Source: a virus. From it: a stretch of 35,406 nt of DNA. Positions 1 through 35,406 of this stretch are shown piece after piece; within the stretch, counting starts at the first letter, position 1; every line of letters starts with the position of its first letter. The notes beneath the pieces were generated by a model. That model had not been told where the DNA came from and did not search any database. It worked only from the letters and a program-made list of their open reading frames with translations. The translations under genes were made by a program, and so were the position numbers. The stretch covers positions 1 to 35,406 of IMG/VR virus record IMGVR_UViG_3300044941_000539; one strand, given 5' to 3'.

Positions 1-660
1 TCAGAGGGCAGCGCCCTCGAAGTGGACGAGCTCCAGACGCCAGACGCGGCGCACCTGGGCGAGCGTGCGCGGCTTGTACTTGCCGTCGAGCGTGCGCTCG
101 TCGCGGACGATGACGCCCTCGCCGTAGGTCTTGCCGTCGCCGAGCAGTCCGTAGGCGTTGCCCTCGATGGAGGGATACCAGCCGCCCTGCGGCGCGCCCG
201 TGGCGATGGTCCAGTGGTCGCCCCACGGCTCGTCCTTGCGCCCGCCGTAGATCGTCACCAGATCGCCCGCCTGGATCTCCTTCGGGTCGAGGATGCGCGT
301 GAAGCGCGGCACGCCCGCCTCCTTCCACTTCGCGGCGGACTCGGGGCGCATGGTGGAGGGCAAGATGTACTTGCCGATGCCGGGCTTCATGCGCACGTCC
401 AGGCACACGCCCTCGCGGACGTGGTCCCCCACGATGGCGCCGCAGTAGGCGGGGAAGATCCCGCACCACATCATCCCGCGGCTCTCGTCGTAGCGCCCGC
501 CGCGCAGCAGCCACTCGGCGCCGCTGTGGCGGATCATGTTGGTCAGCGTCTCGATGTCGCCCTTGTAGCCGGGCTGCGTGTCGCGGATGTTCTGTGTCCA
601 CACCGCCTGCGCCGCGCGCACGATGCCCGCGCGCAGCTCCTCGATGGTGAGCTTCGTCAT
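1..660 (-). CDS. Phage lysin, CHAP/TIGR02594-like peptidase or amidase
   Basis: A 219-residue protein that probably cuts host peptidoglycan at the end of infection. The Cys66 region (MMWCGIF), His149 (GDHWTIATG) and the Glu166-x-Asn168 pair (IEGNAYG) follow the Cys-His-Asn/Glu order of CHAP-type cysteine hydrolases; the middle GDLVTIYGG stretch is the usual strand before the catalytic His. There is no signal peptide, and no membrane segment or holin is visible nearby, so export must depend on a holin outside the window. AAGGA lies seven bases before the ATG. It is the last gene of the leftward late run and its stop codon is the window edge. The family is inferred from motifs; the cleaved bond is unknown. 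Confidence 0.6.
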   Translation of the reverse strand: MTKLTIEELRAGIVRAAQAVWTQNIRDTQPGYKGDIETLTNMIRHSGAEWLLRGGRYDESRGMMWCGIFPAYCGAIVGDHVREGVCLDVRMKPGIGKYILPSTMRPESAAKWKEAGVPRFTRILDPKEIQAGDLVTIYGGRKDEPWGDHWTIATGAPQGGWYPSIEGNAYGLLGDGKTYGEGVIVRDERTLDGKYKPRTLAQVRRVWRLELVHFEGAAL

Positions 661-682
661 GATGGTGTCCTTGGGTTAGCGA

Positions 683-1840
683 TCACACGATGGGCAAGCC
701 CGCCTCAGGGATGGCGATGTAGGGAGCCGCGTCCTTCTTGTAAAAGCGCGTAAACTGTGGATGATCGTGGATCATTGGGTTGTCCACGTCGGGCAGCGCG
801 AGCGGCATCAGGTTGAAGCCGCCATCGTTGTGCGGGAAACTCTCATTGAGCAGCTCCCAGTCGAGGAATCCCTTGATGTAGCCGCTCACCGCGATCTGGA
901 GCTTGCGCACCTGCACCTGGCCGCCGCTCAGGTAGTTGGCGCGGTTGAAGTCGTTGAGGACGTTGGTGGGCCGTCCGAGCGTCTCGACCGTGGTGCCATC
1001 CGCACGCACGAACAGGGTCAGGAGGTTCTGGACGCTCTCCAGACCTGCCCATGAACCGCCCGATGGCACGCGAGGAAGGAATACCAGAGCGTCACGGCGC
1101 GTATCAGCGCCGCTGGCGAGGCCGCCGTTAGCGTTGGTGGGGAACATCTCCTTGCCAGACATCACCGTGGCGGAGTAGGCGAGGTTCTGCCCATACGTCA
1201 GGTCAAACGCCAGCACGCCGCGCGGGAGGTCGTAGGTCATGCTGCGTCGGTTCCAGGCGTCGCCGACGCTCCAATTACCCAGATCGATGCCGTGGTAGCG
1301 CCCGGTCGTGGACGGCATAAACGTCGCCAGCGCGGTGTACGGCGACGTGCCAGGCGTCGAGAAGTCGCCCCCGGTGTAGGTCAACGCGGTGGTGTCGTTG
1401 AACCCGAACGCATAGGTCGAGCTGGCGTAGTTGTGGTTAAAGTGGATTAACCCCTGCGCGTTGGCATTTGTGCTAGGGTTATTCCAGGTGGTTGCTGCTG
1501 GCTGCTTGAAGTAGGTGCCCATCGTCGCAGCGTTGTTGTTGCCCCACATCTGGTACAGCCAACCCGATATGTTGCTGTCCGAGCGTCCGCCAAAGCCAAA
1601 GAGCCACTCGCAGCCCTTGGTGGTGTCGCGCAGCAAGAAGGCGTAGCCTAAAGTGCCAGTGGCGCCAACCCAGCGGGCGATGTCGCTGACGCGGAAGCGC
1701 GGCGCCGCGAAGGCCGCGCGCAGCGTGTCCCGCATCGCCACCACGTCCGCCTCGATCCGGGTCTGGTTGCCACCTGAGGACAGGCTGTACTCGTTGCCTC
1801 GGATGCCTCGAAGCTTCACTTGAATGCGATTGTCGGCCAT
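683..1840 (-). CDS. Virion structural protein, probably tail or fibre associated
   Basis: A 385-residue protein rich in Gly, Asn, Thr and aromatic residues, with no membrane segment, of the composition typical of beta-rich phage surface proteins. The N-terminus (IQVKLRGIRGNEYSLSSGG) resembles a short attachment segment. The rest alternates GW/GN-rich loops, as in receptor-facing domains. It lies between the small unknown tail genes and the lysin, the usual place for accessory tail proteins. I do not recognise a family. Base composition is slightly less GC-rich than its neighbours (for example 1380-1560), which fits a variable host-contact gene. Confidence 0.5.
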   Translation of the reverse strand: MADNRIQVKLRGIRGNEYSLSSGGNQTRIEADVVAMRDTLRAAFAAPRFRVSDIARWVGATGTLGYAFLLRDTTKGCEWLFGFGGRSDSNISGWLYQMWGNNNAATMGTYFKQPAATTWNNPSTNANAQGLIHFNHNYASSTYAFGFNDTTALTYTGGDFSTPGTSPYTALATFMPSTTGRYHGIDLGNWSVGDAWNRRSMTYDLPRGVLAFDLTYGQNLAYSATVMSGKEMFPTNANGGLASGADTRRDALVFLPRVPSGGSWAGLESVQNLLTLFVRADGTTVETLGRPTNVLNDFNRANYLSGGQVQVRKLQIAVSGYIKGFLDWELLNESFPHNDGGFNLMPLALPDVDNPMIHDHPQFTRFYKKDAAPYIAIPEAGLPIV

Positions 1841-1849
1841 GATGAAACC

Positions 1850-2038
1850 TTATGTGAGGATGGTCGCGTTGGGTGTGCGCGGCGTGGAGGTGGCGCCGCT
1901 TGGGGCGGCGCCGCGCGCATACTGCGTGAGCAGCAGGCCGCCGTAGATGAGCGCGGTGTGGGGGAGGCGTCCGGCGGCGCTGAAGCTGACGCCGCTTGCG
2001 CCGCAGCTGCGGAACCTGTCTCGAAGCCGCTGGGTCAT
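1850..2038 (-). CDS. Small hypothetical protein, 62 aa
   Basis: It begins with an ATG that overlaps the stop of the preceding gene (ATGA at 2035-2038), which suggests translational coupling. The protein starts MTQRLRDRFRSCG and has one moderately hydrophobic stretch (ALIYGGLLLTQYA, about residues 28-40), too short and weak to call a holin with confidence. The C-terminus is Ala/Pro/Thr rich. No family is recognised; its position suggests an accessory tail or lysis-cassette gene. Confidence 0.5.
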   Translation of the reverse strand: MTQRLRDRFRSCGASGVSFSAAGRLPHTALIYGGLLLTQYARGAAPSGATSTPRTPNATILT

Positions 2039-2457
2039 GGCGTCTCCTGGTTGTACGGGAAGACGCCCACCGAGAAGGCCGCGCCGTCGTGTTCGGTGAT
2101 CTCGAGGTAGATCCGGGCGTAGCCCTCGGTGTCCAGCGCGTCCAGGGCGCCCGAGTCGCCGTCGAGATCGATCGTGGCGAGCGGCACCCATCGCTGTCCT
2201 GTGTAGAGCCAGATCCGCGTTGAGGCGGCGTAGGTGCCGCCTGCGAACGCGTAGAGGTTGACGGTCTTGATGCCCTCGATGTTGGCGCCATCCGTCGGGT
2301 TGGCAGGCGGCGCGCTGGTGGCGCTGGCGTTGTTGAGCAGCAGCTTCTCGGCCTGTGCTGCGGGTGAGGCGTGGATGGTCGCTACCGCTGCGGCCTCGGC
2401 TTGGCGTGTCCAGCGCAGGGCAGAGACGAACTTGTCCCATAGCGTCGTGATGGGCAT
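2035..2457 (-). CDS. Hypothetical tail-region protein, 140 aa
   Basis: A 140-residue protein starting MPITTLWDKFVSALRW. The first 40 residues look helical and the rest (VNLYAFAGG ... RIWLYTGQRWVPLATIDLDGD ... ARIYLEITEHDGAAFSVGVFPY) looks like a compact beta-sandwich. It overlaps the following small gene by ATGA. It sits just after the gpV-like spike gene, so a small baseplate or fibre-associated structural role is likely, but no named family is recognised. Confidence 0.55.
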   Translation of the reverse strand: MPITTLWDKFVSALRWTRQAEAAAVATIHASPAAQAEKLLLNNASATSAPPANPTDGANIEGIKTVNLYAFAGGTYAASTRIWLYTGQRWVPLATIDLDGDSGALDALDTEGYARIYLEITEHDGAAFSVGVFPYNQETP

Positions 2458-2484
2458 GGGCGGTCCTTCGGGTTGTGGCGAGGG

Positions 2485-3129
2485 TTACTCGGCGCGCACC
2501 TTGGCAGCGCCGACAGGAGAGGGTGAGAGGGTTGTGAGCGTGGGGCCAGTGGACGCCCCGCCTGACGCAACGCCTGGATGGACGTGTGTGGTCAGCGCCG
2601 CCTCAAGCGCCTCGAAGCGGGCCTCGACGTCCTCGGCCAGCGCGACCTTCTTGGTCGCTGCGTCGCTGCCCAGACGCACATCGGGCGCGCTGACGATGAC
2701 GCGACCGCTGGCCTCGATGAGCAGCGTGCCGTCTGGCTGGGGCTGGATGGTCACGAGGTCGGCGCCGACGCGGATGCGCACGCTGCTGGTCGCGCCCAGC
2801 TCGACATGCCCGGCGTGTCGGGCGAGGTCGGCGCGCAGCCACGCGGTCATCGTCTGGGTGCGGTCCCACAGCACGCCGAACCACGCGGGGCGGCCCGGCA
2901 AGCCATCGCGGCCCATCGTCGCGAGCCGCGCCCCCACGGGCGGCGCCACGTCGAGCAGCGGTGGTAAGATCGCCAGCGCCTGCTCGATCGCCCCGTCCTG
3001 GAGCCACTCCGGCACCAGCTGCACGCGGCGCAGCGCGTCGGCTGCCGCGCTCACGCGGCTGGCGTAGAAGCCCGGTCGCCGCCCGCGTACCTCGCGTCGC
3101 AGCTCGGAGAGCGCGTCCCAGATGGTCAT
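2485..3129 (-). CDS. Baseplate spike protein, gpV / Mu gp45-like
   Basis: A probable membrane-piercing spike at the centre of the baseplate. Residues 60-95 (LLDVAPPVGARLATMGRDGLPG) look like the OB-fold entry. About residues 112-170 form alternating short strands (VELGATSSVRIRVGADLVTIQPQ, LLIEASGRVIVSAPDVRLGS) as in the triple beta-helix of gpV-type spikes. The downstream TTHVHPG gives an HxH motif like the one that binds iron at the spike tip in P2 gpV relatives. The ATG at 3129 (MTIWDALSEL) is chosen over an in-frame upstream start at 3174 because the upstream gene ends at 3137. It follows the gpI-like gene in the normal contractile-tail neighbourhood. Confidence 0.65.
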   Translation of the reverse strand: MTIWDALSELRREVRGRRPGFYASRVSAAADALRRVQLVPEWLQDGAIEQALAILPPLLDVAPPVGARLATMGRDGLPGRPAWFGVLWDRTQTMTAWLRADLARHAGHVELGATSSVRIRVGADLVTIQPQPDGTLLIEASGRVIVSAPDVRLGSDAATKKVALAEDVEARFEALEAALTTHVHPGVASGGASTGPTLTTLSPSPVGAAKVRAE

Positions 3130-3136
3130 AATGGCC

Positions 3137-3673
3137 TCACGCGTAGTCGTCGAGCAGGTTGTCGTCCAGATCAACGATCCGATACTGAGCCCACGCGGGC
3201 GCCACCAACATGAGCAGCTGGCGCAGCTCGGCGGGCGCGATGCTCCCGGCCGCGATCGCCACCTCGTAGCGCCACGCGGTGTCTTCGCCCGGCCCGCAGA
3301 CCTCGCCAGCGGCGGTGATGCCCGCGATGAACGCGCTGCTCTGGACCGGGCGCACCTGGGCGGTCACGCCCGCGAGCGCCTTGACCCAGCGCTCCAGCTC
3401 GTCGCGCCGCCCCTTGGCGAGCCAGCCCTGCACCGCGCTGGCGATGAGCGCGCGCTGGGCAGCGAGCGAGAGGTTGTCCAGCGGCGGCAGCCCCACCACC
3501 TCGGCCAGCCACGGCAGCCACGAGGCGGGCGCGCTGCGCGGGTCCATGTAGGTGTATGCGATGCCGATCTGCGCGCGCCACGCATCGAGCGGCTGCGCGA
3601 TGGCGAGGACGAGCTGCCGCGGCAGCCCGATGCGCAGCCAGGGCGGGACGAGCTTGAGGAGATAGGATGACAT
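3137..3673 (-). CDS. Tail protein I-like baseplate protein
   Basis: A 178-residue protein of the P2 gpI / phage-tail-domain type. Diagnostic parts are LPWLAEVVGLP (leading the ALxWLAxxxG signature), RALIASAVQGWLAKGRRDELERWVKALAG (helical core) and the C-terminal beta part. It probably links the J wedge protein to the fibre. The ATG at 3673 (MSSYLLKLVPPWLR) is preferred over a TTG at 3703, because the TTG lies inside the stem of a hairpin (3699-3731). In P2-like phages gene I directly follows J; here an 858-base fibre gene and a hairpin lie between them. Confidence 0.65.
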   Translation of the reverse strand: MSSYLLKLVPPWLRIGLPRQLVLAIAQPLDAWRAQIGIAYTYMDPRSAPASWLPWLAEVVGLPPLDNLSLAAQRALIASAVQGWLAKGRRDELERWVKALAGVTAQVRPVQSSAFIAGITAAGEVCGPGEDTAWRYEVAIAAGSIAPAELRQLLMLVAPAWAQYRIVDLDDNLLDDYA

Positions 3674-3698
3674 TGGGAGAGACTTCGAGCGCAAGAAG

Positions 3699-3731
3699 CA
3701 CAAGAGGTCGATGGCATATCGACCTCTTGTG
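3699..3731 (-). terminator. Perfect 14-bp hairpin, likely leftward terminator after the fibre gene
   Basis: Bases 3699-3712 are perfectly complementary to 3718-3731, with a five-base loop. Read leftward, the stem is followed by CTTCTTG, a modest T-rich tail. It lies in the 173-base gap after the fibre gene and 26 bases before the gpI-like gene. The tail shares 13 bases (CTTGTGCTTCTTG, partly stem) with the hairpin at 15109-15128. The T tract is weak, so it may attenuate rather than stop transcription, or act as an mRNA-end structure. Confidence 0.55.
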
Positions 3732-3846
3732 TCTTCAGATTATATAGCTTGATATCAGCGGGAAGTAGACAAACGTTGGACGATATAGCTGTTAAGGGAG
3801 GTGCCGATTGCCTTGGCAGCAGTGGCGAGTTCACGGTGGTGAGTCG

Positions 3847-4704
3847 TCACCATGCGCACAGGTGCAGGGTGACCGTATCGCTGATACCCGCTCCAGTCGC
3901 TGCCAGCGCATCGATCCAGTCTAGCCCGTTCCAGCGGTGTAGACTGACCTGTGCGGTCCCAGCTCCTTGCACAAGCAGTTGCGCAAGATAGCGCTGGTCC
4001 GATTCGCTCTTAACGACCACCTGCCAGATCGCAGTATCGCTCACCCCCTCAAGCGGCACGGGGATAAATCGGCGGGGCGCGCTACCTGTAAAGGTATGGC
4101 CTGCCGCAGCGATGTTATAACCATCTGCGCTAGCGACCACAGGCGCTGCAGCGGCGCTTAATGTGAGGGTCACACGCGCGGCCAGCTTGCACAGGTTGCC
4201 CTTATAGAGCGACTCGACCAGCGGTGCGGCGGCCTCCATACCAGCGGGCGGCGCGGACAGAGCCACGCGCAGCGCGTCCACCTTGAGGGCGCTGCGTGTA
4301 AGGAGCGCGTGGCCAGCGCGACGCGCCAACTCCAACACACCCGTCGCAGGATCAAGGCCGTTGCCCGCTACGAGCTGGAGATCGCCGTCGGCCTCCGCGC
4401 CCGTGGACAACGGAGCGCTCAAGCCGACGCGCAGGCCTCGCCCCGCCTGCATGATGCCCGACACCAGACGGGCCACTCCCGAAGTCGCGTGCGCGTGGAC
4501 CAGCTTATGCTCGCCTGCGCTATCCACGGGAGCGGCCAGCGTGCCGTGCGAACCCACCGTGAATTCGGTGTTGAGGTCGATCTTGCTGGCGTGCCCGTCT
4601 GAGTCGATGCCGTCGTGTTTGTGGCCGCCGTCGGTGCGGTACAGCCTGTTCAAGAAGGAGGCGGTGACGAGCGTGGTGCCGTCGTGGAACTCGGTCTTGG
4701 GCAT
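3847..4704 (-). CDS. Tail fibre / receptor-binding protein
   Basis: A 285-residue protein beginning MPKTEFHDGTTLVTASFLNRLY, followed by GHKHDGIDSDGHASKI at about residues 27-42. This F-x-DGT-x-L-x-A-x-FLN ... GHxHDGxDxDGHAxKI opening is a common attachment end of phage tail fibres. The middle is Ala/Leu rich (VARLVSGIMQAGRGLRVGLS) and the C-terminus is a beta domain with LHRWNGLDWIDALA. The ATG at 4704 has AAGGGA before it and is preferred over 4740. The 3' end is less GC-rich than the N-terminal half, as often seen in exchanged host-range domains. Its place between J and I is unusual. Confidence 0.6.
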   Translation of the reverse strand: MPKTEFHDGTTLVTASFLNRLYRTDGGHKHDGIDSDGHASKIDLNTEFTVGSHGTLAAPVDSAGEHKLVHAHATSGVARLVSGIMQAGRGLRVGLSAPLSTGAEADGDLQLVAGNGLDPATGVLELARRAGHALLTRSALKVDALRVALSAPPAGMEAAAPLVESLYKGNLCKLAARVTLTLSAAAAPVVASADGYNIAAAGHTFTGSAPRRFIPVPLEGVSDTAIWQVVVKSESDQRYLAQLLVQGAGTAQVSLHRWNGLDWIDALAATGAGISDTVTLHLCAW

Positions 4705-4790
4705 GATCTTTCCCTTGTGGCGTTGGTGCGTGCCGCACATGCGAGCGGCATGTCTGGGGTTCAGAGAGGCTTAACTTTGACCGTCGCAGC

Positions 4791-5981
4791 TCATAGCGCT
4801 ACGAGCGTCAGCGCCCCCGGCGTCCCATAGCCCTCGCCCCAGTGGAGCATGCCGAAGGCGTCGGTGAGGGCGCCGTCGAGGCCGGGCGCCACGATGGTCA
4901 GCGGCGCGGCGGCGCTCCAGCTCACACCGTAGTTGTCGCTCGTCTTGACCTGGATCGCACCCACGCGTCGCACACCGGCGATGCGGGCCAGCAGCACGAC
5001 CAGATCGTTTTCGTAGAGGCTCTCGCCCCAGTCCCATGCGCGCGCGTCGAGGTAGGCGACCAGCGCGGCCTCGACGGCAGGCTTGATGCCGACCAACGTG
5101 TAACCCTGCTCCAACGCCAGCTCGATCTCGGACACCCAGATCAGGCGCACCGGATGCTGATAAGCACGCACCACCAGCCCCGGCGGCGCTTTGGAGGTCA
5201 GCGCCAGCTCCACGCGCTCCTTGAGCGCAGTGCTCGGCACTGCGTTGAGGTCTGCGGCGAGGAAACCCACCGCTGCGGCGCCGCCCCCCACCGTGATGGC
5301 GAGCGCGTCGGAGAGGTAGGTCGCGCCCAGCAGCTTCGCGCGCTCGACGCCCTCCACGCGCGCAGCCAGCTCGGCGCCGTCCTCCAGCGTGACGAACCGG
5401 TCGCCCAGATTGCGCAGCGCGGCGGGCGCGCGGGCAAGCGTCGCGTCTACCGTCTCGGCGTCCTGTCCACCTGAAGCGGCCGCCTCGTTGGTGACGCTGG
5501 CGATCCCCGCGATGGGCTGCGCGAGGAAGGTGAGTGTGTTGGCGGCGACGTTGCCCGCCGCGCCTGCGCTTATGGCGGTGGCCTCAACCTCGGCATCAGC
5601 GCCGTCCGGCGCAACGCTGACGCTTGTGTCGGTGGCGAACTCCTGCGCGTTGACACCGTATCCTGTGCGCACGCGTGTCCCCGCTGGCACAAGGATCGGG
5701 GCGAGCGTGCCAGCGGCGCTGGTGAACTTGAGCGTCGCGTGCGCGGGCGCGGCGACTTCGGGCGCGATGCCCACCAGGTTGAGCAGCGCGATCCACATGC
5801 GCTGCGGCAGCTGGTTCATCTTGTGGAGCAGCAGGCCGTAGAAGGCGCCGCAGCCCTCGACGATCTTGACCACGACGCTCGACGCGTTGCGATCCGACAG
5901 CTCTGGCGGCAGCGCGTCGAGGACATCTGCCACAACCTGCTCCTCGTCGCGTGTGTCCAGCTGGGGATACGGGATGGGCAT
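4791..5981 (-). CDS. Baseplate J-like protein (wedge, gp47-like)
   Basis: A 396-residue baseplate wedge protein of the P2 gpJ / Mu gp47 family. The helical N-terminus has MNQLPQRMWIALLNLVGI (residues 55-72). The J-like beta domain begins VPAGTRVRT (98-106), continues with an A-x-x-x-G-N-V segment (AGAAGNVAANTL, 139-150), IAGIASVTN (157-165) and ASGGQD (169-174); these are the family's hallmark motifs. It sits directly after the gp25-like gene (gap of three bases) and before the fibre. The same beta motif recurs in the connector gene at 14393-15085. Confidence 0.85.
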   Translation of the reverse strand: MPIPYPQLDTRDEEQVVADVLDALPPELSDRNASSVVVKIVEGCGAFYGLLLHKMNQLPQRMWIALLNLVGIAPEVAAPAHATLKFTSAAGTLAPILVPAGTRVRTGYGVNAQEFATDTSVSVAPDGADAEVEATAISAGAAGNVAANTLTFLAQPIAGIASVTNEAAASGGQDAETVDATLARAPAALRNLGDRFVTLEDGAELAARVEGVERAKLLGATYLSDALAITVGGGAAAVGFLAADLNAVPSTALKERVELALTSKAPPGLVVRAYQHPVRLIWVSEIELALEQGYTLVGIKPAVEAALVAYLDARAWDWGESLYENDLVVLLARIAGVRRVGAIQVKTSDNYGVSWSAAAPLTIVAPGLDGALTDAFGMLHWGEGYGTPGALTLVAL

Positions 5982-5984
5982 GAG

Positions 5985-6362
5985 TTACACCTTGCGATAG
6001 AAGGGGAAGATCCGGTTCGTCTCGCGCTGCTCACCGATGGGCGTGATCCGGACGCGCAGCCACAACGTCTCGCTCGTGCGCTCCTCACGCACAATCTCGA
6101 CGGTGATGTCCTTGGCGCGCGGCTCGCTGCGCTCGATGGCGCGGCCCACCGCCCACGCGACATCCTCCGCGTTGGCGAGCGGGTCATACGCCTGGAGCGG
6201 CAACCCATAGAGCGGGTCCAGGGCGCAGGCGCCCTGCGGGCAGGACAGAATCGCCTCGACGCTCTCCCACAGCCGCGCCTCGCCCTCGCTCACCACCAGC
6301 CGCCCGGCGCCGTCCTCAGCCACCGGGAACGCCACGCCAGCCCCAAAGATCTCGCTGCTCAT
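5985..6362 (-). CDS. Baseplate wedge protein, gpW/gp25-like
   Basis: A 125-residue protein of the gp25/gpW lysozyme-like-fold wedge family (without lysozyme activity). Typical features are the ALDPLYGLPLQAYDP segment (about residues 46-60), a helix (DVAWAVGRAIERSEPR) and the closing strands (ITVEIVREER ... LWLRVRITPIGE). Its ATG overlaps the gpD-like stop. The order gp25-J in contractile tails is conserved, which supports the call. Length is normal for the family. Confidence 0.75.
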   Translation of the reverse strand: MSSEIFGAGVAFPVAEDGAGRLVVSEGEARLWESVEAILSCPQGACALDPLYGLPLQAYDPLANAEDVAWAVGRAIERSEPRAKDITVEIVREERTSETLWLRVRITPIGEQRETNRIFPFYRKV

Positions 6363-7345
6363 GTCGCCTCCACGCCGCTGTTGTAGAGCGTCAGCTCGCA
6401 GCCAAGCGTCGCCAGATCGACCTCATAGCCGTCCACGATCCACACCCCGCTAAAGCGCGCCCCAAACCCCTCGATCTCCACGCCCTGTCCCAGCCTCAAG
6501 CCCGGCGGCACACGCGCAAGCCGCGCCTGCGCCTCAAGGCGTCGCCACTTGCGCGCCCGCGCCACGCGCGCCAGGTCCAGCGGCTTGTCATCCTCGAGGT
6601 CGTCCTCATCCTCGGCCAACCCCGTCGCCGCCGCCAGCACCGCGCGCGCTTGAGCCTCGCCGCGATCCTCGCCCACCACCTCGCCAGCGCGGCTCTTGAT
6701 CTTGCCCGTCGTGCTCGGCAGCGGGCGGCTCACCTCGAACTGGACGCTGACCAGCTGCCCGTCTCCAGCCCGCAGGCGCAGCGCCGCGACGCTGGAGGTG
6801 CTGCCCAGCGACCGCAGCACGAGCTGCTCGCCCACGACCTCCACTGTGTGACCGCACCAGCCCGCCACGCGCTCCAGCACCTCCCAATCCGTCTCGCCAT
6901 GCTGGAGGATGCTGGCGAACCGCGTCAGCGTGGCGTCCGCGTCGGCTCCGCTCGCCTCCAGCACCAGCCCCTCCTCACGGGCGAGCTGGTCTGCCAGACG
7001 CGTGAGCGTCATGTTGGCGAGGTTGCGGGCGCGCTGGACGCGGCGCAGCCGCACGCTTCGATCCACCGCCTGCACATCCAGCCGCCCGTCGCTCGCCCAG
7101 CCAAGCCGCGCCACGCGCCCCGTAAACAGCAGCTCGGGCGCTCCAAAGCCCGCCCACACCGCCACGGCCTCCTGCGCAAACGGCAGCGGCAGCGCGTCCC
7201 GCAACACGCCGCGCGGGTCGCTGAACGTGAGCTGCGCGCTGCTCGCCTGCTTGCCATGCGCGCGGCGCACCTTGCCGCCTACGAGCCGCCCATCCCCCCA
7301 CCCAAAGCGCTCCTCGCCGATGAGGATCTCCACCTCTGCCTTCAT
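6359..7345 (-). CDS. Baseplate hub protein, gpD / gp27-like
   Basis: A 328-residue protein matching the phage late-control gpD / tail hub family that forms the ring between tube and spike. Visible markers are the early strands (VEILIGEERF, AQLTFSDPRGVL), LLFTGRVARLGWASDGRLDVQAVDRSVRLRR, a helical segment (LTRLADQLAREEGLVLEAS), ERVAGWCGHTVEVVGEQLVLR, and a C-terminal LRLGQGVEIEGFGARFSGVWIV strand set. Both ends overlap neighbours by ATGA. It lies between the LysM protein and gp25, as in Mu/P2-like and phage-tail-like clusters. Confidence 0.7.
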   Translation of the reverse strand: MKAEVEILIGEERFGWGDGRLVGGKVRRAHGKQASSAQLTFSDPRGVLRDALPLPFAQEAVAVWAGFGAPELLFTGRVARLGWASDGRLDVQAVDRSVRLRRVQRARNLANMTLTRLADQLAREEGLVLEASGADADATLTRFASILQHGETDWEVLERVAGWCGHTVEVVGEQLVLRSLGSTSSVAALRLRAGDGQLVSVQFEVSRPLPSTTGKIKSRAGEVVGEDRGEAQARAVLAAATGLAEDEDDLEDDKPLDLARVARARKWRRLEAQARLARVPPGLRLGQGVEIEGFGARFSGVWIVDGYEVDLATLGCELTLYNSGVEAT

Positions 7346-7974
7346 CGCGGCACCTCCAGCGGGGCGAGCAGCGCGTCACGCGCAGGCGTCGCCGCAAAGC
7401 GCACAGTAAGCGTGCGCGCTAGCCACAGGACTAGCCACGCGTCGCGCTCGATCTCCAGCACCACCCGCGCACGCCCCGCCTCGCTCACCAGCTCCAGCCG
7501 CACGGCTCGCGGGCTGCCGTCAGCGCCCACGAAGGCGGCGTCATCAAGCGGCTGCGGCGGGCCTGCAGCGGCGTCTCCCGGCGCACGCAGCGCGACGGTG
7601 TATGCGCCGAACGCGACATCCTCGACGACGAGCGCGCCATCGCCCAGCAGCGCGCCCTCGACGGCGAGCAGGTCGAGCTTGACGCCGAGCGCGTCGGTCA
7701 GGTCCAGCTCGGCCACGCCGTCGCCGTCCACGAGCGGCGTCGTGGTGAGCAGCGGCAGCACGTCGGCGTAGACGAGCGCGGCGAGGTCGAAGCCGTCCTC
7801 GACGCCGCTGGTGTCGAGCAGCTCTCGCCAGCGACGCCACTCGCCGAGCGACTGGTGCGCCAGCGCGAAGATCGTCGCGCCCTGGATGAGCGGCACGGCG
7901 CGCACGCGGGGCTGTTCGCGCTCCCGCGCGGCGCCGAGGCGGTCAAACGGGCTCTCGGAGGGGCGTCGCATCAT
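7342..7974 (-). CDS. LysM-like baseplate protein (gpX/gp53-like)
   Basis: A 210-residue protein with a LysM-like segment near the N-terminus: PLIQGATIFALAHQ followed by SLGEWRRWRELLDTSGVEDG, corresponding to the GDTLxxIAxxxLGxxxxWxxIxxxNxI pattern. In contractile tails such LysM proteins (P2 gpX, T4 gp53-like) clamp the hub and inner baseplate. The remainder is beta-rich. Two ATGs in a row (7974, 7971) overlap the stop of the upstream gene; 7974 gives the usual ATGA overlap. The 3' end overlaps the gpD-like gene. Confidence 0.6.
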   Translation of the reverse strand: MMRRPSESPFDRLGAAREREQPRVRAVPLIQGATIFALAHQSLGEWRRWRELLDTSGVEDGFDLAALVYADVLPLLTTTPLVDGDGVAELDLTDALGVKLDLLAVEGALLGDGALVVEDVAFGAYTVALRAPGDAAAGPPQPLDDAAFVGADGSPRAVRLELVSEAGRARVVLEIERDAWLVLWLARTLTVRFAATPARDALLAPLEVPR

Positions 7975-8501
7975 CGCGCTCCCGGAGTCTTCGGGTTGCA
8001 CATCATCGTCACGTTGACCTGCGCCACGCGCGCCCAGCCATCGCGGTTCGTCTCGCGTCGCTCCACGCTGACGCGCGTGAGCTGTCCACGGTACTCGTGC
8101 GCGCCCAGCTGCAACACCACCATGTACGGCTCGCCGGTGAGCCGATCGAGCGCGTGGACGTACAGCTCCAGCGGGCGCAGCGCGCCCAGCTCAAGCCGCT
8201 CCGCGTCCTCCGAGTAGGCCAGCCACTCGAAGCTCACCTCCTGCGGCGCGTTGCCGCGCCAGTCCGAGGCGTCATCGGCCACGCCCAGCGCGCCGCGCGG
8301 CGCCCACTGCGCGGCCTGGTCGGTGGTCCAGCCCGGCGGGTTGTAAGGCAGCACCAGCGAGGTCGAGCTGCCATCGCCCCTCAAGAAGCGGAACGTCGCC
8401 TGGTAGGGACGCAGCGCGGCCAGCTGCTCCTGCGCCGCCCCGAACGCAGCGCGGCCCTGCTCCACGGCGTTGGAGAGCAAATTGCGCACGTTGACAGCCA
8501 T
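7971..8501 (-). CDS. Tube-baseplate adaptor protein, CIS-tube-like
   Basis: A 176-residue protein lying between the tape measure and LysM genes. The pattern YQATFRFLRGDGSSTSLVLPYNPPGW ... VSFEWLAY ... LQLGAHEYRGQLTRVSVERRE ... GWARVAQVNVTMM resembles the tube-terminating / hub-adaptor proteins of contractile injection systems, whose C-terminal half is a tube-like beta-barrel. The first 30 residues are a helix. The family is inferred from pattern and position only. Confidence 0.5.
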   Translation of the reverse strand: MAVNVRNLLSNAVEQGRAAFGAAQEQLAALRPYQATFRFLRGDGSSTSLVLPYNPPGWTTDQAAQWAPRGALGVADDASDWRGNAPQEVSFEWLAYSEDAERLELGALRPLELYVHALDRLTGEPYMVVLQLGAHEYRGQLTRVSVERRETNRDGWARVAQVNVTMMCNPKTPGAR

Positions 8502-8506
8502 AACCG

Positions 8507-10657
8507 TCAGAACCCTCCGGGTGAGGTCTGCGCGCTCTCGCGCTCCAGATCGCGCAGCAAGCGCCGCATCATCAGCTCCAGCTCATCCGGCCTCATCTGC
8601 GCGGCGTTGATCTGGATGTTGAATGTCTTGCGCAGCGACTCGCCTGTCTGCTTGGCGCCGCTCATCAGGCTCTGGCCGATCGCGGCCAGCTCGGGTAAAC
8701 CTAGCTGCTGAGTAGGCTCCGCCGCCGAGGCGTTGAGCGCCCGCGCCCGCGCTGCCGCAGCCTCTCCCTTCTGTCGTAGACGTGCCTCTTCGGCCAGCAA
8801 GCGCTGCCCCTGCGCGCTCTGTGTGAAGCGATCACCAAAGCGGCGCGACAGCTTCGCGTTGCCAGTTTTAAGCTTTTGATAGAGATCAAACTCGCCGCCC
8901 ACCAGCCCACCCGCGAAGATGAGCTGGCCGTCGCGGCCCACGCTAGCCTCGACGCCGTGGCGCAGCAGCTCGGCGTTGGTCGTCTTGAGCCAGGCGGCCT
9001 GCGCTTTTTTTTCCTTGCCCCTCGCCTCGCGCTCGTACTCCCAGAGCAGCTCGCCCTTGGCCTTGTCGAACTGCCCCAGCCCCAGCATCGTCGACGCCCC
9101 GCTCAAGCGCCCAGCGCGCTCTTGCGCCGCGCGCTCGCTCAACGGCCTGGTCAGGTCGCGCATCGCCGCCTCGCGACGCTTCTTGGCGACCTCACGTTCG
9201 GCGCGCTCGGCCTCCTCGGCGCGTCGCTCAAAGCCCTCCAGCGCGCGCGTCGTGCCTTGCGTGACCTGCCCCAGCGTGTAGAGCTGCGCGCCGAGGAAGG
9301 CCGCGCCGCCAGCGACCACGAGCGACGGCCCCGCGCCCAGCGTCCCCACCACGCCCTTGCTCGCCAGCGAGCCGATCAGCCCGCGCGCGCCTGTCGCCGC
9401 CGCGCCCCCTCCCGCCGCCTTGCCGGCCGCACCGCCGAGCGCATCGCCCACCGCGCCCGCCAGCCCGCCCTGCCCATCCCAGTTGACCACAAACACTGGC
9501 GTCGCACCGGCCGCTGCAGCGCCGAGCGGCCCCGCGCCCGCACCTCCCGCGCCGCGCCCAAACAGCGCGCGCCGCCCTCCTGCCATCGCCACCGCGCCGA
9601 GCGCGCCGCCGGTCAGCTTGTTGGCCGCGAACGCGCCGCCCGCCACGCCGAGCAGCGTCTGGTTCTCGGTGATGAAGCTGCGCGCCTGGTTAATCGCGCC
9701 CGGCAGCGCGCGCACCAGCTCCACCGACGAGCGCGCCATGTCCGCCGCGAAGGTGGACAGCTCCTTGAGGTCGCGCTTGAACTGTGGGTCTGCTTGGAGC
9801 TTGCCCAGATCCGCGCTCACCTCATCGATGCCGCGCTTCAAGACCTCGAACGCAGGCTCGCCCGCGACGCGCAGCGTGTTGGCGACGTTATCGGTCAGCG
9901 TAGACACCTTGCCGCTGAACGTCTGCGACAGCGCCGCCACCACGTCGCGCCCGCCTGTCATCTTGTTGAGCTGCTCCTCGACCCCGCGCAGCGCGGCCCG
10001 CCCGAGCGCCTCTCCCGACTTCTTGCTCTTCTTGACGTCCTCGGCCTTGAGCTTGATGCCAAACTCTTTGAGCCGCTCGAACTCGTTGCCCTCCGCGTCG
10101 AGCAGCGCCTCCACCGCGTCCTCCAGCGACTTCGAGGGAGCGATGGCCTTGAGCTGCGCGGCGACCTTGAGCAGCCGCTCGTTCTCGTCCACGTTCTGCC
10201 CGGTCAACCGGAGCAGCCGCTTGGAGCCCTCGATCAGCTCGGCCTCGCCAAACGGCGTCTCGGCGGCGTACTTGCGGACGCGGGTGATGGCGTCGGCGGC
10301 CTTGTCCGCGTCCCCGATCATGGTGCGGAACGTGGTGGTCTGCTGCTCCAGCGCGGCGTTGCTGCCGATCATCGCCTCAAAGATGGTCTTCCCAGCACCC
10401 GCCGTGGCGAAGCCGAGGGCTAACGACTGAAGGCTCGCCACCTGACCCAGCAGGCCGCCCACTCCAGACTTGAGCCGCCCGAGCGATCCGCCCACGCGAT
10501 CGTAGGCGCCCTCCAGCTTGTCCGCGCTGGTGACCGCAGCGCGCAGCCCATCCACCTGCGCGGCGCCCGCCGCGCGGGCCTGACGCGCCAGCTCCGAGAG
10601 CTTGCCCGCGACGCTGCCCACCATGCGGGGTTTGATGAGGATCTCTGCTTGGGACAT
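8507..10657 (-). CDS. Tail tape measure protein
   Basis: A 716-residue protein, the longest in the tail cluster, placed directly after the frameshifted chaperone as is usual for tape measures. The N-terminal 250 residues are helical (LSELARQARAAGAAQVDGLRA, then a segment with EQQTTTFRTMIGDADKAADAI and ETPFGEAELIEGSKRLLRLTG, a Mu-like tape-measure motif). A long Gly/Ala-rich hydrophobic middle follows (about residues 300-470, with ALGAVAMAGGRRALFG and ASKGVVGTLGAGPSLVVAGGAAFLG), then a charged helical stretch (FERRAEEAERAEREVAKKRREAA). Such proteins set tail length and are ejected on infection. The length is short for the class, implying a short tail. Confidence 0.85.
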   Translation of the reverse strand: MSQAEILIKPRMVGSVAGKLSELARQARAAGAAQVDGLRAAVTSADKLEGAYDRVGGSLGRLKSGVGGLLGQVASLQSLALGFATAGAGKTIFEAMIGSNAALEQQTTTFRTMIGDADKAADAITRVRKYAAETPFGEAELIEGSKRLLRLTGQNVDENERLLKVAAQLKAIAPSKSLEDAVEALLDAEGNEFERLKEFGIKLKAEDVKKSKKSGEALGRAALRGVEEQLNKMTGGRDVVAALSQTFSGKVSTLTDNVANTLRVAGEPAFEVLKRGIDEVSADLGKLQADPQFKRDLKELSTFAADMARSSVELVRALPGAINQARSFITENQTLLGVAGGAFAANKLTGGALGAVAMAGGRRALFGRGAGGAGAGPLGAAAAGATPVFVVNWDGQGGLAGAVGDALGGAAGKAAGGGAAATGARGLIGSLASKGVVGTLGAGPSLVVAGGAAFLGAQLYTLGQVTQGTTRALEGFERRAEEAERAEREVAKKRREAAMRDLTRPLSERAAQERAGRLSGASTMLGLGQFDKAKGELLWEYEREARGKEKKAQAAWLKTTNAELLRHGVEASVGRDGQLIFAGGLVGGEFDLYQKLKTGNAKLSRRFGDRFTQSAQGQRLLAEEARLRQKGEAAAARARALNASAAEPTQQLGLPELAAIGQSLMSGAKQTGESLRKTFNIQINAAQMRPDELELMMRRLLRDLERESAQTSPGGF

Positions 10658-10664
10658 GATGGGC

Positions 10665-11149
10665 TCAGGTCATGGCGGTGGTCAGCTTGTGCGCCAGCAG
10701 CGCCGCCTCGTGCCACAGCGCGCGCTCGCGTCGCGACATCGAAAGCAGCGCCGTGACGGGGATGCCGCAAGCGCGCGAGAGCAGGATCAGCTCGGCGCGG
10801 GACTCGACATCGGCGCGTCCTCGGCCGCTTTTTTTTCCTCGTCGGTGAGGTAGTCCAGCGCCTCCAGCTTGTGCAGCGCCGCCGAGAGCTGCGCGACGTC
10901 CGAGCGCTTCATCGCCCGCAGATGCTCCACGGTGACGGGGCGGATGGACCCCAGGCGCACGAGGCACTGGGCCACCAGCGCCAGCTCATAGAACGAGTCG
11001 CTCGCGCCCTCCGGGTTGCCGCGCGCCTTGGTAGCCTCGCACAACCCAGCAGCCTTGATCTCGTCGTCCATCACCGGCGCGCGCAGCTCTGCCTCGCGGT
11101 GCTGCGCGCCGTGGCTGTCGGTATATCCAAACTTTAGCTTTATGATCAT
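10665..11149 (-). CDS. Tail assembly chaperone, long form made by -1 frameshift (gpG-T / E+E' type)
   Basis: Near the end of the upstream chaperone frame there are eight A residues (minus strand, plus-strand T8 at 10829-10836), giving the slippery heptamer A-AAA-AAA. A -1 shift there leaves the short frame (stop at 10787) and enters the frame that runs to 10665, adding a helical tail (VESRAELILLSRACGIPVTALLSMSRRERALWHEAALLAHKL). That extension has no start codon or ribosome site of its own just before the overlap. In lambda G/GT and P2 E/E+E' the shifted product recruits tube subunits to the tape measure; the same place and layout here support the same role. The frameshift itself is inferred. 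Confidence 0.6.
10787..11149 (-). CDS. Tail assembly chaperone, short form
   Basis: A 120-residue protein from ATG 11149 (MIIKLKFGYTDSHG), with GGAG eleven bases upstream; a TTG at 11164 is less likely. The protein has a beta N-terminus and a helical remainder (DSFYELALVAQCLVRLGSI, VEHLRAMKRSDVAQLSAALHKLEALDYL), matching Mu gp41-like / gpG-like chaperones between tube and tape measure. It ends with DEEKKAAEDAP just past the A8 slippery run. It would hold the tape measure before tube assembly and is not expected in the finished virion. Confidence 0.7.
   Translation of the reverse strand: MIIKLKFGYTDSHGAQHREAELRAPVMDDEIKAAGLCEATKARGNPEGASDSFYELALVAQCLVRLGSIRPVTVEHLRAMKRSDVAQLSAALHKLEALDYLTDEEKKAAEDAPMSSPAPS
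10829..10836 (-). other. A8 slippery site for -1 frameshifting
   Basis: Eight consecutive A residues on the coding strand, read GAA AAA AAA GCG in the zero frame, 14 codons before the zero-frame stop. A-AAA-AAA is an efficient bacterial -1 slippery heptamer. The alternative frame stays open for about 54 codons to 10665. Confidence 0.6.
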
Positions 11150-11175
11150 TGTAATCTTCTCCAAACTTTTTAGCT

Positions 11176-11607
11176 TTATGCTGCGCTCATGGACTCAGGT
11201 TGCACGACCAGCTCGATCATCGCGACGTCGGCGCTGCCGCGGCCCACGTCGGGCATCTTGAGGCTGACCTTGGCGCAATTGTAGTAGGTGGTCGGGATGG
11301 CGCCGGGGATCGGCACACCCGCCGCGTCCACCGGCTGACAGACCAGCGTGAGCGGCCTGCGCTGGCCCCGATCCCACGCCTGCGCCCAGGCCAGCAACGC
11401 GCGGTCCACAACGGGATCATGCGGCTTGCCCAGCGTGACCGCCTCGACGGTGCGCGGCCCCGGCACATTGACGGGCGCGCTGCCGCCGCCGGGGAACACC
11501 TGCGTCACCTCGCCCTGCGAGGTACCGCCCGTCTTGGTGGTCCAGAAGACCGACGCGAACTGCGTGAAGAACACACGCATGTCGTGTGTGGTATAGAAGT
11601 TGTTCAT
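11176..11607 (-). CDS. Tail tube protein
   Basis: A 143-residue protein directly after the sheath gene. The pattern EVTQVFPGGGSAPVNVPGPRTVEAVTLGKP ... DRALLAWAQAWDRGQRRPLTLVCQPVDA ... TTYYNCAKVSLKMPDVGRGSADVAMIELVVQP is that of Mu gp40/T4 gp19-like inner tube subunits, which form stacked hexamers inside the sheath. GGAGA precedes the ATG. Length is normal for the family (about 140-150). Confidence 0.75.
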   Translation of the reverse strand: MNNFYTTHDMRVFFTQFASVFWTTKTGGTSQGEVTQVFPGGGSAPVNVPGPRTVEAVTLGKPHDPVVDRALLAWAQAWDRGQRRPLTLVCQPVDAAGVPIPGAIPTTYYNCAKVSLKMPDVGRGSADVAMIELVVQPESMSAA

Positions 11608-11647
11608 CTCGTGATGTCTCCTCGGTGGGTTGGGGGAGGTGGATAGC

Positions 11648-13174
11648 TCAGACCTCGGACTGCTTGGCCAGCTCGATCAGGACCGTCTCGGCGGTGCCAG
11701 CGGGGCGGAACCAGCAGCGCACGCGCACGTTACCCTGCTCGCGGTCGCCCGCCGACAGCATCGACTCATCACACTGGAGTCCGAACGCGTGGAGGGCCGG
11801 ATCGGCCAGCTCGCCCTCTGGCGGCAGCTCACCCCGAAAGGCCCGCGCTGCGTGCAGCTCCTCCATGTAGGCACGCAGCGACTGGCGCACCTGCGTGAAG
11901 AACAGCCCGTCCGCAAGGTCGTAGGTCAACGCGTCGAGCAGCGTCTGGAACGTGTCGCCGATCAGGCACCACAGATACGCGGCGTGCAGATAGCGCCACG
12001 CCGCGTCCGATGACGCCGCCCGCGCGCCCCACACGCGCACGCCGCCGCCGTTGCGATCCCAGATCGGGTTGACGCCGTTGGCGACCAGCGCCTCGGCCAC
12101 GCCCTCATCGACCAGCGGCTGACCGCCCGCGCCTGTCTCCAGCGCGCCACGGATCACGAAGTCCGCGCCAGCGGGCGCCTTGCCCGGGCCAAAGCGCTCC
12201 ACGGCACTGGCCCACAGCGCCGCCACATCGCCCACCAGCGGCACCGCCTCCAGCCTGTCCGCGAAGCTGTTCTGCACGACGGCGCGCGGGTAGTAGTAGC
12301 CCGCGTTGAAGGCGTTGAGGTTGGTCGTGCGATCCGTGATGGCCGTGGCGCTCGACGCGCCCGCCACGCTCGACGTGAGCAGCACCCGGAAGAACGCCTC
12401 GCTCTGCGCCTTGAGCTCGGCCTTGACCGTCGCGTCGCTGTCCAGATCCGGCGCGCACACAAAGCCGCGCCCGTACTGACGGCGCCGGAACGCCTTGAGC
12501 CCTGTCTTGGTCGAGCCGCTGTCGATGCCCACGATGGCCGCAGCGGTGGGCGCGTTGTCGTCCACACCACCCTCGCCGCTGGTGAACGTGAACGTCCCCA
12601 CCGCCGGGCGGTTGTTGGGTGCCACCGTTGTGCTGTTCAGGTTGACCAGCTCGATGTACGCGCTGCCGTCGTTGACGCGCGCCAGCCCGGCCACCGTGAG
12701 CGTGATGTTGTCCCACGTCTCCAGCGTCACCGAGGCCGCCGTCTGCACCGTGAGCTTGAACGTGCCTGCCTGCGCCCCGTCCGCGACGATGATCTTATAA
12801 CCCTCGATCCACGCCCCGGGACCTTTGGCCTTGACCTTGAGCGTATCGAGCGGGGTCACCGCGCGATCCACCAGATCCATCTCCGCGACCGCCGCGCCTG
12901 CACCCACGACGCGCAGCACCCAGGCGCGTGGGCCGCCCACCTCGAAGTAGCGCCGTATCACCTCATAGCCAATCGAGGCGCGTGCACCGTCCGCGAAGCG
13001 TGTGGCCCGCCCAAACACCTCCTCAAAGCGCGCCATCGACGTGACCAGCACAGGCACGTTGGCCGGGCCACGCTCGGCCAGCAGCGCGATGAACAGCGAG
13101 TCCGCCAGCGCGCGCGGCGCGGGCAGAGGTCCAGCGGTGGCGCGCGTGATGAACGCGCCGATTCTGTCACCCAT
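11648..13174 (-). CDS. Tail sheath protein
   Basis: A 508-residue contractile sheath subunit. Markers are the N-terminal GPLPAPRALADSLFIALLAERGPANVPVLVTSMARFEEVFG and YEVIRRYFEVGGPRAWVLRVVG (sheath domain opening), and a C-terminal part with NPIWDRNGGGVRVWGARAAS, WRYLHAAYLWCLIGDTFQTLLDAL and FFTQVRQSLRAYMEELHAARAFRG, typical of sheath proteins. The ATG at 13174 with AGAGGAG upstream is chosen; the frame stays open to 13306 by chance. This gene shows that the phage is a myovirus. Confidence 0.9.
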   Translation of the reverse strand: MGDRIGAFITRATAGPLPAPRALADSLFIALLAERGPANVPVLVTSMARFEEVFGRATRFADGARASIGYEVIRRYFEVGGPRAWVLRVVGAGAAVAEMDLVDRAVTPLDTLKVKAKGPGAWIEGYKIIVADGAQAGTFKLTVQTAASVTLETWDNITLTVAGLARVNDGSAYIELVNLNSTTVAPNNRPAVGTFTFTSGEGGVDDNAPTAAAIVGIDSGSTKTGLKAFRRRQYGRGFVCAPDLDSDATVKAELKAQSEAFFRVLLTSSVAGASSATAITDRTTNLNAFNAGYYYPRAVVQNSFADRLEAVPLVGDVAALWASAVERFGPGKAPAGADFVIRGALETGAGGQPLVDEGVAEALVANGVNPIWDRNGGGVRVWGARAASSDAAWRYLHAAYLWCLIGDTFQTLLDALTYDLADGLFFTQVRQSLRAYMEELHAARAFRGELPPEGELADPALHAFGLQCDESMLSAGDREQGNVRVRCWFRPAGTAETVLIELAKQSEV

Positions 13175-13319
13175 TTTATTCTCCTCTTTGGTGGACGAGC
13201 CAGTTGTGCTACGAGTTGTAGCTGTGATGCCTGTAAGGCGTTGAGCAAGAAACCAAGTGGGCGCGTTCATCGCGCGAGCCACACCAACATCGCAAAGATG
13301 CCGCAAGGCATCGCTGTGT

Positions 13320-13928
13320 TCAGCTCACCGCGACGTCATGCGTGCGCGCTGGCTCGTAGCTGTCCTCATCGCCCTCGGCATCGAGCGCCCGCAGGCTCCA
13401 CAAGACGTGCTGCCAGGCGCCGCTCGGCTGCTCGGCCATCACCTCCTCGTGGCGCGCGGTGATCTGCACCAGCGCCCGCGCCCAGCCGCCCTCGGTCTTG
13501 GGGTAGCGCACCTGCGCGATCTCCAGCCCCATCGTCACGTCCTGCGTGTGCGCGCAGGGCGCCTCGTCCCCCTCCAGCGCGCAGATCAGCGTGGGGTTGC
13601 TGGCGAGCTTGCCCAGCACCGCCGCCACAAACGCCTCCCGCGCGCTCGACTCCTCCTGCCCTGGCCCCTTGCGCTGACGCGGGGCGGGCAGCTGCAGATC
13701 GAGCACCAGCGTCGAGATGACCTCGGCCACGAGCCGGGGCTGCTGGCGATGCACCCAGCGGTACTGTGTCCCCACCTCCTCAATGCGGATGGCGGGCAGC
13801 TGCGCCTCGGCCAACATCTCGCTCAGGATGTGCTGGCGATCCACGGTCTTGACGCCCGGAATGCTGCGCAGCACAGCGGCCAGCGCTTGCAGCATGGCCT
13901 CGCGGCCTGATGTGCGGGGGAAGCTCAT
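13320..13928 (-). CDS. Probable tail terminator / Mu gp37-like protein
   Basis: A 202-residue protein between the virion morphogenesis gene and the sheath. The opening REAMLQALAAVLRSIPGVKTVDRQ and the strands (LPAIRIEEVGTQYRW, LVAEVISTLVLDLQLPAP, GLEIAQVRYPKTEGGWARALVQITARHE) follow the alpha-beta-beta pattern of tail terminators (lambda gpU, Mu gp37 relatives), which cap the tube at the head end. Its ATG overlaps the upstream stop by ATGA. The family is not certain from sequence alone. Confidence 0.55.
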   Translation of the reverse strand: MSFPRTSGREAMLQALAAVLRSIPGVKTVDRQHILSEMLAEAQLPAIRIEEVGTQYRWVHRQQPRLVAEVISTLVLDLQLPAPRQRKGPGQEESSAREAFVAAVLGKLASNPTLICALEGDEAPCAHTQDVTMGLEIAQVRYPKTEGGWARALVQITARHEEVMAEQPSGAWQHVLWSLRALDAEGDEDSYEPARTHDVAVS

Positions 13929-14383
13929 GGCATGTCTCCGATGCGGCGCGCGATGCGCTCGGCGATCAGCGCGCCAGCGGCGTCGAGATCGCGTTGACTG
14001 AAGCCAAACCAGGGCCGCGCGGGCATGTGCTGCGTCCCCTCGTGCAACCACATCGCCCGCTCACCCATCCTCGCGTCTGCGAAGTAGACCACCGCCTGCG
14101 CGCCCTCGACGCGGTGCTGGATGCTGGCGAGCAGCGCGCCCGTGTCGCTCAACGTGACAGGCTTTGTCGAGCGTCCGCGCCTGGAGCGGTCCGCCTCAGT
14201 GGAGGCCGCATAGGGCTTGAAGAAGTGCCCATCCTGCCCCCGCCCGCCTTGCGTGCGCAGGATCATCCCGACCACCAGCGCGCCAGCCGCCGCGTTCAGC
14301 TCCTCGGCGCGCACCTCCAGCGCCTCGCCAAGACGCGCTCCGAGCCTGTCGAGCGCTGAGGAATCCAGTTCGAAGACGATCAT
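13925..14383 (-). CDS. Virion morphogenesis protein (Mu gpG / tail completion-like)
   Basis: A 152-residue protein with the closing motif LHEGTQHMPARPWFGFS followed by an amphipathic helix, diagnostic of the phage virion morphogenesis / HK97 gp10-like group that completes the head-tail joint. The central TLSDTGALLASIQHRVEGAQAVVYF matches the same family (LxxTGxLxxSI). Its place between connector and terminator genes fits. Confidence 0.7.
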   Translation of the reverse strand: MIVFELDSSALDRLGARLGEALEVRAEELNAAAGALVVGMILRTQGGRGQDGHFFKPYAASTEADRSRRGRSTKPVTLSDTGALLASIQHRVEGAQAVVYFADARMGERAMWLHEGTQHMPARPWFGFSQRDLDAAGALIAERIARRIGDMP

Positions 14384-14392
14384 CTCGTACCC

Positions 14393-15085
14393 TCAGCGAC
14401 GCTCGAAGCGATGGAAGCCGTGCGCGCGCCGCTCACTCATGGAGGTGGCAGCGCCATCGCCATCGCGGTCTAGCGCCAGGCCGCCCGCGACCAGCCGCTT
14501 GACCTCATCCTTGTACATGCGCTGGTAGACCGCGCGCTTGTGGTCCCACGCATCGTCGCGCGTGCGCATCAGATCCATACACACCAGCTCCATCACGCGG
14601 TAGATGGCCGCGCGAGCGAGCTGGTGATCGGCGCCGCCAGTGGCGGGCGCGGGGTTGGTCACGCTGGCCACGCCTGCTATCTCCTGCTCCAACACCACCA
14701 GCCGTCCCGCCTCGACGTTATAAACCTCGCCCACATCCTCGGCCTGCGCCGCGACCTCGCCCACCTCACCAGCGCCCAATACCAGCGCGGCCTGCGTCAC
14801 AAACACAGTGTCGCCGTGCCTCTGCTCCTGTACGCTGCGTGTCCGCACCCGTGTTCCCGCCGCGAGCGTCGCGCCCGCTGGCCCCGCCACCACCCGCAGC
14901 AGCACCGCCGCCTGCGCGCTCGTGTCCACCAACTGCTCACCCTCGCTCCGGAAGTATCCATGCGCCGCCAGGTCGCGCCGCAGATCCTCGGCGGCGCGCA
15001 GGTGCTTGCGCGTGTAGTCCCGATCATCGTGCGCGAACAGCTGGGCGTCTTCTTCAGCCAGCTGCGCATCGTTGCTGTACTGCAT
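14393..15085 (-). CDS. Head-tail connector with an inserted baseplate-J-like beta domain
   Basis: A 230-residue protein. Residues 1-45 (QYSNDAQLAEEDAQLF, DRDYTRKHLRAAEDLRRDLAAHGY) and 155-210 (ARAAIYRVMELVCMDLMRT, YQRMYKDEVKRLVAGGLALDRDGDG) are helical and read like a gp6 / DUF1320-type connector. Between them, residues 62-153 are beta-rich and share AGTRVRT (76-82), IAGVASVTN (136-144) and GGAD (150-153) with the J protein at 4791-5981, at nearly the same spacing. It would sit on the portal. The ATG at 15085 has GGAG upstream; the open frame to 15196 crosses a hairpin and is ignored. Confidence 0.6.
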   Translation of the reverse strand: MQYSNDAQLAEEDAQLFAHDDRDYTRKHLRAAEDLRRDLAAHGYFRSEGEQLVDTSAQAAVLLRVVAGPAGATLAAGTRVRTRSVQEQRHGDTVFVTQAALVLGAGEVGEVAAQAEDVGEVYNVEAGRLVVLEQEIAGVASVTNPAPATGGADHQLARAAIYRVMELVCMDLMRTRDDAWDHKRAVYQRMYKDEVKRLVAGGLALDRDGDGAATSMSERRAHGFHRFERR

Positions 15086-15108
15086 GATGAGGCTCCAAGA
15101 AGCACAAG

Positions 15109-15128
15109 GCCCCGCTTGTGAGCGGGGC
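15109..15128 (-). terminator. Leftward terminator after the toxin/immunity-like pair
   Basis: An eight-pair GC-rich stem (15109-15116 with 15121-15128) around a four-base loop, followed leftward by CTTGTGCTTCTTG, a T-rich tail. It ends the AT-rich module and lies 24 bases before the start of the connector gene. The same 13-base tail is found at the hairpin at 3699-3731. Confidence 0.6.
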
Positions 15129-15162
15129 TCAGCGTTGAGGATGTTCTCTGAGGACTCTAATC

Positions 15163-15594
15163 TTATTTGTTGCCTTGCGAGATGTTCGCAAGCCACAGGC
15201 TTTTTTCTTGCTCGGTTGGGCGCTTGCCAGATCTCAAGTCGAGCCTTGGTAGATTAAACTTCGGGCGCCAGTATTTCTTGAGGTCTTTGATCTCCTCATG
15301 CTCAGGGTACAAGCCTGACACTTCACGAAATTGTATGGTGTTGTTGATGACCTCGAAGATCGCCCCCAAGTCCTCATCACTCTCGACAAGCGACTTTAGG
15401 GATTGATGAAAGTCATTAAGCTCGTTGAGCGCAAGAGACAGAGGCTTGGGAGATGGGCGCATGAACAACCATGACGATAACGTATGCCCGGCGCCAAGGG
15501 CCAGAGTCGGGGCATGAGCCCAGATCATCGGCATCGGTTCCTCGCTTCCCACCGCGATCAGTGCGGCCAGCTTCTCTTTTGTACGCTCGTTCAT
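15163..15594 (-). CDS. Candidate immunity protein for the MuF toxin domain
   Basis: A 143-residue protein whose ATG overlaps the stop of the MuF gene (ATGA, 15591-15594). It is AT-rich compared with the rest of the phage and uses A/T-ending codons, like the 3' part of the MuF gene, and the pair is closed by a terminator. The sequence is acidic and helical in the middle (LNELNDFHQSLKSLVESDEDLG) and has no recognised domain, membrane segment or helix-turn-helix. Structural operons of phages do not normally have a gene here, between the MuF protein and the connector. Immunity is inferred from position and composition only. Confidence 0.5.
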   Translation of the reverse strand: MNERTKEKLAALIAVGSEEPMPMIWAHAPTLALGAGHTLSSWLFMRPSPKPLSLALNELNDFHQSLKSLVESDEDLGAIFEVINNTIQFREVSGLYPEHEEIKDLKKYWRPKFNLPRLDLRSGKRPTEQEKSLWLANISQGNK

Positions 15595-16865
15595 TCTTCG
15601 CTACCTTCGTTCTTACGTTTCTTAAATCCGTAAAGCTCATCAACCTTCTTACGTAACTGAAAGTCGTCACTAAACTCCAAAGGCCAACCTCTATGTTTAC
15701 GGTATGCCTCCTCGGCCCGAAATGCAAAGTATTCTTGTTCTCGCCTATATTGTATTCCGGAAAATCTTTCTCTTTGGGTGTTCCAAAAATAACCATGAGC
15801 TACTTCATGTATCATAATCAAGAGTCGTTCTCTGCTGGTTATTCTTACGAGTGCGTTCTGGCCACTGGATACGCCATCCATTTTGCTGTTGAAGTCCAAA
15901 AATGCTTGTACGTCTTCAGGTTGTAAGTATTCGGCTTTAACATATTCATTGGCCAGAACTAAAATAGTCTCAGACCATTGATTGTCATCCAGGAGTAAAA
16001 GAACGATTTGTTCCCGCTGTACCATGTCAGCGAATTCATTATGGAGTTCATTGCCCAGACGAAGCAAGGCGATAGCAGACTCTTCGTCGGGTATCTCGAT
16101 GTCAACCCAGGGTCCGTCCACCTCATCGCGCTCACGAGACGCGACAAGCTGAGCGAGCGCATCATACGCCAGCGGCATCGCTCGCCAGTGGTGGCGGCAG
16201 CCCCACCCGCCGCAGCGAGTCATGACGTCGAGACCCTGCCCGTTGTCGAGCGCAGCGATCTCCTCGCGTGTGAAGGTCTTGCCCACCTTGTCGGCGCAGA
16301 ACGGGCGGTTTCGGCCATCCGAGGGGCCGAGGTAGATGAAGCGCTCTGCGCCCAGCTCCTTGGCCCGCGCTGCGTGGACCTCGCGGGCATGGAGCAGCGC
16401 CACCTCATGGAGCGCGCGGCCCACGCCACTGCGTGCGGCCGCCACTGCGCGCCGCGCGGCGTCGGCGAGGTCGGCGTCGCCGGTGAGCATCGCCTGCTGG
16501 AGCGGGTTGATGGCGCTGGCGATGTAATACGAGAGCGACTCGTTGAGCAGCCGTTGCGCACGCACACGCAGCGCTGCATCTCCTGCTGCACCTTCATCCC
16601 CGAGCAGCGCCCGCTCACCCGCGGCGACGCGATCGAGCAGGCGGTCCATCTGCGCGATGAGCCGAGGCAGCTCGGGGGGGCGCGGCGGGTTGCTTGCGTC
16701 CCCCTCGCCTACAAGCGCTGCCTCGGCCCGCTCGCGCCACTCATCGTGGATGGTGGCCCAGCGGGTCTTGAGCTCGTCGATACCCTGCGCGAGCAGCTCA
16801 TCCTGAGCGCGTGACCCCTCCACCAGCCGGGCGAGCTGCGCGGTCTGGGGAGGAGTGGTGGGCAT
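15591..16865 (-). CDS. MuF-type minor head protein fused to a C-terminal HEVAH metalloprotease-like toxin domain
   Basis: A 424-residue protein. Residues 1-245 are a MuF head morphogenesis protein: a helical first part, then RFIYLGPSDGRNRPFCADKVGKTFTREEI (about 175-203) and MTRCGGWGCRHHW (215-227), the typical Cys/His-rich MuF end. From about residue 255 the composition changes abruptly from GC-rich to AT-rich (around base 16090), and a new domain of about 165 residues starts. It contains LLIMIHEVAHGYFW, an HExxH zinc-protease motif at 353-357, then REQEYFAFRAEEAYRKHRGWP (about 375-395), which could supply a third metal ligand. MuF-linked polymorphic toxins are a known class; packed in the head, the domain could enter the host with DNA. 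The substrate is unknown. Confidence 0.75.
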   Translation of the reverse strand: MPTTPPQTAQLARLVEGSRAQDELLAQGIDELKTRWATIHDEWRERAEAALVGEGDASNPPRPPELPRLIAQMDRLLDRVAAGERALLGDEGAAGDAALRVRAQRLLNESLSYYIASAINPLQQAMLTGDADLADAARRAVAAARSGVGRALHEVALLHAREVHAARAKELGAERFIYLGPSDGRNRPFCADKVGKTFTREEIAALDNGQGLDVMTRCGGWGCRHHWRAMPLAYDALAQLVASRERDEVDGPWVDIEIPDEESAIALLRLGNELHNEFADMVQREQIVLLLLDDNQWSETILVLANEYVKAEYLQPEDVQAFLDFNSKMDGVSSGQNALVRITSRERLLIMIHEVAHGYFWNTQRERFSGIQYRREQEYFAFRAEEAYRKHRGWPLEFSDDFQLRKKVDELYGFKKRKNEGSEE

Positions 16866-16874
16866 GGCGATGGG

Positions 16875-17051
16875 TCAGCGGGGCTTCTTGTCGGCGGGCT
16901 TCTTGTCGGGCGGCTCGGTGGGCGAGCCCTCAGCGGGGGTGGGTGGCTCGGCGCGCGTGAAGCGCCCGGTGTCGAGCAGCGGCTGGACCTGTTCGGCGGC
17001 GACCTCCACGATGCGACCGTGGCGATTCTTGAGGTGTGCGATCTCGGCCAT
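16875..17051 (-). CDS. Small hypothetical protein, 58 aa
   Basis: It starts MAEIAHLKNRHGRIVEVAAEQVQPLLDTGRF, with an AGGAGG ribosome site upstream of ATG 17051, and ends in a Pro/Lys-rich tail (PPDKKPADKKPR). Small proteins with an N-terminal xVxNxxxGxIVEVxxxxVQxLLxxGRF pattern are common beside coat genes of phages, but their role is not established. An in-frame upstream ATG at 17096 is less likely. Confidence 0.6.
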   Translation of the reverse strand: MAEIAHLKNRHGRIVEVAAEQVQPLLDTGRFTRAEPPTPAEGSPTEPPDKKPADKKPR

Positions 17052-17143
17052 AGCGGCCCTCCTTCTCGTTGTGTGGGGTTGATGTGTGTCTGGCACGTCG
17101 GGGCGAGGAGGCCAAGAGCCGCCTCACCCCGAGCGGGCAGAGC

Positions 17144-18040
17144 TCAGCTCAGGACTTCGACCGCCAGGCGGTCCTCGTCCACGGCCTTGACGCCGTAGAG
17201 GCAGTCGATGACATGTTTGGTCTTAAGGTGATCCGAGTCCCACTGGCGCGTGTAGCGCAGCGCGATGTTCAGGTCTGGGTCCACCATCACGACGCCGATC
17301 GCGCCGCTCCCCTCCTCGGGCAGCGGCATCGGGCGCGTGACGAGCATGAACGCGTCGGGGTGCAGCGCGATGTTGTGCTGGGTGGCGCCCGTGGTGACGA
17401 CGAGCTGGCTCATCATCACATCGAAGCCATGCACGCGCCCGATGCTGCCCTCGCGCAGGGCCGCGCCGCCGTCGCCGCGCGCGTCGGCCCGCGTCATCTT
17501 GTCCAGCTCCAGCACATCGACCTCGGCAGCGGGCGACACCACCAGCAGCCGGTTCATCATCGGGCAGCGCAGCTCGTTGAGCTTCTTGCGCGCGGCGAGG
17601 ATGGCGGCCTCATCCAGCCCGGCGCCGCCGGTGCCGACCTGATTGGCGATCTCGGTGTAGAGGTTCATCAGCTTGGCCTCGATGGACTCAGCGAGCTTCA
17701 TCGCCGCGTCGCCCGCATAGTCCAGGCCCTGGCGGATCGCCTTGGCGCTGGTCACGTCCTCGGCGTGCCAGGCGACGTACTCATGCGTGTCCAGCACGAC
17801 CGCGATCTTGGTGTGGGCGGGCGAGTCCGGCGTGACCGCCGTGTTGGCCGCCTTCGTGCGCACCGTGAGCGCGCCCCGCTTGACGATGTTGACCGTGTCG
17901 CCCTGCTCGGCCACCGCCTCGTCGCCGTCGCGGCGCACGAAGCGCCCCAGCACGAGGTTGGCCTTGAGGTGGCCGATGGCCGTGGCGAGCCACAGCTTTG
18001 GGATCGCGTCGGCGGCCTCGGTGACAGTGATGTTCGCCAT
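17144..18040 (-). CDS. Major capsid protein, P22 coat-like
   Basis: A 298-residue protein after the scaffold gene. The start (ITVTEAADAIPKLWLATAIGHLKANLVLGRFVRRD), the D/E-loop-like part (GDTVNIVKRGALTVRTK), the DTHEYVAWHAEDVTSA helix, the MKLAESIEAKLMNLYTEIAN spine helix and the end (LRYTRQWDSDHLKTKHVIDCLYGVKAV) fit the P22-type coat family with an HK97 fold. GGAAGGAG precedes the ATG. It is the main shell subunit; four neighbours (portal, scaffold, MuF and connector) support the call. Confidence 0.85.
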   Translation of the reverse strand: MANITVTEAADAIPKLWLATAIGHLKANLVLGRFVRRDGDEAVAEQGDTVNIVKRGALTVRTKAANTAVTPDSPAHTKIAVVLDTHEYVAWHAEDVTSAKAIRQGLDYAGDAAMKLAESIEAKLMNLYTEIANQVGTGGAGLDEAAILAARKKLNELRCPMMNRLLVVSPAAEVDVLELDKMTRADARGDGGAALREGSIGRVHGFDVMMSQLVVTTGATQHNIALHPDAFMLVTRPMPLPEEGSGAIGVVMVDPDLNIALRYTRQWDSDHLKTKHVIDCLYGVKAVDEDRLAVEVLS

Positions 18041-18096
18041 CTCTTAAACTCCTTCCATGATGCGAGCGCTTTGAGCGCTCGCGTTGTGTGTGCCGC

Positions 18097-18819
18097 TCAA
18101 CCCGTCTTGGTGTGCGCGGCGATGATCTGGTCCTTGTACTTGGCGATCTCGGCGGGGTTGTTGGAGGCGAGGACCTTCTTCAGATCCACAGGCCCCACAG
18201 GCGCCCCGCTGGGCGCCTGCCCGCCCGCACCAGTGCCTGGCGCCGCCCGCGCGAAGTGGGGGTTCTTGGCAACGAACTCACCCACCAGCGCGCCCACCGA
18301 GAGCGCGCTGCCCTTGCCATCCGTAGCGGGCTTGCCATCCGCGCCCAGCACCACGAGCGCGCCCTGCTCATCCATGCTGACGCGGCTCTGGAGCAGCGCC
18401 GCGATCTGATCGGGTGCCACCGCGCCCGCTGCCGAGGCCGCCGCTACGAGCTCGCGCTGCACCCGCTCGGCGCGCATCTGCGCGACCGTGGTGGTGTACT
18501 TGCTAGTCAGCTCTTGGAGCTGCCTGGATAGGTCCGCCTCGCGCTCCTCAGCCTTCTTGCGCTCCGTTTCGTACAAGGTACGGTATTGCTGCTGCTCGGT
18601 TAGCTGCGCGCGCTTGGCTTCCTCGGCCTCCTTGGCCTTGTTCTTCGCTTCAAGAAGAGAAGACTCTAACGACTCCCACGAGTCGAAGCCGAGCGCTTTG
18701 AGGCGCTTGTTGATTTGCGCGCTCGCGCGGGCGAGCCGCTCCTCGACGATGCGATCGATCTCGGCTTGCGCAAGCGGGGGCTGATCGGCGGGTGTGGTCG
18801 GGGTCTTATCGTCTGCCAT
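18097..18819 (-). CDS. Capsid scaffolding protein
   Basis: A 240-residue, strongly charged protein with a long coiled coil (about residues 45-115: LEAKNKAKEAEEAKRAQLTEQ, ERKKAEEREADLSRQLQELTSKY), a flexible Gly/Ala/Pro-rich segment and a basic C-terminal helix (DLKKVLASNNPAEIAKYKDQIIAAHTKTG). This is the usual plan of phage scaffold proteins, which guide coat assembly and then leave the head. Position between portal and coat is standard. AAGGAGG lies upstream. Confidence 0.85.
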   Translation of the reverse strand: MADDKTPTTPADQPPLAQAEIDRIVEERLARASAQINKRLKALGFDSWESLESSLLEAKNKAKEAEEAKRAQLTEQQQYRTLYETERKKAEEREADLSRQLQELTSKYTTTVAQMRAERVQRELVAAASAAGAVAPDQIAALLQSRVSMDEQGALVVLGADGKPATDGKGSALSVGALVGEFVAKNPHFARAAPGTGAGGQAPSGAPVGPVDLKKVLASNNPAEIAKYKDQIIAAHTKTG

Positions 18820-18931
18820 GCTGGTCCTCCTTATGGTGGTTGGCCGCGCTGCGCAGCATGTGGGCGCAGCGCGGCCTTGCGCAAAGCCGCCGGAGTGGTC
18901 GGCCGCGTCGGGGTGTCCCGATGGGGTGAGT

Positions 18932-20320
18932 TTAGAAGTCCGGCGTCGCCGGGGCCTCGGGCCGATTCATGAGGTCGTTGAGCAGCTCGTCGAGCCGCTC
19001 TGGGCTGACGCGGGAGCCGAGGTAGGCGCGCGTGATCGCTGCCCACGCCTCGCGGGTGACGAGGCCCGGGATCTTGAGGGACGCGAACTTCATCGCGTTG
19101 GCCAACTCGGCGTCGAGATCCTGCGGATCAAAGCTCGTCGGGTACTCCCGCGCGGACTCGCCCGTCTCGGTCATCCATGCGAGCGCCAGTCTATCCACTT
19201 GCGCTTCCAGGCGCGCCATCCGCTGGCCGAACTTCGAGAGCAGCGCGTCCTTATCCATCGTGATGTACGACAGCGCGACGCCGCTTGACACTACATGCCT
19301 CGTGTCCGAGTTGACGCGGCCAAGGCCGCTCAACAGGCGAATCTGCTCTTCAGTCTTCTCGATCTCGGTGCGGATCGCCGCGATCTGCCCCACATCTGGC
19401 GAGAGGTAGTAGGGCGTGTGTGTCGTCTCGTCGTGGAACGGCAGCGCGCCGCTCACCGACCAGTTGACCTGCTCCAGCGCGTCCCACGTCGAGCGCGGGA
19501 CGGCGAGGATCGAGAAGACGTGCTGGTAGATCTGCTCGTCGATGAGGCTGACGAGGTTGGTCAATCTACGGTTCATCGGCGCCAGATCGGTCAGCGCGCT
19601 GTCGCCAAGCGGCTCTACGCCCTTGCGCATCCCCCAGAACGCGAACGCCACCGGCACCTCACCGCATGGATGCTCGGCGCGGGCCACCTCCTGCGTGCTT
19701 GTGCCGTCCTCGCCCTTGCTCACCTCCAGCAGGCGCCAGTCGGTGCGCGTCCAGACCCTCACGCGCTCGGCGGCAGGGGCGCTCGACGCGGCGCTCATTG
19801 GCTCGCGTGTCTCCTCGACGCGCTCGCGGATCGCCACCCAGACGAGCTGACCGCGCCGGTCCACGCGCCAGTCAAGGACGTCCTCGGTGTCCACAATGTA
19901 GGCGTAGGGCCTGCGCCCCGCAGCGCGCTCCTGCGCCCGCGTCAGCGCCTGGCCGCCATCCGGATCGAGCCTGTCCACCACGACCGCCACGCGGCCGCCG
20001 CGCTGCACCAGCTGGGCTGCGCGCTCGTAGAACTCGTCGGCGGGTGTGCCCAGCAGATCCATGTCCGCCCACAGCTCATCAAGGGTCGAGGTCGAGCTGG
20101 TGCGGGGAATTTTCTGCCGGTAGAGGTGCGCCGCGTAGGTGTCGATGACCGCGCGAGCGTGGTTGGGGTGGACCGCGCGCTTGAGCCGCGCCGCGAAGTC
20201 CACCGGACGCTCTTTTGTATGCCGGGCGAGGTAATTCGCGAGGTAGACTGGGCCGCCCTCGTAACACAGACGGTACTCGGTCCACTGGTCGAGCTGCTGG
20301 GTGTAGAGAGGGTGGGGCAT
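18932..20320 (-). CDS. Portal protein
   Basis: A 462-residue protein of the SPP1 gp6-like portal type. Recognisable parts are an N-terminal WTEYRLCYEGGPVYLANYLARHTKE, RAVIDTYAAHLYRQKIP, the clip-and-wing part (YAYIVDTEDVLDWRVDRRGQLVWV), DLAPMNRRLTNLVSLIDEQIYQHVFSILAVP, and a C-terminal helical stem/crown (KTEEQIRLLSGLG, LLSKFGQRMARLEAQVDRLALAWM). It forms the 12-fold ring through which the terminase packs DNA. It starts five bases after the terminase stop. Confidence 0.85.
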   Translation of the reverse strand: MPHPLYTQQLDQWTEYRLCYEGGPVYLANYLARHTKERPVDFAARLKRAVHPNHARAVIDTYAAHLYRQKIPRTSSTSTLDELWADMDLLGTPADEFYERAAQLVQRGGRVAVVVDRLDPDGGQALTRAQERAAGRRPYAYIVDTEDVLDWRVDRRGQLVWVAIRERVEETREPMSAASSAPAAERVRVWTRTDWRLLEVSKGEDGTSTQEVARAEHPCGEVPVAFAFWGMRKGVEPLGDSALTDLAPMNRRLTNLVSLIDEQIYQHVFSILAVPRSTWDALEQVNWSVSGALPFHDETTHTPYYLSPDVGQIAAIRTEIEKTEEQIRLLSGLGRVNSDTRHVVSSGVALSYITMDKDALLSKFGQRMARLEAQVDRLALAWMTETGESAREYPTSFDPQDLDAELANAMKFASLKIPGLVTREAWAAITRAYLGSRVSPERLDELLNDLMNRPEAPATPDF

Positions 20321-20325
20321 GGACT

Positions 20326-21591
20326 TTAGCGGATAAGGGGGGTTGGCTTGAACTTCAAGGGGGGCAGCGCCATCGTGAGGTAGTTGTAAGCGCCGCTCAG
20401 CGCATCCACCGCATCATCGTGCGCAGCACAAGGGAAGCCCTCCAGCTGGTCCAGCGCCTCCAGCGCGTGGGGGCCAGTCGCGCACCAGCAGCAGCGGCGC
20501 TGACGAACCTGTGCGGCCAGCGGCATGGCAGCGGTCACCTTGTCAGTAGCGACCGGCACGCCATCGAAGTCAAACCCCGCAAGCAGCCGAGCATACGACG
20601 CGATTTGCGCCTTGCCAGCCTGTCCGGGATCTTTGTACATCCGCACCGGCACCAGCCGCCCATCCTCGTAGGCCGTGCGTGTGACGAGCTGCTCCACACC
20701 ATCAGGGCCAACCCGCGCTAGCCGCACATCAAGCACCCAAGGCCGCTCGGCGTCATCGACGCCGAGCAGCACGCCGCAAGTCCAGTCAGGATCTTGGTAG
20801 GTGTCCGAGGGCGCGCTCGCGGCCAAGTCCCAGAAGCGCACGAGGCGCTTGAACTTGGGTGCTCGGCTAATGTCCTCGTAGGCGAGCATGTCTCGCTCGA
20901 AGATCTGTCCCTTCTCCACCGCAGACCAGTCGCCCTGCCGCAGCTTGGCGCGCAGCAGCGGCGGCAGCTGCGCCAGCGCCTCCTCGTAGGCCTCCGCGTC
21001 GAGCGAGGGGTTGTCCTCCAAGCGCGAGGGCAAGAAGGCGCGCGAGGCCGTGTTGCCAGCATCAACGAAGCGCTGTTTGACCCACGCATAGCCAGGGCCG
21101 ACGGGGTTTGTGGTCGCCCGCATCCTAAGCGGCACCTTAGCGAGCGGGCCGCTCGACGGCTTGCGCAGGCGAGAGAAGAGGAAGCGGTAGTCTTCCTCGC
21201 GCTTGAACTCGGTCAGCTCCTCGAAGCCGATGAGCTGGTACGCGCTCGACGCGTAGCGGTAACGATCCGCCTCGCGCTCAAGGTAACCAAACGTGATCGT
21301 CGCCCCCTCGGGGCTGGTCCAGCGCTTATCTTGCGCGCTCCAAGTAGCGCCCGTACCGTCGAGCCACAAGTGGGCGCGCGGAATAAGGCCATCGGGCAGC
21401 GCCAGCGCGAGCCGCGACGTGCGCAGGATCAACGCCGCGTAGCCCGGCACATCGAAGAATTGCAGCGCGGCCATCAGCAGCGCGTCGCTCTTACCGCCGC
21501 CCACCGCCCCGCCGAACAGAAGCTCCTTGTGCGGCGCCAGCAGGAACGCCGCCTGCCTGGGGTGCGGCCTGTGGGGGATGTACTTGTTCAA
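20326..21591 (-). CDS. terL: Terminase large subunit
   Basis: A DNA-packaging motor and nuclease. Taking the TTG at 21591 (MNKYIPHRPHPRQAAFL, 421 residues), the Walker A is GAVGGGKS at 28-35, Walker B LIGFEE at 120-125, the RNase-H-like nuclease starts RFWDLAAS (Asp255), and a late catalytic acidic pair is in HDDAVDALSGA (391-401). The frame stays open to an ATG at 21744, but that extension lies wholly inside the terminase-small frame and reads as low-complexity Arg/Ser, so I reject it. No clear ribosome site is visible for the TTG; coupling to the upstream gene is likely. Confidence 0.85.
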   Translation of the reverse strand: MNKYIPHRPHPRQAAFLLAPHKELLFGGAVGGGKSDALLMAALQFFDVPGYAALILRTSRLALALPDGLIPRAHLWLDGTGATWSAQDKRWTSPEGATITFGYLEREADRYRYASSAYQLIGFEELTEFKREEDYRFLFSRLRKPSSGPLAKVPLRMRATTNPVGPGYAWVKQRFVDAGNTASRAFLPSRLEDNPSLDAEAYEEALAQLPPLLRAKLRQGDWSAVEKGQIFERDMLAYEDISRAPKFKRLVRFWDLAASAPSDTYQDPDWTCGVLLGVDDAERPWVLDVRLARVGPDGVEQLVTRTAYEDGRLVPVRMYKDPGQAGKAQIASYARLLAGFDFDGVPVATDKVTAAMPLAAQVRQRRCCWCATGPHALEALDQLEGFPCAAHDDAVDALSGAYNYLTMALPPLKFKPTPLIR

Positions 21592-22192
21592 GCGCGGCGT
21601 CGTCAGCCGGATCAGCCTCGCGGCTGGCGAGTCCGAGCGCGAGGAGGGTCTGTCCGATCTGGACGGCACGTTCAAACTCCTCGTCCGGGTCAAGCGCCGC
21701 TGGCGCCACCTCATCTTGCGGCGGCCCCTCTTGCGCGAAGGCATCAGCCTGCGCGTGGCGCAGCTTCACGAAGCCCGAGATGTCGAGCCAGTCGCGCAGC
21801 GCCTCGCGCTCGGCGCGCAGCAGCTGGCTCACCCGCAGCGCCCACTCACCCGGCTCGATCTCGTTCTGCTGGAGGCAGGCATCCAGCGTCATCCGCGTCG
21901 CCGCGCCGACCTCGGCCAGCTCGCGCAGCCGCTCCAGCACCGGCTGCCCGCGCGCCCACAGCAGCTCGATCTCCCCGCGCACCAGCTCCACGCGCGCATG
22001 GGCCACGAGCGCATCCCAGCCAGGGATGAGCGCCCAGTGGCGCGCGGTGTGGCCGCTCACCCCCACCTCGTCCGCGATCGCGGCCCACTCCAGACCACGC
22101 GCGCGCAGCGCCGCCGCGCGCAGGTGGCGAGGTGTCCACGCCTTCCCGTCTGATCGGGGTGGGATGTGTGTCTTTGTTGTGTTCTGTGTCAT
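21491..22192 (-). CDS. terS: Terminase small subunit
   Basis: A 233-residue protein directly upstream of the large terminase. WTPRHLRAAALRARGLEWAAIADEVGVSGHTARHWA (about residues 20-55) is a helix-turn-helix that would bind the pac or cos site. A helical oligomerisation middle follows (VELVRGEIELLWARGQPVLERLRELAEVG). Its frame runs about 100 bases into the large-subunit gene, where the product becomes Ala/Gly/Pro/Arg rich, so the last 35 residues may be incidental. Start ATG 22192; a GTG one codon earlier is possible. Confidence 0.75.
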   Translation of the reverse strand: MTQNTTKTHIPPRSDGKAWTPRHLRAAALRARGLEWAAIADEVGVSGHTARHWALIPGWDALVAHARVELVRGEIELLWARGQPVLERLRELAEVGAATRMTLDACLQQNEIEPGEWALRVSQLLRAEREALRDWLDISGFVKLRHAQADAFAQEGPPQDEVAPAALDPDEEFERAVQIGQTLLALGLASREADPADDAALEQVHPPQAAPQAGGVPAGAAQGASVRRGGGRR

Positions 22193-22303
22193 CACGCACC
22201 CCTTAAAGGGGCAAACACCCCCGCTAAAAGTCTACACCAGCGCGCGGCGGCGCATCGCAGGCCGATCAAATTAGGTGGGACAAGAAAACCTGTGTAGACC
22301 GCA
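22193..22303 (-). promoter_or_regulatory. Gap before terminase with a GTCTACAC inverted repeat; possible late promoter region
   Basis: This 111-base gap is one of the few real breaks in the leftward run and separates early-type genes from packaging and structural genes. GTCTACAC (22230-22237) and its exact complement GTGTAGAC (22292-22299) form an inverted pair, and a third partial copy GTCTACA (22310-22316) lies in the end of the next gene. These could be sites for a late activator. I see no strong -35/-10 pair, so the promoter role is only a suggestion. Confidence 0.3.
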
Positions 22304-22582
22304 TCAAGGGTCTACAAGCTCTTGCAGCAAGGGCACCGCCCGCTCCAGGACGCGCTGGTTCGCCTGGACCTTGCGCAGCCGCTTCAGCTCGCGCAGCACA
22401 CGCGCGCGCTCGGGCGCCGAGGCCTCGGCCAGCTGGGGCAGCTCGCGCAGGGTGGCGGTCATCTTCCACAGCAGGCGAGCGCCGGGGGATGGCACACCCC
22501 CCGCGAAGCCCGCTGCCTTGGCCGCCTCGCGGCTCCCTGCGCCCTTGAGGCGAGCGCGGACATACTCCTCAGCCTTGCTCAT
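22304..22582 (-). CDS. Small helical protein, possible DNA-binding, 92 aa
   Basis: A 92-residue basic protein. MSKAEEYVRARLKGAGSREAAKAAGFAG resembles the helix-turn-helix opening of small terminase-like proteins, followed by a long helix (TLRELPQLAEASAPERARVLRELKRLRKVQANQRVLERA). It overlaps the upstream gene by 14 bases and has GAGGAGG before its ATG. It could be a packaging accessory or regulator of the late genes downstream; no family is certain. Confidence 0.55.
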   Translation of the reverse strand: MSKAEEYVRARLKGAGSREAAKAAGFAGGVPSPGARLLWKMTATLRELPQLAEASAPERARVLRELKRLRKVQANQRVLERAVPLLQELVDP

Positions 22583-23150
22583 CGGCGTCCTCCTCGGCTA
22601 CAATGCAGCCCTCCTCCTCTTGAGAGGACTGAAACTCGTAGACGATCATGCACGTCCGCACCCTCCGCGGATCGAGGCTGTTGACGCGCCGATCCTCGTC
22701 CTCGCTGACGGTGAGCCGACGCAGCTCCAGCTCGCCCAGGACCTTCAAGACGAGCCGATCCACCAGCGCCACGATGCGCGCTGCGCTGCTCTTGCTCGCC
22801 TCCGGCACCTCACGCAGGCTCAAGAGGTCCACGCGCACCGCCCACCACACACGCCACAGCCGTGCGGCCCGCTCGCCCTCCTCCTGGCCGAGCAGCTCCT
22901 GCGCCCGCACCCACGCACGCTCGAGATCGCGGCGCACATCGAGCGCGAGCAGCTGGCCGCGCGGCATGCCCGGCTGGGCGTTGAGCTGGCAGCCCGCGTA
23001 CACGAGCAGCCCGTAGTCCTGCGCCTTACACGTCCCCGGCAGCAGCTCGGCGAGCGCGGCGTAGACCTGCGCGGCCTCCGCGGCGGTCGCGTAAGACGAC
23101 AGCGGGCTGTCCCACGCATCATCCCCGCCGATGTCCCACGCGCGCGCCAT
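22569..23150 (-). CDS. Hypothetical protein with a CRISPR-like repeat encoding its C-terminus, 193 aa
   Basis: A 193-residue, mostly helical protein (AAQVYAALAELLPGTCKAQDYGLLVYAG, DLERAWVRAQELLGQEEGERAARLWRVWWAVRVDLLSL, RIVALVDRLVLKVLGELELRRL). The last residues, EFQSSQEEEG, are encoded by the dispersed 28-base repeat at 22609-22636. Its ATG overlaps the RecU-like stop (TGATG). No family is recognised; the helical, Trp-rich form and location just before the late genes leave a regulatory role open. Confidence 0.55.
   Translation of the reverse strand: MARAWDIGGDDAWDSPLSSYATAAEAAQVYAALAELLPGTCKAQDYGLLVYAGCQLNAQPGMPRGQLLALDVRRDLERAWVRAQELLGQEEGERAARLWRVWWAVRVDLLSLREVPEASKSSAARIVALVDRLVLKVLGELELRRLTVSEDEDRRVNSLDPRRVRTCMIVYEFQSSQEEEGCIVAEEDADEQG
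22609..22636 (+). repeat. Dispersed 28-base CRISPR-like repeat, copy 1
   Basis: Copy 1 of a four-copy element with consensus CCYTYCTCSYYY followed by GAGAGGACTGAAACT; the last 15 bases are identical in all copies. On the plus strand a small hairpin (CCTC with GAGG) is followed by ACTGAAAC, like a crRNA handle. On the minus strand it codes FQSSQEEE at the end of the gene at 22569-23150. Confidence 0.7.
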
Positions 23151-23761
23151 CACACACCTCCCGTCGGCCAGCGCGAAGCGGCCAGGATCCTCGCCATCGT
23201 GTCCAGCCAGTACTCGCCCGGCTGGACCTTCAACCCCTGCTCAACGAGCTCGCCCCACTGGACGCTCTCGCGGCCTGCGCCGAGCAGCGCGTCATGCGAG
23301 CGCTGGTGCGTGATGCCAGCGATGCGGGCGAGGCGATCCACCGGGATGATGAAGTCCGCCACCGGCGCGAGCGTCTTGCGCGCGTACACGAAGCACAGCT
23401 TGCCCAGGGCCGCGCGCTTGCGCAGGTGCTCGAGCTGCGCGTCGGTCACTAGGTCGAACCGGAAGGCGGTCTTGTCCGCGCTGCTCTTGGCGTCAAACGC
23501 CACCGAGAGCCCGCCCTTGAGATCGCCCTCAAAATCGACGCTGGGCGCACCGGAGTACACCGCCACGAACAACCCCTCACCCACACCCTCCACGCGCACT
23601 CCGTGCCGCTCCAGCCACGTCACGAGCGGTCCCAGGTGGTTGATCGGAGGCTTGCACCGCTGGACCTCACAGCGGCCCCTCGCGTTGAGCCACTCGCAGC
23701 TCTCGATGAGGAACCGCTCCAACGCCGCCCCGTTCGCCTGCGCTTTGCGTCCGCCGCTCAT
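23150..23761 (-). CDS. RecU-like Holliday junction resolvase / PD-(D/E)XK nuclease
   Basis: A 203-residue nuclease. Glu15 in NGAALERFL, Asp76 in SVDFEGDL and Asp90-x-Lys92 in VAFDAKSS give the E...D...DxK active site of the RecU/PD-(D/E)XK fold; FDLVTDAQLEHLRKRAALGKLCFVYAR (103-127) matches the RecU hQxxxLxxxxxxGxxxFxxxxF region. It probably resolves branched DNA from phage replication before packaging. Its ATG overlaps an upstream stop and has GAGGAGG before it. Confidence 0.75.
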   Translation of the reverse strand: MSGGRKAQANGAALERFLIESCEWLNARGRCEVQRCKPPINHLGPLVTWLERHGVRVEGVGEGLFVAVYSGAPSVDFEGDLKGGLSVAFDAKSSADKTAFRFDLVTDAQLEHLRKRAALGKLCFVYARKTLAPVADFIIPVDRLARIAGITHQRSHDALLGAGRESVQWGELVEQGLKVQPGEYWLDTMARILAASRWPTGGV

Positions 23762-23764
23762 CGC

Positions 23765-24040
23765 TCACCTCCTCGCCCGCCCACCGCGCCCTCGCCCACC
23801 TGCGCCCACGGTCGGTCCAGCTCTGCGGGCGCCTCCAGCCAGCGCTCCTGACGCACGGAGCGGGCCGCTGTCGCGTTTTGTGTGGTGGGCGCGGGTCGGG
23901 GTGTCTGGCGTCTCGGCGCGCCTCCTCGTGCCCCTGCGCGCGTCGTGTGCGGCGTCACCAGCCGCGCCATCCCCCGCGCGCCACAGCCCCTCGCAGTCGC
24001 TTTTGAGCAACTGCTCCAGGCTCTGCCACTGGTCGCTCAT
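23765..24040 (-). CDS. Small hypothetical protein, probably with a frame disruption
   Basis: From ATG 24040 (good GGGAGG site) the frame begins MSDQWQSLEQLLKSDCEGLW and stays open for 91 residues. The first 60 codons strongly favour G/C in the third position; after about 23850 that bias moves to the frame that stops at 23758, where the product reads QERWLEAPAELDRPWAQVGEG and whose stop overlaps the RecU start as ATGA. This looks like one gene with a one-base shift near 23835-23860, from sequencing error, real mutation or programmed shifting. No function is recognised. Confidence 0.4.
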   Translation of the reverse strand: MSDQWQSLEQLLKSDCEGLWRAGDGAAGDAAHDARRGTRRRAETPDTPTRAHHTKRDSGPLRASGALAGGARRAGPTVGAGGRGRGGRARR

Positions 24041-24411
24041 CGCGCACCTCCCATAACGGTCATGGTCCTCTCCACGGTCCAATGCGCCTCATCGGATAGT
24101 TCGGAGGGTTTGAGAAAAAACCAAAAACCCTCCCGACCGCATGACAGGCCGTCCGTCGGATGGTTAGGATAGTTAGGATAGTTTTGAACTTCGGTTCTCG
24201 TGCGAGAGATTAAAAACGCACGTTGCGCATGCACACGCACGCGAGCGCGCCCACGCGCGCACATGTGCGCGCCTACGCACACGCGAGGCCGCAAACCCTC
24301 CGAACCCTCCGAACCATCCGACGGGCCGCATTGCAGGCCGCTGGGAGGGTTTTTGGTGTGGAGGCTCAACTCTCCTAACCATCCGACGCACCGCATTCCA
24401 CCGTCGCTCAT
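24037..24411 (-). CDS. Uncertain ORF running through the origin-like repeats
   Basis: A 124-codon frame that joins both neighbours by four-base ATGA overlaps and has GGAGGGG before its ATG, which is unexpected for chance. Against it, the product is made largely from repeats (NYPNYPNHP, SEGSEG, VRVHAQR) and codon use lacks the strong GC third-position bias of the phage. It may be translated only to couple the helicase to the next gene, or be a chance reading of the repeat array. Confidence 0.25.
   Translation of the reverse strand: MSDGGMRCVGWLGELSLHTKNPPSGLQCGPSDGSEGSEGLRPRVCVGAHMCARGRARVRVHAQRAFLISRTRTEVQNYPNYPNHPTDGLSCGREGFWFFLKPSELSDEAHWTVERTMTVMGGAR
24081..24402. repeat. Symmetrical iteron array with alternating purine-pyrimidine core; candidate replication origin
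   Basis: Four copies of TCGGATRGTTMGGAKRGTT-like units. Two point right (24081-24110 and 24121-24184, the latter with TTAGGATAG repeated) and two point left (24293-24356 and 24365-24402). The inner pair begins with identical CCAAAAACCCTCCC and shares CCGTCGGATGGTT; the layout is symmetrical about base 24239. The centre (about 24217-24286) is alternating purine-pyrimidine DNA with a perfect 18-bp palindrome at 24255-24272. It directly follows the helicase gene. Origins with iterons beside the replication genes are common in phages; the role is inferred. Confidence 0.55.
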
Positions 24412-26132
24412 GGCTTCCCCTCCGCGTCTTCAGCGCAGGTCACGAGCTGGTTCCAGCCGCACCGGACGCGATAGGCCGCCACCCCTTTGGCCGTCGGGAA
24501 GTTGTGCCGGTCGTCCTTGACCACCCCTAGCGCCCGCAGACGCCGCCCGAAGCGCGTGGCGCTGATGGGGAACGGGTTGGACCGCATCCCCAAGCTCTTG
24601 GTGCAGAAGTCGATGAACGCGTTGTAGAGTGAGGTCGCCTGCACCCACTGAGGATCTGCCGGATCATCGCGCAGATGATCCTCGAAGAATGTAAGCACCG
24701 CATCCGTATCGCGGCGCCACTCGTGGGCCGCAGCTGCGACGCTCGCGACCTGTGTGTAACCCTCCTGGGCGAGCAGCCGCCGCGCGCCGTCGAGCGCCCA
24801 GCACGTCACCGCGTCCAGCTCCTGCGCGATGATCTTCTCCTCCAGCTTGCGGATCTTCTTGGCGCCGCTGAAGCGCTGCTTGAACTCGACGACGATCCAG
24901 CGCCGCCAGAAGCCCGCGCTGGTGTCGCTGACCGGCGGCAGCACGTTGGCGCTGATGGCCCACGCGGCCCTCGGCGTGAAGCGGAACACCTGCCCGCCCG
25001 GCTGGCGCGCATCGAGCGCGTTGCCCGACACCGCTGCCTTGAAGGCGTTGCTCTGGAGGATCTCGGTGGTGGGCATCTCCTGCACCACGTTGAGCCGCTT
25101 GCCATCTAGCGCGGCGCGGTAATAGGCTCCGGTGGAGCCGCCCAGGTCGGCGGGGTTGACGTTGGAGCGGGCGCCCTCGGGGATGAGCGCGGTCAGCACG
25201 TCGAGGAACACGCTCTTGCCGTTGCCGCCGTCGCCGACGAGCAGCAGGGCCTGCTGGAACTGCGGGGCGAGTCCCAGAAGCGCGGCCCCTGCGAACTCTT
25301 GCAGCAGCGCCACCTTCTGTTCGGCGTCCTCCTCGCCCTCGAACACCGTGGACAGGTAGCGCTCCCACAGCTCGCCCTTGCGCGGGGTGCCGTCCCAGTC
25401 GATCGGCAGCTTCCACGTCGCGCGGTGCTGCGGCCCGAGCTTCTCGCTCTTGAGCTCGCGCAGGTCCTCGGAGACGTGCAGGAAGGTCGAGGCCATCGGC
25501 AGCCCCTCGGGCGCGGCGGAGAAGAACCCGATGTCCTGATGGTAGCCCCACTCTGCGGGCAAGGCATAGGCGAAGTCGAGGATGGTGGCGGTGCCCTGGA
25601 TCTCCAGCTCTCGCCAGCCTTTCCGCCCGACGACGAGCGCGCCGGACCAGTCCGCGATCTTGTTCTTGAGCTGGGAGGGATAGCGCGGCGTCCAGATGCG
25701 CTCGTGATCATCGTAGACCCACAGCAGGCCGCGATCGTAGGCCACCGGCTCGGAGGAGTCGCCCTGGATGTCGAGCAGGAGCCGACGGGCCAAGCTCGGT
25801 GCATCCGCGCGGGCGAAGGTGGGGGCGCCACCGGCGCGCAGCTGGGCGGCCTCCTCGACCACGCCGCGCATCTTGGCGCTGCGCTCGGCCTCGCGCTCCT
25901 CGGCGCGCCTTTTCTTGGCCGCCTCGGCTTCGGCCTTGCGGATGATGGCCGCGCACGCCCTGACCGCCGCGCGCCATGTGGCGAACAGGGTCTTTGGCTC
26001 CGCGAGGAGTTCGTGGGCGCGGACCTCGATGGCGGGCCAGCCAGCCGGATCGTCGTGGAGCAGACGCGCCGCGGCCTCAACCATCTCGCGCTCAAGCGGC
26101 GCGGCCAGAATCTCGTCGATGGTCTTGCTCAT
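24408..26132 (-). CDS. SF3/D5-type replicative helicase (P4 alpha / D5-like)
   Basis: A 574-residue phage/plasmid primase-helicase C-terminal type protein. The first 150 residues are charged and helical, then a D5_N-like region (WVYDDHERIWTPRYPS, MASTFLHVSEDLREL, YLSTVFEGEEDAEQKVALLQEFAGAALLG). The Walker A GDGGNGKS is at 300-307, followed by GGSTGAYYRAALDGKRLNVVQEMPTTEIL (Walker B region), AWAISANVLPPVSDTSAGFWRRWIVVEF (sensor and arginine) and a winged-helix end. It would unwind DNA at the origin. It overlaps the primase gene by ATGA, and the candidate origin begins right after its stop. Confidence 0.85.
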   Translation of the reverse strand: MSKTIDEILAAPLEREMVEAAARLLHDDPAGWPAIEVRAHELLAEPKTLFATWRAAVRACAAIIRKAEAEAAKKRRAEEREAERSAKMRGVVEEAAQLRAGGAPTFARADAPSLARRLLLDIQGDSSEPVAYDRGLLWVYDDHERIWTPRYPSQLKNKIADWSGALVVGRKGWRELEIQGTATILDFAYALPAEWGYHQDIGFFSAAPEGLPMASTFLHVSEDLRELKSEKLGPQHRATWKLPIDWDGTPRKGELWERYLSTVFEGEEDAEQKVALLQEFAGAALLGLAPQFQQALLLVGDGGNGKSVFLDVLTALIPEGARSNVNPADLGGSTGAYYRAALDGKRLNVVQEMPTTEILQSNAFKAAVSGNALDARQPGGQVFRFTPRAAWAISANVLPPVSDTSAGFWRRWIVVEFKQRFSGAKKIRKLEEKIIAQELDAVTCWALDGARRLLAQEGYTQVASVAAAAHEWRRDTDAVLTFFEDHLRDDPADPQWVQATSLYNAFIDFCTKSLGMRSNPFPISATRFGRRLRALGVVKDDRHNFPTAKGVAAYRVRCGWNQLVTCAEDAEGKP

Positions 26133-27343
26133 CGCACCCCCCCCGCGCCGACGTGCTGCATCTCGCGCACGGTGCCGAGCACCCGCGCGCCCTCGATGAG
26201 CCGCTGGACCTCGCCAGAGTGGATGCGCTCGGCGGGCAGCGTCGCCTCTGCGGCGTCCCACAGCACCTGCTCCCAGCGCCCCTCATCGAGCGCGCCCGCC
26301 AGCACCAGCCCGTACAACGAGAGCGCCTGGTCGCGCAGCGTCTCGTGACGCGCGCCCTCGCCAGCCTCAAGGATCATCGTGACGGCGCGGGTGAGCGCGG
26401 CGCTGACGTAGCGCGCGACGCCCTTGGCGCGGTCGGTGGCCGAGCCCGCCAACACCCGCGCGGCACGCACCGCCACGGCCTCCCGCTCGGCGCGGCGCTT
26501 ATGGCGCAGCGCCGCCTGCGCGGCCTCCCAGTCCGCCAGCGCCACGATCTCAGCGGGCAGCGCGACCACATCCACAGCGCCATCGAGGCGGCGCCAGCGG
26601 CCATGCGCGGCGAGCGGATCGGCCACACCCTCGAACAGCGGATCGGCGCAGTAGTGGACCTGGACGGCGTTGAACAGGGCCAGATCCACGCCCGCGAGCC
26701 CGCGCTGGTAGCGCGCGACGTTGTAGGCCTTGAAGTAGTCGCGCAGGCTCTGCGAACAGACGGCGCGGTCGGCCCAGTACCAGACGTGCGCCTTGAGCGT
26801 GTCCCAGCCTGTGACGCCCGCCGAGCTGCTCCACTGGACCACACACGACGCGCGGCGGAAGGGCTCAGGGAGCGCGCCGAGCGCCACCATCAGCCCCTCC
26901 CACGGATCGCCGCCATCCTCCGGGCGCCGCACGCCAGCGGGCCAGCTCCACTTGTCGATGTCCAGGCACAACCAGCGCCGGTCGTGCTCCTCAAAGCAGG
27001 CGGTCGAGGCGAGGTATTTGGTCGAGGGGTCGCCCTCGACCCTGAGCTTGTACTGATCCCTGAGCGTGCGCTGGACGCGCGCGGGGTCCACACCCTCGCG
27101 CAACTGCCCGCGCACGATCAGGTGATCTGGGCAGCGCGCCGCAGCGCGTAGCACAAACTCCAGCGCGGCAAGGCTGTTCACGCAGATGCGCCCAGCTTCG
27201 AAGAACATCCCCGCATCGTACGGCAGCGCCTCGCCCACCCGGAACGTCTTGGTGCAGCGCCGCCCCTGCTCGGCGCGGCAGAACCACACCTCATCTTCAC
27301 CTTGACCAAACCTCGCCCGATTATTAGGATCTTGTTCACTCAT
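26129..27343 (-). CDS. AEP-like (prim-pol type) DNA primase
   Basis: A 404-residue protein before the SF3 helicase. RRWLCLDIDKWSW (residues 122-134) gives the DxD metal site, and RASCVVQWSSSAG ... LKAHVWYWAD (164-192) gives the S-x-H-like part of archaeo-eukaryotic primases; YNVARYQRGLAGVDLALFNAVQVHYCADPLF supplies another conserved acidic region. It would make primers for the helicase encoded next. ATG 27343 has AGGAG upstream; an ATG at 27367 is possible. Confidence 0.7.
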   Translation of the reverse strand: MSEQDPNNRARFGQGEDEVWFCRAEQGRRCTKTFRVGEALPYDAGMFFEAGRICVNSLAALEFVLRAAARCPDHLIVRGQLREGVDPARVQRTLRDQYKLRVEGDPSTKYLASTACFEEHDRRWLCLDIDKWSWPAGVRRPEDGGDPWEGLMVALGALPEPFRRASCVVQWSSSAGVTGWDTLKAHVWYWADRAVCSQSLRDYFKAYNVARYQRGLAGVDLALFNAVQVHYCADPLFEGVADPLAAHGRWRRLDGAVDVVALPAEIVALADWEAAQAALRHKRRAEREAVAVRAARVLAGSATDRAKGVARYVSAALTRAVTMILEAGEGARHETLRDQALSLYGLVLAGALDEGRWEQVLWDAAEATLPAERIHSGEVQRLIEGARVLGTVREMQHVGAGGVR

Positions 27344-27659
27344 CACAGCTACTCCTGTGGTGGTCATCGAGGCCCGCGCTGTTGGTAGCAGCGCGGGCCT
27401 CATCTGTTTGAGCGCCCTCCGGGGCAAAAGCATGGACTGTAAGATCCCCGGAGGGCTGGCCCTCGCGCAAGGGTGCGACGCGCGAGGGATCGGTGATGCC
27501 GAGAGCCACGGCGACGAGCCGTGCGCACTCAGCGCAATAAAACTCAGGGAACCGCGCGTCCTGGAGCTGCAAGCGCCACGCGACCGGCGCGCCGCAGTAG
27601 TGCGGCAGCGTCCACTCACAGAGGTTGTGCTTACTGGGCGTCCAAGCGTGTTCGCGCAT
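27336..27659 (-). CDS. Small zinc-ribbon-like protein, 107 aa
   Basis: A 107-residue protein with paired Cys/His groups: HNLCEWTLPHYCG and, 20 residues on, FYCAECARLV, a likely zinc site. It overlaps the stop of the gene before it (TGATG) and the start of the primase, so it is part of the same operon. The acidic/Ala-rich C-terminus is likely disordered. It may bind DNA or the primase; no named family. Confidence 0.6.
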   Translation of the reverse strand: MREHAWTPSKHNLCEWTLPHYCGAPVAWRLQLQDARFPEFYCAECARLVAVALGITDPSRVAPLREGQPSGDLTVHAFAPEGAQTDEARAATNSAGLDDHHRSSCDE

Positions 27660-28063
27660 CACACCCCCTCCGGGACGGTCACGCCAAGAGCCGCCCAACA
27701 GGGCGCCAGCGACGCAAGCCGGTCCTTCACGCGCCCGCTCGCCTTGATCTGCATGTACTCGCTCGCCGCGAGCTGATGGCGCATGTCACGCGCCACCGCC
27801 AGCCTCGCCCCCTCCTCATGCGCGGCCTGCCTCGACAGGCCGCGCAGCCGCCGACGCTCCCGCGCCAGCTCGCCCAGGACGAGCGCCCAGCGCGGGGCGT
27901 TGACGACGCGAAGCGAGGCCGCTATGGTGGGCCTCACTTCCTCGCCTTGAGAGGACTGAAACTCCGGCACGTCGAAGTATTGCAGCGCTGTCCCTTCCTC
28001 GCTTCGAGAGGACTGAAACTGCGTGCGCTTGGTGCCTTTGCTCTCGTCAGTGACACCCCTCAT
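27659..28063 (-). CDS. Hypothetical protein with two FQSS repeat segments, 134 aa
   Basis: It begins MRGVTDESKGTKRTQFQSSRSEEG, then a second FQSSQGEEV, both encoded by 28-base dispersed repeats (27993-28020 and 27936-27963). The rest is helical and Arg-rich (LRVVNAPRWALVLGELARERRRLRGLSRQAAHEEG). A third repeat (28067-28094) provides its GAGGAGG ribosome site. A GTG at the end of repeat 2 could also start a shorter form (MRPTIAASLRVVNAPR). No family is recognised. Confidence 0.5.
   Translation of the reverse strand: MRGVTDESKGTKRTQFQSSRSEEGTALQYFDVPEFQSSQGEEVRPTIAASLRVVNAPRWALVLGELARERRRLRGLSRQAAHEEGARLAVARDMRHQLAASEYMQIKASGRVKDRLASLAPCWAALGVTVPEGV
27936..27963 (+). repeat. Dispersed 28-base CRISPR-like repeat, copy 2
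   Basis: Same element as 22609-22636; the last 15 bases are identical. It is separated from copy 3 by a 29-base unrelated stretch, so copies 2 and 3 resemble a repeat-spacer-repeat unit. Minus-strand coding is FQSSQGEE. Confidence 0.7.
27993..28020 (+). repeat. Dispersed 28-base CRISPR-like repeat, copy 3
   Basis: Same element; the 15-base end is identical and 10 or more of the first 13 bases match copies 2 and 4. A 46-base stretch separates it from copy 4. Minus-strand coding is FQSSRSEE. Confidence 0.7.
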
Positions 28064-28353
28064 GATCCCTCCTCGCCCCGAGAGGACTGAAACTCGGGGA
28101 TCGTGAGCCGCGTCCGCAGCTCCCCGCCCTCGCCCCACTCCAACGGGGCGAGCCACCCGGCGCGCTCGGCGATCTTGAGTCCCTCAACGAACTGGCCGCT
28201 TGACCACCCTCTCTGCAAGTCGCGTGCGGCGACCTGATGGACCACCAACACCCCCTCGCTTACCTCTCCCCACGTCAGAGCCATGAGGACGCTGGCTTGT
28301 GAGATCAGTGGTAGATTTTTCGAGTTTTCAACAAACGATACGAACCAGTCCAT
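28060..28353 (-). CDS. First gene of the leftward operon, 97 aa, possible winged-helix protein
   Basis: A 97-residue protein beginning MDWFVSFVENSKNLPLISQASVLMAL, with a following helical segment VAARDLQRGWSSGQFVEGLKIAERAGWLAPLEW that may be a winged helix, ending in FQSSRGEEGS encoded by repeat copy 4. AAAGGAGG lies before the ATG. It is the first gene after the operator-bearing leftward promoter, the place where phages put early regulators. The function is inferred only from position and shape. Confidence 0.5.
   Translation of the reverse strand: MDWFVSFVENSKNLPLISQASVLMALTWGEVSEGVLVVHQVAARDLQRGWSSGQFVEGLKIAERAGWLAPLEWGEGGELRTRLTIPEFQSSRGEEGS
28067..28094 (+). repeat. Dispersed 28-base CRISPR-like repeat, copy 4
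   Basis: Same element. Here a perfect seven-base inverted repeat (CCCCGAG at 28076-28082 with CTCGGGG at 28093-28099) surrounds the central AGGACTGAAA. On the minus strand it codes FQSSRGEE and supplies the ribosome site for the gene starting at 28063. Confidence 0.7.
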
Positions 28354-28460
28354 AGGAGCCTCCTTTAGCGCCCACAGACCACTTTTACTGCCTTGAGTGT
28401 CAAAAGACAACCCTGGGCAGTATAAAAAGACCCTCCCCAGCCCAATAAAATATCTGAACA
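28354..28460 (-). promoter_or_regulatory. Leftward early promoter with paired operators
   Basis: Read leftward there is a TATACT -10 box (28419-28424) lying on top of operator CTGGGCAGTA (28413-28422), with a second, opposed half-site TTTTACTGCC at 28383-28392; together ACTGCC and GGGCAGT form an inverted pair. The -35 region is weak. Related GGGCAGTA sites lie beside the repressor, so this should be the repressed leftward promoter for the operon starting at 28353. Confidence 0.5.
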
Positions 28461-28539
28461 AGTGCGCAGTGCCTCTTGACGAGCCACGCGATAAAAAGCA
28501 TCCTGATCACGCTTGCGCACAAGCGCGGGCAAAAGAGAA

Positions 28540-28561
28540 GGCCGGTGCTGCAACACCGGCC
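28540..28561 (-). terminator. GC-rich hairpin, likely terminator of the repressor transcript
   Basis: A perfect eight-pair stem (28540-28547 with 28554-28561) and a six-base loop. Read leftward it is followed by TTCTCTTTTG, a fair T-rich tail, so it would stop leftward transcripts from the repressor gene before they enter the leftward early promoter. The rest of 28461-28687 holds no gene. Confidence 0.55.
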
Positions 28562-28656
28562 CTCTCTACGATCTGACCGCCTCCCGGCGCCTCGATCGCG
28601 TACCCCTACACTCTTGCACGCCAATGGTGGCGCGTCAAGGTGTGCGCGTCGGGAGG

Positions 28657-28688
28657 TGGTCGTCATACGATCAAGGAGTAGACGACCA
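28657..28688 (+). promoter_or_regulatory. Hairpin holding the ribosome site of the 85-aa gene in its loop
   Basis: TGGTCGTC (28657-28664) is perfectly complementary to GACGACCA (28681-28688), which includes the first base of the ATG. The 16-base loop contains AAGGAG. Such folding exposes the ribosome site in a loop but ties up the start codon, so it could regulate translation. Confidence 0.45.
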
Positions 28689-28945
28689 TGAAGCCCCAAT
28701 CAGTTTATGTGAGCTTTGATGTGTTTGAGGATGCCGAGGGTGTCCATACCATCGACTACTCACAATGGGATCTGAGCTGTGCGGTCAAGGCCCACCCGGT
28801 GCGGACTTGGACTGATCCAACGACGGGCGAGTGTCACCTGCGGCCCGAAACGCACACCGGCGCCCCAATTCTCAGCGTTATGACGCGCGAGAAGAGCCGC
28901 AGCCGCATCGCTGAGTTGTTGCGCTTTGTCCTTGGCAGGGTGTGA
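28688..28945 (+). CDS. Hypothetical protein, 85 aa, convergent with the repressor
   Basis: An 85-residue protein starting MKPQSVYVSFDVFEDAEGVHTIDYSQWDLS, with AAGGAG before ATG 28688. It is the only rightward gene left of the repressor and its stop is directly followed by the repressor stop (28945/28946), so the two are convergent and could interfere by transcription. Less GC-rich than the rest. No family is recognised; a lysogenic conversion gene is possible. Confidence 0.6.
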   Translation: MKPQSVYVSFDVFEDAEGVHTIDYSQWDLSCAVKAHPVRTWTDPTTGECHLRPETHTGAPILSVMTREKSRSRIAELLRFVLGRV

Positions 28946-29221
28946 TCAAAGGGGGCTGGGCTCGTCGATCTGACGAGCCTGCACAACCACCCGCGCCCGC
29001 GCTGCCAAAACAGCGAAATCGAGATCAACCAGCTCCGCATACCGCAGCATGTGATCGATCACTGGGTTTAACCCGCGCTCGATCTCGCTGACGGTACGCT
29101 GGCTTATGCCAAGCTTTTCAGCAATAGCTTGCTGGTTTAGCCCCTTGCCTTTACGCTCGATGGCAAGTTGAGTGCCGAGGGCTTCCTTCCACATCTTTAT
29201 TGTCTCGTCTTGGGTGGTCAT
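28946..29221 (-). CDS. XRE-family repressor
   Basis: A 91-residue protein with one helix-turn-helix of the Cro/CI type: LNQQAIAEKLGISQRTVSEIERG (about residues 28-50), preceded by an amphipathic helix and followed by NPVIDHMLRYAELVDLDFAVLAARA. There is no LexA-like peptidase domain, so RecA-driven self-cleavage is not expected. AGGAG lies before ATG 29221. It is read leftward between operator-bearing promoters and is the likely prophage repressor binding the CTGTGGGCAGTAA-like sites. It could instead be a Cro-like protein; no second candidate repressor is present. Confidence 0.75.
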   Translation of the reverse strand: MTTQDETIKMWKEALGTQLAIERKGKGLNQQAIAEKLGISQRTVSEIERGLNPVIDHMLRYAELVDLDFAVLAARARVVVQARQIDEPSPL

Positions 29222-29254
29222 CTTGACTCCTGCTCGACCCCTGGGCCGCACCAT

Positions 29255-29423
29255 AGCGGATTACTGCCCAGGATTCTAGCAGTGTGACTTCTATTCTTAT
29301 ACGCGGCCGCCCGCAGTTCAACCACTCAAACCACAAAAAATGAGCTGTGGGCAGTAAACGCCCCTTGACTTACTGCTCACAGATCATAAAATGACATCAT
29401 GGCAGTTAACAAGGAGGCTCGCC
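29255..29423 (+). promoter_or_regulatory. Divergent switch region: rightward early promoter, operators and repressor promoter
   Basis: The rightward promoter has TTGACT (29365-29370) and TAAAAT (29387-29392) with a 16-base spacer, then AAGGAGG and the ATG at 29424. CTGTGGGCAGTAA (29345-29357) and TTACTGCTCACAG (29370-29382) are inverted 13-base arms with one mismatch, flanking and overlapping the -35 box. Another site, ATTACTGCCCAG (29260-29271), lies upstream of the repressor gene, where a leftward promoter is less clear (TAGAAT-like -10), and would allow autoregulation. A further half-site GGCAGTTAA is near 29401. Confidence 0.65.
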
Positions 29424-29930
29424 ATGACCGTCATCCCGCCCACCGCCGTCGCCGCTCTCCACACCGCCCACCTCAACGATCTCCGCGAGCGCCTCGCCGC
29501 TGTGCGCCGTTGGGACGATGCAGATCCCCGCAAGGCCGCGCTGATCGCGGAGTATGAGGAGCAGCTCGGCGACGAGATGGCGGAGGCCGTGATCATCGAC
29601 GAGCCTGCGGATGATCAGCGCGAGGAGATGGCGCTGGCCGCCGAGGTGGCTGGCGAGCGGGACGGCTGGGCGAGCCATGTGAGCGGCCTCGTGTGCATCC
29701 TCAGCTTGCGCCACCGCAACGGCGCGACCGTTGATGCGATCGCGCTCATGGATGGCGCGTGGACTGTGCAGCTCCACCACCCCGCGCGCTCGGCGCTGAT
29801 GCGTGTGGACGCGGGCGAGCTGGTCTCGGCGCTGACTGCCGAGCTGCGCAGCCTGGAGTGTCTGCCAGCCATGCCCGCGCAGCCCTCGCCGTCGGTGATC
29901 GCCGACGCCTTCCCGTACTGCCCGTACTGA
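29424..29930 (+). CDS. Hypothetical first protein of the rightward operon, 168 aa
   Basis: A 168-residue acidic protein starting MTVIPPTAVAALHTAHLNDLRERLAAVRRW, helical at first, then AEYEEQLGDEMAEAVIIDEPADDQREEM and a beta-like end. AAGGAGG precedes the ATG at 29424, preferred over an ATG at 29391 inside the promoter. It is the first gene after the repressed rightward promoter, a place for anti-repressor or host-takeover proteins; acidity would also suit a DNA-mimic or anti-defence protein. No family is recognised. Confidence 0.6.
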   Translation: MTVIPPTAVAALHTAHLNDLRERLAAVRRWDDADPRKAALIAEYEEQLGDEMAEAVIIDEPADDQREEMALAAEVAGERDGWASHVSGLVCILSLRHRNGATVDAIALMDGAWTVQLHHPARSALMRVDAGELVSALTAELRSLECLPAMPAQPSPSVIADAFPYCPY

Positions 29931-29944
29931 TGGAGGGCGGCGCG

Positions 29945-30316
29945 ATGACCACACAACTCCTCACGGCGCTTGCCCGCCTGCCAGCCGGCCACAGCACCTT
30001 GACCATCGAGCAGACCGCTTGGCTCCGCAGCAAGCTGGCCGCCTGCGGCCTGTCTGCCCACAGCTCCACGCCTGCGGGCGACACATGGAGCCTCGACCTT
30101 GAGGGTGCGCTCGACGAGCGCGCCAGCGCCCTGATCACCCTCCCGCCGCGCGGCTGCGGCTCGGTCCTGATGACTCGCGGCTGGCGCCATGTGGACGCCA
30201 GCGAGAGCCAGCTCACCGAGCAGGCCGCGCCCGCGCCCACCAAGACCACCACCAACGGGGGCCGCGCCGCTGCACAAGCGCTGCTGGCGCGCCTCGCCAA
30301 CAAGAAGGCTGCCTAG
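29945..30316 (+). CDS. Hypothetical protein, 123 aa
   Basis: It starts MTTQLLTALARLPAGHSTLTIEQTAWLRSKLAACG with GGAGG eight bases upstream of ATG 29945. A compact alpha/beta N-terminal part (SLDLEGALDERASALITLPPRG) is followed by a disordered Ala/Thr-rich segment and a basic end (AQALLARLANKKAA). The next gene starts immediately after its stop. No family is recognised. Confidence 0.6.
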   Translation: MTTQLLTALARLPAGHSTLTIEQTAWLRSKLAACGLSAHSSTPAGDTWSLDLEGALDERASALITLPPRGCGSVLMTRGWRHVDASESQLTEQAAPAPTKTTTNGGRAAAQALLARLANKKAA

Positions 30317-30529
30317 ATGTTGCTCCTCAAACCTGCCACGCGCGGCGAGATCAGCCGCATGTTAGCCACCGATGCGCCCGCCAACCGCCGCGTCAACCTC
30401 CCTGGCCTCATCGGCCACCAGATCGAGCGCGAGGCGAGCGCCAACGCCGCGCTCGCGCCGATGGCGCAGTTCCCCACGATCCTCGCCCTGCGGGTGATCC
30501 GCGCTGCTTGGGAGGGTCTGACGCGATGA
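30317..30529 (+). CDS. Small hypothetical protein, 70 aa
   Basis: It begins MLLLKPATRGEISRMLATDAPANRR at the base after the preceding stop and ends overlapping the next ATG (ATGA). It is basic and helical with no cysteine or membrane segment. No family is recognised; its tight placement supports it as a real gene. Confidence 0.6.
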   Translation: MLLLKPATRGEISRMLATDAPANRRVNLPGLIGHQIEREASANAALAPMAQFPTILALRVIRAAWEGLTR

Positions 30530-31563
30530 CACCCCAAGAGTTCGCGGCGCTCTCGCGCGCCGACAAGATCCGCGCCGTCGTCGCGTGGAACCTCGCGAAC
30601 AAGCACCTGACCTTCGCCTCGCGCGCTGCTGCCCGTGCTTGCGCCGAAGTGTTCGGCGCGCCGATCAACACGGTGCGCGGTCTCTTCGGCGCCGCGGATC
30701 GGGCCGAGGGCTGGTGCGACTGCTGTGGCGGGATCATGCTCAAGGTCGAGGGGCAGTGCCTGGAGTGCGGCACGATCCGCAACCTCGACTGCGAGGGCTG
30801 CCCGACTGGCTACGCCACGACTGAGGAGCCGATGCCGCTCTGCCCCGACTGCTCGACCCCCGAACCCGACGCCAAGGAGATCAAGCCGATCCGCGACCGC
30901 GCAGCCGATGCCGCCGCAGGCCGCGCCGCTGCGCGCCAGCCCCGCCCTCCCAAGCGGAAGCGGCGCTACTACGTCGATGATGATGGCCTGTTCCAGCCGG
31001 TCAAGGCCGGGGAGCCGCTGCACATCTGCCCGACGTGTGGGGCGCAGGCGTTCATCCACTACGAGCTCGCCGCTGGCTTCGGCATCCGCAACATGGGCGG
31101 CGTGCTGCGCCCGCAGTCCTTGTGCCGCGCCTGCCGCACCAACCATGCCCGAACGCGCCGCAAGGCGCAGTTCGACCTCGTGAGCGACAGCGTCGCTCAG
31201 GGCGCTGCTCCGCCGCGCGCGATGAAGCAGGGCGAGCTGGACGAGATCGCCCGGCTCGCCGTTGTGGCGCTGCGTCTTGGGGCGGCCACGGTAGATTTGA
31301 CGGTCAAGAAGGACCCCAAGGTCGCTTTCGTTGCTGACACGGCGACCACGGCGCTCTACCCACTCTGTCCCGAAGGGCCGCTCGGTCTGATAGTCACCCA
31401 TGATCACGAGGGCGGCACGCTGCGCCTGCGCTTTGATGCCTCCGCGTTGCGCGACTGGGCTGTCTCGCAGGGCGCAAAGCTCATCGCCGAGGCGCAGACG
31501 GGGGAGCTGTCAGCCTACCAGAACCCGCCCGGCTTGGCCGGCCTGCTCGGAGGGATGCGCTGA
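30526..31563 (+). CDS. Multi-zinc-ribbon protein, 345 aa
   Basis: A 345-residue protein with many CxxC pairs: C64/C66/C67, C78/C81, C89/C92, C106/C109, then after a basic linker (RQPRPPKRKRRYY) C168/C171 and C200/C203. These suggest at least three zinc ribbons. The N-terminus (FAALSRADKIRAVVAWNLANKHLTFASRAAARACAEVFG) looks like a helix-turn-helix. The last 110 residues are a different alpha/beta domain. It precedes the replication initiator and loader, so a DNA-binding replication or transcription role is likely but not shown. Confidence 0.6.
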   Translation: MTPQEFAALSRADKIRAVVAWNLANKHLTFASRAAARACAEVFGAPINTVRGLFGAADRAEGWCDCCGGIMLKVEGQCLECGTIRNLDCEGCPTGYATTEEPMPLCPDCSTPEPDAKEIKPIRDRAADAAAGRAAARQPRPPKRKRRYYVDDDGLFQPVKAGEPLHICPTCGAQAFIHYELAAGFGIRNMGGVLRPQSLCRACRTNHARTRRKAQFDLVSDSVAQGAAPPRAMKQGELDEIARLAVVALRLGAATVDLTVKKDPKVAFVADTATTALYPLCPEGPLGLIVTHDHEGGTLRLRFDASALRDWAVSQGAKLIAEAQTGELSAYQNPPGLAGLLGGMR

Positions 31564-32654
31564 TGGACTGGCTCAGTGACCAGCTCGACGCGGCGGGGCT
31601 GTTCTTCGGGCGCGAGCGCGAGCTGCTGGAGACCGTCGCCAGCCTCGCGCGGACGATGCCCGACGGCGCGCTCGTGTGGCGCGGCACCAACGCGCAGCTC
31701 GCCGAGCGCCTGGACTGCACCACCCGCACGCTGGGGCGCGTGTGGCAGACGCTGCGCGCAATGGGACTCCCTTGGCTTGAGGTGACCGGGACGAGGGGGG
31801 CGGGGCTGTATGTCCGTTGCGCGCCGGCGCGCAACGGACAAGCAACGGACAAGCAAGAGACAAGTAACGGACAAGCAACGGACAAGCAAGAGACAAGTAA
31901 CGGACAAGCAACGGACAAGCAAGAGACAAGTAACGGACAAGCAACGGACAAGCAACGGACAAGCAACGGACAAGTAACGGACACTCGCGCGCGCGTACCA
32001 TATGAGCAAATTCTTCCTACGGAAGAATCTGCTGGCTTGCCTGCCGCGAGCGCGTACGAGGAGGCACCCGAGGCGTCCACGCCAGCCAGCCAGCCGCTGA
32101 CCGGTCTGGCTGAATGGCTGAAGGTGGAGCTCACCGGGCGCGCCACGCGGCTCGTCCAGCATCCCGCCCACCAGCCCGACCCCGCTGCGCTCGTCACGGC
32201 AGCGGCCAGCCTCATGGCGAGCCTCGGCAGCGAGGCCAGCGCGCGGCGCTACACCGAAGCGCGGCTGCTGGCCTACGAGCTGCGCCCTCCGACGAATCGC
32301 CCCGGCACGATGGCCCGGCTCATCATGTGGCTCTTGCAGGACAGCGCCCGCGCCGATCTGCGCGCCGCTGCTCAGGGCGCCGCTGAGGCGCCGCCCGCCC
32401 GCGCCGCCTCGCAGAGCTACGCCTCTGAGGGCTTCGACCAAGACCTCGCCGCAGCGGTCGCCCACGGCACGCGCAACGCCGAGGCCGACGCCGAGGCGAG
32501 CGCGGCGTGGGAGGCCAAGCTCTACCGCGAGCGCTGCGAGCAGGCGTTCCGCGAGGCCAAATACTTCGGGGAGATCCCCAAAGATCTCACCTACAGCGAC
32601 GAAGCGATGACGCGCTACGGGCTGTGGCCTGAGCGCGAGGAGACCACACGATGA
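31563..32654 (+). CDS. O-like replication initiator with winged-helix N-terminus and internal iterons
   Basis: A 363-residue protein. Residues 15-80 (FGRERELLETVASLARTMPDG, NAQLAERLDCTTRTLGRVWQTLRAMGL) are a winged helix of the type that binds origin repeats. Residues 90-140 are an 11-residue repeat, NGQATDKQETS, present four times with small changes, coded by the repeat array at 31832-31985. The C-terminal half is helical. The layout (DNA-binding part, origin within gene, loader gene next) resembles lambda O. Start overlaps the upstream stop (TGATG) and the end overlaps the loader gene (ATGA). It could act on its own repeats to open DNA. Confidence 0.65.
   Translation: MDWLSDQLDAAGLFFGRERELLETVASLARTMPDGALVWRGTNAQLAERLDCTTRTLGRVWQTLRAMGLPWLEVTGTRGAGLYVRCAPARNGQATDKQETSNGQATDKQETSNGQATDKQETSNGQATDKQRTSNGQVTDTRARVPYEQILPTEESAGLPAASAYEEAPEASTPASQPLTGLAEWLKVELTGRATRLVQHPAHQPDPAALVTAAASLMASLGSEASARRYTEARLLAYELRPPTNRPGTMARLIMWLLQDSARADLRAAAQGAAEAPPARAASQSYASEGFDQDLAAAVAHGTRNAEADAEASAAWEAKLYRERCEQAFREAKYFGEIPKDLTYSDEAMTRYGLWPEREETTR
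31811..32028. repeat. Origin-like structure: 30-bp perfect palindrome, fourteen 11-bp iterons and a downstream inverted repeat
   Basis: Bases 31811-31840 are a perfect 30-base palindrome ending in ACGGACA. From 31832 to 31985 there are fourteen tandem 11-base units, mostly CAACGGACAAG with CAAGAGACAAG and TAACGGACAAG variants in a 33-base higher-order pattern. A less GC-rich stretch follows with ATTCTTCC / GGAAGAAT arms (32010-32017, 32021-32028). This is the plan of an iteron origin with its melting region. Confidence 0.65.
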
Positions 32655-33685
32655 TCGACGACTTGGAAGACATCCTGCGCGGCAGCGGCATCCCCACGCC
32701 CGCGCTCGGCTGCGGCAGCGCGGCCATCCCCACGATGCTCGGCGCGCTGCGGCCCGACTTCGCCCGCTTCACCCGCGAGCTGCTGGCCGGCCAAGCTCCC
32801 GCCCGCGCCGCGCGCCGCGCCTGGCCGCAGGACACCGAGCGCGAGGCCGAGACCAGCGCCCGCGACGCGCTGGCGCGTCCAGAGATCCGCGACATCCTCG
32901 CCGCCTACGAGCGCGAGGCTGCTTGCCCAGACTGCGGCGAGAGGCGCTGCCACGCCGAGGCGTTCGGGCGGTTCTTCTGGGAGGCGTGTGAGCCTTGTGA
33001 GCGCCGCAGTCTGCGCGAGCGGATGAAGGCGTGGCGCGATCGCGTGGCGCGTGACTGGAGCGCGAAGATGGCGCAGCAGGTCGGCGCGACGCACTGGGGG
33101 CAGCCCGTCGAGCTGATCGCCCCGCTCAAGCGCCTGCTCTCCTCGCTCAGCGATGAGGCCGCGCCCGTCTGGGCAGCCTATCTGTGGGGCAAGGCAGGCA
33201 CGGGCAAGACACAGCAGGCCGCCGAGGCGCTGCGCGGCGCGCTGGCCGCGCGCCTGGGCAAGCTCAGCCCGCAGGACATGGAGCGCTTCGGCGACGCGAC
33301 CCCGCCGCTGCCCGCCTACGTCTTCGCGAGCGAGGCCGCGCTGCTGCGCGCGCTGCGGCCCGGCGGTGATGGGGTGTTCGAGCGGTACACGGGCGCGGCC
33401 CTGTTGGTCCTGGATGACGCGGGCGAGAGCAAGGCGACCGATTGGGCCTATGAGATCCTCAAGAGCCTCATTGATGAGCGGTACAAGACGCGCCGCCCCA
33501 CGATCTTCACCTCCAACCGCTCGCTCCCCGATCTGCGCGCCGCCGGCCTCTACGACGAGCGCATCACCAGCCGGATCTTCGAGATGTGCGGCGGTCTGGG
33601 CGCACACGCGGCGGGGACGCTGACGATCCACGAATGCAAGATCAACTACCGTATGCCGCGTGGCGAGGAAGGAGGTCTGTGGTGA
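32651..33685 (+). CDS. DnaC/IstB-like helicase loader ATPase with N-terminal zinc motif
   Basis: A 344-residue AAA+ protein. The C-terminal half has Walker A GKAGTGKT (180-187), Walker B ALLVLDDAGE (Asp255, Asp256) and sensor FTSN in PTIFTSNRSL, followed by RITSRIFEMCGG, the arginine-finger part of DnaC/DnaI-type loaders. The N-terminal half holds a probable zinc site (C92, C95, C100, H101, C113, C116) unlike DnaC. It would load the host replicative helicase at the O-bound origin. Overlaps with both neighbours show coupling. Confidence 0.8.
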   Translation: MIDDLEDILRGSGIPTPALGCGSAAIPTMLGALRPDFARFTRELLAGQAPARAARRAWPQDTEREAETSARDALARPEIRDILAAYEREAACPDCGERRCHAEAFGRFFWEACEPCERRSLRERMKAWRDRVARDWSAKMAQQVGATHWGQPVELIAPLKRLLSSLSDEAAPVWAAYLWGKAGTGKTQQAAEALRGALAARLGKLSPQDMERFGDATPPLPAYVFASEAALLRALRPGGDGVFERYTGAALLVLDDAGESKATDWAYEILKSLIDERYKTRRPTIFTSNRSLPDLRAAGLYDERITSRIFEMCGGLGAHAAGTLTIHECKINYRMPRGEEGGLW

Positions 33686-33999
33686 TCACGCTACACGAGA
33701 CGACAAACCCCGAGGCGCCCGCGCTGATCCTCCCGTTCGGGCGCGCCGCCGCGCCGAGCTGGCGCGCGTGGATCGGCTACGGCCACATCGTGTTCGAGCA
33801 GGCCGAGGGCGCGACCCGCGACGCGGCGATCCGCGCGCTGCTGGCGCTGCTCAGCGCGCAGGGCTCGCTTGAGGTGGGCGCGCCGCAGTGGGTGTGCGCC
33901 CAGCAGCTCGGCGAGGACGACGGCAAGCAGTGGTTGCTCGCGTGCGCGGAGGCGGCGGGGCAGGGGGGCTGGACCTTGAAGATCATGGAGGTGGTGTGA
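33682..33999 (+). CDS. Hypothetical protein, 105 aa
   Basis: It starts at GTG 33682 (GTGA overlapping the loader stop), with AAGGAGG six bases upstream. The protein MITLHETTNPEAPALILPFGR ... WRAWIGYGHIVFEQAEGATRDAAIRALLALLSAQG is a small alpha/beta domain. The stop overlaps the next ATG (TGATG). No family is recognised. Confidence 0.6.
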   Translation: MITLHETTNPEAPALILPFGRAAAPSWRAWIGYGHIVFEQAEGATRDAAIRALLALLSAQGSLEVGAPQWVCAQQLGEDDGKQWLLACAEAAGQGGWTLKIMEVV

Positions 34000-34511
34000 T
34001 GGTGGCGCTCCCCAAGCTCTACACCGTCGCGGAGGTGGCCGTCTATCTGGGGCTAAAGGAGTGCGAGGTGGTGCGCCTCGTCAAGCGGGGCGAGCTGCCC
34101 TGCCTGCGGCTGACCGCACGCTCGGCGTCCTGGAAGATCACCGACGCGGCGATCCTCGCCTACCTCGACAAGATGGGGGCGCTCCCTCAGAATAGCGGCC
34201 GGTCAGACCTGGCAAGCGATGACCAGCAGGCTTCTACAACACACGGAGAAGTCATCGATGAGCAAACAACAAGAGATGGAGCTGCTCGACACGGGGATCT
34301 ATCGCCTCGCCAACGGGCAGCACAAGATCGACACGACGGCGCTCGACCTGCGCACCGGCAAGATGCGCCGCGCGCGCAAGACGTGTCCGGCGGAGTGGTC
34401 GTTGACGCAGCTGCGCGCGACGCGGGATCAGATGCAGGCCGAGCTGCGCGGCGCGCTCCCCGAGGCACCGCCGAGGCTCACGCTCGGCGCATACGCGGAG
34501 GCGTGGATTGA
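33999..34511 (+). CDS. Excisionase / MerR-like helix-turn-helix protein
   Basis: The N-terminal 60 residues, LYTVAEVAVYLGLKECEVVRLVKRGELPCLRL ... WKITDAAILAYLDKMG, are a winged excisionase-type helix-turn-helix. It directly precedes the integrase and may direct excision. The frame is open for 170 residues but everything after about residue 87 overlaps the integrase gene (34258-34511) and reads as Ala/Arg-rich; the functional protein may be only about 85 residues with an incidental extension in this stop-poor DNA. Confidence 0.6.
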   Translation: MVALPKLYTVAEVAVYLGLKECEVVRLVKRGELPCLRLTARSASWKITDAAILAYLDKMGALPQNSGRSDLASDDQQASTTHGEVIDEQTTRDGAARHGDLSPRQRAAQDRHDGARPAHRQDAPRAQDVSGGVVVDAAARDAGSDAGRAARRAPRGTAEAHARRIRGGVD

Positions 34512-35406
34512 TCGGCGCTCGGCGCGCCTGTCACCCGCTGCCGAGCGCAGCTACCGCGTCGCGCTGGCGGTGGGCATCGTCCCGCAGCTCGGCGATCTGT
34601 ACTGCGACGCGATCCGGCGCAGCGACGTCGAGGAGTGGGTGGCCGCGATCGAGCAGGCCAGCTACGAGCGCGGCGACGAGGAGATCCCCTACGCGCAGGA
34701 CACGCTGCGGCGCTGGCATCGCGTCTTGGTGACGCTGTGCGGCGACATGGCGGCGGATCTGGGGATCGACGATCCGACCCGGCGCATCACCCCTCCGCGC
34801 AGCCTGCGGCGCCGCGTGCGCGAGACGCAGACGCTTTCGCGCGATGAGCTTGGGCGGCTGGTCGAGGCCGCCAAAGACACGGATCGCTACGCCGAGATCG
34901 TGACGCTGGCGTATACCGGGATGCGCTCGGGCGAGCTGTGGGCGCTGCGCTGGACGGACCTGGACGGGGAGATGATCCATGTCCGGCGCACAGTCAGCGA
35001 GGGCGTCATCCGCGACTGCACGAAGACGGGCTGGGAGCGGGAGGTGTGGGCGCCGGAGATCGTGCGCGACGCGCTGCACACCTGGCGTCAGGAGCTGCTG
35101 CGCGCGCAGGATCGGCGGCTGGCGAGCGAGCTGGTCTTCCCCTCGCTCCAGCTCACGCCGCGCACCTGCGGCTCGATCCGCAAGGCGATGGACGCGGCCG
35201 CCGCGCAGGCCAAGATCACGCAGCACGTCAGCCCGCAGGTGCTGCGGCGCACGTTCAACACGCTGATGATCGCGGCGGGCGTCAACGAGATCGTGCTGCG
35301 CAGCCAGATGGGCCACAGCGATCAGCCCATGACGGCGCGTTATGCGGGCGTGCGCGTGGAGAGCAAGCGCGCCGCGTGGGAGAGTTCGTTCTTACGAGGA
35401 GGGTAG
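34258..35406 (+). CDS. int: Tyrosine recombinase integrase
   Basis: A 382-residue site-specific recombinase that would insert the phage into the host chromosome. The N-terminal half holds the arm- and core-binding parts (LTLGAYAEAWIDRRSARLSP, about 75-92). The catalytic set is Arg223 (TGMRSGEL), Lys256 (CTKTGWERE), Arg330 (VSPQVLRRTF), His353 (MGHSDQPMT) and Tyr362 (RYAGV). The usual first His of the HxxR box is Gln327. ATG 34258 has GGAG upstream and is preferred over 34219. The stop is the window edge, so attP, if downstream, is not included. Confidence 0.9.
   Translation: MSKQQEMELLDTGIYRLANGQHKIDTTALDLRTGKMRRARKTCPAEWSLTQLRATRDQMQAELRGALPEAPPRLTLGAYAEAWIDRRSARLSPAAERSYRVALAVGIVPQLGDLYCDAIRRSDVEEWVAAIEQASYERGDEEIPYAQDTLRRWHRVLVTLCGDMAADLGIDDPTRRITPPRSLRRRVRETQTLSRDELGRLVEAAKDTDRYAEIVTLAYTGMRSGELWALRWTDLDGEMIHVRRTVSEGVIRDCTKTGWEREVWAPEIVRDALHTWRQELLRAQDRRLASELVFPSLQLTPRTCGSIRKAMDAAAAQAKITQHVSPQVLRRTFNTLMIAAGVNEIVLRSQMGHSDQPMTARYAGVRVESKRAAWESSFLRGG

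What the first reader, a model, noticed from the sequence alone, without database searches (positions are those of the whole stretch)
15163..16865. Phage head protein carrying a metalloprotease-like toxin domain, with a probable immunity gene
Seen: a MuF head protein changes abruptly at about base 16090 from GC-rich to AT-rich DNA; the new C-terminal domain holds HEVAH (residues 353-357) and is followed by an ATGA-overlapping, equally AT-rich gene of unknown type, then a terminator. Established: MuF-linked polymorphic toxins with downstream immunity genes are a known prophage class. Inference: this is a toxin-immunity pair whose toxin is a zinc protease (M91/NleD-like order HExxH ... acidic/aromatic ... 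YRxHRGWP) loaded in the capsid and ejected with DNA or used between competitors. A metalloprotease in this position with this partner may be new.
Basis: partly seen in the sequence, partly recalled or inferred. Interest (0 to 1): 0.85.

Follow-up and report, generated by a model that had tools for sequence, protein, structure and literature searches.

The report
Phage head protein with protease-like toxin
A probably temperate phage's minor head protein carries an extra, foreign-looking end with a zinc-protease signature, followed by a small partner gene; it looks like a little-studied but already described kind of phage-carried toxin with its antidote.

Summary
The MuF-type head gene (16865-15591, minus strand) changes from 70% to 42% GC, with the best change point at base 16106. 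It carries a C-terminal domain with HEVAH at residues 353-357 and overlaps a 143-aa gene by ATGA. The domain is not a normal part of this head protein. The 107 whole relatives found in 119 stretches of a capped scan end 6-64 residues after the MuF CRH motif, against 199 here. A sister phage, 57-92% identical in the ten other genes compared and 51% in the MuF N-terminus, carries in this slot another AT-richer domain, HELTH, and an unlike small gene. A third phage has a CdiA_C toxin domain there. Both HExxH sites fit the zinc-protease signature (recalled PS00142), which 10 and 5 of 50,000 shuffles do. No profile or PDB sequence match was significant; fold prediction was too poor to use. Most likely this is a MuF polymorphic toxin with a zinc-peptidase tip and an immunity gene. 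Jamet et al. 2017 report metallopeptidase domains in 20% of 191 MuF toxins: a known class, with a domain and partner that look new. M91/NleD membership and the terminator are not supported.

The parts
15591..16865 (-). MuF-type minor head protein with C-terminal extension, 424 aa
   Evidence: ORF; weak sub-threshold Phage_Mu_F / Phage_min_cap2 / SPP1 gp7 matches; 51% identical N-terminus in the sister phage; 107 of 107 whole relatives match the N-terminus at E<=1e-3
16176..16865 (-). MuF N-terminal part (residues 1-230), near whose end the relatives stop; holds GPSDGRNRPFC and CGGWGCRHHW
   Evidence: BLAST similarity to the sister protein's N-terminal part ends at residue 230; relatives end 6-64 aa after CR[HC]
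15594..16175 (-). C-terminal extension (residues 231-424), candidate zinc-peptidase toxin domain
   Evidence: GC 0.425 for residues 255-424, change point 16106; absent from 107 of 107 whole relatives
15789..15818 (-). IMIHEVAHGY (residues 350-359), zinc-protease signature with HExxH
   Evidence: PS00142 (recalled) match; 10 of 50,000 shuffles; only one of 346 frames in the window
15732..15740 (-). E376/E378 in REQEYFAFRAEE, candidate third zinc ligand (inferred)
   Evidence: Aligns with DEEVTAHQMED of the sister domain and with EKEFQAE of an ArdC-type metallopeptidase
15163..15594 (-). Candidate immunity gene, 143 aa, ATGA overlap with the toxin gene
   Evidence: junction and AAGG upstream; GC 0.523; no significant family match
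15109..15128 (-). Hairpin (8 stem pairs) after the candidate immunity gene; terminator function doubtful
17144..18040 (-). P22-like coat protein (context)
   Evidence: PF11651, E=6.8e-21, above cut-off; 92% identical in the sister phage
14393..15085 (-). Next gene, Baseplate_J-like (context; marks the far edge of the variable module)
   Evidence: PF04865 above cut-off (on the longer ORF 14393-15196); 74% identical in the sister phage
34219..35406 (+). Tyrosine integrase, suggests a temperate phage (context)
   Evidence: PF00589 above cut-off

Best explanation
This is a MuF polymorphic toxin module of a probably temperate phage. Shown: a minor head protein that in the relatives examined ends shortly after the CRH motif has gained a foreign, AT-rich domain with a zinc-protease signature, coupled by ATGA to a small gene. 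In a sister phage the slot holds another, at most distantly related domain and an unlike small gene. Inferred: the MuF part carries the domain into the capsid and it enters the cell with the DNA. There a zinc ion, held by H353, H357 and probably E376 or E378, with E354 as base, lets it cut a host protein. The 143-aa protein, made in the lysogen and in the producing cell, binds and blocks it, so only cells without the prophage suffer.
For: Extension absent from 107 of 107 whole MuF relatives taken by an N-terminal motif (tails 6-64 aa; 199 here and 214 in the sister). Module-limited difference between two phages whose ten other compared genes are 57-92% identical. CdiA_C toxin domain above the Pfam cut-off in the same slot in L014. 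Zinc-protease signature in both phages' domains, 10 and 5 of 50,000 shuffles. GC drop in both phages. Overlapping downstream gene under 150 aa, whereas 12 of 95 assessable short MuF genes are followed only by ORFs under 150 aa; in line with 89.4% versus 25.5% in Jamet et al.. Integrase above cut-off in both phages.
Against: No profile library matches the domain or the partner significantly. Structure models were too poor to show a zincin fold (mean pLDDT 47.8 and 48.7); searches with them gave no significant match. MuF profiles match only below their cut-offs. No convincing homologue of the domain or partner was found outside the record, apart from the probable distant likeness of the sister domain, so neither has been seen with another delivery system. 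Toxicity, encapsidation and neutralisation are untested.
Confidence: 0.72

Rival explanations
1. An injected zinc protease that serves the phage rather than kills: an ArdC/ImmA-like peptidase that enters with the DNA and cuts a repressor, a defence protein or itself early in infection; the 143-aa protein is a modulator or unrelated cargo.
For: The only plasmid hit of the domain is an ArdC-type protein (ArdcN plus Peptidase_M78) aligned across HExxH and the glutamate region, better than all 5,000 shuffles that keep the motif. Jamet et al. suggest that mildly toxic peptidases could steer lysis or lysogeny (passage). Zincins are the commonest domain of polyvalent proteins of phages and conjugative elements (passages).
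Against: That hit is E=2 in its search and was picked as the best of 72,556 records, so the shuffle test is biased. The sister domain shows no such likeness (1,184 of 5,000 shuffles score as high). No Pfam M78 match. The coupled partner gene, different in the sister, fits immunity better.
Confidence: 0.14
2. A capsid maturation or self-processing protease: the domain cuts MuF or the scaffold during head assembly.
For: The phage has a P22-like coat and a weak scaffold match; self-processing zincins are proposed for polyvalent and PVC-type proteins (passages).
Against: 107 of 107 whole MuF relatives lack it. The sister keeps 65-92% identity in scaffold and coat while the domain has no tblastn match at E<=0.01. 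A maturation protease would not be expected to differ so much in composition from its neighbours.
Confidence: 0.07
3. A non-catalytic decoration or DNA-binding extension that happens to contain HExxH; the downstream gene is an unrelated insertion.
For: No zincin fold was predicted (poor models); no significant family match.
Against: The full signature occurs in both phages' domains at 10 and 5 of 50,000 shuffles although the rest has diverged to about 25% identity.
Confidence: 0.07

Closest known systems
MuF polymorphic toxins of temperate phages (Jamet et al. 2017, PMC5576092; section 7 read, other passages by word search)
   Same: MuF-type N-terminus in the head module, C-terminal extension, small downstream gene, temperate phage; 20% of their 191 MuF toxins carry a metallopeptidase domain
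   Different: The domain here matches no toxin domain in the libraries searched; the MuF part matches MuF profiles only below the cut-off; partner of unknown family
Bxa of Bacteroides stercoris and Apk2 (PMC11699363, PMC12226406; passages by word search)
   Same: MuF fusion with a toxic C-terminal domain neutralised by adjacent genes
   Different: Those are an ADP-ribosyltransferase and a (p)ppApp synthetase; here a predicted protease
Tox-MPTase1-5 and other zincin toxin domains of polymorphic toxins (Zhang et al. 2012, PMC3482391; passages by word search)
   Same: HExxH zincin-type toxin tips
   Different: None of them was among the Pfam matches of the window domain at E<=10; the passages seen list Tox-MPTase1-5 with RHS, T2SS, T6SS, T7SS, PVC or TcdB/TcaC, not MuF
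ArdC / Peptidase_M78 (ImmA/IrrE) peptidases of mobile elements
   Same: Weak pairwise alignment over HExxH and the following glutamate region
   Different: No M78 or ArdcN profile match in the window domain; the hit lies in a plasmid near a relaxase gene, not in a head protein

Membership tests
MuF polymorphic toxin | N-terminal MuF domain | tested here: inconclusive
   PF04233 13.7-15.9 bits against a cut-off of 29.6; TIGR01641 13.0 bits, and 19.9 in the sister, against 39.65; conserved GP..R.RPFC and CRH motifs; 107 of 107 relatives aligned, themselves chosen by the first motif
MuF polymorphic toxin | Encoded in the head/packaging module | tested here: met
   Terminase (phrog_979, PF17289), ORF in portal position (only a sub-threshold DUF2802 match), sub-threshold scaffold match, P22-like coat, then this gene, on one strand
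MuF polymorphic toxin | C-terminal extension that varies while the N-terminus is kept | tested here: met
   199 and 214 aa tails in two phages, 6-64 in 107 relatives; tails of the two about 25% alike; CdiA_C in L014
MuF polymorphic toxin | Extension is a recognised toxin domain | tested here: inconclusive
   No significant profile match for the window domain; only the zinc-protease signature
MuF polymorphic toxin | Small gene (<150 aa) directly downstream | tested here: met
   143 aa, ATGA overlap
MuF polymorphic toxin | Temperate phage | tested here: met
   Integrase above cut-off in window and sister; lysogeny itself not shown
MuF polymorphic toxin | Toxicity neutralised by the partner | not testable with these tools
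   Needs expression tests
Zincin metallopeptidase | HExxH in a zinc-protease signature | tested here: met
   IMIHEVAHGY; 10 of 50,000 shuffles (pattern recalled)
Zincin metallopeptidase | Third zinc ligand downstream | tested here: inconclusive
   E376/E378 align with the sister and with an ArdC-type peptidase
Zincin metallopeptidase | Zincin fold | tested here: inconclusive
   Mean pLDDT 47.8 (window) and 48.7 (sister); no significant fold match
Peptidase M91 (NleD-like) | Match to the family profile | tested here: not met
   Not among Pfam matches at E<=10 for the protein, the domain or its core; HMMER filters may drop weak matches
Peptidase_M78 / ArdC | Match to the family profile | tested here: not met
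   No M78 match for window or sister domain at E<=10, only a pairwise hit

The most novel reading that the evidence does not exclude
The two phages reveal a fast-evolving, undescribed family of capsid-carried zinc proteases, each with its own unrelated immunity protein. They may be related to ArdC/ImmA-type peptidases and act on a defence or regulatory protein of the newly infected cell.
Probability: 0.15. Interest if true: 0.72.

Novelty: new member of a known kind. Interest (0 to 1): 0.42.

Why it matters
No experimentally tested proteolytic MuF toxin appeared in the listings and passages I saw (searches; searches returned no paper); the characterised ones seen were Apk2 and Bxa. This pair, with a sister pair differing in both domain and partner, is a compact test case for whether phages carry proteases in the capsid to harm or steer non-lysogens, and for how immunity proteins follow a diverging toxin.

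Tried and rejected
Searches with no relative or only weak hits: domain and partner in viral contigs; MuF N-terminal alignment and coat protein in genome contigs; whole head protein (E<=0.01) and partner (E<=0.1) in phages; domain in plasmids and phages (best E=2 and 5); partner in plasmids (best E=0.1, a DUF6012 protein over 42 residues); sister domain in plasmids (E=2) and in viral contigs (found only its own contig); PDB sequences (best E=1.3 and 1); PADLOC. Genome-wide tests in bacterial hosts were not possible, as the record is a virus without known host.

Zincin by structure: two AlphaFold runs with two-row alignments gave mean pLDDT 47.8 and 48.7. Foldseek in PDB and in BFVD (window model only) gave no match at E<=0.001; VIA-align on the sister model gave no Z of 8 or more. 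Among the 50 BFVD rows shown of 68, a phage IrrE N-terminal-like protein ranks 7th (E=1.8, TM 0.21) and a 'minor capsid protein 2' 2nd (E=0.92, TM 0.27). I recognised no zincin in the PDB rows. I treat all this as no evidence either way.

Are the two phages' domains related? Local alignment score reached in 4 of 2,000 shuffles; semi-global 0 of 2,000; semi-global with HExxH masked 21 of 2,000; local with the motif kept in place 25 of 5,000; BLASTP E=0.014. So likely but not proven. The two partner genes show no likeness (1,133 of 2,000 shuffles score as high).

A DNA pattern for HE.AH..FWN found six contigs with small phage metallopeptidase-like proteins. The two scanned against Pfam match SprT-like and M78 below cut-off. 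They were chosen by the motif, so their likeness to the domain proves nothing, and I dropped them.

Loci L004-L012, with coats 24-45% identical to the window's, show no HExxH in the plus-strand ORFs of 70 aa or more within 4.5 kb after the coat. I did not search them for MuF, and some end too early to tell.

Full report
What is there. The window is a 35.4 kb virus record (IMG/VR class given there) of a phage that looks contractile-tailed: P22-like coat (PF11651, E=6.8e-21), sheath (PF04984, 31.3 bits, just under its cut-off of 31.4), Baseplate_J proteins, terminase and an integrase above the Pfam cut-off, so probably temperate. On the minus strand, after terminase, an ORF in portal position (18932-20320, only a sub-threshold DUF2802 match), a sub-threshold scaffold match, the coat and a small DUF7302-like gene (also sub-threshold), comes a 424-aa minor head protein (16865-15591). 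A 143-aa gene follows, overlapping it by ATGA.

Composition. GC is 0.705 for residues 1-254 of the head protein, 0.425 for residues 255-424 and 0.523 for the 143-aa gene. The record as a whole is 0.679, and the lowest of 1,114 overlapping 510-bp windows outside the module is 0.539. The best change point within the gene is base 16106. The sister phage shows the same dip: 0.606, 0.496, 0.564, against 0.602 for its 16.7 kb stretch; the dip there is weaker, since the lowest of 483 620-bp windows outside is 0.531.

Is the domain a normal part of the head protein? Of the 119, 107 hold a whole protein with a CR[HC] motif within 90 residues. Seven lack that motif, three are cut by the contig end, and two do not show the first motif in a frame; these 12 were dropped. 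The 107 (95 distinct sequences) all match the window's MuF residues 1-230 at E<=1e-3, and none matches either phage's C-terminal domain. They end 6-64 residues after CR[HC], median 12. The window's tail is 199 and the sister's 214. Of 95 short MuF genes with enough flank, 12 are followed only by ORFs under 150 aa.

The sister phage. One contig, IMGVR_UViG_3300025018_000023, holds the same gene order. Identities are terminase 62%, portal-position gene 79%, scaffold 65%, coat 92%, DUF7302-like 57%, MuF residues 1-230 51%, then no match at E<=0.01 for residues 255-424 and the 143-aa gene, then next gene 74%, 59%, 69%, sheath 81% and tube-position gene 76%. In the gap lie another C-terminal domain with HELTH at 346-350 and an overlapping 116-aa gene. 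The two small genes show no likeness. The two domains are probably distant relatives: semi-global score 0 of 2,000 shuffles, 21 of 2,000 with HExxH masked, 25 of 5,000 with the motif kept in place, MAFFT identity 25%. So this is either a deeply diverged toxin family or exchange within one.

A third occupant. A DNA pattern for CGGWGCRH.W found two contigs besides the window: the sister and L014. In L014, a MuF protein sharing the anchor GP...RPFC...CGGWGCRH.W (45% over 53 residues, E=8e-16 pairwise; profile probability 98%) carries Pfam CdiA_C at 32.8 bits, above its cut-off of 26.6. CdiA_C is the C-terminal domain of contact-dependent growth inhibition proteins by its Pfam description. The contig ends with that gene's stop codon, so a following gene cannot be seen.

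Is it a zinc protease? Both domains match the zinc-protease signature PS00142 (recalled, not from a database). Shuffles match in 10 and 5 of 50,000. In the window 1 of 346 frames matches, and in the sister stretch 1 of 127. A glutamate-rich stretch follows (window REQEYFAFRAEE, sister DEEVTAHQMED). The only plasmid hit, E=2, is an ArdC-type protein with Peptidase_M78, aligned over both elements. It is the best of a large search, and the sister domain does not share the likeness. Pfam, PHROGs, NCBIfam, PADLOC and PDB sequences give nothing significant for the domain or partner. The only Pfam hit of the window core segment is DUF3267, 'putative zincin peptidase', E=0.31; those of the sister core are DUF5003 (E=0.016) and 'putative aminopeptidase' (E=0.036), all below cut-off and not evidence by themselves. 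Structure prediction was poor, probably for lack of relatives, so the fold is open.

How it most likely works. Shown: modular fusion to a head protein, a different occupant in the sister, zinc-protease signature, coupled small gene, integrase. Inferred: packaging through the MuF part, entry with DNA, proteolysis of a host protein, and neutralisation by the small gene product in lysogens and producing cells. The weakest steps are the proteolytic activity and the immunity role.

What is known. Jamet et al. 2017 (PMC5576092, section 7 read; other passages by word search) define MuF toxins: 191 of 1,515 MuF proteins, 20% of the 191 with a metallopeptidase domain, and 89.4% followed by a small ORF under 150 aa against 25.5% for short MuF. 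Zhang et al. 2012 (PMC3482391, passages) list zincin toxin domains. Bxa and Apk2 (PMC11699363, PMC12226406, passages) are MuF toxins shown to be toxic and neutralised by neighbours. I saw no paper on an experimentally tested proteolytic MuF toxin in the listings of searches, and searches returned none; supplements and most subscription papers were not searched. The finding is thus a new member of a known kind. What looks new is the domain family and its partner, unmatched in the libraries searched.

Noticed in passing
L014:8350-9426: MuF-type protein of a phage contig with a CdiA_C toxin domain (32.8 bits, cut-off 26.6); an upstream ORF (4816-5703) looks to me like a MuB-type ATPase of transposable phages, by eye only.
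   Followed up: partly
L002:7334-7732: The sister phage has an extra 132-aa ORF between coat and the DUF7302-like gene, for which the window has no room (about 90 bases).
   Followed up: no
window 15109-15128: A GC-rich hairpin lies between the 143-aa gene and the next gene; the sister phage has only 6 bases there.
   Followed up: partly
L101: MuF relative with the longest other tail among the 107 (64 aa, Lys/Pro-rich), overlapped by 4 bases by a 136-aa ORF; a possible shortened or different module.
   Followed up: no
L017:4616-4921, L018:4491-4805, L019:7332-7631, L020:3436-3864, L021:4231-4545, L022:2271-2606: Small stand-alone phage proteins (99-142 aa) with HE.AHAFFWN; the two scanned (L017, L020) match SprT-like and M78 profiles below cut-off.
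   Followed up: partly
L005:6875-7378, L006:5243-5590, L007:1134-1613: Phages with related coats (34-41% identical) carry, right after the coat, a small ORF with a hydrophobic, signal-like N-terminus (by eye), odd for a head-module gene.
   Followed up: no

What the first reader, a model, noticed from the sequence alone, without database searches (positions are those of the whole stretch)
31811..32028. Perfect 30-bp palindrome, fourteen 11-bp iterons and a melting-like segment inside the initiator gene
The palindrome has no loop and ends in the iteron core ACGGACA, so the iteron sequence is present in both directions before the tandem array. The 11-base period is one helical turn, placing all sites on one DNA face. 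Followed by a less GC-rich stretch with an eight-pair hairpin and by a DnaC-like loader gene. The 33-base higher order makes a clean 11-residue protein repeat, so DNA and protein constraints coexist.
Basis: partly seen in the sequence, partly recalled or inferred. Interest (0 to 1): 0.72.

Follow-up and report, generated by a model that had tools for sequence, protein, structure and literature searches.

The report
Phage replication origin inside initiator gene
Inside the gene for a virus's replication-starting protein lies a row of 14 short DNA repeats that this same protein very probably grips to open the DNA and load a helicase: an extended form of an arrangement known from phage lambda, in a virus that also carries a second candidate origin.

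Summary
A perfect 30-bp palindrome (31811-31840) runs into 14 tandem 11-bp units (31831-31984): 11 with core ACGGACA, 3 with AGAGACA. The least stable DNA of the replication module follows (31996-32035, with an 8-bp hairpin), then a DnaC-like loader gene. The repeat is constrained as DNA: codon choice is about 10 SD off the phage's usage, and the peptide alone does not force an 11-bp period. It has many relatives: 207 similar 11-bp arrays in open frames of viral contigs, 141 in winged-helix initiator genes, usually just after the winged helix. Across 109 non-redundant initiators, recognition-helix residues covary with the iteron triplet, and the window's helix (R55, T56, R59) has mostly neighbours that read CGG, its actual triplet. 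Best reading: a lambda-type in-gene origin (about 0.75). Window-specific: the longest array seen (14 against 2-9) and a palindrome holding an inverted iteron. The "one face" claim is wrong (17 degrees drift per site). The phage also has an SF3 primase-helicase with its own repeat cluster (24050-24420), so which origin is used, and when, is open.

The parts
31563..32654 (+). O-like replication initiator gene (363 aa, P0001)
   Evidence: ORF; whole protein phrog_345 'replication initiation O-like' E 4.5e-4, but that match needs the repeat region (N-terminus alone: no phrog_345 hit); Pfam HTH_11 E 7e-4, below cut-off
31611..31820 (+). Predicted winged-helix DNA-binding domain, residues 17-86
   Evidence: AlphaFold2 single-sequence model, mean pLDDT 73, H17-31 E37-41 H43-49 H54-66 E72-77 E81-86; Foldseek matches are mostly winged helices; best viral match a replication initiator A family protein, E 1.6e-3
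31722..31760 (+). Recognition helix, residues 54-66, with R55, T56 and R59 at the covarying positions
   Evidence: HMM alignments, model, covariation
31811..31840 (.). Perfect 30-bp palindrome TGTCCGTTGCGCGCC/GGCGCGCAACGGACA; right arm holds iteron 1, left arm an inverted iteron core
   Evidence: (I7), for chance expectation
31831..31984 (+). 14 tandem 11-bp iterons (consensus CGG-ACA-AGY-AA in register); units 3, 6, 9 degenerate (GAG-ACA)
   Evidence: codon usage and recoding tests
31996..32035 (.). Least stable DNA of the module, putative duplex-unwinding element
   Evidence: AT-rich DNA follows the array in 117/120 in-gene relatives
32010..32028 (.). 8-bp hairpin ATTCTTCC-TAC-GGAAGAAT
   Evidence: sequence; folding; imperfect 13-bp arms (I21)
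32651..33685 (+). DnaC-like AAA+ helicase loader gene (344 aa, P0002), start overlapping the initiator stop by 4 nt
   Evidence: phrog_50 E 5.5e-24; solved DnaC/DnaI/phage loader relatives 3ec2 E 4.8e-5, 4m4w, 5he8; Walker A GKAGTGKT, sensor TSN
24050..24420 (.). Second origin-like cluster: 12 of the window's 15 AACYHTCC sites, both orientations, around palindrome 24255-24272
   Evidence: sequence
24408..26132 (-). SF3/P4-like primase-helicase of the second replication module
   Evidence: phrog_6088 E 2e-54, DUF5906 E 3e-14

Best explanation
This is an in-gene replication origin of the phage lambda kind. The initiator's N-terminal winged helix binds the tandem 11-bp iterons in the middle of its own gene. 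The resulting nucleoprotein filament (O-some-like) strains the adjacent AT-rich stretch at 31996-32035 open. The initiator then recruits the DnaC-like loader encoded by the next, overlapping gene, which puts the host DnaB-type helicase on the opened strand. Shown here by computation: array, palindrome, weak-melting stretch, gene order, DNA-level constraint, family-wide recurrence of the layout, helix-iteron covariation. Inferred: actual binding by P0001, unwinding, helicase loading, and that replication starts here. The palindrome is probably an extra, divergently oriented binding site (autoregulation or copy control, or bidirectional set-up); that part is a guess.
For: Layout equals lambda O/P: iterons mid-gene, AT-rich DNA after them, 4-nt overlap with the loader gene (lambda-type origin in the middle of O: PMC7466680). 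Repeat is DNA-constrained: synonymous codon log-likelihood -82.7 against -37.3 +/- 4.7 simulated; recoding the same peptide gives lag-11 identity at most 0.62 against 0.85. 207 open frames with 11-bp arrays from three scans, 141 of them in winged-helix initiators, with AT-rich DNA next to 117/120 of the first two sets. Covariation: helix positions 15, 12 and 11 rank 2, 3 and 5 of 108 columns for the iteron triplet T1; leave-one-out prediction of the triplet from the helix 58% against 18% shuffled; 6 of the 10 nearest helices of the window belong to CGG iterons, the window's triplet (base rate 17/109). R with G and Q with A in one set, 8/0 against 2/20, p 8e-6; 8 of 9 sister contrasts have R on the G side only. 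R59 matches the residue found in 16 of 17 CGG initiators.
Against: The window's winged helix is not significantly similar in sequence to the comparator family (HMM E 0.05-0.15), and the phrog_345 match depends on the repeat-encoded stretch. The C-terminal half matches nothing. The phage has a second, self-contained replication module with its own repeat cluster. The initiator lies in the same orientation as xis and int, unusual for lytic replication genes. The R-to-G rule was noticed and tested on the same set, and G3 is also met by other residues in other subfamilies.
Confidence: 0.75

Rival explanations
1. The array is bound by the initiator but serves mainly control (autorepression, copy-number or incompatibility handcuffing); replication proper starts at the SF3 primase-helicase origin at 24.05-24.42 kb.
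For: Second module with initiator-helicase-primase and 12 clustered 9-10-bp sites in both orientations. Initiator co-oriented with xis and int, unlike usual lytic replication genes (same remark for phage B83 in PMC6669507). 14 sites and a palindrome exceed what the 2-9-copy relatives have. The block 18867-27422 with the SF3 module is found 100% identical in another contig next to different DNA.
Against: A loader gene directly follows, which control alone would not need; the AT-rich opening element is in the right place.
Confidence: 0.18
2. Centromere: a winged-helix protein on tandem 11-bp sites as a partition complex, like TubR/tubC or ParR/parC, keeping an extrachromosomal prophage.
For: Winged helix plus one-turn iterons resembles TubR/tubC, and 11-bp repeats resemble parC of ParR (from general knowledge).
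Against: No actin-, tubulin- or ParA-like partner was seen next to it; the neighbour is a DnaC-like loader. The in-gene, AT-rich-flanked layout is that of origins.
Confidence: 0.04
3. A protein-level low-complexity linker whose DNA repeat arose by slippage and has no function as DNA.
For: The array sits between the winged helix and the C-terminal half and encodes an 11-residue repeat; the 33-bp order suggests growth in frame-keeping steps.
Against: Codon choice and 11-bp period are not explained by the peptide; arrays of 3-5 copies elsewhere encode about one peptide repeat and still keep the 11-bp period; the iteron triplet covaries with the recognition helix; an inverted copy lies outside the array.
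Confidence: 0.03

Closest known systems
Phage lambda O gene / ori-lambda and Stx-phage relatives
   Same: Iterons in the middle of the initiator gene after its DNA-binding domain, AT-rich tract right after them, loader gene overlapping by 4 nt.
   Different: Lambda has 4 annotated 18-bp iterons at 20-24-bp steps; here 14 at 11-bp steps plus a 30-bp palindrome. Lambda's loader P is not a DnaC-type ATPase (general knowledge), this one is. No sequence match to O families other than phrog_345.
O-/DnaD-like replisome organizers of Bacillota and other phages (phrog_2514, phrog_186, phrog_345), e.g. Bacillus phage Pookie
   Same: Winged helix, then in-gene 11-bp iterons NNN-ACA-NNN-AA, then AT-rich DNA, in several cases with a DnaC-like loader or replicative helicase gene next.
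   Different: 2-9 copies and no palindrome in relatives; mostly AT-rich genomes; the window's winged helix is too diverged to be joined by sequence (E 0.05).
P4-alpha-type SF3 primase-helicase replicon
   Same: The window's second module is of this kind, with its own clustered short repeats.
   Different: Not the finding; on the opposite strand 4-8 kb away.
pMV158 RepB bind locus; TubR/tubC; ParR/parC (from general knowledge)
   Same: About one-turn (11-12-bp) tandem binding sites.
   Different: Other protein folds or functions (rolling-circle initiation, partition).

Membership tests
Lambda-type in-gene origin (O/P module) | Tandem iterons inside the initiator gene between DNA-binding domain and C-terminal part | tested here: met
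Lambda-type in-gene origin (O/P module) | AT-rich, easily melted tract adjacent to the iterons | tested here: met
   31996-32035 least stable stretch of the 3.5-kb module
Lambda-type in-gene origin (O/P module) | Helicase loader gene directly downstream | tested here: met
   phrog_50 E 5.5e-24, 4-nt overlap; DnaC/DnaI structures
Lambda-type in-gene origin (O/P module) | Initiator homologous to lambda O | tested here: inconclusive
   only phrog_345 at E 4.5e-4, lost without the repeat region
Lambda-type in-gene origin (O/P module) | Initiator binds the iterons and replication starts there | not testable with these tools
   experiment needed
Phage O-/DnaD-like winged-helix initiators with 11-bp iterons | 11-bp in-gene array in the frame NNN-ACA-NNN-AA right after the winged helix | tested here: met
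Phage O-/DnaD-like winged-helix initiators with 11-bp iterons | Significant sequence similarity of the winged helix | tested here: not met
   hmmsearch E 0.15 and 0.05; hhalign probability 1.6%
Phage O-/DnaD-like winged-helix initiators with 11-bp iterons | Winged-helix fold | tested here: met
   AF2 model pLDDT 73, Foldseek winged helices; model from a single sequence
Phage O-/DnaD-like winged-helix initiators with 11-bp iterons | Recognition-helix residues agree with the iteron triplet | tested here: met
   nearest helices mostly CGG; R59 as in 16/17 CGG initiators
ParR/parC or TubR/tubC centromere | Partner NTPase of ParM/TubZ/ParA type in the operon | tested here: not met
   neighbour is DnaC-like; no such family among the proteins scanned

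The most novel reading that the evidence does not exclude
The phage carries two complete replicons used at different stages: an SF3 primase-helicase origin in the lytic arm and a lambda-type O/loader origin in the excision/integration arm that drives replication after excision or keeps a plasmid prophage. The palindrome plus 14 iterons would act as a switch or copy-control element. Alongside, a helix-to-iteron recognition code would let origin specificity be read from sequence across hundreds of uncharacterised phages.
Probability: 0.2. Interest if true: 0.75.

Novelty: new variant of a known kind. Interest (0 to 1): 0.52.

Why it matters
In-gene origins are textbook for lambda, but this work places the window's array in a large, mostly undescribed set of phage initiators that carry one-turn (11-bp) iterons in their own genes. 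It also finds that the recognition helix and the variable triplet of the iteron change together. If confirmed, origin specificity of many metagenomic phages could be predicted from the initiator sequence, and minimal phage origins could be tested directly. The window adds the longest array seen here, a palindromic head, and a phage with two replication modules.

Tried and rejected
Close relatives of P0001 and P0002 in viral contigs, genomes, phages and plasmids: none for P0001 beyond the repeat itself, so copy-number variation among close relatives could not be tested; the one near-identical record (L012) stops short of the array. A reversed-pattern scan meant as a negative control turned out to be a second iteron class of the same family (62 of 80 in winged-helix initiators); it is therefore not a null, and the shared core alone is weak evidence of common ancestry. 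Mutual information over all columns was swamped by subfamily structure; pair contrasts were used instead. The R11-G3 rule does not extend to all subfamilies (S11 with G in 6 cases). Protein linker, partition and chance explanations: see rivals. Host could not be identified. The Paenibacillus oralis array with the identical iteron lies outside any long frame and stays unexplained. Genome sampling of phrog_2514 in 249 Bacillota gave only 11 loci; several had periods of 11 or 12, others 5-6 or 15, so one-turn iterons are common but not universal.

Full report
The sequence. The window is an IMG/VR virus record. Its genes are those of a temperate myovirus: terminase, portal, sheath, baseplate, and an integrase at one end. 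The + strand ORF 31563-32654 (P0001, 363 aa) contains a perfect loop-free 30-bp palindrome at 31811-31840. From 31831 to 31984 it contains 14 tandem 11-bp units. Eleven units have ACGGACA; units 3, 6 and 9 have AGAGACA. This three-unit order makes the 33-bp, 11-residue repeat NGQATDKQETS. AACGGACA is found nowhere else in the 35 kb except once inverted, in the palindrome's left arm. An arm of 15 is expected 0.0002 times by base composition; the longest arm in each of 100 Markov simulations was 14 or less. After a short GC-rich spacer comes 31996-32035, the least stable stretch of 30400-33900, with the 8-bp hairpin at 32010-32028. The next gene (32651-33685) overlaps by 4 nt and is a DnaC-like AAA+ loader (phrog_50 E 5.5e-24; DnaC, DnaI and a phage loader among solved structures).

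DNA or protein constraint? In the repeat the phage uses codons it otherwise avoids (GCA 5%, GGA 5%, AGT 2% of their synonyms). The log-likelihood is -82.7 against -37.3 +/- 4.7 for the same peptide coded in the phage's usual way. Recoding the same peptide gives lag-11 identity of 0.50 on average and at most 0.62, against 0.85 observed. The 11-bp period is therefore a DNA property. A perfect 11-bp array encodes the same cyclic 11-residue peptide in all three frames, so expansion by 33 bp keeps the frame; that the array grew in such steps is an inference. One-face binding is not exact: at 10.5 bp/turn each site turns 17 degrees, 223 degrees over the array.

Relatives. P0001 has no close relative in the collections searched. 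Comparing initiator genes that sit next to loaders in other phages showed an 11-bp in-gene array in Bacillus phage Pookie, CTAACAAGCAA against CGGACAAGCAA here. Three pattern scans of viral contigs followed: ACAAGYAANNN (57 records), a reversed pattern intended as control (83 records) and GGACANNNAAN (76 records). Of 207 arrays inside an open frame, 141 lie in a winged-helix initiator family, typically about 105-150 residues into the open frame. These proteins match phrog_2514/186/345, the DnaD-like and O-like initiators. The control was thus itself a second iteron class, YGA-ACA-NNN-AA. I report this as a failed control that revealed how general the layout is. In the first two sets, AT-rich DNA follows the array in 117 of 120 cases, copies number 2-9 against 14 in the window, and no relative has an inverted iteron nearby or a palindrome arm of 8 or more. 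In the third set three arrays have such a palindrome arm and two others an inverted 9-mer, none both. The sample was gathered by pattern, so the copy-number distribution is biased.

Who binds the iterons? In register T1-ACA-T2-AA, the triplet T1 varies between phages and is largely homogeneous within arrays. In the first set, recognition-helix position 11 is R in 8 of 10 initiators with T1 ending in G and in 0 of 20 ending in A, where Q dominates (Fisher p 8e-6). Nine greedy sister contrasts give R on the G side in 8 and never on the A side. This rule was noticed by eye and tested on the same set. In the new third set, position-15 arginine goes with a pyrimidine at N1 (18/2 against 2/13, p 1e-5), while G at N3 is also met by other residues. 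Over 109 non-redundant initiators and 762 pairs matched for identity outside the helix, helix positions 15, 12 and 11 rank 2, 3 and 5 of 108 columns for T1; the top column lies at the start of the wing. Leave-one-out prediction of T1 from the helix succeeds in 58% against 18% when shuffled. The window's helix (T53 T54 R55 T56 L57 G58 R59) was aligned by HMM, before any of this. Six of its ten nearest helices belong to CGG iterons (base rate 17/109), and CGG is the window's triplet. Because the third scan was designed on the window's GG, GG triplets are over-represented in the sample. An AlphaFold2 model from the single sequence (pLDDT 73) is a winged helix with helix 54-66 as recognition helix. 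Foldseek matches are mostly winged helices; the best viral one is a replication initiator.

Limits. The window's winged helix is not joined to the comparator family by sequence (E 0.05-0.15), and its phrog_345 match vanishes when the repeat region is removed. The agreement in layout, iteron frame and helix residues therefore supports 'works like', not proven common descent.

Known or new? Lambda-type origins, with iterons and an AT-rich tract in the middle of the initiator gene, are well known (PMC7466680; annotated in NC_001416; a putative one in Francisella phage KIRK, PMC7924643). Iteron number varies between lambda (4) and Stx phages (6), so variable copy number would not refute an origin. 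I found no paper in the library on the 11-bp in-gene class as such; the library holds only open-licence papers.

A second module. On the - strand lie an SF3/P4-like primase-helicase (24408-26132) and an upstream primase-like gene (26129-27367). Between the helicase gene and the next gene, 24050-24420 holds 12 of the window's 15 AACYHTCC sites in both orientations around a 9+9 palindrome. The O-like gene shares its orientation with xis and int; the authors of phage B83 remark that this is not typical and may point to extrachromosomal replication in lysogeny (PMC6669507). Which origin acts when is open.

Verdict. A lambda-type in-gene origin with one-turn iterons is the best-supported explanation (0.75). 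The palindrome and the 14 copies are features of this phage. The recognition-helix correlation and the two replication modules are the parts worth following up.

Noticed in passing
24050-24420: Second origin-like cluster: 12 of the window's 15 AACYHTCC sites in both orientations around GCGCGCACATGTGCGCGC (24255-24272), directly downstream of an SF3 primase-helicase gene.
   Followed up: partly
27422; L012:1-9463: Another contig (IMGVR_UViG_3300044940_000308) is 100% identical to 18867-27422 over 8,556 bp and then switches to unrelated DNA: a sharp mosaic border, so the SF3/terminase block occurs next to DNA other than this O/loader/int arm.
   Followed up: partly
L009:5001-5070 (Paenibacillus oralis provirus): The exact window iteron AACGGACAAGC in tandem, but in no long open frame, between phage tail genes and regulatory genes.
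   Followed up: no
L024-L159, L178-L251: Iteron triplet T1 and recognition-helix residues covary across winged-helix phage initiators: a possible origin-specificity code.
   Followed up: yes
30508-31563: Gene upstream of the initiator encodes a protein with several CxxC stretches, possibly zinc-binding (phrog_34160, E 1e-6, function unknown).
   Followed up: no
15000-16000: GC falls to 49% in an otherwise 68% GC phage: possible acquired segment.
   Followed up: no
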